A program made the position numbers and the translations under genes. Under the pieces are notes generated by a model. That model was not told the origin of the DNA. It did no database searches and saw only the letters and a list, made by a program, of their open reading frames with translations. A DNA stretch of 64,000 bases from Leishmania infantum JPCM5 (lineage: Eukaryota > Euglenozoa > Kinetoplastea > Trypanosomatida > Trypanosomatidae), in contig NC_009387.2 in assembly GCF_000002875.2 (NCBI RefSeq), positions 1-64,000 on the forward strand, given 5' to 3'. This document shows, in pieces, positions 1 to 64,000 of the stretch. The first letter of the stretch is position 1; every line of letters begins with the position of its first letter.

Positions 1-698
1 AAGATAGGGGAACATGCGGCGCAGGAGGCGCACACACACATACGGCGGCAGGGGCATTGGCGATACTGCGGCGGTACGTAGCACGAAAGCAGCATGCGTC
101 TGCGCACACGTGCATGGAGAGTGGTGAGAGCTTTCATGAGCGCTGCCTCGCCACAAGCCTACGTGCCAAAAGAAGCACATGAATACAGCCTAGGGCTGAG
201 CTTGAAGAGGGAAGCGATGCTGCCGCGCACATAGTCGTGCATGCCGAAAGGGGTCCTTCACCCCTCCACCTCGCGCGTGCTCGTAAAGGAAACCTCATGA
301 TAGAGAAAGGAGCACGCGCGGATGCGGAGCAACTCGCTGCCGTCCGTGTTTCACCTTTTTTGCACGTATGTTACTCGTTTCTCACACAGAGGAATATCAG
401 GCCAGGAAAAAAGGAGTGGCTATGTGAACGCCGAGTCCAGCGGACTCTGCGGGCACAAGGTACGGGGCACCTGCAACAAGACTACTCCGCATTAACGTGA
501 GCGGCAGACGGGGGTGCTCTCTCCCACCGTCGCCACCTCCCGTCCCGCTGCCCCTGTGCGGGTGGCAGAACCGTAAGCGAAGCAACGAAATAAGCCTTGG
601 CGCAACGGAAGAGAAAACCGTGACGCGCGAAAGCAGCGCAGCAACTGCCGCTGAGCTCTCATCACCACCACCGCCTTCCTGCCCGGCGAGGCAACGAT
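1..698. other. 3' flank of aminopeptidase P gene, no gene seen
   Basis: This stretch holds the 3' untranslated region of the aminopeptidase P gene and the start of the next spacer. The short open frames on both strands have no recognisable motif. A purine run around 406-418 would read as a pyrimidine tract on the minus strand and could serve as a spliced-leader signal for a gene further left, outside the window. Confidence 0.5.
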
Positions 699-2558
699 TC
701 ACTTAGCACCTTTCCCGTCTGGGCTGAGCAGGGTGTACGCCTCATTCACCGCACAGAGAGGTTGCGTGTGGTATTTGAGGTACTCGATGGCGTTCTGGTC
801 GCCTGCCTTTTGCAGGTGCGGCATGATGCTCGCCACCACCTTGGCGTGGTATCGGTCTACCCAGGCGCGCTCCGTCTCTGTGAGGAGGCTCACGTCGATG
901 AGGTCGCGGCACAGAGGCGCCATCGTGAGGTGCGACATGGTGTAGAAGCCGGTTGCGCTGTACTTGGTCCGACACTCGACCACCTCCTCGAGGTTCTCAA
1001 TGCGGATGCCGTAGTGCCCGTCCTTGTAGTAGCCAGGCTCGTTCGACACGATGGAGTGCAGCTCCATGTTCGCCCCCGTGGCAACTGGACGAATGCCGAT
1101 TCCGTGGGGGCCCTCGTGCACGTTGAGGAAGGATCCCACGCCATGCCCGGTGCCGTGGGCGTAGTCCAGTCCCACGCCCCAGAGCGCCATACGCGCCAGG
1201 GTGTCGAGACGGGCACCGCTTGTGCCCTTGGGAAAAACAATGCTGTTGAGTGCAATATGCCCTTTGAGGACAAGCGTGTAGGCCTCGCGCTGCTCATCAC
1301 TCGGCGCTGTGAAGCAGATGGTGCGCGTCACATCGGTGGTACCGTCCCAGTAGTGCGCACCGCTGTCGATTAAGTACAGCTGGTCCTTGCGAATGGTGGC
1401 AGAGCCCGTCTCGGCGGGGCTGTAGTGGCACATCGCCCCGTTAGGGCCAATGGACGAGATGGAGCCAAAACTGAGCTGCACAAAGTGTTCCCCCTGCGCG
1501 CGGAACTCCTCGAGCTTCGTGGCCGCGTCGTACTCGTTCAGGTCCGTCGCACCCTTGTTCGCGACCTGGTCGTGCAGCCAGGCAAGGTAGCGCGTCAGCG
1601 CGGCACCGTCGCGTACGTGGCAGTCGCGGAAGCCCTGGAGCTCGACCTCATTCTTGACCCCCTTCAACTTCTGCGCCGGGCCGCAAACGACACGCACCGT
1701 CTCGGTGCCGACATCCTTCAAGATGCGAAAGACGGCCTCGCTCGTCTGGCGCTCGTCGACGAGGGCCTTGCGACCCTGTGGTAGCTGCTTGAGATCCGCC
1801 TCGAACTGCTCGTACGGGTAGAAGTCGATGTGATCCTCGCACGCCTGATGCACTGCGTCTGTCACCTTGTCCGGGTTCACGTAGAGGCGCACGTTTTCGT
1901 AGTGCTTGTCAATCACAGCGTACGCGTAGAAGACGGGGTTGTAATCCACGTCGCCGCCGCGCAGATTCGTGAGCCACGCGATCTCATCCAGTGCGGAGAG
2001 AATGATCAGGTCGCAGTCCTCCTTCTCCAGCTCTGCGAGAATCGCGGCGCGCCGCTCCTGGCAGGTGGCACCGCAGAACTCAACGGGACGCACGTACATT
2101 CTTTGCACGTTCTTCTCCGGTGGCATCATGTCCTGAACGATGTTTGCCACCGGACGCAGATTGATCCGCTTGCTCAGCCGTTCCCACTCCGCCACCGTGG
2201 CGACGTACGGGTTCATGCCAACAACTGCTTTGGAGCCGAGATTGACGGCAATCCACTCCTCGAGCGACGGGACCTCTGGCTTGCCTTGCTTCATGAGATC
2301 AAACTCGGGGTACTTCTCCTCCTCCGCGGCCAACCAGTAGCGTCCGTCTGTCCACAGGAGCGCCTTCTCCATCGTGATGAGGGCGGTGCCGGCGCTGCCG
2401 TGGAAGTGAGAGATGAATGCGCGAGCCTGCAGGTGCGTCGCCACGTACTCGCTGTTGTGCGCGTCGCTGCTGGGGACGATGAGTGCGGCCACGGTGGCCT
2501 CCTGCATCTTCTCACGCACCGCGTGCAGCACGGCAGCGCCAGAAGCCTTCATTATCAT
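699..2558 (-). CDS. Aminopeptidase P (Xaa-Pro aminopeptidase, family M24B)
   Basis: This enzyme removes an N-terminal residue followed by proline and is expected to be a cytosolic dinuclear-metal peptidase. At 619 residues it has the size of the three-domain cytosolic XPNPEP1 type. Two creatinase-like N-terminal domains occupy roughly residues 1-310, and the pita-bread catalytic domain follows. All five family metal ligands can be placed: D398 (LIDSG), D409 (GTTDVTRT), H472 (GTGHGVG), E507 (SNEPGYY) and E521 (IRIENLEE). The start is the ATG at 2558; a second in-frame ATG two codons later is equally possible. There is no signal peptide or membrane segment. It is the last intact gene of the unit, separated from the next upstream gene by a 5-kb decayed region. 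Identification as M24B is secure; substrate preference is inferred from the family. Confidence 0.95.
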   Translation of the reverse strand: MIMKASGAAVLHAVREKMQEATVAALIVPSSDAHNSEYVATHLQARAFISHFHGSAGTALITMEKALLWTDGRYWLAAEEEKYPEFDLMKQGKPEVPSLEEWIAVNLGSKAVVGMNPYVATVAEWERLSKRINLRPVANIVQDMMPPEKNVQRMYVRPVEFCGATCQERRAAILAELEKEDCDLIILSALDEIAWLTNLRGGDVDYNPVFYAYAVIDKHYENVRLYVNPDKVTDAVHQACEDHIDFYPYEQFEADLKQLPQGRKALVDERQTSEAVFRILKDVGTETVRVVCGPAQKLKGVKNEVELQGFRDCHVRDGAALTRYLAWLHDQVANKGATDLNEYDAATKLEEFRAQGEHFVQLSFGSISSIGPNGAMCHYSPAETGSATIRKDQLYLIDSGAHYWDGTTDVTRTICFTAPSDEQREAYTLVLKGHIALNSIVFPKGTSGARLDTLARMALWGVGLDYAHGTGHGVGSFLNVHEGPHGIGIRPVATGANMELHSIVSNEPGYYKDGHYGIRIENLEEVVECRTKYSATGFYTMSHLTMAPLCRDLIDVSLLTETERAWVDRYHAKVVASIMPHLQKAGDQNAIEYLKYHTQPLCAVNEAYTLLSPDGKGAK

Positions 2559-3104
2559 AGAATGTCGAGGGGCTGTGATTGTGCGTGTTTGGAAGACGCG
2601 GCACTGGTGTGTTGCTCTCGCCTAGAAGTGAATAAAGACGCGTGGAGTCTCGAATCGAGCGCGCAGAGGGTGACAAATCGTCGCTCTTAGGAACGTGCCT
2701 GTCGAGTCTCTTACCAGGTGCAGGAAAGTGGGGGGGAGGGGGGACACCGGGCAGTAGTGCGTGGATCGAAAAGTGCTTAGAGGGTGGGGAACGTAGGAGG
2801 GCGGTAAAACACCACACACACAACACTGCGGGACTGTCACAGGGGAAGGATAAGGTTAAGTGAGTGAAGGACTACCGCTTCGATCTCTCACTTGCACGCA
2901 AAGTCTTGACAGAAAGAAAATGTTTGGCAGAGGAGGATAGTTCGGAAGGCATGCTGGCAAGCAAAGTCACGCACCTCTTCGCTTCGGTCTTTTCCTATGT
3001 GACCGGGTGTGGAGAAAACGCAGGTGGAGGGAGGGGGCACCGCCACGGCAGCGCTGGATGCCCACGACTGTGATGCGCTCTCGTGTTTCCTATATTATGC
3101 ACCA
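2559..3104. other. 5' flank of aminopeptidase P gene
   Basis: No gene is seen. A G-rich run near 2730-2750 reads as a pyrimidine tract on the minus strand and could be part of the spliced-leader acceptor for the aminopeptidase P mRNA. The nearest AG before the ATG is at 2573-2574. Confidence 0.4.
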
Positions 3105-3420
3105 TCAGTAGACCGACTGAGAGTGGAAAGTGTTGAACATCTCGACGTACTCCTGCGCGTCGGAGCCGGGCTCATGCGCAGCAGCTGGAACTCGTGCATC
3201 TCGTTGTGAGTAGCATCATCGCCTTTCGCGTGAGAGAAGTGGAACGCCCGCTCCACAAAGTTATCTCTCTCGTCATCGAGCACGCTGCGGCTCCACAACG
3301 AAGAATAGGCGGCCCGGAAGGCTTCACTGCAGAACTCGTTGTGCCACTCCAGAGCTCCGGCTTGAGGCATGCGGAAGGACGGGAAAGAACAAGGAGGCGT
3401 GCGCGACGGCGTAACGACTT
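3105..3420 (-). pseudogene. Frameshifted 3' fragment of an unidentified gene
   Basis: The minus strand here has a protein-like stretch in two adjacent frames. The first frame reads from about 3390 with segments such as EWHNEFCSEAFRAAYSSL and DNFVERAFHFSHAKG, through NEMHEFQLLR near 3175. It then degenerates into an arginine/serine/threonine-rich shadow. A neighbouring frame takes over with HEPGSDAQEYVEMFNTF and stops at 3105. The join looks like a one-base indel. No good start precedes the fragment, so it looks like the C-terminal remnant of a larger gene. The family is not recognised. A remnant of a subtelomeric glycosyltransferase is conceivable from the genomic setting only. A sequencing error in a small intact gene cannot be excluded. 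Confidence 0.4.
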
Positions 3421-4940
3421 TCCTTTCACGGTGCGGGGAGAAGGGGCCAAGAAGAGATGTGTATATACACATAGAAGTGTGTAGTAGAGGGGAGGGGGGC
3501 CGAGCGCCGGGCCAGCAGAGGCTCTGCCGTTCGCCTCCTGTGGCATATCATCGTTCTCCCCCATTCGGGAGTGTGGCGCGGCTTTGATAGTGCTTGCGTG
3601 TATGCTCTTCAGTGAAGCAGGGCACATAGCAAAAATCGGAGAAAAGAGAAGTAAGGATCGACACGAAAGCAGAGGTGCGCTGTCTTGAAAAAGATGGTGT
3701 CAGAAAGGCGGAGAAACGCACACGAAAGACCCGCCGGCTGTGGCATCTCGTCTAACTCTCGACTAAGCGACGAGGTGCGGCGTGCACGACCCCCACTTCA
3801 GGGAGCGGAAGAGGCCGAAGAACAGAAGGGAGAGCATTCCCAGGCTTCGCAGAACCACGGCACCAGCACTAGCTTGCCGCCCCAGAAGCACTAGAAGCAA
3901 GCCGGCGGCGCCACGCAGCTCCACAAAAAAAAAACGTCAAAGGATGGAAAAGTCGACGGATGCAACGTGGGTTACCGTTGTGGCCCGACGGCCTTGCAGC
4001 GGAGCGCCATCAGACGACTTCTCAGACACTCTCGTGACGCCTGTGGCCATTCTTTCGGGAGCCGGGCTTGCTGGTCTGGCGAGCAGGCAGATGTTGCAGG
4101 TGTCCAACACGCCCACTTTGCGGAAGTAAAGAGACCCGCGCACACACACCAAAGGCAGAACAACACAAACAGAAAAGAAACGAGAGCGCGTGAGGTGACG
4201 CCGGAGACGCACTCCGTGACGCCGTGGAAGCCGCAATGAAGTCCGTGCTTGGGCGGCAAGGTGTGTGGCCATGAGCGTAAGCTCACTCGCCCCTATGCTC
4301 TCCTCTGAGTCACCAGGTACACACATGGCAGTGAAACGGATAAGCTAAGCACATGAGTCATGCTGGTCAAGTGGTGTGCGCATCGTTTTGGCGTTTCCAT
4401 CAACGGCGACACCAACACCAAGCAGAAGAGAGGCACAAGGCTCCGTGGCGGCGGGCTTGAAGACAGAAAAATAAAGACGAGAAAAGCGCCTCTGCCCCCC
4501 CCTGTACGTGCAGCGCCGTAGGCTTGTCGCGACACAACGCCGCACCGGTGAGCTGCTCGCCTCGAGTGTGCAGAAGATGAGCCGCTCCACGGACTATGTT
4601 GGGAAGCATTGAGGTTCGCTAGCGCCCCGTGTATTGATGGCTGTCGGCCATTGTTTCGATGGTCGACTGCCCTTTTAAGGAGAATAAGAAGGCAGAGCAG
4701 CAGCGCTACCTCGCTCTCCAACACCTCTCGTCAGAAAGACGGCGGCGGGCGCGGCGCATGAGTGCGTGTGCAGATGTGCACTCTGGGAGGGGGTGGAAGA
4801 GGCGCGAATCGCGTGAGAGAGCGCGAGAGAGGCGAGGCAGAATCGCTTCAGTCGCGATTTAGTCGCCCGCAGGTATTGAGCGCGCCTGCATGCGTTCACG
4901 AGTAAGAACAGATCGACAAAGACAAGCCCTCCCCCTGCAG
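3421..4940. other. Spacer, no intact gene seen
   Basis: About 1.5 kb between two gene remnants. It contains only short open frames of low-complexity composition, an A9 run near 3925 and purine-rich patches. Nothing supports a functional gene. Confidence 0.4.
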
Positions 4941-5765
4941 TTACGGGTTGGGAGGAGATGCAACGCGGGATTCGCAAAGAGAATGAGATGTGCACCCGCG
5001 ACGCACACGCATGCATAGGCGTAGTCGAGGAGGCATGTCGGGTTGAGGAGGATACGCCAGAACGCCTTCTGAGCACTCACAACAAAGCCAAAGAAAAAAA
5101 GCTCTACGGTGAGGCTTCCCTTGAAGCTGAATGACGGGCGCGTCGCAAATCAGCAGCGACAGCAAGCACAAGAGCGGCGGCGCCAGTGCTGCCGGTCTCC
5201 TGAAGCTGAATCCGCTAACGCGCTCGCCGTTCTTACTGAGATGGATGCCGCAGTTCATGTTGGTCGGTTGGCTGACTCTGCACCCCTGCTCACATGTGAG
5301 GCAATGTCCGGTACACTTGCAGTACGCGCAGTTCTCGGTCTTGCATGGGGTGCGAGTACCATCGACGATGTAGGAACCATCCTCACACGTCGCGCACAGA
5401 CTGGCGATGCAGCCCGTGCAGTGCATCGCCTTGCATTCCTTCTCCGTGCTCGACGTGCGCGTACCCTTGGCCACAATGGAGGTAGTGCTACTGCTGCTCT
5501 TGTTCGAGGAGGAGAGCGTGTAGCCGTCATTCCCCAGAGGGCGAACCCTCAGTGCGCCGCACGAACGGCAGCGAGGAGGTAAGTAATCAGGGCGTAGCTT
5601 GATCAACTGCGGTGCTAGCAGTTGTTGCAGCTCATGCGAGCGTACCTACCCTGCTGTAGGCCTGCAGATCCAGAAGGATAGAGCGCGCTGCTAGTGCAGA
5701 TGATCGCGGCGGCAGCGAGCACCAAGGCGAGGAGCACATGACCGAGCGCGCGAGACTTTGACAGC
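4941..5765 (-). pseudogene. Decayed cysteine-rich surface-antigen-like gene
   Basis: One minus-strand frame (about 5765-5630) encodes a signal-peptide-like hydrophobic stretch, GHVLLALVLAAAAIICTSSA, and then stops at 5615-5617. A second frame, with an upstream stop and no ATG, carries on from about 5640. It has a serine-rich linker and a cysteine-rich block (5260-5450) with CTGC, CATC, CAYCKC and CLTC spacings, then a hydrophobic stretch (ALAPPLLCLLSLLIC). It ends at 4941. Signal peptide, Cys-rich module and hydrophobic tail in this order recall Leishmania promastigote surface antigens (PSA/GP46), whose leaders also often end in CTSSA. The leucine-rich repeats of that family are absent. With a frameshift, internal stops and no clear start, this is best read as a degenerate copy. 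The family assignment is tentative. Confidence 0.5.
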
Positions 5766-6546
5766 GGTGGGGTTAAGAGAAAAGAGAAAGTGGCCGGGGC
5801 GGAAGCATGCGCCCGCACGCGGAGAGAGAGGGCAAGGGGAAAGAAGGAGCGTGGTGAAGCGTATACAAGAACGCTTGATGTCCGTTGGGTTAGCGCGCAT
5901 GTGTTGCGCTGGCAGCGCGAGACACACGAAAGCATCAGCAGCAAAGTGCGATTCGGTAGAAAACACGTACACGCACCTATCCACGGACAGAGGCGCGGAA
6001 GCGCACCGCTTTCAACGTGTCCTTCTCATGTTTCGGGAGCGCACATGTGGGAGTGAGCTGGAAGGCACCATGCACAATCAGACATGGCTCGCCGCCGGCA
6101 CACAAGAAAGGCAAGCGTCTGCCCACGCGGTCTCTCGGACGGTATCCTCACTGACGTTCTCAGACAGAGAGCTCAACGCACACAGACACACACGTACGCA
6201 TGCCGTGCTCATCACTCCATTCTTCCCCGCACACGGAGACTTTGCCGAGCCGCTTCCACGTCCCGTGCCTTTAGCATGCGCGGGATGCAGTGATGTTGGC
6301 GGCATTGCCTCAGCTGAGAAACCAAGATAGCGCAGCAGCACAGGCATCCGCACGCACAGCCTGAGCGTGACGAAGAAGCCCGCTGCTGCATCCCTGCTGA
6401 GCACCGCTGCTCCTCACAGACGGAATACGGTGTGTCCGCCCCGGCCTGCTCGCTTCGTTTGCTTTGGGGGAGAGGGGGGGAGAAGAGCTTGAGGCACCTC
6501 TTCTCCTCCTTTATTCTTCGTCCTTCATAACCGGGGGGGTGCGGAG
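5766..6546. other. Spacer between remnant gene and retroposon
   Basis: No gene seen. Several short open frames on both strands lack recognisable motifs. A G-rich run lies at about 6466-6480. Confidence 0.35.
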
Positions 6547-6990
6547 GACACACATACGCCTCAGGGCGCGGTATCGCAGGGCCCGGTGCACTCCCCCACC
6601 CCCTCCTATCCCACGCCCATGCCGAACCGCCTCTCGTCATGACGGGGCCCGGTGCCTGCGACGTGGCGAGGATAACGCGATCCATCGCAGCAGATGCCGG
6701 CGGTGAACACGCTTGCGCCATCCATATGATGGGCAACGCGCCAGCGCGGCCCACACCCGCGGCCCTCGCACGGCCCACTCGTGCGGGGTGCCTGAGCCCC
6801 CGCGATGGGGCGGGGCGGGATGCGCCAGGGGTGGTGGCCGGCATGATTGGGGAGCGGGTGTGAGGCCGCCCAGCGGAGCGGCTAGGTGGATGTGTGTGGG
6901 CAGCGTTTTGGGGGCGGAGGCGGTGCTCCGCCGACGGCGTCCGGTGCGGGGAGGGGGGGGAGGGGCGGATTTTTGCCGTAAGGCGTGTGT
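6547..6990. mobile_element. SIDER2-like short retroposon, copy A
   Basis: About 410 bp (6547-6958) is repeated almost base for base at 17359-17771. The last part (6959-6990) has the sequence around TTTTTGCCGTAAGGCGTGTG, which recurs inverted at about 22626-22656. Length, GC-richness, non-coding nature and position in the 3' flank of a gene (about 0.6 kb past the cytochrome b5 stop) fit SIDER2, the degenerate non-autonomous retroposons of Leishmania 3'UTRs. In that family such elements are reported to lower mRNA stability. This copy lacks the terminal part present in copies B and C. Orientation relative to the family consensus was not determined. The family name is from memory, but the repeat itself is seen directly. 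Confidence 0.7.
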
Positions 6991-7566
6991 CCAGCGCTTC
7001 ACCTCAACGAGAGCAAAGCATGAAAGCGCGGCGGGAGGGGACGCGCGGAGCTGCGATGCGAAAGTGAGAGCAACACAGACGGACACAGAGACAGCAGTAC
7101 ACACACACTCGAAGAGAGACGACGATGGCGACGATGACGAGAGAACGCCGCAGGTCGGGCTAAAAAAGGGGGGTCGACGGGCGGAACGAGAGACAACAAA
7201 GAAATAAAGCAAACAAAATGCTGGAGACTCATGTGGCCAGCGAGCACCGGGCAAGGGAGAGACCACGTGCAGGAGAATGAGGACCGCCGGACACCGCCAC
7301 GCGCGCAGACATGAAAAGGCGCCTACTTTGAGTTGCTGCTGTTTATCGGCCTTCTCCGCATCTTTTCTTTCGTCGCAGTCCCCTCACACCCTCCATTCCT
7401 CTCGCACCCACGCTGCTTGCATGCCTTCCGCCCTTCGCGTGTTTGTGTACAGCCGAGTATTGGGCAGCCGCACTACAGTCGGCTTCTCTCACAGACCGCC
7501 TCAGGGGTGCGCACGAGCGCACCCGGTGGCTGGGGCAGCGTTGCACTTCCGCCTTTCGTTATCACT
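6991..7566. other. Proximal 3' flank of cytochrome b5 gene
   Basis: 3' untranslated region between the cytochrome b5 stop codon and the retroposon. Purine-rich patches around 7080-7200 read as pyrimidine tracts on the minus strand. No gene seen. Confidence 0.4.
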
Positions 7567-8223
7567 CTAGCTGAGAAGGAAGACGCCCGCGATGACGAAT
7601 AGTGCCAGAGCCATGAGCAGCCTCAGCTGCTCCTGAATGTGGAGAAGGAGGGATGCGTTCTCGTTCTTCACGTGAAGCATCTGCGTCGTAGCTGCCTGTT
7701 TCGCGCCTGTGGCCTTTCGGTTGACGAGCGTCTTGCGCTCACTCGGCTCCAGATCGCCAACGACGTATTTGCCCATCATTTGATAGGCCGTGTCGCTGTG
7801 CCCGTTGTCCGTGAAGGCCTGCGTCGCGTCACCGCCGGCGCTGTAGAGCAAGATGTCGCGGCCGCCGGGATGCAGGTCCAGAAACGGGGTGACATCGTAC
7901 ACTTTGTTATGGATGACGAGCCACGCGCCGGCAGCCGACTTTTTGGCAGCGACCTGCTCCAGGGTGATGTAGCGGCGACGCTCGTTTTCGGGCAGCTCGC
8001 CAACCTTGAGCTTCTCTAGCCTGCGCACGGCTCCTCTGCTGTGGTTTACCGCCTCGAAGCCCTCCGTGGCATCGGTGCCAATGTGAGCGAGAAGAATGTC
8101 GCGACCTCCAGGGTGGTCGTCGTAGAAATCGCTCACATCGTACACGCCGTTATTGATGATGAGCCAGCCACTCTCCTTGCTGTTGTGCTCCGCCACCTGA
8201 TCCCTGGTGTAGACTGTCGGCAT
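7567..8223 (-). CDS. Tandem cytochrome b5-domain protein, tail-anchored
   Basis: A 218-residue haem protein with two cytochrome b5 domains in tandem. Domain 1 (about residues 4-77) has the HPGG motif with H37 and the second haem ligand H61. Domain 2 (about 84-160) has HPGG with H118 and H142. Both His pairs are intact, so two b-type haems are expected. A hydrophobic C-terminal segment (about 200-217, MALALFVIAGVFLLS) follows a charged linker, giving a tail anchor with both domains facing the cytosol, probably on the ER or mitochondrial outer membrane. Such proteins usually pass electrons to desaturases, hydroxylases or reductases; the partner here is unknown. The start ATG at 8223 leads directly into domain 1. 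Family assignment is secure; function is inferred. Confidence 0.92.
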   Translation of the reverse strand: MPTVYTRDQVAEHNSKESGWLIINNGVYDVSDFYDDHPGGRDILLAHIGTDATEGFEAVNHSRGAVRRLEKLKVGELPENERRRYITLEQVAAKKSAAGAWLVIHNKVYDVTPFLDLHPGGRDILLYSAGGDATQAFTDNGHSDTAYQMMGKYVVGDLEPSERKTLVNRKATGAKQAATTQMLHVKNENASLLLHIQEQLRLLMALALFVIAGVFLLS

Positions 8224-8869
8224 CGGCGCTACTCAACGGCTCCGCCAATGTGCCGGGTACAACGTATGGAAAGAATAACAAGCGAGGAAGGCGAATCACT
8301 GGGTGTGGGAAACTGCATATGCGGCTTTATGGCTACTGGCGTGCGTGCCTGTGGAGAGAAAGGGATAGAGGGGGATGGGGGTGTCACCGCTCGGTGTTTC
8401 GCTGTGCAAGGCAACGAATGCACGAAATAAGGGAAAGTGCGTTCCGTGAGCTGAGGTGGGCAGGCAGGCGGAGTGGGGGGGGGGGCAGCAGTCGCGGAAG
8501 GTGCGGAACGGAGACGGTACAGAGGTGCGAAACAATAGAGTGGGGGTAGGTGTGCAGCATCGATGTCTTCCCCAAGAGCGCAGATGCAAGGGTAAAGGAT
8601 GCCTCCAAGCAAACAACGGAAGACGTGAAGGGTGGCGGACTGCTCGCTCGCTCTGTGAGAGAGAGAGAGAGAGCGAGCGAGCCTCGCCTGTCTGGCGAAG
8701 CAACACGTTAGGTTCAACACCGGATAGCGAAAAGGCTTAAAGAGGCTGTGGGGTCCTTCGCGCGCGAGTGCAACGCAGAAACTCACGTGTGCGTGTGTGT
8801 GGGCGTGTCAAGAAAGGTTTCCTCCCATGGCGAGGCCCTTCGTTTTCGTTGCCTCTTCACGCAGCGCGT
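8224..8869. other. Intergenic spacer with GA repeat and G run
   Basis: Contains an 11-base-plus G run near 8476-8486, which reads as a pyrimidine tract upstream of the cytochrome b5 gene, and a GA repeat at about 8657-8675. No coding region is supported. Confidence 0.4.
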
Positions 8870-9448
8870 TTACACCCCACACGCGCACACGCACCGCTGG
8901 GCAATCAGCCGGTACGACTCCTCGTACACGAGCGCACCGAACTGAAACGTCATGTCAAAGCCGCTTCCACCATCCGTGCCCAGCAGCGGAAGACACCTCT
9001 CTCCGTCGATGGCACAGTTCACGTACACGGTCGTCTGGGCACCTACTTGCTTTGCGATGCCGCGCACTAGTCGCTGGCCGAGGCTCGTCGAGAAGGTAGA
9101 TTGCACGCTGCCGTTCGTTCCAGCGGGCATGTCCTGCTGGCGCGCCGCCTCGAACTCCATCAACTGCGATGAGGAGATGCTGACGCGGCCGCCGTCCCCG
9201 CTGAGCTGAAGTCCAACAGCGACGCTGCAGGCCCCAAGTTGGGGCACGCTCTGATTAGTGGGGCTCTCCGAGATGTGGACCCAGAAAAACCGGGTCCCGA
9301 AGGCGATCACTTCGATAAAGACGTTTGTGATAAACACGGCGTCTTCAGGTGCGCTGACGCGATCTGCGCGCGCCTCGGCCGCCGCGTTGCCCTCGCTAGC
9401 CTTGTAGTAAAAGGGCACCCGCACGGCAGCAGTGCTCGGGGCCGGCAT
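8870..9448 (-). CDS. PSMG4-like proteasome assembly chaperone (PAC4)
   Basis: A 192-residue protein. It resembles PSMG4/PAC4, which with PAC3 helps assemble the 20S proteasome alpha ring in the cytosol. Residues about 44-60 (FIEVIAFGTRFFWVHI) match the beta-strand that in human PSMG4 contains LFLWVG. Residues about 70-80 (LGACSVAVGL) match the following LAVAM strand. STSLGQRLVRGIAKQV (about 120-135) matches the STGLAQRLARKTNKQV-type helix, followed by a VYVNC strand as in FVSYNL. It is longer than human PSMG4 (123 residues) because of an N-terminal extension and a glycine/serine/glutamine insert at about 82-117. The upstream frame (to 9529) has no better start. An acceptor AG at 9457-9458 sits 8 nt before the chosen ATG. 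The C-terminal CVCACGV tail is odd. The assignment is by eye. Confidence 0.72.
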   Translation of the reverse strand: MPAPSTAAVRVPFYYKASEGNAAAEARADRVSAPEDAVFITNVFIEVIAFGTRFFWVHISESPTNQSVPQLGACSVAVGLQLSGDGGRVSISSSQLMEFEAARQQDMPAGTNGSVQSTFSTSLGQRLVRGIAKQVGAQTTVYVNCAIDGERCLPLLGTDGGSGFDMTFQFGALVYEESYRLIAQRCVCACGV

Positions 9449-9456
9449 CGGGCAGG

Positions 9457-9458
9457 CT
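9457..9458 (-). other. Probable spliced-leader acceptor AG (PSMG4-like)
   Basis: On the minus strand a pyrimidine-rich run (TTTTTCATTTTCCTTC region, about 9462-9485) is followed by its first AG here. This leaves an 8-nt 5'UTR and selects the ATG at 9448 over upstream frames. Confidence 0.5.
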
Positions 9459-10064
9459 GAAGGCGTACGAAGGAAAATGAAAAATGCGCACACCCACGAG
9501 GCAGAGAACGAGACAGTGCACGTACGCACAAAGGGGGGGGGGACAGGGGTGGTTAGGAATGGAAAAGCGATGCGTGTTCACCGGCGCAGGCGCTTGTGGG
9601 CTGCAGGAACAGCAACAGTGGATGGAAAGCGGTTCTGGGTGCGCAATGAAAAGGCACAAGAAAAGAGAAGTCACGCGGCAAGGTGGGGGAGGGGGATGGG
9701 ATAGAGGGCAAGGATATGGTTGTTCACGTGATCCACACCGATCCGAACGCATTGGCCCCAAGGGCTATTCTTGCGCTCGCAACAGGAACACAATATGCCG
9801 TGAGTTGCCGCCGCCACCGCTAGCGCCGGGGGAAGCAGAAAGTCAGAGAAATGAAGGCATACGTTGCCTGCTGCTTTCTCCACTTGCGTCTCTCGGTATA
9901 CGACAGAGGAGAGATGGGAAGCGTACCCACAACAGGCACATTACCGATACGAGAAACTCACTCGTGCATGTGCGCGCAATCTGAAAAGCAGCTTCACGCG
10001 CGCGCAGACACGAGGCGATGTCTTTGCAGGCAGTAGAGGTTCCATCACCGCACGAACAAATTCC
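9459..10064. other. Intergenic spacer, no gene seen
   Basis: 3' flank of the next gene upstream. A G10 run at about 9533-9542 gives a minus-strand C-tract for spliced-leader processing. No coding region is supported. Confidence 0.4.
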
Positions 10065-11258
10065 TCACCTGTCCTCTTCCGGGCCAAACCAGACGGTTCC
10101 ATCGTTCTCGTCATCGTCAGAGGAGTCGAACCCTTTCTTCTCAGCGGTTGTCGGACTCGACGACCCACGGCGCTGCTGCTGCTGGATGAGCAAGTCCGCA
10201 ACAAAGTCCGCTCCGCCATCGATGCCAGAAGCACCGCTGGCGCCACTGCGTCCCGATGCATCGACGAGGTCCGCAAACAAGGCGCCGGTAGAGAGGATGT
10301 ACGCCTCGCGCAGAAGTTTCTGTTTTGCTATTTTGCCCACCTCATGGCTCACGTGGGCGAAGAAGAGTCGCTCAAGTCGCTTGTCGATGGAGAGGATGCG
10401 GCGCACGCACTCGTCCTCTCTCATCAGCTCATAGTCGCAGAGTTTGCGGTAGGCGAGCATGAGGACGGAGCACAGTGCAGGAATAACAGCGTCATATGAC
10501 GGAGAAGCTGCCATGTACTCGAGGTGTCGCTGGTTCAGAAAAAGATACTTGATCTGCGCGTCGAGGTCGGATGATGTGGTCACCACCGGAAACGCCGGCG
10601 TCGCATCAAGTGTCTCTGCGTCCGTCGATGTCTGCAAGAGTGACTTGAGACCTGGCGACACGTGCTGGCGGAACTGCCGGAGGTTGCGCTGGGCCAGCGC
10701 CTTCGAGGCGGCCCCGCTTGCGTACGCAACCTCTAGCTCCAGCAGCAGCCCGTAAAAGCACTCCACAAACTCCTCCCCGCCAATAGGGATGACAAGTATC
10801 TCAGAGAGCGAAATGGCAAGCGCGGCGTAGCAGGGAAGGTAGTACCGCGCCCAGTCCGCCGCCGAGCTGCTGCGCTGCCGAATCGCCGCTGGGGCGTTGG
10901 CGATGGAGACGTTGATGAAGTCGGCCCCCGTCGCACCAGGCTCGGCCGAGGCACTGCTGCTCGAAGACGCCAGCGCCCCTGTCGCACTTGTCGCAACTGC
11001 CACTGGCTTCTCAGCAGGCAGCTGAATGAGCCCCTCTTTGCTGACGCCGTCTCGATCGGTCGGGAGGCAGGCATCGGCGATGTTAAAGTATTTGCCTATC
11101 TCATGAAGATCGAGGTGCACAGTATTCATCCACAGCGTCCCCTCCTCGCTGTGCAGCTCCTTCAAGTACTCGAGGTACTTGACGCGCTTGTTGACGGCAA
11201 ACTCGACGAGTGCCGTGCGGCTCTCAACACCTTTGATCTTCAGCACCTTCTTCAGCAT
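10065..11258 (-). CDS. Conserved-looking protein of unknown function (397 aa)
   Basis: The family is not recognised. The protein is rich in alpha-helix with no signal peptide. Residues 1-65 are charged and helical (VNKRVKYLEYLKELHSEEG). A serine/alanine-rich low-complexity loop lies at about 90-112. A mostly helical core with hydrophobic helices (YLPCYAALAISLSEILVIPI, about 140-160; PALCSVLMLAYRKLCDYEL, about 260-278) spans 130-335. An acidic C-terminus (SSDDDENDGTVWFGPEEDR) could be a binding or phosphorylation tail. The frame extends upstream to 11489, but the extra residues come from the CA-rich leader (repeated HT), so the ATG at 11258 is preferred. The consistent helical pattern between low-complexity loops suggests a folded, conserved protein. 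Confidence 0.8.
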   Translation of the reverse strand: MLKKVLKIKGVESRTALVEFAVNKRVKYLEYLKELHSEEGTLWMNTVHLDLHEIGKYFNIADACLPTDRDGVSKEGLIQLPAEKPVAVATSATGALASSSSSASAEPGATGADFINVSIANAPAAIRQRSSSAADWARYYLPCYAALAISLSEILVIPIGGEEFVECFYGLLLELEVAYASGAASKALAQRNLRQFRQHVSPGLKSLLQTSTDAETLDATPAFPVVTTSSDLDAQIKYLFLNQRHLEYMAASPSYDAVIPALCSVLMLAYRKLCDYELMREDECVRRILSIDKRLERLFFAHVSHEVGKIAKQKLLREAYILSTGALFADLVDASGRSGASGASGIDGGADFVADLLIQQQQRRGSSSPTTAEKKGFDSSDDDENDGTVWFGPEEDR

Positions 11259-13340
11259 GAATTCCGTGTGTTGTGTTTTGCTTGCGTCTGTGTAGGTGTG
11301 TATGTGGGTGTGGGTGTGGGTGTGGGTGTGTGTGTGTGAAATGAGGCAGTGATGCAGCAAGCCTGTACTCCCCAAGCGCGGATACCGCAAACGTGGTGCC
11401 ACGCACGAAGACAAAGAACGGCGAGGTGAGAGCTCAGGCTCTAGCGAGACAGTCGTCTGCCTCTCTGCCAGTGCGGGAGGGGTGGGCATACACGCTCTCG
11501 CTCACGCGGCAGGAGACCCATGGGCAAGGATACACGGCTAACTGGCAGTGGCGGCCTGTGGCCAGGAGAAGGTACCACGGAGCCCGTGAATGGGTTCTTC
11601 CATAGGCAGCACGCACCCGCAGGGCTACTACGATATGAACAGAAGCTCGATGAAAAGTATCGTTACAAAGACGGGCAGGCGTAGCTGCTGGCCAGCGTTG
11701 CAGGCGCACGTAATATTGATTCTGCTCGTTCGAGGGAATGCGAGAAAAGTGCGCACAGTCGGCCTCCACACCACGCGCGCGCTGCCAGGGGGAACGTGAA
11801 GGGAAGAGGATGCACCACAAACACGAAAGCCAGCGCGCAAAAAGCATTGCCGGTCTCACGGAGTAAACCGGAGGAGGGGAGGGGAGGGGAGAGGTGGGGG
11901 GGAGCATGGACACGTTGTCACATGAGCGGAGATGAGTTCAGCGCAACATAAAAAAAATCTTGAAGAAAGTGGTTGCGGCTTCGTGCCTACACGGTGACCG
12001 CAACGACCAGCGATGAAAGGCCCGCGTCCGAGCAGATGTGCAAGCTGTAAGAGAGCGCGCATGCGCTATGGCGAGTACGAAGGAAGGTAAAAAGAATCAA
12101 CAACGATGAGAATCACAGATCGTCATCCATGAAGTCCCGATGCCAGCATGCCTTACAGCGCTATGGGCGAGATACGTTCCACGGAAGCAGACGGCACGCT
12201 CACAGAATCGTGAGAGAATAGCTTCACTCCATGCATCGGAGCGACTTCAGGGCTTCCCCCAGGGCACGGGGAGGAGATGGCGACAACGCACTGCACAGAT
12301 GCATCATCGCACGCGTGTATAAGCTCGTGGAGCAACGGAGCATCGAGGAGACAGAGAGCGTGCATAGGTGAGAATAGAAGAAGAGTACGGTGAGGGGTGC
12401 ATAGTTTGAACGGGGACGCTACACATCACACATCAGCACGGGTGCAACGGAGGAAGCGGCGTTGCATGTCGTCGTTCTCCACCAGCGCATCCTCTCTCTC
12501 TCTCTACTTCTGTGAGAGGAGAAGAGGCTACATCTGGCTTGGTAGATGGTGTTGCCTCGCTAGTGATCGAGTGACCGAGGGCGGTGAGGTTGTTAGGACC
12601 TTGGCTGCTCGGCTCGATTCGAGCATGCGATGCGCTGTCGCGTGTCGCGTACCTGTATGCGCAAGTGGTGCGCGAAGAGGACGATCGACACAAGACAAGA
12701 GTCAGATGTGGGAGGGTGAGGGAATCGCGCAGACGCCCCGAGGCCGATAATGACCTTCGGGGAGGAGGTGGACGTGGGAGGTTGCACGCTGGCAAGACAT
12801 GGTGGTGAGGAGGGTGGCTTGATACCGCAAAATGGGATTCGATCAGAAGGCTGCCACCATGGTTGAAACCAAGAGTGGCAGTACTGGTCCACCTCCGGCG
12901 AGTCCGCAGTCCATTTCGTGAGAACAACACCTACCGTCATCCGCGGGTGACGGTCACCGGGGAACTGCGTATTGAGCGGACGGGGCGAAGTGCCTTCGTG
13001 TGCTCAGTCTGTCTCACCGGTTTCCGGGATCTCAAAACGTTCGCAGTTCCCATTAGACGTGGTTAGCTTACGCACGCCCACAGCACAGGCGAGAGAGGCA
13101 ACGGATGCCGTTAGAGGCCGCAAAGAAGGGGAGCCACAATGTTGGCAACGTGTCTTCGCTTCTTCACGGAAGCGCGGCGCCGCCTTCAGGCTCCATGAAG
13201 GTGCACACGTGTGTGTGTGTGTGTGGCAGACAAGCGGCACTCTGCCAACACCGGTGTCGCTGCCACGAATGCACACCGCACACTCTTGGGCGGGCGGAGA
13301 AGGAGGGAGAGGCTGCGGGACGTCTCTCTGGCGACCCCTT
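11259..13340. other. 2-kb spacer with GT/GTGTGG microsatellite
   Basis: No gene could be supported. A GT/GTGTGG repeat at about 11290-11338 reads as CA/CCCACA on the minus strand just upstream of the 397-aa gene. A purine run at 11873-11903 and a short CT run near 12491-12504 are also present. Confidence 0.45.
11290..11338. repeat. GT/GTGTGG microsatellite
   Basis: Roughly 49 bp of imperfect GT and GTGTGG units immediately upstream of the 397-aa gene. As CA/CCCACA on the sense strand it probably lies at or near the trans-splicing signal. Confidence 0.85.
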
Positions 13341-16300
13341 CTACGTGTTGTAGACGACGGAGGAGGGGCCCCGGACGAGCATCGTCTCCACACCAGATCG
13401 CTTGGCTTTCCCGGAAAACACATCAGGCGAGGAGGCGTTCCTCGGCTCACCAGATGACGCCGAGGGCGTGTCGAGCTCCGCGTCCTGCTCCGCGGCGTCT
13501 GCCTTCTCCTCTGCGACGAAGGCGGCAGAGACGGACTGTTGAAGTACCCGTACCACACTCACTCGGAAGACGGAGTGCAAAGGCAAGGCACGGTTGTCTT
13601 CAACGGAGTCGACCCAGCGCTGCAGCCAGTACTTCACGACTCTCGTGCGTCTTTGCCGTGCACCGCCATGTGCTGCTGCCTGCTCGTTGGCCCACGTGTG
13701 TGCCGGGCAGCCGACAGCAGGAGGCACCGCCACCCCGAGGGTCTCCGACAAGGACGCCGTCTTCATGCGCAGGGCGCATGATGGGGAGGCGGAATCTTGC
13801 ATGAGCCACCACTCCACCTCCGCCAAGGGTGTCAGCACACAGAGCGCGGCACGGTCAGCGGCGACTCCTCCGGGAGTGCATGTCGACGCTGACGTCGAGG
13901 CCGAGGGCTGCAGCTGCTTTGGCCCACGCATCGGCCTGGCATTGGCCCACGCATCGGCCAGGTGTTCTTGAGAAGTCATCCTCGCGCACCTCAACTGCAG
14001 GTCGCGTAGCATCGCCCAGTCTTGGTAACGGAGACATGGCGTCGCCGCCGTGGCATCTGCGTTGGGAGCCTGAAGCAGCGAAGACACGCCCTCCAGAAAC
14101 CGCTTCTGCTCCTCCAGCTGCCAGTCGGCCTGCACCTGCCGCCACTGCAGAGATTCAGGTAGGCAGTAGAGCGTGCAGCAGTTCTTTGAAGCATCGTCAT
14201 CGACAGAGCCGATGGGGCGAACCGACGTTGGAAGGTCCCCCACAGCAGCCTGCAGCACCTCTTCCACGGCCGCTAGAAGGGAGCTCGCAGGCACGGCAGG
14301 GAAGGAGTCGCTGCCCACCTGCGAGTCGGCTCTAGCTGCTCTGTGAAGTTCAAGAGCAAGCTCTTGAAGAACACCGACCATAACGGGAGGCAGAGCGCTG
14401 GCCCAAGAAGTGGCGCGCGGCTGATGCTCCACCGCCGACGCCACCCACTGTCGAAACACCGCCGCTGCGGCTGGTGTGGCTAGCGCCTCGCGCACAGCAC
14501 CACCGCCACAGCGCTGCTCGTGCACCCCTGCAAGCAATGTCAAGAGGCGCAGGAAAAGCGTACGGTTGGCATAGTAGGCAGCGGTGCGGCCTGTGACGTG
14601 GTGTTGAGCGGCCACCTTTAGCTCGAGAAGATCAAAGAAAGCAAACACAGTCGATGAGGCGGAGCACACCAGCTCCGTGCTCGCAACCAAAGCATGCGCG
14701 GCAGCAGCGTGCACCGTGTCTGCCGTGACGGGGAGCTTCGTGTGCATGTAGCTCACGAGCCGCTGCAGGGCCAGCGCCGCAGTAGGCGTGCTGAGCAGCA
14801 CCGCCGCCACGTTGCGCTCCTCTGCAGCAATCGCACGTGACGAAGGCTCGCATAGCTTGTTGAAGAGCGTCACAGCGCGGTTCGGCACCCTCGCAGCGCT
14901 GCACACGCGCAGGCAGCTCGCGAGCACGTCCGGGTGCTCTGTGACGTCGATGGTGGAGTGAACGAGAGTGCGGCGGTGAACATCCTCGAGGAAGTCCAGA
15001 TACGTTTGTGTCTTGAGTGGAACACGGGAAAGTGCGTTGAGGACGGCGCAGAGGGCCACACGGGTGTCGTCCACGCTGTCCGCGTTATACCCCGCGCCTG
15101 CCTCCTCCACCAGGCGCAGGTACAGCTGCAAGACAACATCAAAATGGTCGGCGTTGGCGTCAACGGCGCCGGCGAGCGCGCACACCAGGCGCATTGCGCA
15201 TCTCGGTTGCTGCATGAAGGACGACAGCCAGCTGTGACTGCCTCTGGCAGATGGCGGCGAAGCAGGCACCTCTTCGTTGTCCCTGTCCTCGCCGCTCGCT
15301 GCGGCGAGTCTCGCCATGGCAAGACCTCGATGAATAAGATACGAGTACGCCAACGCAAAACCGCCACTAGTTGGAAAGTAGGTAGAAGACGCCAAGAGAC
15401 CTGCATGAGTGCGCGCTGCGGCGGCAGAGATCATCGCGCTCTCGTACAGCGTACCAGCCTCGGTAGCATACCATGCCGTGAACGCCCCCTCCTCTGTCAG
15501 TGCATCGATGGTCCTACTCTGGCCAGAGGCACCGCTGGTGGCGCTGTCCACGCCACGGATGAAAACGGCCATCAGCGCCCGCGCCACGTCCTCCGCCTGG
15601 CAGACCGCACACAGCCGCATGCCCGCCTCCAGTACCCGCCGCTCCAGCGGCGAGAACAAGACATGCGAAAGTGACGACTCTCCCTCGCTGCTTTCCATGA
15701 CGGAGCTTGCTTGCATGGAGTAGTGTAGCAGCCACGGAGCACAGCAACACAACACCACCGCGCGGGATTCCTGCACCGTCTGCGTCCACATCTCGCTCAG
15801 AGCATACACAGGTGTCCTGTCAGTGTCATGCGAGATCTCTTCCGTGGAGACGGCAACGTCTCCGCAAACGCCGCGATTAATGTAGCGGCGGCGACGGTGC
15901 ACCCGCTGCAGCTCGTGGGAAAGTAGAAGCTCACGGACCGACGCGGGCAGTGACGCCGCCCACTCCATTGTTGGTGCACGCAAGGGTTCGTCAGCCGACT
16001 CGTCCTCTAAAGCGCCCGATCGTGTGCGTGTCACCGCTTGCGCAGCGCTAAACGGCCTCCAGAGGTGCCGCACAATCACAAAGCTGGGCACCTGCGCCCG
16101 GATACCCGTCTGGCACACGCGCAGCACCCACGACGAAGTCCCCATCCACGATATAAAATCCACCGCTGCATCGTCGCTATCGGTGGAGGCGCCTGGGCTT
16201 TCCTTGATGTCTGTGGTTTTGGCAGCGGTTTGGTACTCTGCCCGCTCGAAAACGCCAAGCTCGCGCATCAGGGCTTCGCTGGAGGCGGCGGCAGACGCCT

Positions 16301-16631
16301 GACGCGCAATTGGCGGCGCCATCAAAGCCAGTGCCTCGTCGCCGTCGAAATCAATCTGAGCCGCGCTACACGCGAAGACTCGCCCTGCAGTTGCTGTGCT
16401 CATGGTGGGTCTAGCGTCATGCTGGGCCGATGATCCCCGCTCATAAAAAGATTTGTTTAGTTGCCGACAAGCAGCGATGAAATGCCTCCACGCGGCTTCT
16501 CGCTGCGGCTGTGGCTGGGCTGTTGGTGCGGTAGATGCTGTGCAATGTGGGATGGAGAGACTGCACAACAACACCGCGGCAACGTCTAGGGCGCGGAGTG
16601 GTGCGCCTGTTAGGCAGAGGCAGCGGCGCAT
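13341..16631 (-). CDS. Large helical protein, probably mitochondrial, possibly PPR-like (1096 aa)
   Basis: Not firmly recognised. The N-terminus (MRRCLCLTGAPLRALDVAAV) is rich in Arg, Leu and Ala with no acids early on, as in trypanosomatid mitochondrial presequences. The rest is a long run of amphipathic helices. The stretch at about residues 565-592 (VLASCLRVCSAARVPNRAV, then TLFNKL) resembles a pentatricopeptide helix pair, and neighbouring segments (FDVVLQLYLRLVEEAG; TYLDFLEDVHRR) have similar spacing. This suggests, but does not prove, a PPR or related alpha-solenoid RNA-binding protein. The frame runs 22 codons further upstream without an ATG. The acceptor AG at 16745-16746 is followed by no ATG before 16631, which supports this start. 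Alternatives are any other helical-repeat protein. Confidence 0.8.
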   Translation of the reverse strand: MRRCLCLTGAPLRALDVAAVLLCSLSIPHCTASTAPTAQPQPQREAAWRHFIAACRQLNKSFYERGSSAQHDARPTMSTATAGRVFACSAAQIDFDGDEALALMAPPIARQASAAASSEALMRELGVFERAEYQTAAKTTDIKESPGASTDSDDAAVDFISWMGTSSWVLRVCQTGIRAQVPSFVIVRHLWRPFSAAQAVTRTRSGALEDESADEPLRAPTMEWAASLPASVRELLLSHELQRVHRRRRYINRGVCGDVAVSTEEISHDTDRTPVYALSEMWTQTVQESRAVVLCCCAPWLLHYSMQASSVMESSEGESSLSHVLFSPLERRVLEAGMRLCAVCQAEDVARALMAVFIRGVDSATSGASGQSRTIDALTEEGAFTAWYATEAGTLYESAMISAAAARTHAGLLASSTYFPTSGGFALAYSYLIHRGLAMARLAAASGEDRDNEEVPASPPSARGSHSWLSSFMQQPRCAMRLVCALAGAVDANADHFDVVLQLYLRLVEEAGAGYNADSVDDTRVALCAVLNALSRVPLKTQTYLDFLEDVHRRTLVHSTIDVTEHPDVLASCLRVCSAARVPNRAVTLFNKLCEPSSRAIAAEERNVAAVLLSTPTAALALQRLVSYMHTKLPVTADTVHAAAAHALVASTELVCSASSTVFAFFDLLELKVAAQHHVTGRTAAYYANRTLFLRLLTLLAGVHEQRCGGGAVREALATPAAAAVFRQWVASAVEHQPRATSWASALPPVMVGVLQELALELHRAARADSQVGSDSFPAVPASSLLAAVEEVLQAAVGDLPTSVRPIGSVDDDASKNCCTLYCLPESLQWRQVQADWQLEEQKRFLEGVSSLLQAPNADATAATPCLRYQDWAMLRDLQLRCARMTSQEHLADAWANARPMRGPKQLQPSASTSASTCTPGGVAADRAALCVLTPLAEVEWWLMQDSASPSCALRMKTASLSETLGVAVPPAVGCPAHTWANEQAAAHGGARQRRTRVVKYWLQRWVDSVEDNRALPLHSVFRVSVVRVLQQSVSAAFVAEEKADAAEQDAELDTPSASSGEPRNASSPDVFSGKAKRSGVETMLVRGPSSVVYNT

Positions 16632-16744
16632 GCCTTCGGTGTGTTTGTGCAGGCCAGCGCTGCCGCTTTCCGCACACAGCGAATCCCCCTCCGTCAAGCC
16701 CGCTTGTTGTTACCGTTATGTCCTCCGGGTAGCGCTGCACCGCC

Positions 16745-16746
16745 CT
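16745..16746 (-). other. Probable spliced-leader acceptor AG (1096-aa gene)
   Basis: A strong minus-strand pyrimidine tract (TGCCTCTCTCTTTTTCTCTG, about 16760-16785) is followed by an AG here. The next ATG is at 16631, about 113 nt downstream. Confidence 0.5.
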
Positions 16747-17358
16747 GTAAAGCGAGCGGGGCACAGCCGACACAGAGAAAAAGAGAGAGGCACAGGTGGG
16801 CGTGGTGGTGGCGACCGTCAACTGAGTGCCATGAGTCCTCCCGCTCACGCAACAGCCGATGAAGGAAAAAAAAAATGTGTGCGAGCGCGAGGAGGGAGGG
16901 AGAGACGTGACATGAAAGCACATCAAAGAGTGCATCAAACGCATCCGTGAGCGGAGGGCGCGGTTGGGCCACCGTGGAAAAGCCGACGAACAAGACTCAC
17001 GTGATCCGCAGCGGACGGCCACCCCCTTCAGGCAACCGCTCCACAAACTACCAAGCACTGCGCGCATCCTGCGCACGCCGCGATCTCCTGCACTAGCGGT
17101 AAAGCAGCACGAGCACGAATTGCTGAGTAGGGGAAGAGATGCGGAGATGTACCTCAGGCGAAAGCCGCTGGCGCTGACGACGCCTGTCGCTGTCCCCAAC
17201 TTTGGCGCAGGCCCTTTCGCCTCTTCCCGCCTCCTCGTTGGCGCGCACAAGCTCTCAGATGCCTCGTTCGCCTTCATGCGCGGCACTGAGGGTTTGAAAA
17301 ACCTGCTGAACTCCCCCTGTTTCCTTTTCCGTTGTACCTCACCTCATGGCGAGGACAA
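16747..17358. other. Intergenic spacer, no gene seen
   Basis: Upstream flank of the 1096-aa gene. Open frames on both strands (one plus-strand frame runs on into the retroposon at 17359) have no motifs and are treated as chance. Confidence 0.4.
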
Positions 17359-17846
17359 GACACACATACGCCTCAGGGCGCGGTATCGCAGGGCCCGGTG
17401 CACTCCCCCACCCCCTCCTATCCCACGCCCATGCCGAACCGCCTCTCGTCATGACGGGGCCCGGTGCCTGCGACGTGGCGAGGATAACGCGATCCATCGC
17501 AGCAGATGCCGGCGGTGAACACGCTTGCGCCATCCATATGATGGGCAACGCGCCAGCGCGGCCCACACCCACGGCCCTCGCACGGCCCACTCGTGCGGGG
17601 TGCCTGAGCCCCCGCGATGGGGCGGGGCGGGATGCACCAGGGGTGGTGGCCGGCATGATTGGGGAGCGGGTGTGAGGCCGCCCAGCGGAGCGGCTAGGTG
17701 GATGTGTGTGGGCAGCGTTTTGGGGGGCGGAGGCGGTGCTCCGCCGACGGCGTCGGGTGCGGGGAGGGGGGGTGAGTCGAGCGGCGTGTGGACCTCGTGT
17801 TGTGGGGCGGAGCGAAAACGGGCTAAACGTGCTTGAGCAACGAATG
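17359..17846. mobile_element. SIDER2-like short retroposon, copy B
   Basis: Positions 17359-17771 match copy A (6547-6958), with only four differences found by eye: three substitutions and one extra G. Beyond that point copy B continues with a terminal part (17772-17846, ending near TTGAGCAACGAATG) that copy A lacks but copy C has in inverted form. Compared with copy C it has lost the internal segment between two G-rich runs. It sits about 70 nt past the stop of the MsrB-like gene, so it should be part of that gene's 3'UTR, where SIDER2 elements are known to destabilise mRNAs. Confidence 0.72.
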
Positions 17847-17915
17847 TAAGGATACCACCTCTCTCACCGCCTGTATCTCGCACAGGCAGCGGCGTTGTAC
17901 ACACAGTGCGCGGCA

Positions 17916-18860
17916 TCACTCACGCGGCGTGGCACCCTCTGCTTCAGCCATGATGCACGCGGCGGTGGAGACATACCGCGTCCCTAACGCAGCGGACTGC
18001 GTGACGTGGCACAGGGGGGTATCGCAGGCGCTGCAGACAGCGAGCACCAAAACTGGATCAGCGCGATGGTTCTCGTCCCGCAGGCACGTCTCCCTCCACG
18101 TCCGTGTCTCTTGCAGGCTGATAGTGTTCCCTCGCTTACGCACAAGGTCTCCTTCGACAGCGAGCCCGCGTTGAGCGACGCTGTTGGGCGGCACAGCAAT
18201 GTCAAGTGTCCGTTGTGGCGTAGTGAGACCGGCGGAGATGTGGCTGACGGGCCTGTCGCGTGGTGTGTCGCTGAGTCGCGCAATGACAGACCTCTGCAGT
18301 ACCGTACTAAGCCGAAGAGCAGACGGTGTTAAGGGGGCCAAGAACGTCGGCCAGCCGCTAGCGTGCCAGCCTACACGACTCGTGTCGGCAAAACGGTCAC
18401 TGTGGAAAACAAGTGCACGACAGCGGCGGCACACGTAAGCGCAAGGGCCAGGCGAGAGCTCCTCCTCACCCGTGACACGGGTGAAGGGTGGGTCTAGTGT
18501 AAAGCTGGTTGGTGGGGGCGCATCAGCCGGACCCCTCATGGTGTCCGAGCGTTGTGGAGACTCACCTAGTTGTGCGTCCTTGGCTTTGTGCGCAGCAGCA
18601 GATGATATATCACTTGGCACGAAAGATGTGCGCACAGGAGAGTGCCGTGGATGCGTTCCCCACAGGCCACCGCCGCTGGTGGCCTTGCATCGGGAGGAAT
18701 CGAGCGAAATCCTAGATGAGGTGGCTAGCGGCCGCCTTGTCCAGCTCGGCTGGAGAGGCAGCCATCTGCAAACAGCGTTCCGAGTCGTCCGGAGCATGCC
18801 ACTGCCGCATGCGCCACTGTGCCCTAACCGGAGGGTCATCTGTCCGTATGGGGGCGGCAT
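17916..18860 (-). CDS. MsrB-fold protein lacking the catalytic cysteine
   Basis: A 314-residue protein with a SelR/MsrB-like C-terminal domain. It has the first zinc pair C144/C147 (YVCRRC), the conserved GWPTF (169-173), the second zinc pair C276/C279 (CSACDTPLCHV, the family CxxCxxxLGH) and a GTRYVSTAACI stretch (293-303). In active MsrB the last motif is RYC(I/V)NS and its Cys attacks methionine-R-sulfoxide. Here that position is V297, so classical activity is not expected. About 90 residues of insert separate the two zinc pairs. The N-terminal 50 residues are Arg/Ser-rich (for example LRTTRNAVCRWLPLQPSW), suggesting mitochondrial import. The first ATG after the acceptor AG at 18875-18876 is at 18860; ATGs at 18839 and 18797 are alternatives. 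Other beta-tent zinc domains (CULT, Yippee) are less good matches. Confidence 0.72.
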   Translation of the reverse strand: MPPPYGQMTLRLGHSGACGSGMLRTTRNAVCRWLPLQPSWTRRPLATSSRISLDSSRCKATSGGGLWGTHPRHSPVRTSFVPSDISSAAAHKAKDAQLGESPQRSDTMRGPADAPPPTSFTLDPPFTRVTGEEELSPGPCAYVCRRCRALVFHSDRFADTSRVGWHASGWPTFLAPLTPSALRLSTVLQRSVIARLSDTPRDRPVSHISAGLTTPQRTLDIAVPPNSVAQRGLAVEGDLVRKRGNTISLQETRTWRETCLRDENHRADPVLVLAVCSACDTPLCHVTQSAALGTRYVSTAACIMAEAEGATPRE

Positions 18861-18874
18861 CCTTGCCACGCGTT

Positions 18875-18876
18875 CT
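18875..18876 (-). other. Probable spliced-leader acceptor AG (MsrB-like gene)
   Basis: The minus-strand pyrimidine tract CTCTCTCTCCACCTTCCTTC (about 18891-18910) is followed by this first AG, 14 nt before the ATG at 18860. Confidence 0.5.
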
Positions 18877-19059
18877 CCGAGTACGTGGAGGAAGGAAGGT
18901 GGAGAGAGAGGCATGAAGAGCACGGATGAAGGGTTGTCAACAAGGCAGAAGAGTGCTCAGGAAAGCCAGGGCCTCGACGGTGGGTACACTGCCCCACGTC
19001 CCACCGATCCGCTTATTAGAATGGGCCTACTGTAGAAGCCGTGGTGGCGACGCGGATCA

Positions 19060-19260
19060 TAGCGAGAGAGAGCGTGTGCGGGGGATGGGAAGGTCAGACG
19101 ACATGAGGATACGCCATCGCTGGGGCCCCCACTTGCTGTTGGTCTGCCCTGATGTCCCGCCGCTGCGAAAGGTGCGCTGGCGCTTCATCGTGGCCCGCTC
19201 GACCGCCCTACGGCAGCGGATGACGGCAGGGAGGGGGGCTCTGAGCCCCCCACGATATGT
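19060..19260. repeat. Possible diverged SIDER2-like fragment
   Basis: Short blocks echo copies A and B in the same order. GAGGATACGCCATCGC resembles GAGGATAACGCGATCCATCGC in part, GGCCCGCTCGACCGCCCT resembles the cognate GC-rich block, and CTGAGCCCCCCACGAT matches CTGAGCCCCCGCGAT. Overall similarity is low, so this is a tentative call. Confidence 0.3.
19233..19251. repeat. 9-bp perfect inverted repeat
   Basis: GGGGGGCTC and GAGCCCCCC are separated by a single T. The real loop would be larger because terminal pairs must open. It lies 40 bp from a second hairpin. Confidence 0.8.
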
Positions 19261-19291
19261 GCGAGTTCTCTTCGCTTTTCGTCTTCGAATG

Positions 19292-19321
19292 GTGGGCACT
19301 CGTCAGTCGACGAGTGCCCAC
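19292..19321. repeat. 13-bp perfect hairpin
   Basis: GTGGGCACTCGTC (19292-19304) and its exact reverse complement (19309-19321) flank the 4-base loop AGTC. It would form a stable stem-loop in RNA from either strand, probably in the 3'UTR of the SRP14-like mRNA. Confidence 0.9.
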
Positions 19322-20169
19322 GCCAATGTGCGCATCTCCGCAACGGGCAAGCCGGTGTGTGTGGGGAAGGGGGGGGGGGCACGGCTGGAAGAGAATAATA
19401 CCAATTAAAACGAAGCATAGGCGCCATGCACACCTACACCGACCCGCGAATGGCGGCCGCGCCGTGCCGCGGCAGCCCGGCGCCAACACCGTTTTTCACC
19501 CGCCATACGAGTTAGTTACCAATACCAATATAACGAGAATAACATGCGAAGAGACAGAACACAAAACGCCTATACGCTTCATTGGGCGCCGCCCCCACCA
19601 CCACCACACACAAACTCCGTACAACCGCGATCTGCTACGCCGCTGGCCGAGCGCACGCGGACGGTCAAAACAGAAGACACAACGCAGGGCAGCACGGCTG
19701 CCACAGATGAGGGAGCAGCACGACAAGGCGGCCCAGCGGCCGTACAACATCAGTGAACACAGGAGGCGTGCGTGTGTGTGCGTGTGTATGTCGGGGATGG
19801 AAGAGAACAGGCCGCATGAGCCGGCAGCTGGAGCTACATCGCCTGCAGACACCCCCGCGTGGCAAGAACGACTAAAGACGCCTCTTCCAATAAGAAACGC
19901 GCCGATGGAAGAGAGGAGCAAAGACGAACGCACCGACCAGCCGTCAGGCTCGCTATCCGGGACCTCACACACACACACACACATGCACATGCGAAAAGGG
20001 GGAGTGAAAAGAGATGTACCAGCAGAGTGCGCCCAATCCGCGACATCGCTTGGCGAGGGGAAAGAGGTGGGTTGGGGGCCTAAATGCCAACCTCACAGGT
20101 CCATCGTGAAAGCTGCGCAGGCGCGGCCTCCCAAACGGAACGACGGCCGCCTCTGCATCTGCACACAGC

Positions 20170-21234
20170 TCAGCGCCTCCTCTTCTTTTTGCCGTTGTTT
20201 GAGTTGTTGGCAGCCACACCAGACTGCGGCGTCGTTTGATGGTTTCCTTTTCCAGTATTCGTGCTGGTGGCCGCCTCCCCCTCATCAGCCGCACCGCCGC
20301 GCGGCAGACGCGACGCGCTGAGCTCCTTCCGCAGTACCTGTCCGAAGTTGGACTTAAAATAGTTCACAGACTTGGCAGTGCTCAGAATGCACGTGTGCTT
20401 GTCTCGCTGGCTGTCACGAATGCGCACCAAGCACTTGGTGGGCACAATATCGCCCGCCTTCGTCATCGGCTCCGCCGTAGCAAAGTGGTAGAGGTTTTCA
20501 CGGGCCTGTTGCTGCTCCTTGAAGTAGTCCTCCGCCGTTCCGGAGGGCGTGGCACTTGTGCAATAGCGGAAAAGAATGGCCGCCTCACGTGTGCAGATAT
20601 CCTCCCATTCGCTTCGGGTCAGCGTGTACTCGGGTTGGCCATGTGCCACCCCGGTGACAACATCGTCCAAACCGCTGTTGCAGTGGCTCACGACGAGCTG
20701 ATGGAGATGAGCGCCAGTTGTAGGAGGGCAAAGCATCCGCGACGCCAAGGCGTACTGCTCGGCGAGGTAGGCGTCACCGTCCTCCGTCGGTGTGCCGTCC
20801 TTGGTGAGGAGCTCCGCCTCTTGTACCTGCTGCCACGCACTCTCGATATACGCCTCGGCCTCCTTGAGTGCTGCGGCACGCCGCTTTTCCGAGAGCAGAG
20901 CTCGCCCACTAGCACGAGTGTCGACCTGCTCCGTCTGCATCGCAGTGGGCACACTCTTCGGGTTAAAGCCGCCCTTGAGCACGATCCAGACGGACCCCCC
21001 GCGTTGGCTGCGTCGCCGCGAGCCTCGACGTGTATCGGCCTTGGTCTTCTTGGGGGCCTTTACGCTTGCCGCGTTTGCAGCTGCTGTCGAGGCCGCGGCA
21101 GCCGCGGCAACGGCCTCGCGTCCGTTCCGCTGCTCCTTGTGGTCGGCCTTGATTATGTGGAACATTTTGCTAAGGTCCGACAGCAGCGCCTTCTCCTCAG
21201 CCAGCTTGCGGAACCCACCGGTTTTCGCCGGCAT
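20170..21234 (-). CDS. Protein with a split SRP14-like domain
   Basis: A 354-residue protein whose ends match SRP14, the Alu-domain protein of the signal recognition particle that helps pause translation. Residues 15-30 (KALLSDLSKMFHII) align with the first helix (FLTELTRLF in human). Residues 79-88 (GGSVWIVLKG) align with GSVYITLKK. Residues 267-305 (KCLVRIRDSQRDKHTCILST, then KSVNYFKSNFGQVLRKEL) align with KCLLRATDGKKKISTVVSS, then EVNKFQMAYSNLLRANM. A Lys/Arg-rich C-terminus (GKKKRRR) is also typical. An Ala/Lys linker (about 40-75) and an insert of roughly 175 residues (about 90-265) divide the domain. The frame extends 27 codons upstream with a signal-peptide-like sequence, but a pyrimidine tract and acceptor AG at 21260-21261 lie inside it, so the ATG at 21234 is used. 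The assignment is by eye. Confidence 0.75.
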   Translation of the reverse strand: MPAKTGGFRKLAEEKALLSDLSKMFHIIKADHKEQRNGREAVAAAAAASTAAANAASVKAPKKTKADTRRGSRRRSQRGGSVWIVLKGGFNPKSVPTAMQTEQVDTRASGRALLSEKRRAAALKEAEAYIESAWQQVQEAELLTKDGTPTEDGDAYLAEQYALASRMLCPPTTGAHLHQLVVSHCNSGLDDVVTGVAHGQPEYTLTRSEWEDICTREAAILFRYCTSATPSGTAEDYFKEQQQARENLYHFATAEPMTKAGDIVPTKCLVRIRDSQRDKHTCILSTAKSVNYFKSNFGQVLRKELSASRLPRGGAADEGEAATSTNTGKGNHQTTPQSGVAANNSNNGKKKRRR

Positions 21235-21259
21235 TGCCACGAAGGACGGACAGGGTGTG

Positions 21260-21261
21260 CT
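21260..21261 (-). other. Probable spliced-leader acceptor AG (SRP14-like)
   Basis: The minus strand reads CTTCTATTTTTTTCTGTGCAG here, a textbook pyrimidine tract and acceptor, 25 nt before the ATG at 21234. It rules out the upstream signal-peptide-like extension. Confidence 0.7.
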
Positions 21262-21832
21262 GCACAGAAAAAAATAGAAGAGCAGAAGTCTCCAAGGCAC
21301 CGGACCCTGAACCACTGCTGTGGGTGGCGCAACGCTGTCTTGGTGCCTCTGCGCAGCTTTCTACTACACACACACGCACACACACACGAATGAAAATCAG
21401 AAACGAGTGAGGCTGACTCTGTCGTGTCGGGGTACGGACTGGGCACAGCATGCGCGTCACAAGGTGTCGGGAAGAGAACGGAGAAGACGACTTGAATCGT
21501 TGTGGCTTTGCCACTGCGCTGATGCACATGCTCCCTGCAGAGGCGAGGAGCAGCACAACAGCTGGTGGCATACACGCAGAGATGAGTGGAGGGGTGTCAT
21601 GGCGCGACTCCGACCGTTCACGGGAGGGGGGCTGCATGGAGAACCAAAGCGCCCGTTGCGGCAGCAGGGAAACGCCGGGAGAGGGCGTCTATCGCACGTC
21701 ACCCACAGCGTCGCATCGCGTGGGGGAGAGGTCGCGCTGACCATCGGGGGAGGCGTAGGACACACGCGCCATCTGCTTCCCTGCCCTTTCGGCCTCACCG
21801 CTTTTCTCTTTGCCTCCGGCGGTTTCGCATCT

Positions 21833-21855
21833 CACATTCTTCGCTGAAGAATGTG
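21833..21855. repeat. 10-bp perfect hairpin
   Basis: CACATTCTTC (21833-21842) and GAAGAATGTG (21846-21855) are exact reverse complements around the loop GCT. It is probably transcribed in the CCCH gene 3'UTR or the SRP14-like 5' flank. Confidence 0.85.
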
Positions 21856-22229
21856 CGGACGCGCACACAGTCGATGCGCCGAAAGGCGCCCTGCCCACAA
21901 TGCACAGCGGCGCACCACACGCACACCCCTTCGGCACTTGTCAGCGCCTCTTGCTTCGTTTACCGTTGGTGATGGATGCCTCGTTTCATGTAGCGCCCGC
22001 TCGCCAATAACGGCTGGCGCCCTCCCCTTCAGAGGTGGTAGTGGTGGTGGGGAGAGGCAGTGCAGTCCTTGGCAGTGGCCACAGTACAGAGCCCAGAGAG
22101 GCGCTCACGCGTATACACATGCATGAAAAAAGAACAAGGGAGCGGCAGAGGAGGGCGAAAGGTGAAGCATGGCGGCTTCTGAGGAGTGCGGCTTCACCTA
22201 TGCGGAGAGCGCCTCTGCCACCGCGCGAA

Positions 22230-22230
<1 letters not shown>

Positions 22231-22271
<41 letters not shown>

Positions 22272-22284
22272 ACACAGGCACACG
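22231..22284. repeat. CA microsatellite
   Basis: About 30 bp of perfect CA from 22233, followed by imperfect CA, CG and GACACAGG units. Confidence 0.9.
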
Positions 22285-22480
22285 CATCATGGCCGACACA
22301 AAACAACTGCGCATTATACAGAGATAGTGACGCGTCGTGAATTCGGGAGTCAAGCAACGTGGCCAGCACACAACACCCATCGAAAAGGGTCGAGCAACGA
22401 TACGAAGCAGTGCGGTGCGGAAATCTTGAAAACACGTGAAACTATGAAAAAAAAAATCATCTCGTCACCTACTTTGCATG

Positions 22481-22672
22481 CACTCGTTGCTCAAGCACGT
22501 TGAGCCCGTTTTTGCTCCGCACCACAACACGAGGTCCACACGCCGCTCGACTCACCCCTCTCCCCACTCCCCCTCCGGCCCTCCCCCCACAGAGGCCCCG
22601 AATCCCGTGGTGCGACGCAGCGGTGGGCACACGCCTTACGGCAAAAATCCACCCCTCCCCCTCCCCGCACCC
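22481..22672. mobile_element. SIDER2-like retroposon fragment, copy C (inverted)
   Basis: This segment is the reverse complement of the terminal parts of copies A and B. CGTTGCTCAAGCACGTT (22485 on) is the complement of the end of copy B. GAGGTCCACACGCCGCTCGA is the complement of the adjoining copy B block. CACACGCCTTACGGCAAAAA (about 22629-22648) is the complement of the end of copy A. The 410-bp body shared by A and B is missing. It lies about 1.3 kb past the stop of the CCCH gene and in opposite orientation to copies A and B. Confidence 0.65.
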
Positions 22673-23491
22673 GCCCACCGGAATGAAAAGAATAGAAGCA
22701 GTACACTCGCAGCCTGCTGAAGAGGTGGAGCAGCACAGTGTGTGTGTGTGTGTGTGTGCGTGCGCCCTTGCTTGCAACTGTCGGTGTGTAGTTGGCGCGT
22801 GCCTTTGAGATTTGCGTCGGCTTTTTTTTTCGCCTTCGACGGGCCCAGCATCCTGCTGGCCCCTGCTGCCTCCGTGCATCGTCGGTTTCGGGGTGTGTCG
22901 AGAGACACACAAACAAACAAAGCGAGCCGCTGCGTAGCCCGACGCAGCGGCGTCGCTTCACCCGACACCGTCACCTGAACGTGCGCGCATCCCGCTCGCC
23001 TCCCCTCTGCGGTGTTTGGCGCCCACAAAATCCCCCACCGCTGACACTGCTGTGATCTCTCCCACATGCAAAGAGGTCCCCGTCGAGCGTACGTGAGAGC
23101 AGAAGCAGGATGCAGTGCCGAGGAGGCACACGCGCGCACGTGCACGTAGGCATACTGGGATGCACTCGAAACACACCTGTGCGCGACGAGCGGGTTTCCC
23201 ATGCTCATGCCTGCTGAGGCGACGGGCGCATGGAATGCGTGTACGGAGAAAGTGTGTGTGTGGAGAGGGGGAGGGCACCATCAGCATGTGAGAGCGCGCG
23301 GCGATGGGAGGGGGTGGTGTGGTGAAGAACGGCGAGGAACGCTGAGATGGAGAGAGAAAGCGAGGCACGTGGCGAGCGAAACAAAACAACCGCCGTTTCA
23401 AGCACCACAGAGTACATCACTGACACTGACGAGGCGAGGGGGTCAGGAGGTCGGGGGTGGTGAGGAGACGCGCGCGGGCCCACAGCCGAGT

Positions 23492-23534
<43 letters not shown>

Positions 23535-23928
23535 TATACACCAAAAGCACAAGTGTGCACTCATCAGTATGCAGACGCACACACGCGCACACAAGCTACA
23601 TCTACACACACGCGCGAGAAGGAGTGCTAGGGTGTACGGAAAGGGAAAAGACAAAGACATATATATGGGCGAATAGAAAAGAGGGAAGGGATTTCGCTGC
23701 AACGACGTCGAAACGGAGCGAGAAGCGTGGCAGCACAGAGATGCGCGGCACGCATCGCTCGCGGCTGGAGGTGCGACGTGAGAAGCAACCAAAACGAGGA
23801 AGAAGGAAAGAAGAGCACGGGAGGGTGCATTGCGCAGCCCCCCTCCCCCAACACGCACACGCCGAAGCTGTCGAGGTCCCTCGCGCCCATCTACAGCCCC
23901 CGGCTAGGGGATTGCCGCAATCCGAAAA
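22673..23928. other. 3' flank of the CCCH gene
   Basis: Holds GT (about 22737-22758) and CA (23492-23530) repeats. A purine-rich stretch near 23780-23820 could act as a minus-strand pyrimidine tract. Open frames are low-complexity shadows; no gene is supported. Confidence 0.4.
23492..23530. repeat. CA microsatellite
   Basis: About 39 bp of perfect CA dinucleotides, followed by TGTATATACACC. Confidence 0.92.
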
Positions 23929-26856
23929 TCACCACCGTGTGTTCCCACGACGCACCGCAGCGGCGGTGGGTGGGTGCTGCAGCGGCACGGCGGTGCCAGT
24001 GGTAAGCGGCGCCACCGCCGCCGCCGCTGAGCCCCACCGCTGCAGTAAAGGATGCTGCGTGGGCGGAAGTGGTTGCGCCTGCGGTTCCCGTACCAGCATT
24101 AAAGGCGTTCCCACAAGCAGCGGCTTCTGTCGTGGTTGCCGCTGTACAGGAAGCTGTTTCACTGCGTTGACGCGATGGTTGAAGAATCCTACGGTGGCGC
24201 CTTGCTGCATCCCGTGTGGAAGCGACATTATCACCGCTGGCTGGTGCATGGCCTCCGCAGCGCCAACGGAGGCCATCGTCGGATACAGCAGTGCACCTTC
24301 CCCGCATAACGCGGCGCCGCTGACGTTTTTCGCCCCCCTCCACGCAGTTGCCTGAGTGGCGTTGCCATCTCCACCCTTCGAGGTGTTCGCTCGGTCACAT
24401 GGCGCCATCGCCACGGCAGGCCCAGAGAGGAGCGCTGGTGGTGGCGGCGGCGGCGGTAGACGCGTCTCCTCCTGCGCCGTCTCCGCCGCCTGCGGGCACA
24501 CAGGCGGGATGACTTGGCCCTGCATCTGTGGCGGCGCCGCTATGTTCGCCACCTGTGCACCACTGCCTCCGCTCATCACCTCCTTGCCGCCGGGGCCGAC
24601 CGCGTCAAGCGCAGCAGCCGGGAGAACGACGTCGGCAACGCTGCTGGTGAGGGCGCTCAAGTCTACACTCAGCGGCAGCGGTGGCTGGTTAACCAGCCGC
24701 TGCACAAACGGGATCAGCGAGTGGATAAAGTGGCAGGAGGTGCCCAGGTTGCACATGCGCTTGAACTGAAAGTGCGCGCAGTGTCGCGGGCGCACGATGG
24801 CGGTCTGAGTGCCGTGGGTCGCACCACCGGCCGCGTCCCCACTGAGCGCATGGTACATATGCAAGGCACCCTCGGTCTGCAGGATGAGCTCCGACGGTAT
24901 GAGCTGCGGGGAGCTATTCAGCTGGTTTGGTGGGTACACGGCAAAGATCATGCCTGTGGCTATCGTCGGATACTCGAGCGTGTTGCGCCCCCCAGCAAGC
25001 TCCTCACGGTTCATCTGACGCACGCCAGAGGTGGTGATGCTGTTTTCGTTCATGTGCACCTGCGTCGCCGTGGAGACGACAAGGCTGTGGATGTACGGGC
25101 ACTTCGCCGCGCTGGAGCAGCGGTGGCGCAGATAGCGATTGCACAGCTGAAAGCGAAAACGCATGCGGTTGCCGTAGCGCTCGTTCAGGGAGGCGTACTT
25201 AATGGCGCCACGCGTGATGGCAACTTGCTCGCTCTTGATCCGGTAGTGTTGTCGCATGTCAGAATCGTAGACGGAGAGCTGTGACCCTGCCGGGCACCAA
25301 ACCTCGTCTCCCTCCTCGCCGTCACCACCGCCACCGCCGTCGCTACCGCTGCGCGCACGTGCCCGGTGCGCGTCCAGCATCTCGGTGAGCTGGGTGACGG
25401 TGAAACTCGGGGCTGCAGCCGAGCCAGTGGCAGGCGGCAGAGCTGCAGCGTCAGTGCTCGGCTTGAGTCGCGGTTGATGTCGCTGATGCTGAGGGTGGTA
25501 GGCATAGCTGTGCTGCTCCGCGGCGGGCTGGTCTGCCGGCGCCAACGTGGGGTCCGCGTGAAACGGTGTGATGGGCACACTGTCGCTGTCACTTGGCTCG
25601 GCACTGGGCCAATCCTGCGGCGGCCGGTGACTCGCCTCAATCGAGGAAATCACGGAGGGTGGCTTTGTGGGTCTGTGAGACCTCTGCGCTGTCGATGCCC
25701 CGGTCTGCCCGCCGTTCGTGTCCGTCCGCGCGGTGCCAGAGGTGCCCATCGACTCCGTGGGGCCCTGGTCACACACACTACTTTCCGAAAAGGACGCGCT
25801 CGCGCAGCGGCCAAGGCTGGACAGAAGAAGAGGAGCTGGAGCGGCTGCGGTGCCGCCGCCGCCGTATCCGCCTTCAACGCCGCCACTCCGGTGGCGATGG
25901 TTCACGTCACCCGGGGAGCTGTGCGAGGCAGCGGAGCGCCGCCGGCTGTCGCTGCCGGTGCCGTAGTCGGCATCGACGGCGAAGCCGCCTGTCTCTTCAA
26001 AGAAATGATCGGCGGTGGCGTACGATTGCGGCGTCGTTACAGACGACGATGCCGCCCTGCTCCGACCATACCTGTTGAGGCGGAACTGGTAGTCGTGCAT
26101 GAGGAGCACACCAGAGTTCGAGGTGGTGCCCTCCACCACGTCCACGTCGGGCAGGAGGCCGGCGCTGCTGTTGCGCCAGTTGCCACCGCTGTAGTGACTG
26201 CTCGCGCGGCTGGCAGAAGACGTACGCGAGAGCGCTTCTTGTGGCTGAGAAGTCTTCGGGGATAGAAGGGTGTAGTGCGCGTGCCCGGATGGGTGCGATG
26301 ATGCTTGCTGCGGGCGGTACGAGGCCTCGCTGCCGGACGCGGCAGACACGGTGCCGCGAGATGCGTGCCGGTGAAAAACCACGTTTAGGTGCTGCGACGC
26401 CAGTGCGGATCCGTTGCCGCTGCTGCCGACGAGGCTGCCCGGCAGTGTAAGACGACCTCCAGAGTCATCCGCGCGGGGCGAGTGGGCTGGGGTGGAGGTG
26501 GCGGTAGAAAGCGTACGGTAGGGGTTGTGGCGGTGCCATTGCGGCGAGGTGGTCAAGCTGGAGGCACTGCTCGTCTTCACGTCCACGGTGTCATCGTCGC
26601 CGCCACCTGTCACGACGAATCCTCGCGCAGCGCAGCGGACACCATCGGAGCGAGGCTGCAGGATGCGGTGCGCCATCACATGCATTGCTTCCACTTCTAC
26701 GCAGCTGGAGAGCGGTGAGAGTGGCTCTGGCAACTGCGCCGTTGTGTAGGCAACGTGCCCTGCTGCATTTCCAGCATATGTGCCGTTCTGTCCGAATGAG
26801 CTACGTCGCTGCAGCCGCGGCAGACCGCCGTCACCATCAAAGGCCAGAGGGTTCAT
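23929..26856 (-). CDS. Tandem CCCH zinc-finger RNA-binding protein (975 aa)
   Basis: A 975-residue protein with two CCCH zinc fingers, a fold that binds single-stranded RNA. The first is C572-x7-C580-x5-C586-x3-H590 (CNRYLRHRCSSAAKCPYIH). The second is C693-x8-C702-x5-C708-x3-H712 (CAHFQFKRMCNLGTSCHFIH). Both are followed by the same SL dipeptide and flanked by hydrophobic, folded-looking sequence (residues about 530-720). The remaining N-terminal 500 and C-terminal 250 residues are Ser/Gly/Pro/His/Gln-rich and predicted disordered, a usual layout for trypanosomatid mRNA regulators. The fingers are about 100 residues apart, much further than in tristetraprolin. In trypanosomatids such proteins control mRNA stability or translation because transcription is polycistronic; the target here is unknown. 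The ATG at 26856 is the first after a pyrimidine tract. Confidence 0.88.
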   Translation of the reverse strand: MNPLAFDGDGGLPRLQRRSSFGQNGTYAGNAAGHVAYTTAQLPEPLSPLSSCVEVEAMHVMAHRILQPRSDGVRCAARGFVVTGGGDDDTVDVKTSSASSLTTSPQWHRHNPYRTLSTATSTPAHSPRADDSGGRLTLPGSLVGSSGNGSALASQHLNVVFHRHASRGTVSAASGSEASYRPQQASSHPSGHAHYTLLSPKTSQPQEALSRTSSASRASSHYSGGNWRNSSAGLLPDVDVVEGTTSNSGVLLMHDYQFRLNRYGRSRAASSSVTTPQSYATADHFFEETGGFAVDADYGTGSDSRRRSAASHSSPGDVNHRHRSGGVEGGYGGGGTAAAPAPLLLSSLGRCASASFSESSVCDQGPTESMGTSGTARTDTNGGQTGASTAQRSHRPTKPPSVISSIEASHRPPQDWPSAEPSDSDSVPITPFHADPTLAPADQPAAEQHSYAYHPQHQRHQPRLKPSTDAAALPPATGSAAAPSFTVTQLTEMLDAHRARARSGSDGGGGGDGEEGDEVWCPAGSQLSVYDSDMRQHYRIKSEQVAITRGAIKYASLNERYGNRMRFRFQLCNRYLRHRCSSAAKCPYIHSLVVSTATQVHMNENSITTSGVRQMNREELAGGRNTLEYPTIATGMIFAVYPPNQLNSSPQLIPSELILQTEGALHMYHALSGDAAGGATHGTQTAIVRPRHCAHFQFKRMCNLGTSCHFIHSLIPFVQRLVNQPPLPLSVDLSALTSSVADVVLPAAALDAVGPGGKEVMSGGSGAQVANIAAPPQMQGQVIPPVCPQAAETAQEETRLPPPPPPPALLSGPAVAMAPCDRANTSKGGDGNATQATAWRGAKNVSGAALCGEGALLYPTMASVGAAEAMHQPAVIMSLPHGMQQGATVGFFNHRVNAVKQLPVQRQPRQKPLLVGTPLMLVREPQAQPLPPTQHPLLQRWGSAAAAVAPLTTGTAVPLQHPPTAAAVRRGNTRW

Positions 26857-28226
26857 CTACCAGTTTCCCACCTTCTCTATTACCAGGAAGTCGGCGAAAG
26901 CGAGCATGAGGGGGGTGGGGGCAGTAGAAGGGCGCGGCTTGGCAAGGTAGCACCCCTCTGCAGATGCCACAACACGTCCCGTCCTTCGTTGTGCGGTGCT
27001 GTTCGTATCGGACTCCAGTGTACTTCAACTCTGTCTCTGCGATGCCTCTCCCCTCCCCCTTACTGCATGACCGCACACGTCCGATGGGTCGATGCGCCGG
27101 TGTGCGTTGTACGTGCTAGCGAGTGTTCTCGGAAGATGCGGCCCTTTCTTCACAAACTATGGGGCCCAGCTTCGCTCCCCACGCGGGGCGCCTCTGCGTC
27201 TTCGACACCGCTACAGGTGGTCTGCCTGTTGCGCGCTCACGCTCACCCCCTCTTCTCTATGCGCCCTCTGATGGTTGCCGTTCGTTGTCACGCCTCCTCC
27301 GCCTTCCTCACGGTTGCAGAGAAGCGGCAAGGCGCCGCGCACCACCCCCTGTCTACGTGTGTGACGGCTAGCTGGGCCGACGGAAGAGCAGGAGAAGGTA
27401 CTACAGCGCGCAACCTCAAGGGCAGCGAGCGCTCCGATGCGGTTCGGTGTTTCGTGTGCGCGTGCTCCAGAAACGGATGAAGGGAGACTCAGAAGAAGTC
27501 GAGGCCGTGCTGGCCTGCGGTATGGATGTGGATGTGCGAAAAGGTCAGAGCACGTTCGCCTCCCAGTGTTGCAAGTGTGATGCATGCGATCGCTACGCGG
27601 CAGACACAGACAGAGGGCGCGGAAGCACACAAGGATTCGGAAAGGCGTGAGCGAAGAGAAAGGGAGGGCAGAGAGCAATAGCGAAAGGGGAGGTTAAGCA
27701 GGCCTTCACAGCACAGCGAACAGGAAAGGGGGGTTGGTGCAAGTGCTAAGTGGCCACGTCAGCAAGCGCACACAGAGCACGTCGGCCGTCGCCTTCAGTG
27801 CGAGCATGCGAGAAGTGCACAGCAGCCCCAACATGCCGACTCGAGCCGCAGTGCTTTCATTGCTGAAGGTCATGTATGTGTATGTGTGTGTGTATGTGTG
27901 TGTGCGCGCGTGCGTGCGTGTCTGTCAGTCTGCTTGTCAGTGTAGGTTGAGCGGTGGCGTGCCAGAGAGCAGGTGGCATAGACGCGACTACACCGAAAGC
28001 CGGCAGTGACGCCGGTGAGCCTGCCTCGCTTGTCTTACACCATTACGTCACACTTTGGCTTTCCTTGTCCGCCCTGTGTGCGCGTGAAACATCGGGCGGG
28101 GGAGGGGGGTGCGAGACCGGGCCGCTCGCAGAACGAGGGCCACGCCGGCAGGAGTAGAGCGGGTCTTCTTCGGTGTGTGTCCAAGAGCATCGGCACGCGC
28201 ATGCGCCTGTGCTTAGGTGCAAGGAT

Positions 28227-28263
<37 letters not shown>

Positions 28264-28937
28264 CCACTCCGTCCCCTCAGCCGCCCGTCTCATCATGTGG
28301 AGACATAAAAGAGAGGGAGGGTGGGCGGGGCGCTTACTCTGGGGGCACGGCCAGTGGAAGCAGCGGGAGAGGAGGGGGAGGGGATGAGCGAAAATGTCAC
28401 TACTCCCCCCCCTTCTCGAGGAAGATGGCTACGCGAAGCGACGCTGGCAGGTAGAACAACGAACTCACGTCCACTCGACAAAAAAAAAAAAGAAATGCGC
28501 AGATAGCGTCCCCCCATCTCGTCGCACCGTCACGTCCCCCGAGGCACGCGCGCAAGAGGCAGTAGTCGGCGCTCTCACGTCCAAAAGGCACGCCTTCACC
28601 ACAGTAGAAGTGTGCGCGCGTGCCGATGAGCTCTGAAGCAGCAGCAGAGGCTGCGGCCGTACACAGAGGAGGAGCGTCCGGGCGCGTGCCTCGATAGGCA
28701 AGTGATCTCGTTGATCATGAGGCGGCCGCTGCGCAGCGCCACCTGGGCAAGCTCCACATCCCGAATAGCGTGCGCCTACATCATCCCCTGCGAACTGTTT
28801 ACTCGAAATCTGTCGTGGGGATGAGGGGTCCTTGCGCGATTTACGACCGGCACCTCTGCGCTGCACTGTAGTACGTTCTGTTGTGCCTCGAGCTCGCGGC
28901 AGCTGCGGCTGCCTCGATGGCGATGTCTGTCGGCTCA
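26857..28937. other. 2-kb spacer, no gene seen
   Basis: 3' flank of the exportin-T gene plus 5' flank of the CCCH gene. It contains GT repeats (about 27872-27905 imperfect, 28229-28260 perfect) and an A11 run near 28480-28491. No coding region is supported on either strand. Confidence 0.45.
28229..28260. repeat. GT microsatellite
   Basis: 32 bp of perfect GT dinucleotides. Confidence 0.92.
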
Positions 28938-31900
28938 TCATGTCAAGGGGTTTGCCGGCGTTCGACGTTGAGACTCATGCACGCGACTCAGCAGCTGCTT
29001 CATCTTTACCTTCAGCGCCGCGTTCACGCGTGGTTGGTCGCGTATCACGGTACAACACTCCATCGCTGTGGCCTCGCCCACATACGGTGCCACGCGCTCA
29101 TACAACACCTGCATCGCCGGTTCACCGTACCGCGCCACCAACACGCGGAAAAGCTGCAGCACCTCGCCCAGCAGCAGAAAATTCTTGGCGTCGTCGAGGT
29201 CGAAGGAGGGGTCGGCCAATGCGCCGAAGGCTGTGGGCAGGGCTTCCTGCAAGAGGCACTCGCTGAAGACCTGCTGATTCCTCTGCGCTGTCGCAGCATC
29301 TACCACATCGGTGGCGCTGCTGTATTGCGCCACCGCCTGAGCGACAACGGGATCTGTCAGCTCCTGTGTGAGCTTCTCCAGCACCTGCAGCGCCGACTTG
29401 GGCAGCTCCAGCTCGGTCGGCAACGTCAGCGCGTAGCACAGCTGCCGCAGAATGGACATCCAGCACGCAGACGGCATGAGGGCAAAGGCTGCCACGCAGC
29501 CCCAGGTGGAGACGCTGAAGAGAAACGTGAAGAACTGCTTGTACACGTTCACCCGCTCGCGTGCGCTCTCGCTTACCACGCCCATGCACACCACCGGCGA
29601 CGCCTCGCTCAGCTCACCAACCGCGCAAAGTCGGTGCCACAGCAGCGAGGTAAGCCGTGCAACGGAGAGCACGCCGCGATTGCCGGCTTTGTTCGCGTAC
29701 TGAAACATCAGCCGCAGCAGCTTCGACAGCTCCGGTACAGCCTCCATCCAGTTGAGGCAGACCGTGACGTAGTCCTCAATGTAAGGCCGAAGCATCTCGT
29801 ACGGCAGCGTGTTAATGAGTTGATGAAAAAACTGCCCTACGGCGTCACGCAACACGGCACTGCCCGCCATCTGGTTCGCCACCTCCATCACCCGCTGCGT
29901 CACGTGCAGAAACATCTGCGCAACGAGCAAGCCTGTCGCCGACATCGCCGACGAGGTGCTGAGTGGGGCATCCGACGGCGCACCGCACGCGGCGAGCGGC
30001 CCGTCAACGGCTACGCCGGACGCGTTGGGGTTGGTGCCCATGCGCCACTGACCAGGGACGGAGCCATTCGGAGACGACGCCAATCCGTTGCTCGCGCCAC
30101 TGCCCGCTGCCGACCCTGCGCCGCTGCTGCTCTCCGTGCTGCCCAGTCCCTTCGCTAAAGCGCTCAGGAAGGAGATGACATCCGCCACGGCACGCTCCGC
30201 CGCTGCGACACTCCGAGCGGCAGCATGACCGCTACCGCCTGCCGCGCCGCCGTTCATGCCAGCACAGGAGGCGCTGGCCTGCTGGAGGGAGTGCAGCGCT
30301 GAGCCCACGACGGTGTGCACGAGTTCTGCCTTGCGACCCAGCAGCGGTGCCACCTCTGCGAGAACGGCGCTGGTGACCACCGCGGCGCCGTAGTCGTCCA
30401 TGCTGGCCGAGGCAGTGAGCAACCGCAGAGCCTCTGACGAGCTGCCGTCTAGAGCGGGGCTCGCCTCCTCACTACAGATGCTGAGCAGGATCCCGATCGC
30501 CTCGTAGAGCTCGCGGCGATCGCCGGGCTGCAGCTGCGGCGCTGTCGTGACGATGCTGTGCAGTGCGTTGACCATGTCCGCCGCGTAGGCGCCGAGCTGA
30601 CTCTTCAGCAGCTGCAACAGGTAGCCGAATAAGTAGCAGATGCGGGCCCGTACACGGTCGCTGCGACTCATAACTCCGCACGGCTGCAGGAGCAGCCGCT
30701 GAAGCAGCAACGGGATGAACTCCGGGCGGTACGTGAAGAAGAGGTAGTAGCGGCCTAGCACTTCAAAGAAGGCCAGGTGCACACAGGTGGCCTCGCCACT
30801 GACTACCGCCTCCGTCGTCAGGACACGCTGCAGCAGCTGCGTGATGGTGTCATTGGGGTCTTTGAGATTCTCAAGACGGAGAGACTCGCCGATCTCGTAG
30901 AGGTATCGCAGCGCCGCCTCCAGCACCTCGGGATCCGTGAAGTCCGCGTCATCCTTCGCTGTGGACGCCCTTGCTGCGCCGCCGCCCTCGCTCAGCCGAC
31001 TGAGCCCGGTCAAGAGAAGACTGTGAAGATGTGACATGACGAGGTCAGGCCGACGGCGGTGCAGCAGCCGCAGCAGGTTATGCAGCGTCTTCCGCTGATC
31101 AATGACCGTGTCGTCCCAGATGCGATTCTCGTCGTAGGCCACGCCGGGGATCCTTGTTTGGTGGAATAACGTCGCGAGCAGCTCCACGGCCTCGGACTCC
31201 AGCAGGTACGCACTCTTGAGATAGACCTGCAGAAAGGGTAGCAGGGCATCATGCACGTCGAACAGGTTCAGCTGCAGCACTAGAATCACCTGCCCAACGA
31301 CGGCATGCAATGCGCCGGCGAGCCCGTCAAGAAGGTCAGCCGTGACGGTGAAGGGTTCGTCACGCAGCACCACACCACTTACCTCAACCGTGGCAGCCGA
31401 GCGGGTGGCCGGCTGCTGCTGGGCAAGCGACGCGCAAGTGTCAAGCAGGGAAAGAAACTGGCCGGCCACGGCCACGGCGAACTTGGCGGCCGCTTCCATG
31501 AAAAGCACCGCCGCCTCCGAGGGTGGCGGGAGCTCGAACAGCGACATCATGCGTGGCACCGAGTCGACAACGCTCAGGGCGCGAAGGGATCTCATCTTTA
31601 TGCCAGGCAGCTGCTTCTTCTCCACCAGCGATAACAGGCACTCACAGGCTGCCACCTGCAGGGGCGGCACAGTGAGGAGAAAGTGCAGGAGATGGATCCA
31701 GTTCTCCGTCATGAAGAGGTTCACATCGGCCCATTCAATGTAGGTTTGCATCACGCTCAGACACAGCCTTGCCATGTCGGGGTTGCGCGCACGGGCGTCG
31801 CTGAGGAGTATGTTGTACCACATATCTGCCGCCTTCGGAAGGACTCGTTCACGCATCGCGTCCTTCAACTCCATGTCGCGAGCCTGCTGCTGCTTGCCGC

Positions 31901-32438
31901 GCTCCTGTCGATCCCGCACACAGACAACACGCTCATCAATGTACTCGAAGATGCGCAACACGTAGATGGTCACAAGATCGGCGGTGGGGAGGTAGGGGCT
32001 CGTCGGGCGGCGGTCGAGCATCTCAAACAGATCGTCGAAAATCGACTGCCAGCGCGCTGGGTAGAACAGCTGCAGTCCCACCACCATCATCTGTGCGTGC
32101 TTGTTGACGACATAGTCTATCGGCGTCACGGTCGGGGACGCGAAGAGGTACCGGTGAATGAAAGAGAGGAGCGTGTGGTAAAACTCCTGTGCCTGTTCGG
32201 CGTCCACCGTGGCCGCCAGCATCGGGAGGTGGTGCATGACCGTGTTGAAGGCCCAGAAGCACCGCAGCTCGTCCACCGCCTCGTTGCTGATGATGTGAAA
32301 ACTCAGCTTCAGCCCCTCTGCGCTCTCACGGAGGTCCATCAGGTAGCGCTCCGCCTCGAGGCGGGCGCTGTGCGACACACTCGCGTCAAAGTTGTGCGTG
32401 AGCTGCAGCGCCTCCGTAAAGTTCTCCGTGCGCGGCAT
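28938..32438 (-). CDS. Exportin-T (tRNA nuclear export receptor, Los1/XPOT type)
   Basis: A 1166-residue karyopherin-beta family protein that should carry mature tRNA out of the nucleus with Ran-GTP. The N-terminal third matches exportin-T. VVNKHAQMMVVGLQLFYPARWQSIFDDLFEML (split here only for description: VVNKHAQMM, YPARWQSIFDDL) corresponds to the family KLAQ...YPxxWPSFFxDLL. DAMRERVLPKAADMWYNIL corresponds to IKDxMR...W..IL. CLSVMQTYIEWADVNLFMT corresponds to the CLxxxGxYxxWIDIxL motif. ACECLLSLVEKKQLPGIKM matches the ECLxxIVxKGM segment. HEAT-like helices continue to the end. A Gly/Ser-rich loop of about 60 residues interrupts the centre. The frame runs upstream to 32966 through a CA repeat (CVCVCV), so the ATG at 32438 is preferred. 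Confidence 0.9.
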   Translation of the reverse strand: MPRTENFTEALQLTHNFDASVSHSARLEAERYLMDLRESAEGLKLSFHIISNEAVDELRCFWAFNTVMHHLPMLAATVDAEQAQEFYHTLLSFIHRYLFASPTVTPIDYVVNKHAQMMVVGLQLFYPARWQSIFDDLFEMLDRRPTSPYLPTADLVTIYVLRIFEYIDERVVCVRDRQERGKQQQARDMELKDAMRERVLPKAADMWYNILLSDARARNPDMARLCLSVMQTYIEWADVNLFMTENWIHLLHFLLTVPPLQVAACECLLSLVEKKQLPGIKMRSLRALSVVDSVPRMMSLFELPPPSEAAVLFMEAAAKFAVAVAGQFLSLLDTCASLAQQQPATRSAATVEVSGVVLRDEPFTVTADLLDGLAGALHAVVGQVILVLQLNLFDVHDALLPFLQVYLKSAYLLESEAVELLATLFHQTRIPGVAYDENRIWDDTVIDQRKTLHNLLRLLHRRRPDLVMSHLHSLLLTGLSRLSEGGGAARASTAKDDADFTDPEVLEAALRYLYEIGESLRLENLKDPNDTITQLLQRVLTTEAVVSGEATCVHLAFFEVLGRYYLFFTYRPEFIPLLLQRLLLQPCGVMSRSDRVRARICYLFGYLLQLLKSQLGAYAADMVNALHSIVTTAPQLQPGDRRELYEAIGILLSICSEEASPALDGSSSEALRLLTASASMDDYGAAVVTSAVLAEVAPLLGRKAELVHTVVGSALHSLQQASASCAGMNGGAAGGSGHAAARSVAAAERAVADVISFLSALAKGLGSTESSSGAGSAAGSGASNGLASSPNGSVPGQWRMGTNPNASGVAVDGPLAACGAPSDAPLSTSSAMSATGLLVAQMFLHVTQRVMEVANQMAGSAVLRDAVGQFFHQLINTLPYEMLRPYIEDYVTVCLNWMEAVPELSKLLRLMFQYANKAGNRGVLSVARLTSLLWHRLCAVGELSEASPVVCMGVVSESARERVNVYKQFFTFLFSVSTWGCVAAFALMPSACWMSILRQLCYALTLPTELELPKSALQVLEKLTQELTDPVVAQAVAQYSSATDVVDAATAQRNQQVFSECLLQEALPTAFGALADPSFDLDDAKNFLLLGEVLQLFRVLVARYGEPAMQVLYERVAPYVGEATAMECCTVIRDQPRVNAALKVKMKQLLSRVHESQRRTPANPLT

Positions 32439-32546
32439 GGCTGCGCCCCGGTGGAAGCACAAGAGGGGGGAGGAGGACGGAGATGATGAGAGACCCGCGA
32501 CAACACCCGTAAAGAGGAGCAACGCCGGCACACGCACGTGTGCACC

Positions 32547-32579
<33 letters not shown>

Positions 32580-34255
32580 CCCCCCCCAATGCGGCGCCGA
32601 CGAGCGCGCCAGACGGAGGGACGTCAGCAACCCACCAGAGGCGTGAACGCGTACAGCCAGCAGACGGAGCACGGAAGATGGAGACAGGGACACAGCAACC
32701 AAAGAAGAGCGGCCAAGAGGAAGAAAAATAAAAGCGAGCACCAACTGCGCCACGCGCCAGTGCAGAGCTGATTGAGCTGCACCCCCGAATATCTGTCGCC
32801 GTGGCTGCGCGTGCCCCGTGTCGAAAGAGGCGGTAAAGCTGCAGCGAGAAAGGGCAGAGGCGGAGAGAGACGTGTGCGGGGACGGGGACGGCAAGGAAGC
32901 CGACAACGTCGCGTGCACGTGTTGAGCCGCAAAGAGAGGAGATAGATGGAGATGAGCGAACACCACCGACTGTTACGCGCCTCTCGCTATTCCGCCGCCG
33001 GCCGTTGTTGCCGGCCTGCACGAGCCGTGGCGCCGGTTTTTCGCTCGCTTGCTTGTCGCTGCGACAGCCACGGCTTCGCCGCCGCCGAAGCCGAGTGCAC
33101 AGGGACGGCAGCGAAAAGGGAGCTGGGCGTCACTCTTGATAGCAGCAGTGGGGGTAATGGTAGGGATGGTGGGAGAAGGGGTTGCGGGGATCGTTAGTTA
33201 CAGATTAGTTTCGTTAACGGCGTCGTGTGCGCGGAGGCGGCGCTGTAGTGGTGGGCGGTAGATGAGGAGAGCTACGTGGTGGAAGGCGATGGGGGTGGGG
33301 GAGGAGGAGAGGAGTGGAGGGGGGCCTCTCGCTCTCCCTCTCTGACACGCGGTGCCGATGTCTGCGTGCTACTCGCCGCCACGCCACCGCTGCAGCGAGG
33401 GCGCAAACGGAAAAGGGTAGTGGTAGGCGGGGAGAGAGAGACGGCAAGAGGAAACGTTGCACGGAGAAGAGTGCCACGTGCTTGGTTCTCCTTCGCCGGA
33501 TTGGTTTCTGTGACGCTGCCAGCCAGGGCGATGGGGAGGGTGGGCACAAGGTGGAGAAAACGGTCGATGGAAACAAGAGGGAGGGAGGGAGGGCAAATAA
33601 TAAAAAAAAAGACAAGATGGACGCCCACACACGCGCGCGCGCAGGCGACGCTAAGGCATGGCCACGCCTGAGATGATGCGGCAGCATTGGGATGAGCGGA
33701 TAGAGCGCTCGAAGGCGGGCACAGCATGTATCGTGCAGATGAAGGGGGGAAAGGGGGCAGAGCGCCCGACACACGGCAGGCCCCCAGTCTCAACGCAGTG
33801 TGCAAGTATTCTGCGCTAAGGGAACGCCGCAGCACTCACTCAACGGGTACCGTGTGCCAGATTTCGTTTCTTTCTCGTGAAGGCACAAAAGCAGACTGGC
33901 TGAAGAGCCTTTAAGCGTCCTCTTTTCCTTGTTCCTTCAGATTCCGTAAAGCTCGTGCGGCACATCAACGCAGCGGGGCTTTCACCACCACCACCACCAG
34001 CGAGAGAGCGAGAGGCACTACCTTCCCCCCTTCCCCGCAGACAAGTTCTACACGGACAACTCTGTAAAGCATAGCGCTCTCCCAGACCGCCACAGAGGCG
34101 CTCGCCCGCTCGTGCACTCGATCACCGCAAAACAGAGAAACGCACGTCACCACAGCGACGAAGACGGAGAGAAGGGCGTGTCCCAAGTCCCGTGCGACCG
34201 GCACGCGGCACCTTCCTTTCAAAGTCCGCCACCGCCTTATCCATCCCGCTCCATC
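32439..34255. other. 1.8-kb spacer with CA repeat
   Basis: 5' flank of exportin-T and 3' flank of the ATM-type kinase gene. A purine-rich run at 32461-32480 gives a minus-strand pyrimidine tract before the exportin ATG, with the first AG at 32441-32442, only 2 nt from it. A CA repeat is at 32548-32577 and an A9 run at about 33601-33609. No gene is supported. Confidence 0.45.
32548..32577. repeat. CA microsatellite
   Basis: About 30 bp of perfect CA dinucleotides followed by a C run (GCCCCCCCCC). Confidence 0.9.
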
Positions 34256-37200
34256 CTACACCCACTGCGACCAGCCCGGAAACATCACGGCCAAGCTTTC
34301 CACCCGCTGCGCATCCTCCATCAGTTTGCGCACGTGCGTTGGCACGCTAAGCATGTCGCCACCGTCGTAGCCGCGCAGCTTCGCGTCGATGCGGGCAAGT
34401 GTGCGGGCGGCGTCGGCGCTGCTGCCGTGCGTGCGCACCGGCGCAGGCTGCCGTGTGTTACTCTCCTGCGGCACGGCACCAGCGCCGGTGACGCTGGTGT
34501 CGGCGCCCATTATGTGATTCGCATGCGTTGGCGAGCCGATGGCCCAGCGCGCCAAGGGATCGTGCATGATGGAGCTCAATATCGTGCGAATCAGCTCGCG
34601 CTTGCCGCGCAGCAAGTGCATCGCTGCCTCTGCACACGGGCGCAGGCTTCCCTCCGTGCCACGCACACCGAGGCCATCGATCATGTTGCGTGTGAGCCGA
34701 AACGGAACAAGCTCCGGTACAGGCAGCAGCTTGTTTTGATCGAAGGCGATGCCGAGATCAATGTGCACCACTTCCGCCGTTCCCTTGTGCAGGAGTATGT
34801 TGTTGATGTGCCGATCGCCCAGCCCGACAGTGTAGCCGACGATGCTCGACGCTGCAACGCTGCGGGTGAAGGTTTGCTGCCGATCCACCCACACCTGGGC
34901 GGACAGGTACTCCTCCAAGAAAAAGTAGTGCAGGGCAGGTGTGAACTGCGCGTACAGGCTCAAGAGCACCTGGCATTTGCGGCTATGCGGCGCGTTCTGC
35001 AGCTGGATTCGGCACTCCCGCGTGTTCGGCTCGCCCGGGAAGTACCGCTCATGAGCGCCGGGCATTTCCTCCTTGCCGGTATAGCGGCCCGTCAGGTACT
35101 CGCCGAGTGGGATGGTGTGTTCCACCCACTGCAGGATGCCGGCCGTCGGAGCCAGCGGCACAATCGTGAAGGTGCGAATCTGCAGCGGCCGCGTCGCGGA
35201 GCGTCGACGAAACAGACGATTCGCGGTGGCAAACACCTGCTCAATGAGCGCGTCCTGCCTCAGGTCGTCGCCAGCCTTCAGCAGCTGCCGGACGACCGTG
35301 CCATCGCTCAGCTCGCACTGCAGCACCTTTGGCACGTTCACACCACCAGGCGTCGTGAAGTAGTTGCGGTACCGCATCACATGCGGCACCGCGAGCGCGG
35401 CCCCTCCAGCGACGGCCGGTGTAACGAAAGGATCCACGGAGCTGGGCGGGGGGATGGCAAGATTACACGCGTCCTTGATCAGCATGAAGTCTTTGCAAAT
35501 CGCGTGGCGCTTCCCCACCTGCGCCGTGGCGGCACTGCGGTCAAACGCAAGCTCCAGGTATGCCGAGCTCAGCAGCTGTGCATGCCGGATCTGGGTCGAC
35601 AGTAGTGCGGCGGTCGAGGCGCTGTGGCCAGCGCGACTTGAAGCGTTCGCGGTGCTCTGTGCGGAGGCCAGTCCGGCGAGGAGCTGACGCGCCGCCGTGA
35701 TCTTCGCCTCGTCCACGTTGTGCAGCGTGTTGACATCTCGCGATTTGGCGAACGTGTGGCCGTGGTAGAGGGCTAGCAGCGGCCACACAACGTGCATCGG
35801 GTAGTCCCGTGCGAGCCGGGCAACAAGGAAAGCCAGCCGCTCGCCCTCGTGCTGGCCACCTAACTGCGCCGTCAGCTGCCCCGCCAGCGGCACAAAGACG
35901 GCCGTCGGAATTCGCTCGACGGCCTTGTCGAGTACTTTGCTCAGTACCTCGCCGCCGCCCTGCTCCATGTCGGCGGCGTTCACCCAGAGCTCCACAAACC
36001 CGAAGACGGCATGCACAACGTCTTCCTCGTGGTCCACTGGCAGGCACTTCACCTCCGACAGAGCGGCCGCGCCTCGATGGGTGCGCTCGGTGACGCCGCG
36101 AGCTGCGCCCTGCTGCGCCACTTGGTTAAACTGCAGAAAACGCGAGTAGGCGTTGATGGCGCTGCGGCGGTACAGCCCAAAATTGGACTTCTCACTCTGC
36201 CACTCGTCTTCAAGGCGCTTGATGTCGCCAGCAAGCTCACGAATACGTCGCCGTATGACGCGCAGTTGGTCTTCGCTGAGGATCACGGTTGGCGCGGCCC
36301 CAGCAGCCGCTCCCGCTGCCGCATCAGCGACGGCAGAGCGACCGCGCGCTTCTCTCAGAGGTGCCACGCCAGCAATGTTCACCAGTGTGGGCAGCACCGC
36401 CGTAGTCGTGGCTCCCGTCGTCGCATCGAGCTCCGCCACACCGGGCGGGCGGTGAAGTGGTGCGGCAGCCCGTCCCGTGCTCGGCCGCGTCGCCGCCTCC
36501 AGCTGCGCTTCCAGGTCCTCCTTGAGCCGCTTCGACTCCTCCACGCTCTCGCAGAGCTGCTGATGCTCGTGGCTTGTCAATCGCGCAGCGATGTCGTCGG
36601 CGAGTGTGTGGCACAGACGCGCTAACAGGAAGCTGCAGGCGCCGCTGCTGTCAGAAGCCGCCGCGCGCGAGAGAAACGGATCACGTACAAGCTGCGAGGG
36701 CGGCAGCAGCCGGAGTTCCCCGTGCCACACCATCAGCTGCTGGATCACACGCGGCTCCTGTGGGGCATGCCAAGGTGCGGTACGCGGTGGGGCGACATTA
36801 AAGTGGGCGAGGCTTGCCTCCCCGCGTGCCGCCGCGGCGGCCGGCTGAAGAAGCGCTAGGGCCTCCTGCCATCTGCCGAGGCCGTAGGCAACCTGTGCCG
36901 TGCGGAGTACCAGGTCCAGTTGTCGCGCGCGTTCTCGCACCTCTGCCGCGGCAGTACCAACGATCGCCGGCGACGGCGATGCCTGCTCACCTTCGCCGCC
37001 CGTGCCTTCTGCGTGCTGCTCTTTCCAGTCACGCAGCCAACGGTGCGCCGCGGCCGCATCTCGATTCAGCAGCGCCTGCTCTGTCGCCCCGAGCACAAAT
37101 CGGTACCAGCCTTCGCGGTCGCCGTAGACCTGGCACAGCGCATGGCGTACGGAGTCGAGCAGCTCCCTGGAGGCGTAGTCGACAGTGCTCGGCACCCGCG

Positions 37201-40200
37201 CAGTCGGCAACTCGGCAGCGTCCAAGCCTGATCCTCGCGCTACCGAGTCGCCACGCAGGCTCCGAAGCCACGTGGGCAGCTCGACTACTCGGTCGCCTTG
37301 CTTCCACTTCGGCGCGGCACCGCGGCCGCGCGATGGTTTCCCTGCTTTGCCCTTCCTCGCGGCTGCATCGGCTGCTAAGAAGCGCGCCGCGCAGTCACGC
37401 ACTTCATGGAGCGCCTCTGCCGCCATGACGGTCGTCACGAAGGTAGTAGGAGACAGTTGCTGACGAAGGGCCGACTCGGCGCGGCGCACGTGCTGCATGC
37501 TCAGCAGCGGCTGCCCATTTGTGAGAGTAATAAAAGCGCTGAGAAGGTGAACGTAAAACCTCCCCGCTGACGCGGGCATCAACGACGCGCCACAGGATTC
37601 TGGTGTCGCCGTGTTCCCGCGTAGCGAAAGGCGGTCTAGTACTGCGCGGGGCACGCACTCGGATGAACAGCTTCCGGGGCAGTCGCCAGCGACGCCACCG
37701 CCACAGGACCACCGCCCGCACTTCCAGGCGGCCTCAGCGAGCAAGGCCTGTAGCGATGCCTCGTGTGCGGGCGTCCACGACGACAACATATCGGTGTTGC
37801 CAGCAGCAGCGTCGATCGTTTCGCCGGCCGCACCTGTCAAGAACACCTCCGGCCCCAGTTCCGTTGTGCCCCTGCCGGCCGCGCGCCCTGGGGCACTGCA
37901 AGCACGTACGGAGTCGTCCGCGACGCCGCGTTCCGCAGCGCCACTGTCGCTGCGATGCCGCTCCGCGGCTTCCCATCGCCGCTCGGCCGGTTGCAGACTC
38001 AATAAAACGTCCAACGCCGTGGAGGGGAAGCCGTGCTGGAGGAGAAGCGCCGCACGCTGTAAGTGTGCGGCCCATGGGTCGGGCCGCCGCTCCTGCACCT
38101 CACCCGTCAGCGCGACACTGGGTCTTGCAACTTCGACAGTTGCACCGCCGAGTCCGCTATCAGCCGCCGCACTAGCACGTGGCACGTCACTGCCCCACAG
38201 CCTGCCGCTGGCATGATGAGTCTCGCTCTCCTCCAAGAGGCGCATCTCGTCCAGCCAGGCAGCCGTGGCGGAAGGTGCAGCAGCTAGACTGTCGTCCGCC
38301 CCGCTGGCGACCGACGTTGTGGGCGTGACGCCACTTTCGCGGTATCCCACGACTCGGCGAATGGCACGACCACTGGACCGGCCACGTGCCGAGCCGAGGA
38401 GGCTCGCGCTGAGGGCAGATCCGCTGCCCACCCAGGAACACCACTTCGCACCGTCGCCGTGCGGTTGAGCGCTCGTGACGGACTGCAGCCGCATCATGAG
38501 CGACACCCCCACGACATCATCCAGCTCCAACTGTCCCTGCACCGACGCGTACAAGTCGAAGATGTCCTCCGCAAACGACCGAGTCTGCCGCCGTACAGCG
38601 TCGTGGCGGTCGCGGGCGCGGCCACCGCTGCGGGTTGCGCCAGCACCGACTGTGTGCGTCACGGATGCGGCGGAGGGGTAGTCGCCCGGCCTGGCAAACG
38701 GAAACAGTATCGAGTAGGGTGTGCTTGACATGGCTAGCACCGCTTCTCCGGCGCCGGCACCATCGCGAAGCATCACAGCCGACAGCGTCGTTTCCGACTC
38801 CCCGCAGAGCGCCGCAGCGCCTGTGCGTGGCCCGTAAAGCGACTCGCCGCTGAGTTGGGAGAACAGGAGGGCGAGGTGCGGCTCGCCTACTCGCACCGCG
38901 GCACGAGCAAGGCGCGCGGCGGGGATGTCGCTGAGCCAGTAGCACTCGCCCATGTCCTGCAAGGATGGCACAGAACCGAGGATCGATGGCCATGGAGCCA
39001 CCTCGGCCCGTGCGCCGTCGCCTGCAGCAGCTGCTGCTGCTGCTGCAGAGAAAGACGAGGTCGCTTTGGCGCGGCCAGCCGACGCCGCCGTTGCTCCCTT
39101 GAGGCCGCGCTGGCGCGTGGACCGAAGCAGGACCGCATGGCACTGCTCAAGGACATGGAGAAAAAGACGTGCAGTGTGCGCGCAGCGCTCCGCCTGCTGA
39201 AAGACGTACCGATCCAGCTGTCTACTCCACTCCTGTCGCACTACGCGCTGCCCTTCGCTCTCGCGCAGGCACAGTGCATGCAGCAGCACAGGGAGAAGCA
39301 GCTGCTCCGCAATGCGCACATCGCTGCCTGCGCTGTCGCATGCCGCGTGCACGCCATCAAGGTCGCAGGCAGGTGATCCAGCCGATGATGTTGGCACCGC
39401 TGTAGGGCCCTCAGCAGTCCTCAACTCCGCCATCAGCAGAGGCACCAGTGCGGCCCACAGTAGACTCTTCTTCAGCATACCGTAGGTATTGGCAGCGGCC
39501 AGCACGAAGCGGCAGAGAAACGCGCGCTGGTTCGGTGGACACTGCCGTAGCGGTGCCCACACAGACGGGCTCCTGAGATGGGTGTCGGCGGCGGCGCCTC
39601 GCGTGCCGAAGGTGGCACGCTGTCGACATGACCGTGAGCCGCAGCTGCCGCTACGCGTCACCCACGAAAGACGCCGTTGAAGGCAGTAGCACACGCGTGC
39701 TTTCGGAGACGGCATCTGGTCACCGCCACTCGCCCCGACAAGCTCGCCGGCGGCGGCGGCGGCGGATGGCCCGGTGAGCTGCTGCCGCCACGCGCTCGCC
39801 ACGAGCTGTGCAACGGCCTCGTCAAAGCACGACGGCGGCTCTGCCGGCCTCGGCGGCTCCGCCCCGTCCGCCCCGTCCGGGCCCGACGCGATGCACAGCA
39901 CCCACGCACGCAGCGCGCACATGCCCAGCTCCGAGGCGTCTGCATCACCGCACCAGACGAGTTGCTCGAGCGTGCGCAGCTGATGCGCGTACGCTTGCGC
40001 GAGCATTCCCGCAACGATCCCTTCCGCAGTTTGGTTGCTTGGCAAGCCGTCGTCTGTTAGCGCCGACTCGCTCGCCGCAAGGAGCGTGCTGGCGGACGAG
40101 CCGCTGCGTTGCGCTTCATGTCGCAGCCATTCCGATCCAGACCCCATTCCTGATGGGGCGCTTGATACGGCCGCCGCGCAGTGAGGAAGCGTGGCTGCCT

Positions 40201-43200
40201 CTCCGCTCAACACGACGCAGAGCGCGAGCGCGCGAAGTAGTCGAAAGGCGGCGAGCAGCTGCTCATCTGCCGAGTCCGCGGACAGCATCTGCAGGCGTGT
40301 CGTATGGACACCGTGCACGTCCTCGCCGGCTACATACCCCGGTAAAAGAGGTCGAAATTGGTCTGCTGCGTCCGCGTATTCCGTTGGGAGGGCCGCCATG
40401 TTGCAGTGGCACAGGCGATAGAGGTGCTGAATGGTGTCCAGCAGGACAGCACGCACGTCAAGCGCTGACAACTCCGCCGGTCGAAGCGAGCCGCCCGTTC
40501 GCACGCGAGAGCGACGGTGTGCCGTAGGCCCTGCCGCGACCGGCGGTGCATGGCCTGCGCGAAGGCACACGGACGCGACATGAAGACACCGCACGAGTAG
40601 CGCCTGAGCGGAGTCCACAGCCACGGTGATGTCCTGGAGCAGCGGAGCAGAGGGAAGAGGTGCGGCGCTCGTGTGCTCGACTATAAGCTGCATGGAAACA
40701 GCACAACTCTCCGGTGGCACGAGCTCGTCCATGTCGGCGTTGCTTCCGTGTTCCTCCACGGTGCCGGGGACGCCCTCGAGCGCCTCGTCGCTGTCCTCCT
40801 CGTCGTGCCCCGAGACGTATCGAAGAAGCCGTTGGAGTCCCAAGAGGTGCCCGCGTGCACGCGGGTTGGATAGTGGTGCCAAACACGCGGATCGTTGAGC
40901 CTCGTACATGGACCACGTCCACTGCTCCCCATCGAGCGGAAGGGAGCAGCCGCCGGAGACGGCTTCGGATTCGGCGGCGCCGGCACCGGCAGACGCTCCA
41001 GGCGCTCCATCGCTCGCCGCACCTTCCTCATTTCTCTCCGCCTCGTCGTCCGTGGGCTCATCGATGCTGATGGCGCCACGCGCAAGCACCCGTTCCTTAC
41101 CTTCCGCAGCTGTCTCCGCACCTATCCGTGTCGCACGCCTGCTCTCTGTGTCAGCAAGGTAGGCAAGAACCCGTTGCTGCCAAGCCGATCGCCTCAGGTC
41201 CGGGTCGATGCGGCACAGCGCCGCCCACGTCGAGGAGATTAGCGGCGACACTGCCGTCAATGGTGCCAGGCTGCGCGCCACCATAAGTCGGCAGTGGCGC
41301 CGCTGGGTAGCTGGAGTGGTCCCCCAGCCTCTGTGGCGCGGGGCGTTACCGCGGCCGGCTCTAGCAACCTGCCAGACATGCAGCAGCGCGTCGCAGACAA
41401 GTCGCCGCACCGCCGCCGCAGGGGAGCGTCGCAGCCAATGAAGAAGGTGTGAGAGCACCAGCCGAAGTGCATGCGGCTCCGTGAGGACACGAGCAGAGCA
41501 CCAGCAGGTGGCGATGTGCGTCAGCAACGATAACTGCTGAAGCGCGCGGAACTGCAGCTCCAGAGACGGCAGTGCAGCACTGCTGCGGTATACCGCGTGC
41601 AGGAGCGCGTAGAGGTAGGTGCTGTTGCCTTGCAGCAAGAACCTTGTCATGACGTCGTCCGTGAGGGCTGCAGCATCGACAGATTGCCTGGCACTCGGCA
41701 TGTCAGTGACTGGCGAGTGGAGCTCACAGTTTGGCGCTGCTGCAGGGGGCACGAGCAGGGCGAGGCAATACGCCTCCCAGTGTGCTAGATCACTTGAAGT
41801 GCAGCGAGGCACGAGCCCCTGCGTTGTCTCCACTTCAGCAGTCGCTGAGCCACGGCCCTCGGCCGAGCTCGCATGCCGCGTCCTTGGATCGCGTAGACCA
41901 GGCATTGGCAGCGGCACGGAAGTAATCTTCTCGGCCACCCAGGAGAGGGCCCGCTGCAGCTGCTCGGGGGTTCCGTAGACGGGCGCTCCTACCTCGGAAG
42001 TGGTGCGGTGAAGCACTATCAAGGCCTCCATCACGGCGTCCGCCTGCGCGGCAAGCACCACGTCGAACGCGCGCCGCTTGTGCGGCCACGCACTTCGATG
42101 CTGTAGGTAGTAGAGCAGCACTTCCGCGGCGCTGGACGCAGTTGCGGGGTGGCACAGAACCGCCCGAGCCGCGGCGGCGCTGAACGTTGGCTGCGGCGAC
42201 TCGCCGCTCACGTGTCGGCGGCCGGTGAGGACCAGGCGAACGCCTTGCGCCAACATCGTCGCCTCAGCCGTGTTGAGCTGCGCCTCGAGCCAGTAGAGGC
42301 ACCGCTGTGCTACTGAGGCCCACGTTGGCGTCATGTCGGATGCGCTTGCACGACTTGAGTGGCCTCCGCCACTGCCGCGATGCTCGACCGCAGCGTCCGC
42401 GTGCCCCATACGGCGGGGCCAGTCGGCAAACTCGCGGGAGTTCCTTGCCTTTCCAAGATCGGCGAGACCTCCGGCGTCGCCAGCAAAGGGCGACACCGGC
42501 GCGTGAGACGCGAAGACGAGGAGCTGCGTCACGATGCCTGGAAAGTAGGCCAGCAGCATGCACAGAGGAGCGAGGCGATGGAGAGCGCCCGCGTCAGACA
42601 CGGCAGTGGCATCCGTCTGCGATTCGGCCTCGGTGGCCTCGTCCTGCTTAGCGGTCGCGTCACTGCCACTTGCCTCCGTTCGGCGACGCCGTCTCGCTGC
42701 ACCCAACGCCTCCGCCGCATGTTCGCTTTCTTCCGCGGCCTTCGCCACGAGGGTATCAGCGTATGCGGAAACCAATCTCTCGTAGAGGCTGCCCTCTGCT
42801 GAGGCGCCGTCGCATCGGCCCCCGCCGCCGCGCGTGGCGACGAGGGACCACTGCTCCTCCGTAGCTTCCGTCAGAAGCAGCAGCGCCAGCGGCGACAGCA
42901 CGTCAAGGTGCTGCACGACGAACGCGGTCTGCGTCGGGTAGCCAAAGCACTCCACCGGCAGCGCCGCATGAGGATGACGGTACTCGCACAGCCACTTGAA
43001 GAGAAGGGGTCGGGCATGCATGCGGCACAGGTGGGTGTACGGTAGCGAGCGTGGCAGCGATGCGCCACCGGCGGGTGCCGTCAAGCGGGCGCCCTCCAGC
43101 ACCGACGCCGACATCCGCTCAAGACACGCCACCACAAGTCGATGGTGCCTAAAGCCGCGGGTTGCCCAGCACTCGAGGAGGGTGTACAGCACGTCCACCA

Positions 43201-46200
43201 GCAGCTCCGGTGCCGCCCGCACCGCTTCCGACAAGGCAAGCAGGCTCGTCGAGCACAGCGTTTCGGTAGAGGAGAGCATGCCTTCTCGCGCCTTCGTGAG
43301 GAGGGTGTGGAGCACCTGCGTGCGCCGTGCAGAGAAAGTGCGGAACAACGTGCCCACCTGCAGCGCCGCGTGGTGGCGCACCTCATACGGCGACTTCTCG
43401 GCGAGGAACTCGAAAGAAAAGCGGCCAAGCACTTCGGCAACAGCCGGCTCGCAGCGCGGTAGCACCGCGAAGGCCGCCTGGAGAAGCGCGCACTGCCACG
43501 CAGGAGTGCACACTGGCATGTCCACGCGACTGTGGTCCGTCAGCTGAGCCGTCCACAGCTCCAAGAGGCGCCCCTCGTGCGCGTAGAGGAACGCGGCGGC
43601 ATCGCTGCATCCCTGCGAGTCCCGCTCACCAGCGTCCCGCAAGGTTGCAGGATGCCTGCGGAAGTCCAGCCACCTGATGTCAGCGACGGTACCGCAGAGG
43701 AGGCCGCTGCATAGACCTGGTCCCAGCTGATAGCGGTAGCGCACAAAGAGCACCTGCAGAACTTGTACCACGGCTCGGCAGCATTGGAACCCCCCAGCGG
43801 CGCCGGTGTCCGAATCAGCGGGCGGTGGCGGCAAGCAGCCGATGAGTGCCAAGAGGCGCAGAAGAGGTGGGAGGGCCAGCAGTATCGTCGGCAGAAAAGG
43901 AAGTCTTTCGAGGAGTCGGTGATGGCTCGGTAAGAGGATGTCGCCCACGGCTGCTGCGTCGCTTTCGCCGCTCCCTCGAGCAGCGTCGCCAGTCAGGCAC
44001 GAGTCTGCACCAGCCGTATCAAGGAGGTGCTGATCGCGCAGCATGGTCACAATGGTGCGGCAAATCGCAGAGGTATCTGCGAGCGGCTCGGCCAGGTAGG
44101 CACCGATGCGTGTGCGCGAGGCGGCCCACAGCACCGTGCGCAGCGTGTCCACCGACATGTGCAGCGATACCGCCATAATGTGCGTCACCTCCCGAGATGT
44201 CGGATTAGAGGGGCGCCACCGGCTGAGCCCGCGCACGCCATCCTCGAAGATCCGCGCGGTCAGCGCGGCGGTAAAGCGCGCAATCGTGTGCCGAGGATCG
44301 GCGCAGGCGAAGGCCGGGTCTAGCAGTACCGTGCCGACATCGCGAAACAAGACATGCAGAGCCGTCCACAGCGGAAAGAACGCGCCGACGGCGTGTGCGT
44401 GGTCGAGCTCTGCCGCGATGTGATGGCACAGCCACAACACTGCGTAGTAGAGGCGGCCGCCGCCAGCGGCCGAGAAGCGCTCCAGCAGAGAGAGAGGAGC
44501 CGCGTAGACATCGGGAGAGGAACGCAGCAAGCGCAGATCTTCGCAAGCGGCCGATGCCTCTTCGCCCACGTCGAAATCAGCGGCGGCGCCCTCGGCACGC
44601 TCGCTCGCTGCGCTGGCATGTGTGCCATCCGCTGCTGAGCGCAAAAATGGCGCGTCCTTCGCCACCCCTGGAGTGACAGCGCCGCGTTCTCCAGCGGCAT
44701 GGACGCCGTCACGCGCGTGCGCGCTTTCCTCCGGTGTTGACCACAGTGCAGCGCGGCGCCACCGCAGCAGAAGATGCAGAAGTTGCACGCACTGCACACT
44801 CAATGCAAGTGCCATCGCCGACGCATCCAAGTCCGGCCGCACAGCGGTGTGAGTATCGGGTGGGCCGCCGCCTCCTCTGCGGTTGCCCTCCCGCCTTGAT
44901 ACCGCGGCAGGCGCCAACGCTGCAAGCGTGTGCCTCAGCTGGGCGCGCCTCATAAGCCATGCGACAGACGCCTGTGCACTTGAGGCCAACATGGCCTGAA
45001 ACGCCTGTAGCGCTGCTCGGCGAGGCACTGTCATCTGGAGCGGTGACACCCCTGTTCCGAGCGCAGCCGCGTCCGTGTCTGCCTTCGCATCCTCGCCCAT
45101 CGCCGCCCCCTCCTCCGCAGCGGCACTGCCGTCTTGCACATCAGTGCGGTCCGTTCCCTTCCGCAGCGGCAGCCGAAGCATCCAGTGCGCTTCAGCTGCG
45201 TCACGCAGCACTCCCGGCACCTGTGACGACGGTGACGTCACCGCCGCATCGAGCAGCGTGCACACGTGTTCGACATACGCCCCCACCTCACGGCGAAGGG
45301 GTCCTCGCAGGTGAGGCGTCATGGCCCCCGATGACGTGGAGAGAGAGGGCACGCCACCCAGTGCTGGCCCTTGGCCAAGTCGCAGTGATGTCGCCATCTC
45401 CGTCTGCTCCGCCACCTGCTGGCGCGCGAGACACATCCGCAGTGCGACGCACGCGTAGGTCTCCGCTAAGTCCAGCCACGCTGTAAACTGAGCAGCAGAG
45501 AAGAGCGCCACCGCATCGGCACCAGTCAGCGCGTTCCTCGTTTCTAGGGAGGCGCTCGTGGCTGTCAGGGCATCAGTGCCGATTCCACTTGCCTGCCTGG
45601 CAGCGCGTACTCCGCCACCGGCGACGTCGCCGGCGTGGCTGCCGCCGTCCGATGCACGTGTAAGGACCGGCACAGACCCAAGGAAGAGCGTGGCGTTGGC
45701 GGCGACGTGGCACAAGAAGCTGAGGCCGACGTCTTCCGCGGGACCGTCGCTGAGGCCCCACGTGTGGTCGTCGTGCACGACGCGGCACCGCTGCGGCTCC
45801 GCTTCCGTCGTCCCAGGGTCCACCGGCATGGCGGTGGAGGGGCAGAGCGTCATCTCCCACAGCCGCGTGCACTGCACCAGCGTGGCGAAGCGGGTGAGCA
45901 ACAGTGCCAGCGAGGCGGCAAGCAGCGGGAGAGGCGCGTCGTGGGCGCCGCCCACGCCGGCGGGCACTGCTGTCGCCCCTGCACTCTCGCACACGCGACG
46001 CATGTCCTGCTCAAACGCGTGCAGTCGCGCCACGCCGCGCTGGATGAGAGCGCGGTGGTGGTCACCCCAGGAAAGCAGAAAGCCGCTGAGCAGACGTCCA
46101 GACGACACATCCGGCTGTCCACTGCCAGCGGCGCCCGCTGATTGGCCGTTCCTCGGGGGATCATCTGGTGTTACTGTCGATAACCCCAACTCGTGCCGGC

Positions 46201-48976
46201 GGTGCAGATGCTGTTCCAGCAAGACGACCAGCACATGATAGACCGGCTCTGGCGGAGCTAGCACGTCCTCGTCATTTCTGGTGACAGGAACACGACTGCT
46301 GCTGACGCTGTCCAGACAGCCCGCCCAGCGCGCTAACGCCGGCGGCACAGCCGGCAGAGTGCGCTGCGCCACCACCGCGAAGGCGTACTGCTGCGTCGCA
46401 AGACTGCAGCGCGGAATCACCGCCTTCACAGCCGCCAGGAGCAGCTGCCCCAGCCGAAGCCCAAAGTGGCCGCACAGTGGAAGGAGTACATCCTCGACAA
46501 GGCGGTCGGCGACGGTCTCCGGCACCCGCAGCGTTGCGCACGGCTGGGCAAAGAGATGCAGCAGAAAAAGCGCAGTGTCGGACACGACGTCCTGTACGGC
46601 GGCGCTGCTGGTGCGGATGCTCGACGTGCCGATGCGGAGCACGAGTGGGGCGCCGCCGGCTCGCCGTCGAGTCAGAGTGGCTGCAGATTGCAGAGGGCGC
46701 TGCTGGACATCGTGCCCGGCAGTGGCAGCCCTACCGGCGGTGGTGCTGCTTTCCAGCGGCCCGGCGGGCATGAAAAACTCCTCTTGCAGCGTGTCAGCAA
46801 GGAGCTGCGCAGGATGGGGGCTCGCCGGTGGTGGAGTCCGTGCGGCGCCCGACGCGTCAGCAGCCTTGTCCATTGCCACTCCATCTACCACGTCACCGTA
46901 GCCTGGCTCGATGTCTCGAAGACGCTTGCACGCGCGCCTCGCCTCAGTTCCGGCGCCGTGGCGCCGTATCTGCTCTTCGTCCTCGTCATCTTCTGCCCCC
47001 TCCTTCTCCTGATCGGCCACCGTGCCACAGCGCGTGGTGCCGCTGCCGCCACAACGATTCGCCTGGGCAGCCTTCCACCGGCAGTAGGCGCCGTGTGTAA
47101 TGGACGTTACGTAAAGCGCCACGGCGCCAAAGTCGAACACTTCCTGCAGTGGCGAGCACGGGAAGCTGAAGAGTTCGCGGCGAGAGGTGAAGCTGTACTC
47201 GTGCCGGTGCTGTGTAAAGATGAGCTGCATCGTCGGAAACACGGACTGGTGAATGAGAACGACGAGGTGCCTCGTCGGCGGCTGCAGCAGCAGGTTCGCC
47301 GCCGTTGCAGCGCCCGTTGTACCTCGTCGCCCGACGAGGCCGACTCTTTCGCTACTCTTCGCTTTATGAACCATCTCGCGTGCGTCCGGTGACACCATCG
47401 CCGCCTCAGCGTCCGCATCAGCTGCGGCGCGGCGGCTGTGCGCGTGCAAGTCCTGCCACAGCTCCTCGCCCACAACGTCAGAGAGTGCGACGGACAGCAC
47501 CACCGTCAAGAACTGCATCGTCTCTAGCCGCCACACATCGTGGCGGGGCGTGTGGTGGAGCAGGAAGAAGAAGTCACACAGAAGTTTTACCACCTCGACC
47601 GGCGCGCGGGCGGCGATGGGGTGGTCGTAGCGAAATCGCTGGCAAAGCCGCCGAAGCGCCGCGATGCAGTAGGCCTCGAGCCGCAAGTCCGGTGTCGGGG
47701 CGCGATGTCGTGCCTTCACCACCTCGATCACACGCCGCACGAACGCCAGTGCCGCTGCGGCACCGCCACCGCCATGCATGCCAGCATCGGTCGCCGTGGA
47801 TGACGATGGCGGGTAGGCTGTGGTGATCTGTGGCAGTGCGCAGAGTCGCATGAGCACCTGTGCGTACAAACACGCGTCGTCAGCGCATGGGGCAGCCACC
47901 CAGAGTCGCCCGTCGGCCACCGCCTGAGCCACAAGATTCGGGGCCACCGTCAGCACGTCGGTGTCAGCCTCCTCCAGCGTGGAGACGCGTTGAATCAGCG
48001 TGACAAGACACTCTGAAAGGCGCACCAGATACGTTGGCGTGATCAGGCGAGCGTAGCCGGACCACCGAAGCACCTCGATGAGAAGCGCCGCGTAGTCAGC
48101 GCCAACAGCGGCGACAAGCCACTGACTTTCCAGCACTTCGAGAATGTGATTGCACAGAATGTTGAGCGGGGACGCGCTCTTCCACAGCAGCGGCGCCTGA
48201 CTCAAGGCGTCACTGGCGCCGCTGATCAGCAGCCCGTCCTCGTGGGCGCTGTCGCCTGTGCCCCAGACGTCGTCCCGGCCTCTCCATTCGCCGGCGCGCT
48301 GTTCGCCCCTTCGAGAGCCTCCGAACGCCGAAGAAGATTCGGGTGGCGCATAGCTGGGCGATGCGCTCCCCAGGAGCTCCTCGTGCCTTCCGCCTGAGCG
48401 CAAGGCAGCGGCTCTCCGAGTTGCGCCCAGTGTTCTGCCGCCACCCTCCGTGGCCCAGGTCATTAGCGGCTCGCCCTCTTCGGCGAGCGAGGTGTGCAGG
48501 CTCTGGAAGAGCTGGGCAAAGGGGCGAATTATATCCCTGCGCAGGCGCCGCCGTCGCGCCTCCAGTGCGTCGCGGCGTCCGGTGGCCGCGGAGGCGGCTC
48601 CGGATCCGAGTTTCGCCGCTCTGCAGCGCGCTGGACTGGTGGTATCACCAGAGGCAGCCACGGCGATCGCAGCGTGCTTCTCCGCAACGCGGCAGTACGT
48701 CATGAGGTTCGGCTTTACGATTCGCTCCAGCACGAAGATGAGCACATTGGACACGACGTGTTGGCCGAGGACGGCGTGTGGAGTGGTGCCGTGTTGCTCC
48801 GCCACTGACACAAAAAATTTCACGAACTCGAGAACGCACTGGCCCGCCTCTTCGCTGCTTTTCGCGGAAACGGCGGCGGCCGCCGCGTCGGATGTAACAG
48901 CGTTCACATCCGCCATGATTTTGTTCAGCCGCGCCTTGAGATGAGCGCTGTCCACGTTGGCGAGAAAGGACTCCAT
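34256..48976 (-). CDS. ATM/Tel1-type PI3K-related protein kinase (about 4906 aa)
   Basis: A giant Ser/Thr kinase of the PIKK family that should signal DNA double-strand breaks and protect telomeres in the nucleus. The kinase domain starts at about residue 4546 (VNVPKVLQC). K4567 lies in RQLLKAGDDLRQDA, the catalytic loop GLGDRHINN contains D4721 and N4726, and HIDLGIAF contains D4740. The C-terminus MFPGWSQWV is an ATM-like FATC end (human GWKAWV). The sequence downstream of the DLG, VPFRLTRNMIDGLG, also matches ATM rather than TOR or ATR. A FAT-type helical region begins near residue 3745 (LLAEAAWKCGRW). The rest is HEAT-like helices with many Gly/Ala/Ser inserts. It is about 1.6 times the length of human ATM. 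The frame extends 96 codons further upstream, but the acceptor AG at 49104-49107 lies within that stretch, so the ATG at 48976 is used. Confidence 0.93.
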   Translation of the reverse strand: MESFLANVDSAHLKARLNKIMADVNAVTSDAAAAAVSAKSSEEAGQCVLEFVKFFVSVAEQHGTTPHAVLGQHVVSNVLIFVLERIVKPNLMTYCRVAEKHAAIAVAASGDTTSPARCRAAKLGSGAASAATGRRDALEARRRRLRRDIIRPFAQLFQSLHTSLAEEGEPLMTWATEGGGRTLGATRRAAALRSGGRHEELLGSASPSYAPPESSSAFGGSRRGEQRAGEWRGRDDVWGTGDSAHEDGLLISGASDALSQAPLLWKSASPLNILCNHILEVLESQWLVAAVGADYAALLIEVLRWSGYARLITPTYLVRLSECLVTLIQRVSTLEEADTDVLTVAPNLVAQAVADGRLWVAAPCADDACLYAQVLMRLCALPQITTAYPPSSSTATDAGMHGGGGAAAALAFVRRVIEVVKARHRAPTPDLRLEAYCIAALRRLCQRFRYDHPIAARAPVEVVKLLCDFFFLLHHTPRHDVWRLETMQFLTVVLSVALSDVVGEELWQDLHAHSRRAAADADAEAAMVSPDAREMVHKAKSSERVGLVGRRGTTGAATAANLLLQPPTRHLVVLIHQSVFPTMQLIFTQHRHEYSFTSRRELFSFPCSPLQEVFDFGAVALYVTSITHGAYCRWKAAQANRCGGSGTTRCGTVADQEKEGAEDDEDEEQIRRHGAGTEARRACKRLRDIEPGYGDVVDGVAMDKAADASGAARTPPPASPHPAQLLADTLQEEFFMPAGPLESSTTAGRAATAGHDVQQRPLQSAATLTRRRAGGAPLVLRIGTSSIRTSSAAVQDVVSDTALFLLHLFAQPCATLRVPETVADRLVEDVLLPLCGHFGLRLGQLLLAAVKAVIPRCSLATQQYAFAVVAQRTLPAVPPALARWAGCLDSVSSSRVPVTRNDEDVLAPPEPVYHVLVVLLEQHLHRRHELGLSTVTPDDPPRNGQSAGAAGSGQPDVSSGRLLSGFLLSWGDHHRALIQRGVARLHAFEQDMRRVCESAGATAVPAGVGGAHDAPLPLLAASLALLLTRFATLVQCTRLWEMTLCPSTAMPVDPGTTEAEPQRCRVVHDDHTWGLSDGPAEDVGLSFLCHVAANATLFLGSVPVLTRASDGGSHAGDVAGGGVRAARQASGIGTDALTATSASLETRNALTGADAVALFSAAQFTAWLDLAETYACVALRMCLARQQVAEQTEMATSLRLGQGPALGGVPSLSTSSGAMTPHLRGPLRREVGAYVEHVCTLLDAAVTSPSSQVPGVLRDAAEAHWMLRLPLRKGTDRTDVQDGSAAAEEGAAMGEDAKADTDAAALGTGVSPLQMTVPRRAALQAFQAMLASSAQASVAWLMRRAQLRHTLAALAPAAVSRREGNRRGGGGPPDTHTAVRPDLDASAMALALSVQCVQLLHLLLRWRRAALWSTPEESAHARDGVHAAGERGAVTPGVAKDAPFLRSAADGTHASAASERAEGAAADFDVGEEASAACEDLRLLRSSPDVYAAPLSLLERFSAAGGGRLYYAVLWLCHHIAAELDHAHAVGAFFPLWTALHVLFRDVGTVLLDPAFACADPRHTIARFTAALTARIFEDGVRGLSRWRPSNPTSREVTHIMAVSLHMSVDTLRTVLWAASRTRIGAYLAEPLADTSAICRTIVTMLRDQHLLDTAGADSCLTGDAARGSGESDAAAVGDILLPSHHRLLERLPFLPTILLALPPLLRLLALIGCLPPPPADSDTGAAGGFQCCRAVVQVLQVLFVRYRYQLGPGLCSGLLCGTVADIRWLDFRRHPATLRDAGERDSQGCSDAAAFLYAHEGRLLELWTAQLTDHSRVDMPVCTPAWQCALLQAAFAVLPRCEPAVAEVLGRFSFEFLAEKSPYEVRHHAALQVGTLFRTFSARRTQVLHTLLTKAREGMLSSTETLCSTSLLALSEAVRAAPELLVDVLYTLLECWATRGFRHHRLVVACLERMSASVLEGARLTAPAGGASLPRSLPYTHLCRMHARPLLFKWLCEYRHPHAALPVECFGYPTQTAFVVQHLDVLSPLALLLLTEATEEQWSLVATRGGGGRCDGASAEGSLYERLVSAYADTLVAKAAEESEHAAEALGAARRRRRTEASGSDATAKQDEATEAESQTDATAVSDAGALHRLAPLCMLLAYFPGIVTQLLVFASHAPVSPFAGDAGGLADLGKARNSREFADWPRRMGHADAAVEHRGSGGGHSSRASASDMTPTWASVAQRCLYWLEAQLNTAEATMLAQGVRLVLTGRRHVSGESPQPTFSAAAARAVLCHPATASSAAEVLLYYLQHRSAWPHKRRAFDVVLAAQADAVMEALIVLHRTTSEVGAPVYGTPEQLQRALSWVAEKITSVPLPMPGLRDPRTRHASSAEGRGSATAEVETTQGLVPRCTSSDLAHWEAYCLALLVPPAAAPNCELHSPVTDMPSARQSVDAAALTDDVMTRFLLQGNSTYLYALLHAVYRSSAALPSLELQFRALQQLSLLTHIATCWCSARVLTEPHALRLVLSHLLHWLRRSPAAAVRRLVCDALLHVWQVARAGRGNAPRHRGWGTTPATQRRHCRLMVARSLAPLTAVSPLISSTWAALCRIDPDLRRSAWQQRVLAYLADTESRRATRIGAETAAEGKERVLARGAISIDEPTDDEAERNEEGAASDGAPGASAGAGAAESEAVSGGCSLPLDGEQWTWSMYEAQRSACLAPLSNPRARGHLLGLQRLLRYVSGHDEEDSDEALEGVPGTVEEHGSNADMDELVPPESCAVSMQLIVEHTSAAPLPSAPLLQDITVAVDSAQALLVRCLHVASVCLRAGHAPPVAAGPTAHRRSRVRTGGSLRPAELSALDVRAVLLDTIQHLYRLCHCNMAALPTEYADAADQFRPLLPGYVAGEDVHGVHTTRLQMLSADSADEQLLAAFRLLRALALCVVLSGEAATLPHCAAAVSSAPSGMGSGSEWLRHEAQRSGSSASTLLAASESALTDDGLPSNQTAEGIVAGMLAQAYAHQLRTLEQLVWCGDADASELGMCALRAWVLCIASGPDGADGAEPPRPAEPPSCFDEAVAQLVASAWRQQLTGPSAAAAAGELVGASGGDQMPSPKARVCYCLQRRLSWVTRSGSCGSRSCRQRATFGTRGAAADTHLRSPSVWAPLRQCPPNQRAFLCRFVLAAANTYGMLKKSLLWAALVPLLMAELRTAEGPTAVPTSSAGSPACDLDGVHAACDSAGSDVRIAEQLLLPVLLHALCLRESEGQRVVRQEWSRQLDRYVFQQAERCAHTARLFLHVLEQCHAVLLRSTRQRGLKGATAASAGRAKATSSFSAAAAAAAAGDGARAEVAPWPSILGSVPSLQDMGECYWLSDIPAARLARAAVRVGEPHLALLFSQLSGESLYGPRTGAAALCGESETTLSAVMLRDGAGAGEAVLAMSSTPYSILFPFARPGDYPSAASVTHTVGAGATRSGGRARDRHDAVRRQTRSFAEDIFDLYASVQGQLELDDVVGVSLMMRLQSVTSAQPHGDGAKWCSWVGSGSALSASLLGSARGRSSGRAIRRVVGYRESGVTPTTSVASGADDSLAAAPSATAAWLDEMRLLEESETHHASGRLWGSDVPRASAAADSGLGGATVEVARPSVALTGEVQERRPDPWAAHLQRAALLLQHGFPSTALDVLLSLQPAERRWEAAERHRSDSGAAERGVADDSVRACSAPGRAAGRGTTELGPEVFLTGAAGETIDAAAGNTDMLSSWTPAHEASLQALLAEAAWKCGRWSCGGGVAGDCPGSCSSECVPRAVLDRLSLRGNTATPESCGASLMPASAGRFYVHLLSAFITLTNGQPLLSMQHVRRAESALRQQLSPTTFVTTVMAAEALHEVRDCAARFLAADAAARKGKAGKPSRGRGAAPKWKQGDRVVELPTWLRSLRGDSVARGSGLDAAELPTARVPSTVDYASRELLDSVRHALCQVYGDREGWYRFVLGATEQALLNRDAAAAHRWLRDWKEQHAEGTGGEGEQASPSPAIVGTAAAEVRERARQLDLVLRTAQVAYGLGRWQEALALLQPAAAAARGEASLAHFNVAPPRTAPWHAPQEPRVIQQLMVWHGELRLLPPSQLVRDPFLSRAAASDSSGACSFLLARLCHTLADDIAARLTSHEHQQLCESVEESKRLKEDLEAQLEAATRPSTGRAAAPLHRPPGVAELDATTGATTTAVLPTLVNIAGVAPLREARGRSAVADAAAGAAAGAAPTVILSEDQLRVIRRRIRELAGDIKRLEDEWQSEKSNFGLYRRSAINAYSRFLQFNQVAQQGAARGVTERTHRGAAALSEVKCLPVDHEEDVVHAVFGFVELWVNAADMEQGGGEVLSKVLDKAVERIPTAVFVPLAGQLTAQLGGQHEGERLAFLVARLARDYPMHVVWPLLALYHGHTFAKSRDVNTLHNVDEAKITAARQLLAGLASAQSTANASSRAGHSASTAALLSTQIRHAQLLSSAYLELAFDRSAATAQVGKRHAICKDFMLIKDACNLAIPPPSSVDPFVTPAVAGGAALAVPHVMRYRNYFTTPGGVNVPKVLQCELSDGTVVRQLLKAGDDLRQDALIEQVFATANRLFRRRSATRPLQIRTFTIVPLAPTAGILQWVEHTIPLGEYLTGRYTGKEEMPGAHERYFPGEPNTRECRIQLQNAPHSRKCQVLLSLYAQFTPALHYFFLEEYLSAQVWVDRQQTFTRSVAASSIVGYTVGLGDRHINNILLHKGTAEVVHIDLGIAFDQNKLLPVPELVPFRLTRNMIDGLGVRGTEGSLRPCAEAAMHLLRGKRELIRTILSSIMHDPLARWAIGSPTHANHIMGADTSVTGAGAVPQESNTRQPAPVRTHGSSADAARTLARIDAKLRGYDGGDMLSVPTHVRKLMEDAQRVESLAVMFPGWSQWV

Positions 48977-50525
48977 CTCCGCAGATGGTTCAGCAGGTCG
49001 TGGGGAGGAGCTGCTGCTGCTGCTGCTGTTGCTGCTGTTGCTGCCAGGTGCGATGGAAAGCGGTGTGTGCAATGGAAGACGCTGGACTCGCCGCTGTTGC
49101 CCCCTCTCAGCACGGAGGAGAGAAAAGGCCGAGCCGGTCAAGTCTTGTTCGTTGCGCTTGGCTTCCGTGTTCGAGTACGTCCGTGAGTGCGTCAGTGACC
49201 GTCTGTTATCGCATGCTCTTCTACGTGATCTGTGATGCGCAAGGCGCGTTCGTCTGCGACACAAGCCGCAGAGAGCGAAAAAGCGGAAGAACGGGTGCCG
49301 CGTTGATAGACGCGTCGAAAATGTATGTGTGTCTGTGTGTCTGTGTGTGTCTGTGCGTGGCTGTACGTGTGGCCACTATCCTTTCCGCTGCAGCGGCTGA
49401 CACCCTCGGGGCGTGCCACGATAGAGTTCTCTGTCACTGGGGTGGTCCCGCTTCGATTCAGTTTCTTGGTTCGCTCTCGTCGACCCGGTCTCTCCTCTCG
49501 ATGGAGCTGGCTGATGCAACAAGTGTGGAGCACGCGAGCGGTGCATGATGAGATGCGGCGGAGAAAAGGTGCGGCGGAGGAGCAGTTTGACAGAGGTACC
49601 CTACATTGGAGCGCTGCTAGCGCTTCGGCAAGGCGCATGTGCGCTCTACAGTTTGCAGGGCGGGGCACGGGGTGGCCGAAACCGGTCGGCCGACGGCATG
49701 CAACGACGCCTCATCACGACGAAGACTGCGGTACAGAGCCTTTGGGTGGATCGAGCGGCGTCCTGCAGGAGCGCCCATACCCCACCCACCCACCCCCCGC
49801 ACACACGCACACCTCTGGAAGACGACAGCCAACGGTCGCAGCCTTTTTTGTTTATTTCCTCATGTAAGCGCGCCCGGAAAGAGTGGCAAGGGCGTGGCGC
49901 ATGAGGAGGAGGAGGGTGTGTGTGGGTGTGTATGGCGACACGTGCTGCACGCGTGCGAGAGCGTCGGCTCTCGCCGACCTCGCCCCTTACCTGTGATTCC
50001 GACTCACGGCTCCTCACTGACTCGTCTCCGGCATCGGTACTTCGCAAACGCACGGAGACGCACACAGGCGTGAAGGCGAAAGCGATCACAACCGCAGCCG
50101 TCCATCGCGCGCGCAGGGGACGCAGAGAAGCGCTCCGCAGAGGCGCGTGCGTGGGTCTCTCGGGCCCTCGTCCGCTTCGCTGAGCGGGCGATCAAAAGAG
50201 AGGGGTGGGTAAGGGATGGAGAGAAAGAGAGAGTAGGATCCGTCCAGAGTAGTAGTGAGCGAGCACAACCCAGAGTCGATCGCCGCGGCAGGGGCCCGCC
50301 CTCCCCACACGTAGACGCGGGACTATCAAACGGCTTCGTGCTGTCGTGCCTCGACGAGAAGCTGAGACGGGAAAAAAGTAGGTGCCGGCGTATTTGGTCA
50401 TAACTCCAATATTACCCCATTTTTCGCCGACAGGGGAGGGGGAGGGGGCTGGTAGCCGCACTGTGGCCGGTGGGGGCGTATGCGCGTGCCCTTGGCGAAG
50501 CACCTGATACGCGCCACAGGCCGTG
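48977..50525. other. 1.5-kb spacer, no gene seen
   Basis: 5' flank of the ATM-type gene and 3' flank of SF3A2. A GT-rich run lies at about 49321-49360. A CTG run (about 49011-49043, CAG on the sense strand) lies just inside the 5'UTR of the kinase mRNA. No gene is supported. Confidence 0.45.
49104..49107 (-). other. Probable spliced-leader acceptor AG (ATM-type kinase)
   Basis: The minus strand reads CCTTTTCTCTCCTCCGTGCTGAGAG, with AG at 49106-49107 and again at 49104-49105. The mRNA would start about 128 nt before the ATG at 48976, excluding the longer N-terminal frame. Confidence 0.6.
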
Positions 50526-51245
50526 CTAACGGCTGAGTACGAAGAAAAGTGTGTAAACCTTCTGGAGAGGGTCCCAGGAGCACCAGTACGCCTCCGACGT
50601 GCTCCCGTCCGCCTCCTCCAGCACGTCCCGCGGCTGTGAGCGATTCGCCTTGGCAGGAAACTTTAACGCGATCGTGGCGTACCCCTCGCAAGCGAACAGC
50701 AAATACACGAAGTAGTCATCCGCCGGCTTCTCAACGTGCTGCTCGCGCGCCGACAGCCAGCGATGCAGCGGGCGTGTGCCCTCCTCGGCCTGCGTGAACA
50801 TCACCTCAATCCAGACCTTAGTGCGATACGCCACCTCGTCGTGCTCCGTCCGGAACGAATACAGCGGGGTACCGAAACGGGCATTCGCAGCAGCAGCGGC
50901 CGCAGAGCTCAGCGCGCCAGCACCGCCTGCCGCGCCGTTGCCCGTCTGCCCGCCGCTCAGAGCCAGCAGCGCTTCCTCTTTACGCGCCCGCTCTTCCGCC
51001 TCAGTGTTCAGTCGCTCTTCTTCCTGCAGCCGAAGGTGACGCAGCTCCTTGTGCTGGCGCCGCTGTAGCTGTAGCGCGTGCGTCTTGCCGGCGATGTGCT
51101 TTAGAAAGTTGTTCTCCTCGGGGCAGTAGATGCCGCAGAGCGTGCAGGTCACCTGCCCCATGTGGTTCCGCTTGAAGTACGGATTCGCTCTAGCGACCTC
51201 GATAGGGTCGTAGATGTTGGTGACGCTGTTCGGGCCCGAGGTCAT
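50526..51245 (-). CDS. Splicing factor 3A subunit 2 (SF3A66/Prp11-like)
   Basis: A 239-residue protein of the U2 snRNP SF3a complex. In trypanosomatids this serves mainly spliced-leader trans-splicing in the nucleus. After NPYFKRNHMGQ comes a U1/matrin-type C2H2 zinc finger: C34-x2-C37-x12-H50-x5-H56 (CTLCGIYCPEENNFLKHIAG, then KTH). A charged helix (residues about 58-90) and an Ala-rich loop follow. The C-terminal half (TKVWIEVMFTQAE to YWCSWDPLQKVYTLFFVL) matches the SF3A2 domain ending in ...WDxxxKxFxLQF. It is shorter than human SF3A2 (464 residues) because the proline-rich tail is absent, and is close to yeast Prp11. The chosen ATG is the first after an AG at 51264-51265; ATGs at about 51320 are alternatives. 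Confidence 0.9.
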   Translation of the reverse strand: MTSGPNSVTNIYDPIEVARANPYFKRNHMGQVTCTLCGIYCPEENNFLKHIAGKTHALQLQRRQHKELRHLRLQEEERLNTEAEERARKEEALLALSGGQTGNGAAGGAGALSSAAAAAANARFGTPLYSFRTEHDEVAYRTKVWIEVMFTQAEEGTRPLHRWLSAREQHVEKPADDYFVYLLFACEGYATIALKFPAKANRSQPRDVLEEADGSTSEAYWCSWDPLQKVYTLFFVLSR

Positions 51246-52144
51246 CCTCGCTGCCGATGAATTCTGCGAGTGTCGATGTAAGTGGTGTATGCGGATGCGG
51301 CGGGTGGTGAGCATGGGCATGCAAGAGGACAAGAGACAAGGTGAGCCGGAAGACGGGGAGACGCCGCATAGAGGTGGGAGGGGGGACGGTCATGAATAAG
51401 GCATGCGCACCCGTCGTCACGCGGCGGAGCAACGCAGCATGCAAGGAGGGAGGAAGCTCATCACGAGCGAATCTATATAGAACTCTTTTTTTCAGCAGCG
51501 CTCTCAACCGAAGCACACGCGCTTCCTGCCACAGACACACGCACACACGTAACGACGGATGTGAGGATAGAGGTGTTCGCCTATCTCACGACAACAGCGA
51601 GGCCGAACTCGACCGAGGTGAACTGTGGGCGGTTTTCACAGGACGCCACACTGGGAAAGGAGACCCCTTCCCCCAAGAAGACTGTGCAGAGAAGCTGATC
51701 AGGGATTGCGCCGTGCACCGAGCACGAAGCATCCGCGGATGCGGGCAGTTCAAGGCATGTCGGCTGCACAGGACGAAGCGGTGCTGTGCGTGTGCGTGTG
51801 CGTGCGCTTCGCCCACTGGGACGCTTTTCCGCGCTCGTGAGCGCGCAAGAGCGAAGCCAAGCAAGTGACGGCAAGGCCAGCGGGGAGAATCAACGTAGAG
51901 GAAGAGAATAACGGGGTGGGCAACGTCAACATCCACACAGACAACTGCGCAGAGACCAACGCACGATCATGCCCCTCCTCTTCTCTATCGGTATCGCCGC
52001 CGACTGAGAGACGAATGCCTTGGCATACCCGCTAACGCGAAGCGCGCAGCACTCCGAGAGGCCGAGGCCTGGAACAGCACGGCGAGCGTTAGAAAATACA
52101 GCTCGTGACGAGGGGAGGCGCCACATCACACGTGACAGCCCCTC
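51246..52144. other. 0.9-kb spacer, no gene seen
   Basis: 5' flank of SF3A2 and 3' flank of the ankyrin-RING gene. A minus-strand pyrimidine tract around 51325-51350 precedes the SF3A2 acceptor. No gene is supported. Confidence 0.45.
51264..51265 (-). other. Probable spliced-leader acceptor AG (SF3A2)
   Basis: First AG (in CTCGCAGAATTC) after the pyrimidine-rich CACCTTGTCTCTTGTCCTC stretch. It leaves an 18-nt 5'UTR to the ATG at 51245. Confidence 0.4.
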
Positions 52145-54832
52145 TTATAGAAAGACCTCCAGCACATTCTGGACGGCACCGCGGCACACGGGGCAGGCGA
52201 ATACCTCCTCTCTACAGTGACTCTGCAGCCGCTGCACGCACAACCCACAAAGTCCGCCGTGCCCGCACGGCTGCAGCAGCACGCGGGATGGATGCAGCGG
52301 CTGGGCGCAGTAGAGGCAGTACCCGGAGCTGCTTCTCTGAGCGGCACCGCTGACATCGCCACTCGCCCCGCTCAGGCTCAGCTGGGTCTGTGTCATCGGT
52401 GACGCGAAGAAGCCATCCAGTGTCGACGTCACCACCGGCGCACCGCGGGGCGCGCCGGCAATGCGATCGAGGGAGCCCGAAGACGGCTGCTCCTGCCTCG
52501 CCGGCGGCGAACCGGCGCTCCTGCCCATGTAGCTCATCGCAAAAGACTCCAGTACGCCTCTTAGGGCACGCTGCAGCTCCACAAGAATGTCGTACACCGA
52601 TCCGCTGGCGTTCCACGAATCTTGCGAGAGACGGAGGACCTCTGCGAACACCTCTCCCGTCTCCCTGTCCTTGATGATGCCGGCGAAGCACTGCGCAGTG
52701 AGGGATGAGGGCGCGGACGAGAATGGGGGTGCCCCAGCAGCACCGGCGGTGGCGGACGTCGCGCCGTCGAGCAGGGTCGTCAAAGGGCTGGCAGCCGCAT
52801 CGACGAGGTAAATGCGCGGCGGCTGGGCGTAGACGCAAGCCTCGCCGTCCTTCGCAGCATCGCCCTCGCCCGCGGCGCCACCGATACGGGTCGGGGAGAA
52901 CTGAATAAGCACGCGCACCTGCAGCTCCACCACCGCCTCTACCGCCACCTGCTGCGTCACCCCAGCCTTGCCTCCAGCGACGGGAGCGGCGCTTTCCGGC
53001 GAGAAAGTCGTCGCAGCGGCAGAGGCAGCGTTGGCGACGGCAGGTTGCGGGCTCTGTCCAACGGTAGTGGCGTAAGGCCGTTCCTGTGGCATCGCGAGCA
53101 CCGCCGCCTTGTGCTCGCTGAAGATGGGCACGTAGGCGACGATGCGGTGCTTCGACGGAACGTACCGTGCGAGTCCGTCACCAAATCGCGACAGATCACG
53201 GAGAAGAGCGGCACAGCGGATGTGGGCTGCAGAGCGCTTGGGCAGCGCGTTCTTCATGAACGCCGGTGCGTTGTGAGAATGGTGGTGGTGGTAGACGTCA
53301 GCGCTGCCACTGCTGCCCAGCTGGCTGACGTTGGGTCGTGCGGGGAAGGCGTAGCTGCTTGTCGGCAGAATGAGCGGCGGCACCGCCTCGAAGTTACGCA
53401 CGACCACGTTGCGGACGTACGCGGTCAGCGTTTGGTATTTGTCATCCCCCGGTGCCGGGATGATGGCGCCGCTGATCGGGTCGATGTACTCGGCCCGGCG
53501 ACTAATAGCGAAGCCGTTGAGGTTCTGTATGTTGATGCACGCACGGTAGCGGCAGTACACGTATGCCTTCGCCGTCGTGTGGGGTGCAGGCGATGTCCCC
53601 TGCGACGCGCGTGCGCCTGCAGGCCCCATGAACGGAAATGGCCTGTCAGGGTTGCTGAGAGCGGCATCGACAGCGCCGCTGCCCCCGGCCGGACCGCCGC
53701 TCGTCGGGTTCTCGGACGAGTCTGTTGCTGAGGTAGGTGCGTAGACGGAAATAATCACAGGGGTGTAGTACACGGTGCCGCGGTAGGTGTAGGGCAGGAT
53801 GCCTCGAATCTCGTAGTGGTCGCTGCACTGAATGTACTTGAAGCCGTCACCATAGGCGAAGCGAAATCCCTGCAGGTCCGGGTTGGCCAGGATGCGAGAG
53901 CTGGAGATGTCGTATTCTTTGCGCGGCCGCACGGGCGTCGGCAGCGTTGAAAAAGCGGCGGAGTCGGATGGGGCACGCATGGGTGGTACACTGATGCTGC
54001 CTGGCGCGCTGCCGGCGCTTGCCTCGTTGGGGTTGCGACTGTACGGTGGCGGTCGCGCTTCGCCGACCACTGAAGAGGCAGATCTGCCATCTAAGGGGGT
54101 GAAGGGCGCTGTGGCACTGTTGCTGCTGTCGCCGCGCTGCATAGCCTGTGTGGACAACGAAAGCGGGCCGGTGCCGTCAGTGGGCCGCTCGCGGCCCGAT
54201 TCGCCTGGGCTGAGCGCCGCAGCCGCTCCACCGTTGCTGATTTTGCTCCACGCCTCGTCATCGTCGCTGTCCGAAACCGTCACCTTCTGGAATCGCCCAC
54301 TCCCGCCTCCAAGGATGGCGGCAGCAGAGTCGTGCAGCCCACCCGGCGGTGTCTGTTGCAGCGGCATGGGACGCTCCGCCGCTCGCTCTCGGCTCTGCAC
54401 TGAGGTTGCCGTGGCGGCAGCAGCTGCCAAAATACTGGCGCACTCAGTTTGCCCGTGGCGCTCTGCCATCTGCACCGGCCGCTCACCGAACGCGTTGGTG
54501 CAGTCCACGGGTGTGCGCAGCACCTCGACCAGGTAGCGCAGAATGCCGACCGCGCCGGTCGAGGCAGCAAGGTGGAGGGCTGTGTTGCAGGTGCCGCCGT
54601 TCGGGGCCAGCACATCCGCCTTGTACTCCTCGCACAGCATCCGAACCGTGCTGAGATAGCAGGACCACCCTGCTTGGAGAGACGCCAAGTCGGTGCGGTC
54701 GCTGTTTGAGATACAAGTGTAGAGCAGCGTCATGTTGGAGTCTTTTGATGGCACATTCACCCGCTCTGGGTGCTCGCGCAGCCACTGCCGTAGTTCCTCC
54801 GTTTTGCCTTCTGCCGCCCAGCGGAACTCCAT
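52145..54832 (-). CDS. Ankyrin-repeat RING-finger protein, probable E3 ubiquitin ligase
   Basis: An 895-residue protein. Residues about 1-145 are ankyrin-like (for example TALHLAASTGAVGILRYLVE and VDCTNAFGERPVQMAERHGQ). A Ser/Pro/Gly-rich linker runs to about 310. A folded central block (about 320-620) begins YDISSSRILANPDLQGFRFA and contains VRNFEAVPPLILPTSSYAFP; it matches no domain I know. A C3HC4 RING closes the protein: C839, C842, C856, H858, C862, C865, C880, C883 (CLYC, PCGHGGLCGLC, CPVC). RING proteins of this layout usually transfer ubiquitin from an E2, with ankyrin repeats recruiting substrate; that role is inferred. A strong pyrimidine tract with AG at 54839-54840 lies 6 nt before the ATG. 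Confidence 0.9.
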   Translation of the reverse strand: MEFRWAAEGKTEELRQWLREHPERVNVPSKDSNMTLLYTCISNSDRTDLASLQAGWSCYLSTVRMLCEEYKADVLAPNGGTCNTALHLAASTGAVGILRYLVEVLRTPVDCTNAFGERPVQMAERHGQTECASILAAAAATATSVQSRERAAERPMPLQQTPPGGLHDSAAAILGGGSGRFQKVTVSDSDDDEAWSKISNGGAAAALSPGESGRERPTDGTGPLSLSTQAMQRGDSSNSATAPFTPLDGRSASSVVGEARPPPYSRNPNEASAGSAPGSISVPPMRAPSDSAAFSTLPTPVRPRKEYDISSSRILANPDLQGFRFAYGDGFKYIQCSDHYEIRGILPYTYRGTVYYTPVIISVYAPTSATDSSENPTSGGPAGGSGAVDAALSNPDRPFPFMGPAGARASQGTSPAPHTTAKAYVYCRYRACINIQNLNGFAISRRAEYIDPISGAIIPAPGDDKYQTLTAYVRNVVVRNFEAVPPLILPTSSYAFPARPNVSQLGSSGSADVYHHHHSHNAPAFMKNALPKRSAAHIRCAALLRDLSRFGDGLARYVPSKHRIVAYVPIFSEHKAAVLAMPQERPYATTVGQSPQPAVANAASAAATTFSPESAAPVAGGKAGVTQQVAVEAVVELQVRVLIQFSPTRIGGAAGEGDAAKDGEACVYAQPPRIYLVDAAASPLTTLLDGATSATAGAAGAPPFSSAPSSLTAQCFAGIIKDRETGEVFAEVLRLSQDSWNASGSVYDILVELQRALRGVLESFAMSYMGRSAGSPPARQEQPSSGSLDRIAGAPRGAPVVTSTLDGFFASPMTQTQLSLSGASGDVSGAAQRSSSGYCLYCAQPLHPSRVLLQPCGHGGLCGLCVQRLQSHCREEVFACPVCRGAVQNVLEVFL

Positions 54833-56125
54833 CTTGCGCTAGACGTGAGTAAGCGAGAAGACGGAGGAGAAGGAGGAGGAGGGCTGTATGGCTGGCTGGG
54901 CTCGACGAAGCCGACGACAGTGAGCACAAAAAAAAACGGCTGGCGGCAGGACTCCCTGTGGCCTTCGGTCAGTAAGCGCAAGAAAAGCGGTGCAGATGGA
55001 CAGCAACGGCCACCGCCGTTGGTGGCGATCACCTCCCTCTCGCCTCGGCGAACACGCGATCGCGCGGCACGCAGCGTACAAGGGACACAGCCACAGCCAC
55101 ACACACACACACACACGCACGCACTGCAAGCACACCAGGCCGTTACGGAACGGAAAACTGGCCGTGCGTGGAAGTTGTGGGAAAGAGAGAAGGGTGCGGT
55201 ACGCCCATACAGCCCGTGGGACGAACAACGACCACCGGCGAAGAGGCAGATACCAGAAAAAGACGCGCAAATACGTCGAGATGGAGGCGGCGTCGATGAC
55301 GGCGAGGGCGCACGCACGGCAGCGCCAATGATGTGTGAGAGGAAGAGAGGAAGAGGTGGTGGTGGTGGTGGGAATGGGGGCGTTGCAGAGAACACTGTGG
55401 CTAGCTACGGCTGCTGCTCGACGTCGTTGGTGGCACAGAGCTTTTCAAGGAAGGTGAGGGGGGAGGGGAGGGTGCGCGCGCGCGGGGAAGGCACCACCGC
55501 GTTCCGCGGTGTTGTGTTCAGGCGTACCCGACGTGTGTATGCACAGCAGAAAGACAAACAGAGGACGAGAGAGCAAGAGATGAATGGGGCGGTGTGTGCC
55601 GCATACATGTGTGCACATCCAGCACACAAGCTGGCCGTGCACGTGTGCGTGCGTGTGCTGGATGCGCACAGAGACACCGTCGCACCGGAGATGAGCGTCT
55701 GATGCGCCTTCGACTGGCGCGAGCACCCGTCAGCGCGAGCCTCGCTTGCCTCACAACTGAATGCTCCTGCGCACGTTCGAGTGTCTGTCTGCGCGCGTGT
55801 GTGTGTGTATGTGTGTGAGCTGCACAAGTTGCGCTGCCAACGTCATCATGACAGCGGCAGCGCCCCCCTCCCTTGCGCCCGGCCATCGCCACCCCTATCC
55901 TATTGCGTGGGGCGCGACTGATGCCTTCCATTGATGGTTCGTTGTGTGCACCCGCGCCCACTGCCCAAACACATACCGAAGCACACACGCTTCCACAGAG
56001 TCCAGTGGCACACTCAACAAGCGCAGCGCTTCACACCTGCAGCACGTATGTACATGCGAATACGTCCGTGCCACGCGAGGATAACAGGTGAGGTCCACGT
56101 GGCGTCGCCATCAGGACAGGAGAGC
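54833..56125. other. 1.3-kb spacer with CA repeat
   Basis: 5' flank of the ankyrin-RING gene and 3' flank of COG1. Purine-rich 54855-54885 is the minus-strand pyrimidine tract of the ankyrin-RING mRNA. A CA repeat lies at about 55099-55116 and a short GT run near 55798-55818. No gene is supported. Confidence 0.45.
54839..54840 (-). other. Probable spliced-leader acceptor AG (ankyrin-RING)
   Basis: Minus-strand CCCTCCTCCTCCTTCTCCTC is followed by GTCTTCTCGCTTACTCACGT and CTAG, placing the acceptor 6 nt before the ATG at 54832. Confidence 0.6.
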
Positions 56126-59100
56126 TCAGCTCGTGCCCCACAGTTGACTCCATCCTCGTTGGGTGGTGCCCCACAGTGAGCTGGCTGCCGCCGCCGCCGA
56201 GCTCGAATCCGCCGGGACGGCGACCTCACCTACCCCGATCATGTCCGCTGCACCAACGCCGCCAAGCAGCAAGGCCGCCGAAGCGTCGTGGCCACCGTTG
56301 GCGGAGCGAAGAAGGGAGTTTATGCCAACGCCACCGCTGGCCCCCGCCGAAGCAGCAGCCACTGCAGACGAGGGACCGCCAAAACGATACGGCCCAGTGG
56401 GCGGCACGCCAACGGACGAAGACGAGGAAGGCGCATACGGATTCAACTCCGACGCCGTCGGAAGTAGAAGTGAGTAAGTCTGCGGGACGACGGCTGCAGC
56501 ACGCGCAGAAGCCGCGGACGGCGTGCCACCGGCCCCTATAGAGGCGGAAGCCAGCGCCGCGCTCGACGACGCCGCAATCGGCAGCAGTGCCAGACGGTTC
56601 ACCCGCTCACGTGGAAGGAGAAGCTTCTCAGTCAAGAAGGGCGCGGCAGCCATCGCGCCGGCGGCACTAAACGGTCGTGTCGCTGCGGCAGCAGCCACCG
56701 AGGTAGCGCAGAACGCTCCCTCGTTGTGTGTGTCGCCCGCATCGCCATCGTGGGGCTCCTCGCTGTGCGCTACCCACAGGAGTGCACTCGCCGAGATAAA
56801 CTGACGATACGCGGCGAGAATAAGCGGGACCCCGCTGCGCCACCGAACCGGATCGCACGTGCCCTCGAGATGGCGCACGACGCGCCGCAACGGTCCTTCC
56901 GCCACGCAAGCAGTGGCGTCAACGCCAACGCCGCTACCACCTGTATCGGGCGTGAAGAGCGCCTTGACTGGGGAGTCTCTTTCGGTCGCGAAAAGCCCGG
57001 CGCTGCTGCCGCCGCCGCCTCCGCTCACGCTCCCCGCACACCACACGGAAGAAGCGAAAAGCACATCCATGTACCACTGCAAGCGCAGGTCATCCGCCTG
57101 GTTCTGCGTGGCGGCAGCGGTAGCGGGCGCAGCGTTCCCCGGTGGCAGCGCACTGGTACGTGCCGCAACTCCGCTGTCACCGCTCTCACCTACCACGTCG
57201 ACGAGGGGGCACAGCTCGAATTCGTAGAGCTCCGCCGATGTCGCGGCAAGGCGCTCCAGCGCACGCTGCTGCACCTTCCCTGTCACCAACACATGCAAGC
57301 GGCATCCCCTGTCGTCGCTAAAGCCCACCGACGCTGCTGCTGAGGCGGCGCCACTCTGCAATTGCTCGGATATAGAAGCGGCGCCATACGTAGCTTCAGT
57401 GCGAGATGGAAACGACATGAAGGGCACCGGCGAGTCGCTATACACGCTTGGCGCACCGTACAGCGCCTGGTGGAGGTAACGTAGGGCCACCTGGGTCAGC
57501 GTCATGACGGCAGGAGTAGGCTGCGCCGGATAGGCGACCCCGTGACTTCCGCTGGCATTGTTGTCATCTGGCGCAGTGGGGCCCGCCATCGGCGCGCGAA
57601 CCCACGCAGCCGAGTCCATCAAGTGCGTCACGCGACGCAGTGCTGCACCGGCACGATTGGCCGCTGCCGAGTGTCTCGGCTCCTCGGTTCCGCTCTCACG
57701 CAGCCGCAGCACGGCGTTGTATGCTTGCTGAAGGGCCGCACGATAAAACTGGGTTAGCATGTCTTGCCACGGCGCCTGAGCCCGTTCGTAGAGATCCGCT
57801 GCGTCGGTGCAAAGTTGCCGCGCCCCCGTCGCCTCGCTTGGCGGAGCCGCCGTCTGCAGTCGCTGCAGCACCTCCCAGTACACGCGCACGAGGAGCGAGA
57901 GCTCGTAGCTGTGCACCACTGTCGCATGAGCCCCGTTGGGGGGTACGCCTGGATCGGCATTGCGCAGCTGCACCGCTACACGATGAAGAGCATCCTTTAG
58001 CCAGCCCACGATGCGCGTGGGCAGCAGCAGCAGCGGCGGCGTTGACGGCGGTGATCCTGCACTGTTCTTACAAGCCGATGCCTGCACCGAGGCAGTCTGC
58101 GCCTGCACCGCCTCTACGAGGGTCAGCAGACACCGATGCAGCAGCTCCGCAGCGTGGCCGTTCATGTCAAGAGCGCCGGGTCGGGTACCCCTTGTCGTGT
58201 CGTGCTCATCAATACAGCGCACTGCCCAGTCAGGAAACAGCTTGTCGCGCATGCCGCTTAAGATCTTTGCGAGCTGCGCCTGCTGCGAGGCGCTCAGTCC
58301 AGCGTCGACTGCTGCGGCGCCCCAAGTATGCTGCTGCTGCTGCTGCTGCTCCGTCCTCTTCGCGTTCGCCGCATCGGGCAACACTGACAGAGGCAGCTGC
58401 GCCGCCTGGTATGCTGCGCGGCCCCACTCCAGCCCTTCTTCGCGAAAAATACCTTCGCCTGAGGTCGTGTAGAACGACCTGTGTGCGCTGCCAGCGGCTC
58501 CCGCTGCTGTTCGTGGCCGGAAACGGTCCCAGCAGATGCCAGTCATCGCGGACGACAGGCTTCCCCTCTCGTCACGGCGTCCAGTGAGTCCACTGATCGG
58601 CGCTGAGGTGGTGGCCCCATCAAACCCATGAACGGCCCCGTGCCTCGTCTCCGTACCACTTGATATTTCAGCGCCTTCAAGCGAAAGTGCCCCACCGGCG
58701 TCACTCACCGAATCCACGGTCGACAGCACGTGCAGGCGAAGTACGGAGAAGAGCGCAGACCATGTGCACTCTAGCGCTGATGCGCGGGTGGGGCCGAGAG
58801 AGGTGCCGCCGTCTCTGCCGATGCTGCTCACGCGATGTCCAAGCTTGGTTTGGCTGTCTTCCACACTGCTCTGTAGCATGCGGTATGCAGAGGCTGCGAG
58901 ACCCTGTGAAATGCAGGCCTCCACGAAGCTTACAGACTCCAAGGCAACGGTCACGCACCTCTGCAGCGCCGCGCGCATGGTCGTCTGCTCCACCAGCTCC
59001 CACCACCGCGCCTCATTGACGGTCGTCCATGTCTGCCCTAGGCCGGAGAAGCTAGATGGCATCCGGGAGCCCTGCGTACCAGGCAGCGAAAACTGCTGCG

Positions 59101-62038
59101 TGCCGTTCGGCAGCAGTCGTTCCAGAGCGTCGCGCACCGCTTGCATCGCAGGCCTGGTGTCCGGGTTTCTCTGACCTTCACTGTACACTGCCAGAGCCAC
59201 CGGATCGCGCGCAAGCAGCACCACCAGTGACGACACGAGAGGCGCGAGCAGCTGATGGCACACAAGCCGCAGCGGCGGAACCAAATCTGTCGCTCCGGAG
59301 GTGGCGGACGTGTTTTCCGTTACGACGACATCTGCGCGAACGGAAAGCGAGCGCTCGCCCAAAGCCATCGATGATGCGCCGCTCGCCTGCAACTCGTCAA
59401 CCGTGTTCACGCTCGCCCGGAGTAGCTCAACATACGCACGTCGTCGAGCCAACGCTCGTGACTGCGACGGCGCCACCTCGGGAGCCACCTTTGCCGACGC
59501 GACGCTATCAGGGTCGCCCATCGGCGTCATCGGCGTGCCGTTTCTGCCGATAGGCAGTGGCAGGACGTCGGTGCCCCCCACCATGAGGGAGCCATGTGGA
59601 GTGTCGGGACCGTCCCCAGGCACGCCGCTGGCAGCGGCGCTCCCGCAGACCTTGCGCAAGCGCCACTGCAGCAGCTCATCCAGCGACCGCGCACCAGAAG
59701 CCAAGGCAGGGGTGGGGAATGTCGGCCGTTCGTCCTCGCAGCGCCCGAGAGCGGCAACGCTGGTGCCGTGGCCAGTGGCCCTGAGCTGCTCCTCGGACGC
59801 AGCCGCAGCCGCCAGGCAGATGCGCTGCAGCAAGTATAGAGCGGCCGTTTCCTTATCAAGCACCGCTGGCGTTGAGGCCACCTCGGCCAAGGCGGCCTGC
59901 ACCAGATCGACGTAGTCGGCAAAGGCTCGAAGCAGATAGGCGAGGCCGGAGAAACACCGCAAGGCCCAAGCCGTGTTTGACGTTCCGTTGACTGTCGCCA
60001 CAGATGCCGCTGTCGACGCCTTGGGGCCGTTGGCCGTAGCTGCCGCCAACCCCAACGCCGATAAGTGCGTGGCGTTAGCAAAGACGCGCGTCTCGGGCGA
60101 AGCTGCCGAGTGCGATGACGGCGGTGCATCGCCCTCGGGCTTCGCGCGGTTCGATGTGCGGCCCGCCGCCGCGTCCGTCCTCTGGTTTACTACGCTTCCG
60201 TTGAGGAACACAGAGGGCGGCTGCGGAGAAGCATCCGCCGTCGTTACTGCCGGCTGCGCGCCGGAACTCGGGAGCGCAGCCGGCAGTAACGACGGAGCCA
60301 CAGCAGCCCACCGCGCCGCGCTCAGTTGACTCTCGCGCAGCAGCAACACCGCCAAAAACGCCAGCAGCATCCGGCACGGATCAGCGGCACCGGGAAGCGC
60401 CTCATCGCCAGCCGTGCGACCGGCAGGCGCGGAGGCGACCGACGCCGCTCCGTCCACGACCGCCGAAACGACGGCCCTCACGTCCTGCGTGGCCAGCTGG
60501 AACAACGCATCCACAGCGCTATCCAGTGACGCCATTGTCGGGGGCGCTGTCGCAGACTCCGTGCCTGGTATCCCCGACGGACACACACGCTTCGCCGGCA
60601 GTTCTGCACCTGGCGCACACGCCACGAGGGCTTTCACGAGAGTAGGTGAGTCGCCGAGAGCCCGCAGAGCGACGTGACATTGCGCAAAGACCGCCCACAC
60701 ACACATCAGGTGGCGCTTTTCTGCAGCTCGCACGGCCCTCGCCTCCGACAAGGGCTCCCCCAGGTCAGCCCCGGATGGAACCTTCGACACCTGCTCGGCA
60801 AGCGACGCGTAGTCGTCAGCCGCACGGCGCAGACGCTGCAACATCAACTTAACCAGTCGCGCCTCGAGGGCCGTTGCTCGTCGCTGAATGCCGGTGGCCC
60901 ACGACGGAGGCCGCTTAGCGGAGCGCAGCGTGCTATCCACGCTTACGCCGGCGAGCGCCGCCGACGATGCGGTGGCGGCGTCGCTGACGCACTGTGAAAA
61001 CTGTGCGCCGACGTTGCCGCCTGCGTAGACGCGAAGGGACGCTTGCACGCTGTGCAGCCGACGCGCAAGACGGGCAAGGGGTTGATCTCGCTCCAGGGCG
61101 CGCAGATGGGCCTCGCGTTTTTCTCCGCTTGCGGCGGAGAGCGCGGCGGCATCACTCGCCGCGTGGTGTGAAGGACCTGGGGAGTGACCGTCCTGCTGCT
61201 CATCATGTTGGTCCGCCGGACGCAGCAAAGACGCAAGCACACTGGAGTCGGCGAGGAGGCTCGACAGCTCGGCATCAGCCGCCGCTGCGCCCCTCGCCAT
61301 CGAGGCCGTTGCAGACGCCAGCGTCATATAATCGAGGTGCAACGCCTGCAGTTCGTCGGCCAAGCGCATTCGCTGCGCCGCGGGAGCGGCTGGGCCCGTC
61401 TCTTCGCCCACTACCGCAGCATCGCGGTGGGCGTACTTTGTGCTCGTGTGCGTTGGTGCCGCGTGTGGCAACGGCAATTCGACGGTTGGCAGCGCCAGTG
61501 CAGCGTTGAGCTCCGTCTTCCTCCCCCTATGCGCGTCACGATCCGCTTCCGCCGCGGTGGTCGCGCTCGCGCCGCGATGGCCTTCACTCATCGTCCCGCC
61601 GTTGGTGACGGCATACCCCTTCGTCGCCGACAGGCGCGGCGGTTTATCGCTCGAGGCGGTATTGTTGTTGTCGGCGGTGGTCGTGAGTGTAGCCGCTGCC
61701 GCACGCCGCTGTCGCCGAAGGCGCGCGGCAAACCATGAGGGGGGTAGAAGCGGCTCAGTGTTCATCTCAGCGTTGCCGCGGCCGTCTACGTCACGTGTCG
61801 CACTAACCCGTTCCATCGCCTCTTCAATGGTCAGGATGTCTGCGCAGTCCCGCTCCATTCCCACCACGCCATCGCAGGCGCCGAGAAGATCTCGATACGA
61901 GTTGCCGATAACCGCGCGAAGGTCGTGCTGGTTGTCCTCGATGCACCGCGTAACAGTAGAAAGATAGTTCAGTGTCTCTCCCACGTCATTCTGACAGAGG
62001 ATCCGCCGCACCTCCTGCGCAGCCTCCTCCATGGCCAT
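56126..62038 (-). CDS. COG1-like subunit of the conserved oligomeric Golgi complex
   Basis: A 1970-residue protein whose first 80 residues match the Vps51/COG1 N-terminal region. QEVRRILCQNDVGETLNYLS is followed by RAVIGNSYRDLLGACDGVVG and MERDCADI, corresponding to the COG1 VGxxYRDLIxAxxxIxxM...C pattern. COG1 is in lobe A of the COG tether, which captures retrograde vesicles at the Golgi. Helical segments continue through the protein (for example QRMRLADELQALHLDYMTLA and RAAEKRHLMCVWAVFAQCHV). It is about twice as long as human COG1 (980 residues), with large Ala/Ser/Gly/Thr-rich inserts and a Gln run at about 58335. A perfect 22-bp inverted repeat lies in the coding sequence at 60238-60295. 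No signal peptide or membrane segment is seen. The ATG at 62038 directly starts the conserved region. Confidence 0.82.
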   Translation of the reverse strand: MAMEEAAQEVRRILCQNDVGETLNYLSTVTRCIEDNQHDLRAVIGNSYRDLLGACDGVVGMERDCADILTIEEAMERVSATRDVDGRGNAEMNTEPLLPPSWFAARLRRQRRAAAATLTTTADNNNTASSDKPPRLSATKGYAVTNGGTMSEGHRGASATTAAEADRDAHRGRKTELNAALALPTVELPLPHAAPTHTSTKYAHRDAAVVGEETGPAAPAAQRMRLADELQALHLDYMTLASATASMARGAAAADAELSSLLADSSVLASLLRPADQHDEQQDGHSPGPSHHAASDAAALSAASGEKREAHLRALERDQPLARLARRLHSVQASLRVYAGGNVGAQFSQCVSDAATASSAALAGVSVDSTLRSAKRPPSWATGIQRRATALEARLVKLMLQRLRRAADDYASLAEQVSKVPSGADLGEPLSEARAVRAAEKRHLMCVWAVFAQCHVALRALGDSPTLVKALVACAPGAELPAKRVCPSGIPGTESATAPPTMASLDSAVDALFQLATQDVRAVVSAVVDGAASVASAPAGRTAGDEALPGAADPCRMLLAFLAVLLLRESQLSAARWAAVAPSLLPAALPSSGAQPAVTTADASPQPPSVFLNGSVVNQRTDAAAGRTSNRAKPEGDAPPSSHSAASPETRVFANATHLSALGLAAATANGPKASTAASVATVNGTSNTAWALRCFSGLAYLLRAFADYVDLVQAALAEVASTPAVLDKETAALYLLQRICLAAAAASEEQLRATGHGTSVAALGRCEDERPTFPTPALASGARSLDELLQWRLRKVCGSAAASGVPGDGPDTPHGSLMVGGTDVLPLPIGRNGTPMTPMGDPDSVASAKVAPEVAPSQSRALARRRAYVELLRASVNTVDELQASGASSMALGERSLSVRADVVVTENTSATSGATDLVPPLRLVCHQLLAPLVSSLVVLLARDPVALAVYSEGQRNPDTRPAMQAVRDALERLLPNGTQQFSLPGTQGSRMPSSFSGLGQTWTTVNEARWWELVEQTTMRAALQRCVTVALESVSFVEACISQGLAASAYRMLQSSVEDSQTKLGHRVSSIGRDGGTSLGPTRASALECTWSALFSVLRLHVLSTVDSVSDAGGALSLEGAEISSGTETRHGAVHGFDGATTSAPISGLTGRRDERGSLSSAMTGICWDRFRPRTAAGAAGSAHRSFYTTSGEGIFREEGLEWGRAAYQAAQLPLSVLPDAANAKRTEQQQQQQHTWGAAAVDAGLSASQQAQLAKILSGMRDKLFPDWAVRCIDEHDTTRGTRPGALDMNGHAAELLHRCLLTLVEAVQAQTASVQASACKNSAGSPPSTPPLLLLPTRIVGWLKDALHRVAVQLRNADPGVPPNGAHATVVHSYELSLLVRVYWEVLQRLQTAAPPSEATGARQLCTDAADLYERAQAPWQDMLTQFYRAALQQAYNAVLRLRESGTEEPRHSAAANRAGAALRRVTHLMDSAAWVRAPMAGPTAPDDNNASGSHGVAYPAQPTPAVMTLTQVALRYLHQALYGAPSVYSDSPVPFMSFPSRTEATYGAASISEQLQSGAASAAASVGFSDDRGCRLHVLVTGKVQQRALERLAATSAELYEFELCPLVDVVGESGDSGVAARTSALPPGNAAPATAAATQNQADDLRLQWYMDVLFASSVWCAGSVSGGGGGSSAGLFATERDSPVKALFTPDTGGSGVGVDATACVAEGPLRRVVRHLEGTCDPVRWRSGVPLILAAYRQFISASALLWVAHSEEPHDGDAGDTHNEGAFCATSVAAAAATRPFSAAGAMAAAPFLTEKLLLPRERVNRLALLPIAASSSAALASASIGAGGTPSAASARAAAVVPQTYSLLLPTASELNPYAPSSSSSVGVPPTGPYRFGGPSSAVAAASAGASGGVGINSLLRSANGGHDASAALLLGGVGAADMIGVGEVAVPADSSSAAAAASSLWGTTQRGWSQLWGTS
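60238..60295. repeat. 22-bp perfect inverted repeat inside the COG1 frame
   Basis: The left arm 60238-60259 (CCGTCGTTACTGCCGGCTGCGC is 22 bases; first part CCGTCGTTACTGCCGGC) is the exact reverse complement of the right arm 60274-60295. A 14-base spacer separates them. On the coding strand it encodes SLLPAALPSSGAQPAVTT in frame, within a low-complexity insert. Confidence 0.95.
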
Positions 62039-63287
62039 CGTGCCGCTTTCCTCTCTCTGTTTCTTCGCTGCGCTTGGCGTTGGCCGGGGTCGATCTACAC
62101 GAGTGATGGAATCTGAGTTCTAATGGGCTGTCTGTTGGTGTGCCTGTATGCCGTGGTGGGGACGGTGCGAGGGGCGCTTCGGGGCCCGGCAGGATCCTCC
62201 ACCACCGCTAACACTCTCCCTGGAGCAAGTGCACGTCGCAGAGAGCAGCAGCAACAACAACAACGGCAACGCAGAAGAATATGGAATCGGTTCAGTCGTC
62301 AAGCTCCGCCCGCGACGATGAGCAAAGGAATATCGAGAAAGTAATCCGCTTCCGCCTTCGCTAGTCACTGTCCACTCGACACGTCTGCACGTGTGCCGGC
62401 TCGCCTTCGCGCCGCCTCTCCTCACGTCAGCTGCACGAGCACGGCGTTTGTGCGGCACGGCGTGGTGGTGAGCGCTGGTGTGTGTGTGTGTGCTGGAGCT
62501 GCTGACGGGCCAAGACAGATTTCGCAAGTAAAAACAAAAGGCGTACACGCGCATACGTAGATATGGCAGGAAGCTCACACCGAGTGCACACGGGTGTGTC
62601 GTGTGCGACGGGAAGGGGGAGGGGCGCAGACGGAGAGAGCGAGGGTACACTGTATACACACATATGTTTGCGTGTGTGTGTGTGCGCGCGTGACGGCATT
62701 GAAATCAGAATCAATGTAAAGAAATAGGGAAGATTCAAGGGGCGCGGTCATGTCTGGCGTCTCTGCATACCACCAGGCGAGAACGGCAGCAGCAGGCGCT
62801 CAGCCGATCGTGCATCGCCTGCACCTGTGCCCCGCCATCCTGTGCGCACGACGCGTGTGGAGGCCGAGGAGGGACCGGCATTCGAGGCAAGCAAGGCTAC
62901 GAAACACCCGCAGATAAACCGTGGCAACGATCGATGAAGGCCCAGCCGCCGCCGTGCAGCCGCCATCCGCGCGGAGCTGAACAGATGCACGGTGAGGAGG
63001 GCACGCAGAACGGCGAAGAGGCATCGGCTCGCTTACACATCCTGCTACCATGTCCCACGCCGCCTTGACCATTGCTCGCCCGTTTCTATTTTGATCTACT
63101 TGTTCGTCTTCCTCTTAATCATTCATGGCCACCGCACCGAAGACCACACAAGCCGGTGTCGGCACCACCACGACATACCTCGCACAGCACACGCGCACGT
63201 CGAAACAAGAAAAGGGAAGATGGCGCAAGAGAACAAGGCGTACCTACGCGCACACGCATGTGCAATATAACCACATATACACACACT

Positions 63288-63307
63288 TGTATATATATAT
63301 ATATATC
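63288..63307. repeat. TA microsatellite
   Basis: About 20 bp of TA dinucleotides in an otherwise CA/TATA-rich stretch. It is unusual in this GC-rich window. Confidence 0.85.
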
Positions 63308-63605
63308 AAGTCGAGCGACGGACGTGCGGCAGTGCCTATGTGCACGTATTCGGGCGCGTCCAGACACCGGTGCGCATGAGGCGTGTACCCGTGCACGCCG
63401 GCACGCCTGCCTGTGAGCCCGGGGAGGCGGAGATGGTGAGAGGTGCAGGTGCGTCGAATGAAGAAGAGCCGGCCAAGCAAAGGTAGGCGCATGCACACAG
63501 ACATATAGATAGATGTACATATATAGATACACATATATGCATGATGGTGCACAGAACACACAGGGATATACGTCCAGAAACAGTAAGCGCAATAAGGGTG
63601 TGTGT

Positions 63606-63650
63606 GGGGGGAAGGGGGGGGGGCGAGCGGGGAGGCCCCCCCCTCCCCAC
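63606..63650. repeat. G-tract / C-tract foldback
   Basis: Runs of six and ten G (about 63606-63623) are followed within 20 bases by nine C and four more C. They can form a G/C stem or, on the plus strand, a G-quadruplex. The minus-strand transcript would have the C-tract first. Confidence 0.6.
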
Positions 63651-64000
63651 AAGGGAAGAGAAAGTGTGGAAGAAGAAAGAGCCCCGCGCCCATGCAGCCT
63701 CTCGTCCCTCTCCCCGGAGACGCTCAGCACGGCGCGTGGCACACAATGAGAAACCCAAGACGAACGGAGGAAAAAAAAGTACGGCAGAGAGAACAGAGAT
63801 GAAGCAAGCGTCTCGGTACCCCAAAACGTGGTCGTGCTCCGCACGCGAGCCGCGCAATGAAGAGGCGCATGCACAGCCCACAGCGCACCTACCTCTGGTG
63901 CGCGACGGCCATGTCCAGGAAACCGGGCCCCACCAACACCGCCTGGCGCCGTCCAAGCCCACCGCAACACGTCACCGCATACAGCGCAGGCTCGCCCCCG

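Follow-up and report, generated by a model that had tools for sequence, protein, structure and literature searches.

A candidate SRP14 with a predicted helical domain in loop L1 in Leishmania infantum

Does the Leishmania infantum gene described here encode SRP14, a protein that these parasites are reported to lack? SRP14 belongs to the particle that directs newly made proteins into the secretory pathway, and the published purification of the trypanosome SRP, as far as its accessible text goes, is said to have reported SRP9/14 missing. In our searches of the genome a 7SL RNA (120.5 bits to Protozoa_SRP) and the genes for SRP19, SRP54, SRP68 and SRP72 were all found; SRP14 and SRP9-21 were the only SRP families not found in the family searches, in line with the literature. 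A review, in the part available, describes the 7SL RNAs of T. brucei and L. major as being without an Alu domain, in contrast to Plasmodium, which has SRP9/14 (PMC8230904). In literature on SRP14/SRP9 in trypanosomes, Leishmania and kinetoplastids, where subscription papers were sparsely covered, no kinetoplastid SRP14 was found; the matches were reviews, the Plasmodium study and work that seemed unrelated from its titles, and in one case "SRP14" formed part of a read accession.

We analysed a window of 64,000 nucleotides (the whole stretch of DNA under study), in which a frame on the minus strand runs from an ATG at 21234 to a stop at 20172-20170 and comprises 354 codons; the mechanically called open reading frame extends further 5′, to a GTG at 21315 upstream of this ATG. 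The preliminary description had read this frame as SRP14 from a series of short blocks, and all of them are encoded here in SRP14 order: LLSDLSKMF (residues 17-25), GGSVWIVLKG (79-88), KCLVRIRDSQRDKHTCILST (267-286), KSVNYFKSNFGQVLRKEL (288-305) and a terminal KKKRRR (349-354). The features are as follows.

20170..21234, minus strand: candidate SRP14 coding sequence, 354 amino acids plus stop; 25 orthologs and a single strong genome match
21133..21210, minus strand: conserved helix 1 block, residues 9-34, with a predicted helix at 14-52; aligns with SRP14 helix 1 in the joined core
21022..21132, minus strand: variable Ala/Lys linker, residues 35-71, mostly of low model confidence
20965..21021, minus strand: strand 1 block, GGSVWIVLKGGF, residues 72-90, with a predicted strand at 81-88; aligns to SRP14 GSVYITLK
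20452..20964, minus strand: loop L1 insert, residues 91-261, containing a predicted all-helical domain with helices between 101 and 248
20296..20451, minus strand: block of strands 2-3 with helix 2, residues 262-313, matching positions 58-104 of the SRP14 profile
20173..20295, minus strand: low-complexity tail, residues 314-354, with the terminal KKKRRR at 20173-20190

Sequence and profile searches, each scoring the approximately 8,000 candidates with most words in common, gave 25 orthologs, 16 by sequence and a further 9 by profile (7 of these 9 from Trypanosoma). The genera represented among the 16 of 25 that carry an organism name are Leishmania, Porcisia, Novymonas, Leptomonas and Trypanosoma; the nearest ortholog is from L. 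mexicana (91%), and the database labels read "hypothetical", "uncharacterized" or "unnamed". A T. congolense ortholog (P0021) was found, while none from T. brucei was present among the matches to the roughly 8,000 candidates scored per search. Searching the 32-Mb genome with the protein returned one strong match and two others at E 0.07 and 0.26. The 25 orthologs rule out a frame artefact or a non-coding stretch. Elsewhere in the window, an 895-residue frame at 52145-54832 (minus strand) encodes ankyrin repeats close to the N-terminal end and, at the C-terminal end, a C3HC4 RING finger, and an open frame of about 5000 codons spans 34256-49264 (minus strand).

Conservation was expressed as mean majority identity in an alignment of 26 sequences, the candidate and its 25 orthologs. 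The blocks named as core in the preliminary description scored highest, with 0.71 in helix 1, 0.77 in strand 1 and 0.81 across strands 2-3 and helix 2. The Ala/Lys linker, between 10 and 48 residues long, reached 0.40 and the tail 0.41; the C-terminus is K/R-rich in 26 of 26 sequences. G79, W83, K87, K267, C268, R271 and K288 are invariant in all 26 sequences, and G80 and L86 are kept in 25 of 26. Position 81 holds S (19 sequences) or T (7), and position 82 holds V (18) or I (8). By these counts the SRP14 sheet motifs GSV-aromatic-xx-LK and KC-x-x-R are present in the candidate.

The intact 354-residue protein had no match to any Pfam family. When all 26 intact proteins were compared with Pfam, SRP14 was matched by 4 of them (best E 0.057), more members than for any other family; the lowest E was smaller for five other families (0.001 to 0.045). 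For the intact C-terminal 105 residues SRP14 was the only family returned (E 0.16), over profile positions 58-104, the register expected for this part. The preliminary description had proposed joining residues 10-90 to 262-310; this construct, which keeps the linker, did match Pfam SRP14 at positions 61-104, but only at E 0.088. Once both linker and insert were removed, the core matched positions 6-104 of 106 with E 6.3e-4 and 20.5 bits. Four further cores in the same test gave two weak SRP14 matches (0.05 and 0.15) and two results without a match, and in a larger set SRP14 was matched by 12 of 16 cores (best E 4.3e-4) compared to 4 of 16 for the runner-up family (best 0.0082). Coverage of the whole domain profile was obtained with joined blocks only, and none of the matches listed reached the PF02290 gathering score of 27 bits (best 20.5), which is a detection threshold and not a biological feature.

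Profile-profile comparison (hhalign) of the joined core against 25 SRP14s from animals and plants yielded a probability of 95.9% and a score of 51.6 against a shuffle maximum of 20.3. Since the joints had been picked with SRP14 in mind, we tested uncut material as a control. The intact 26-sequence alignment scored 33.5, and the best of 200 column shuffles reached 21.7; its probability was only 49.5%, with 17 columns displayed. The uncut N-terminal part (residues 1-100) scored 32.6 (shuffle maximum 17.6; probability 74.2%) and the uncut C-terminal part (240-354) scored 22.8 (shuffle maximum 19.2; probability 12.2%), each exceeding 200 of 200 shuffles. In the reverse direction, a canonical SRP14 HMM matched 8 of the 26 orthologs at E <0.01, calculated for a database size of 24,000, and ranked the candidate first among 802 open reading frames of the window (E 6.6e-5; next frame 0.2). 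The SRP14 register and collinear order were kept across the profile matches.

AlphaFold2 predicted a helix at residues 14-52, a strand at 81-88, a helical insert, strands at 265-273 and 279-284, and a helix at 287-305, with moderate confidence (block pLDDT mostly about 62-72 in the core, falling to 57 and below at the ends of helices). The predicted order is thus alpha-beta-beta-beta-alpha, interrupted by the insert between strands 1 and 2, and the 176 residues counted between the end of strand 1 (88) and the start of strand 2 (265) agree with the earlier estimate of about 175. Of the two outcomes named in the preliminary description as speaking against SRP14, namely a lack of both profile match and core fold, or loss of the blocks among orthologs, neither was seen. 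With the core order predicted, these results support homology of the gene product to SRP14 at the profile level only.

The insert helices were modelled with block pLDDT values of 69-97. Mean majority identity over insert residues 99-185 is 0.66, with 17 invariant positions in the 26 sequences, and this conservation argues for a domain and not filler; the distance from strand 1 to D262 ranges from 169 to 234 residues. Comparison of the insert with Pfam and PDB sequences found no credible relative. We also considered an SRP9/14 fusion hidden within the insert, and dropped it in view of the predicted all-helical content. Loop L1 is a natural site of insertion, because it is invisible in published human structures and extended in Plasmodium according to the available part of PMC8137916. 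Structure prediction and profile comparison together support a chain that would adopt the alpha-beta-beta-beta-alpha fold of SRP14, its loop L1 enlarged by a conserved helical domain of about 150 residues.

The candidate agrees with animal and plant SRP14 (PF02290) in element order, in the strand 1 motif GSV-aromatic-x-x-LK and in the strand 2 motif KC-x-x-R, and with animal SRP14 also in the K-x-V-N-x-F that leads into helix 2. It differs in size (354 residues compared to 109-192 for the database SRP14s listed), in having an extra Ala/Lys linker after helix 1 and about 170 residues in loop L1, and in having S-x-L-P-R and a remote K/R tail where those proteins have the KK-x-(D/E)-(K/R)-K patch directly after helix 2. 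In the accessible text of PMC8137916, Plasmodium falciparum SRP14 has its internal loop L1 extended at the same place; that loop is a short one, residues 35-70, and a recognised SRP9 is the partner of the protein, whereas the loop of the candidate holds a conserved helical domain. Yeast Srp14p, compared here by published description, works with a reduced Alu RNA without helices H3 and H4 (same source, as available) and is reported to be a homodimer (Strub 1999, as cited in the available part of PMC4605306).

The RNA side was examined at the 5′ end of the 7SL match, which starts with AGCUCUGUAACC and for which the aligned consensus has upper-case, well conserved CUGU and AC; the UGU stretch is retained. 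The portion of PMC8137916 at hand gives the UGU turn as the recognition target of SRP9/14 and the Alu helices of T. brucei 7SL as shortened. The 7SL gene lies at 1723-1501 on the minus strand within locus L001 (1501-2071), where a divergent tRNA-Arg (ACG) gene begins 110 bases from the start of the 7SL Rfam match and a 5S-rRNA match lies beyond it.

We propose, with a probability of roughly three in four, that the gene is a kinetoplastid SRP14 whose sheet binds the 7SL UGU turn at the ribosome-facing Alu end. By analogy with SRP14 of other eukaryotes, which is the basis on which we infer SRP membership and RNA binding, the protein would bind the UGU turn of the reduced 7SL 5′ end through the sheet face that carries the invariant K87, K267, R271 and K288, and would position the SRP Alu end in the ribosomal elongation-factor site. 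Because no SRP9 was found in the genome search (a weak negative, as control genomes also gave no match), the protein may act as a homodimer, like yeast Srp14p, or pair with an unrecognised SRP9. More speculatively, the insert might provide a contact to the tRNA-like RNA, the ribosome or some other SRP component. That the helical loop L1 substitutes for SRP9 and anchors the tRNA-like RNA to a minimal 7SL Alu end seems doubtful to us, and the same doubt attaches to the two-RNA, one-protein Alu domain that would result and that would be unlike any described.

A rather unlikely alternative is that an SRP14-derived protein has departed from the SRP, for example to nucleolar ribosome or RNA assembly, and that the parasite SRP is truly without an Alu-binding protein. 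Such a departure would fit the large conserved helical insert, which is absent from the 25 animal and plant SRP14s compared, and the failure to find SRP9, weak as that negative is; the reported absence of SRP9/14 from the purified particle, so far as that account is accessible, likewise argues against a stable place in the SRP, unless purification removed the protein or it was overlooked there. However, the conserved face is canonical (GGSVW..LK, KC..R and K at 288), the 7SL RNA keeps its UGU stretch, and the genome search gave no further SRP14-like gene (also a weak negative), yet the other SRP parts are retained.

We regard as very improbable a chance resemblance, in which a kinetoplastid-specific protein happens to carry two short SRP14-like blocks. 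No curated cut-off was passed, a Foldseek search with the moderate-confidence model found no significant match, and the 54-residue C block alone fell below its shuffle maximum (17.8 compared to 18.9), 5 of its 11 PDB matches being SRP14 (E 0.31-0.66), with an unrelated protein ahead of them at 0.14. Against this, two separate uncut halves each surpass every shuffle and match SRP14 in collinear order and register, and the predicted elements follow in the correct order across the 176-residue gap. Least probable of all is an SRP9 (or SRP9-21) homologue sharing the fold common to both proteins: the SRP chains in the structure-search listing, numbered 2-75, are probably SRP9, but when a profile of the 16 joined cores was run against 177,635 PDB sequences the top nine of 10 matches were SRP14 (E 1.1e-4 to 0.013), one of them being a 9/14 fusion with a single matched stretch and SRP9 by itself not being among them, and SRP9-21 (PF05486) was not among the Pfam families listed for the 16 joined or 26 intact members.

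If the gene is indeed a kinetoplastid SRP14, it would be an enlarged one that family searches have missed, a central secretion protein with an insert particular to this lineage. The model of T. brucei and L. major 7SL without an Alu domain would then need revision, since the elongation-delay arm would keep a protein.
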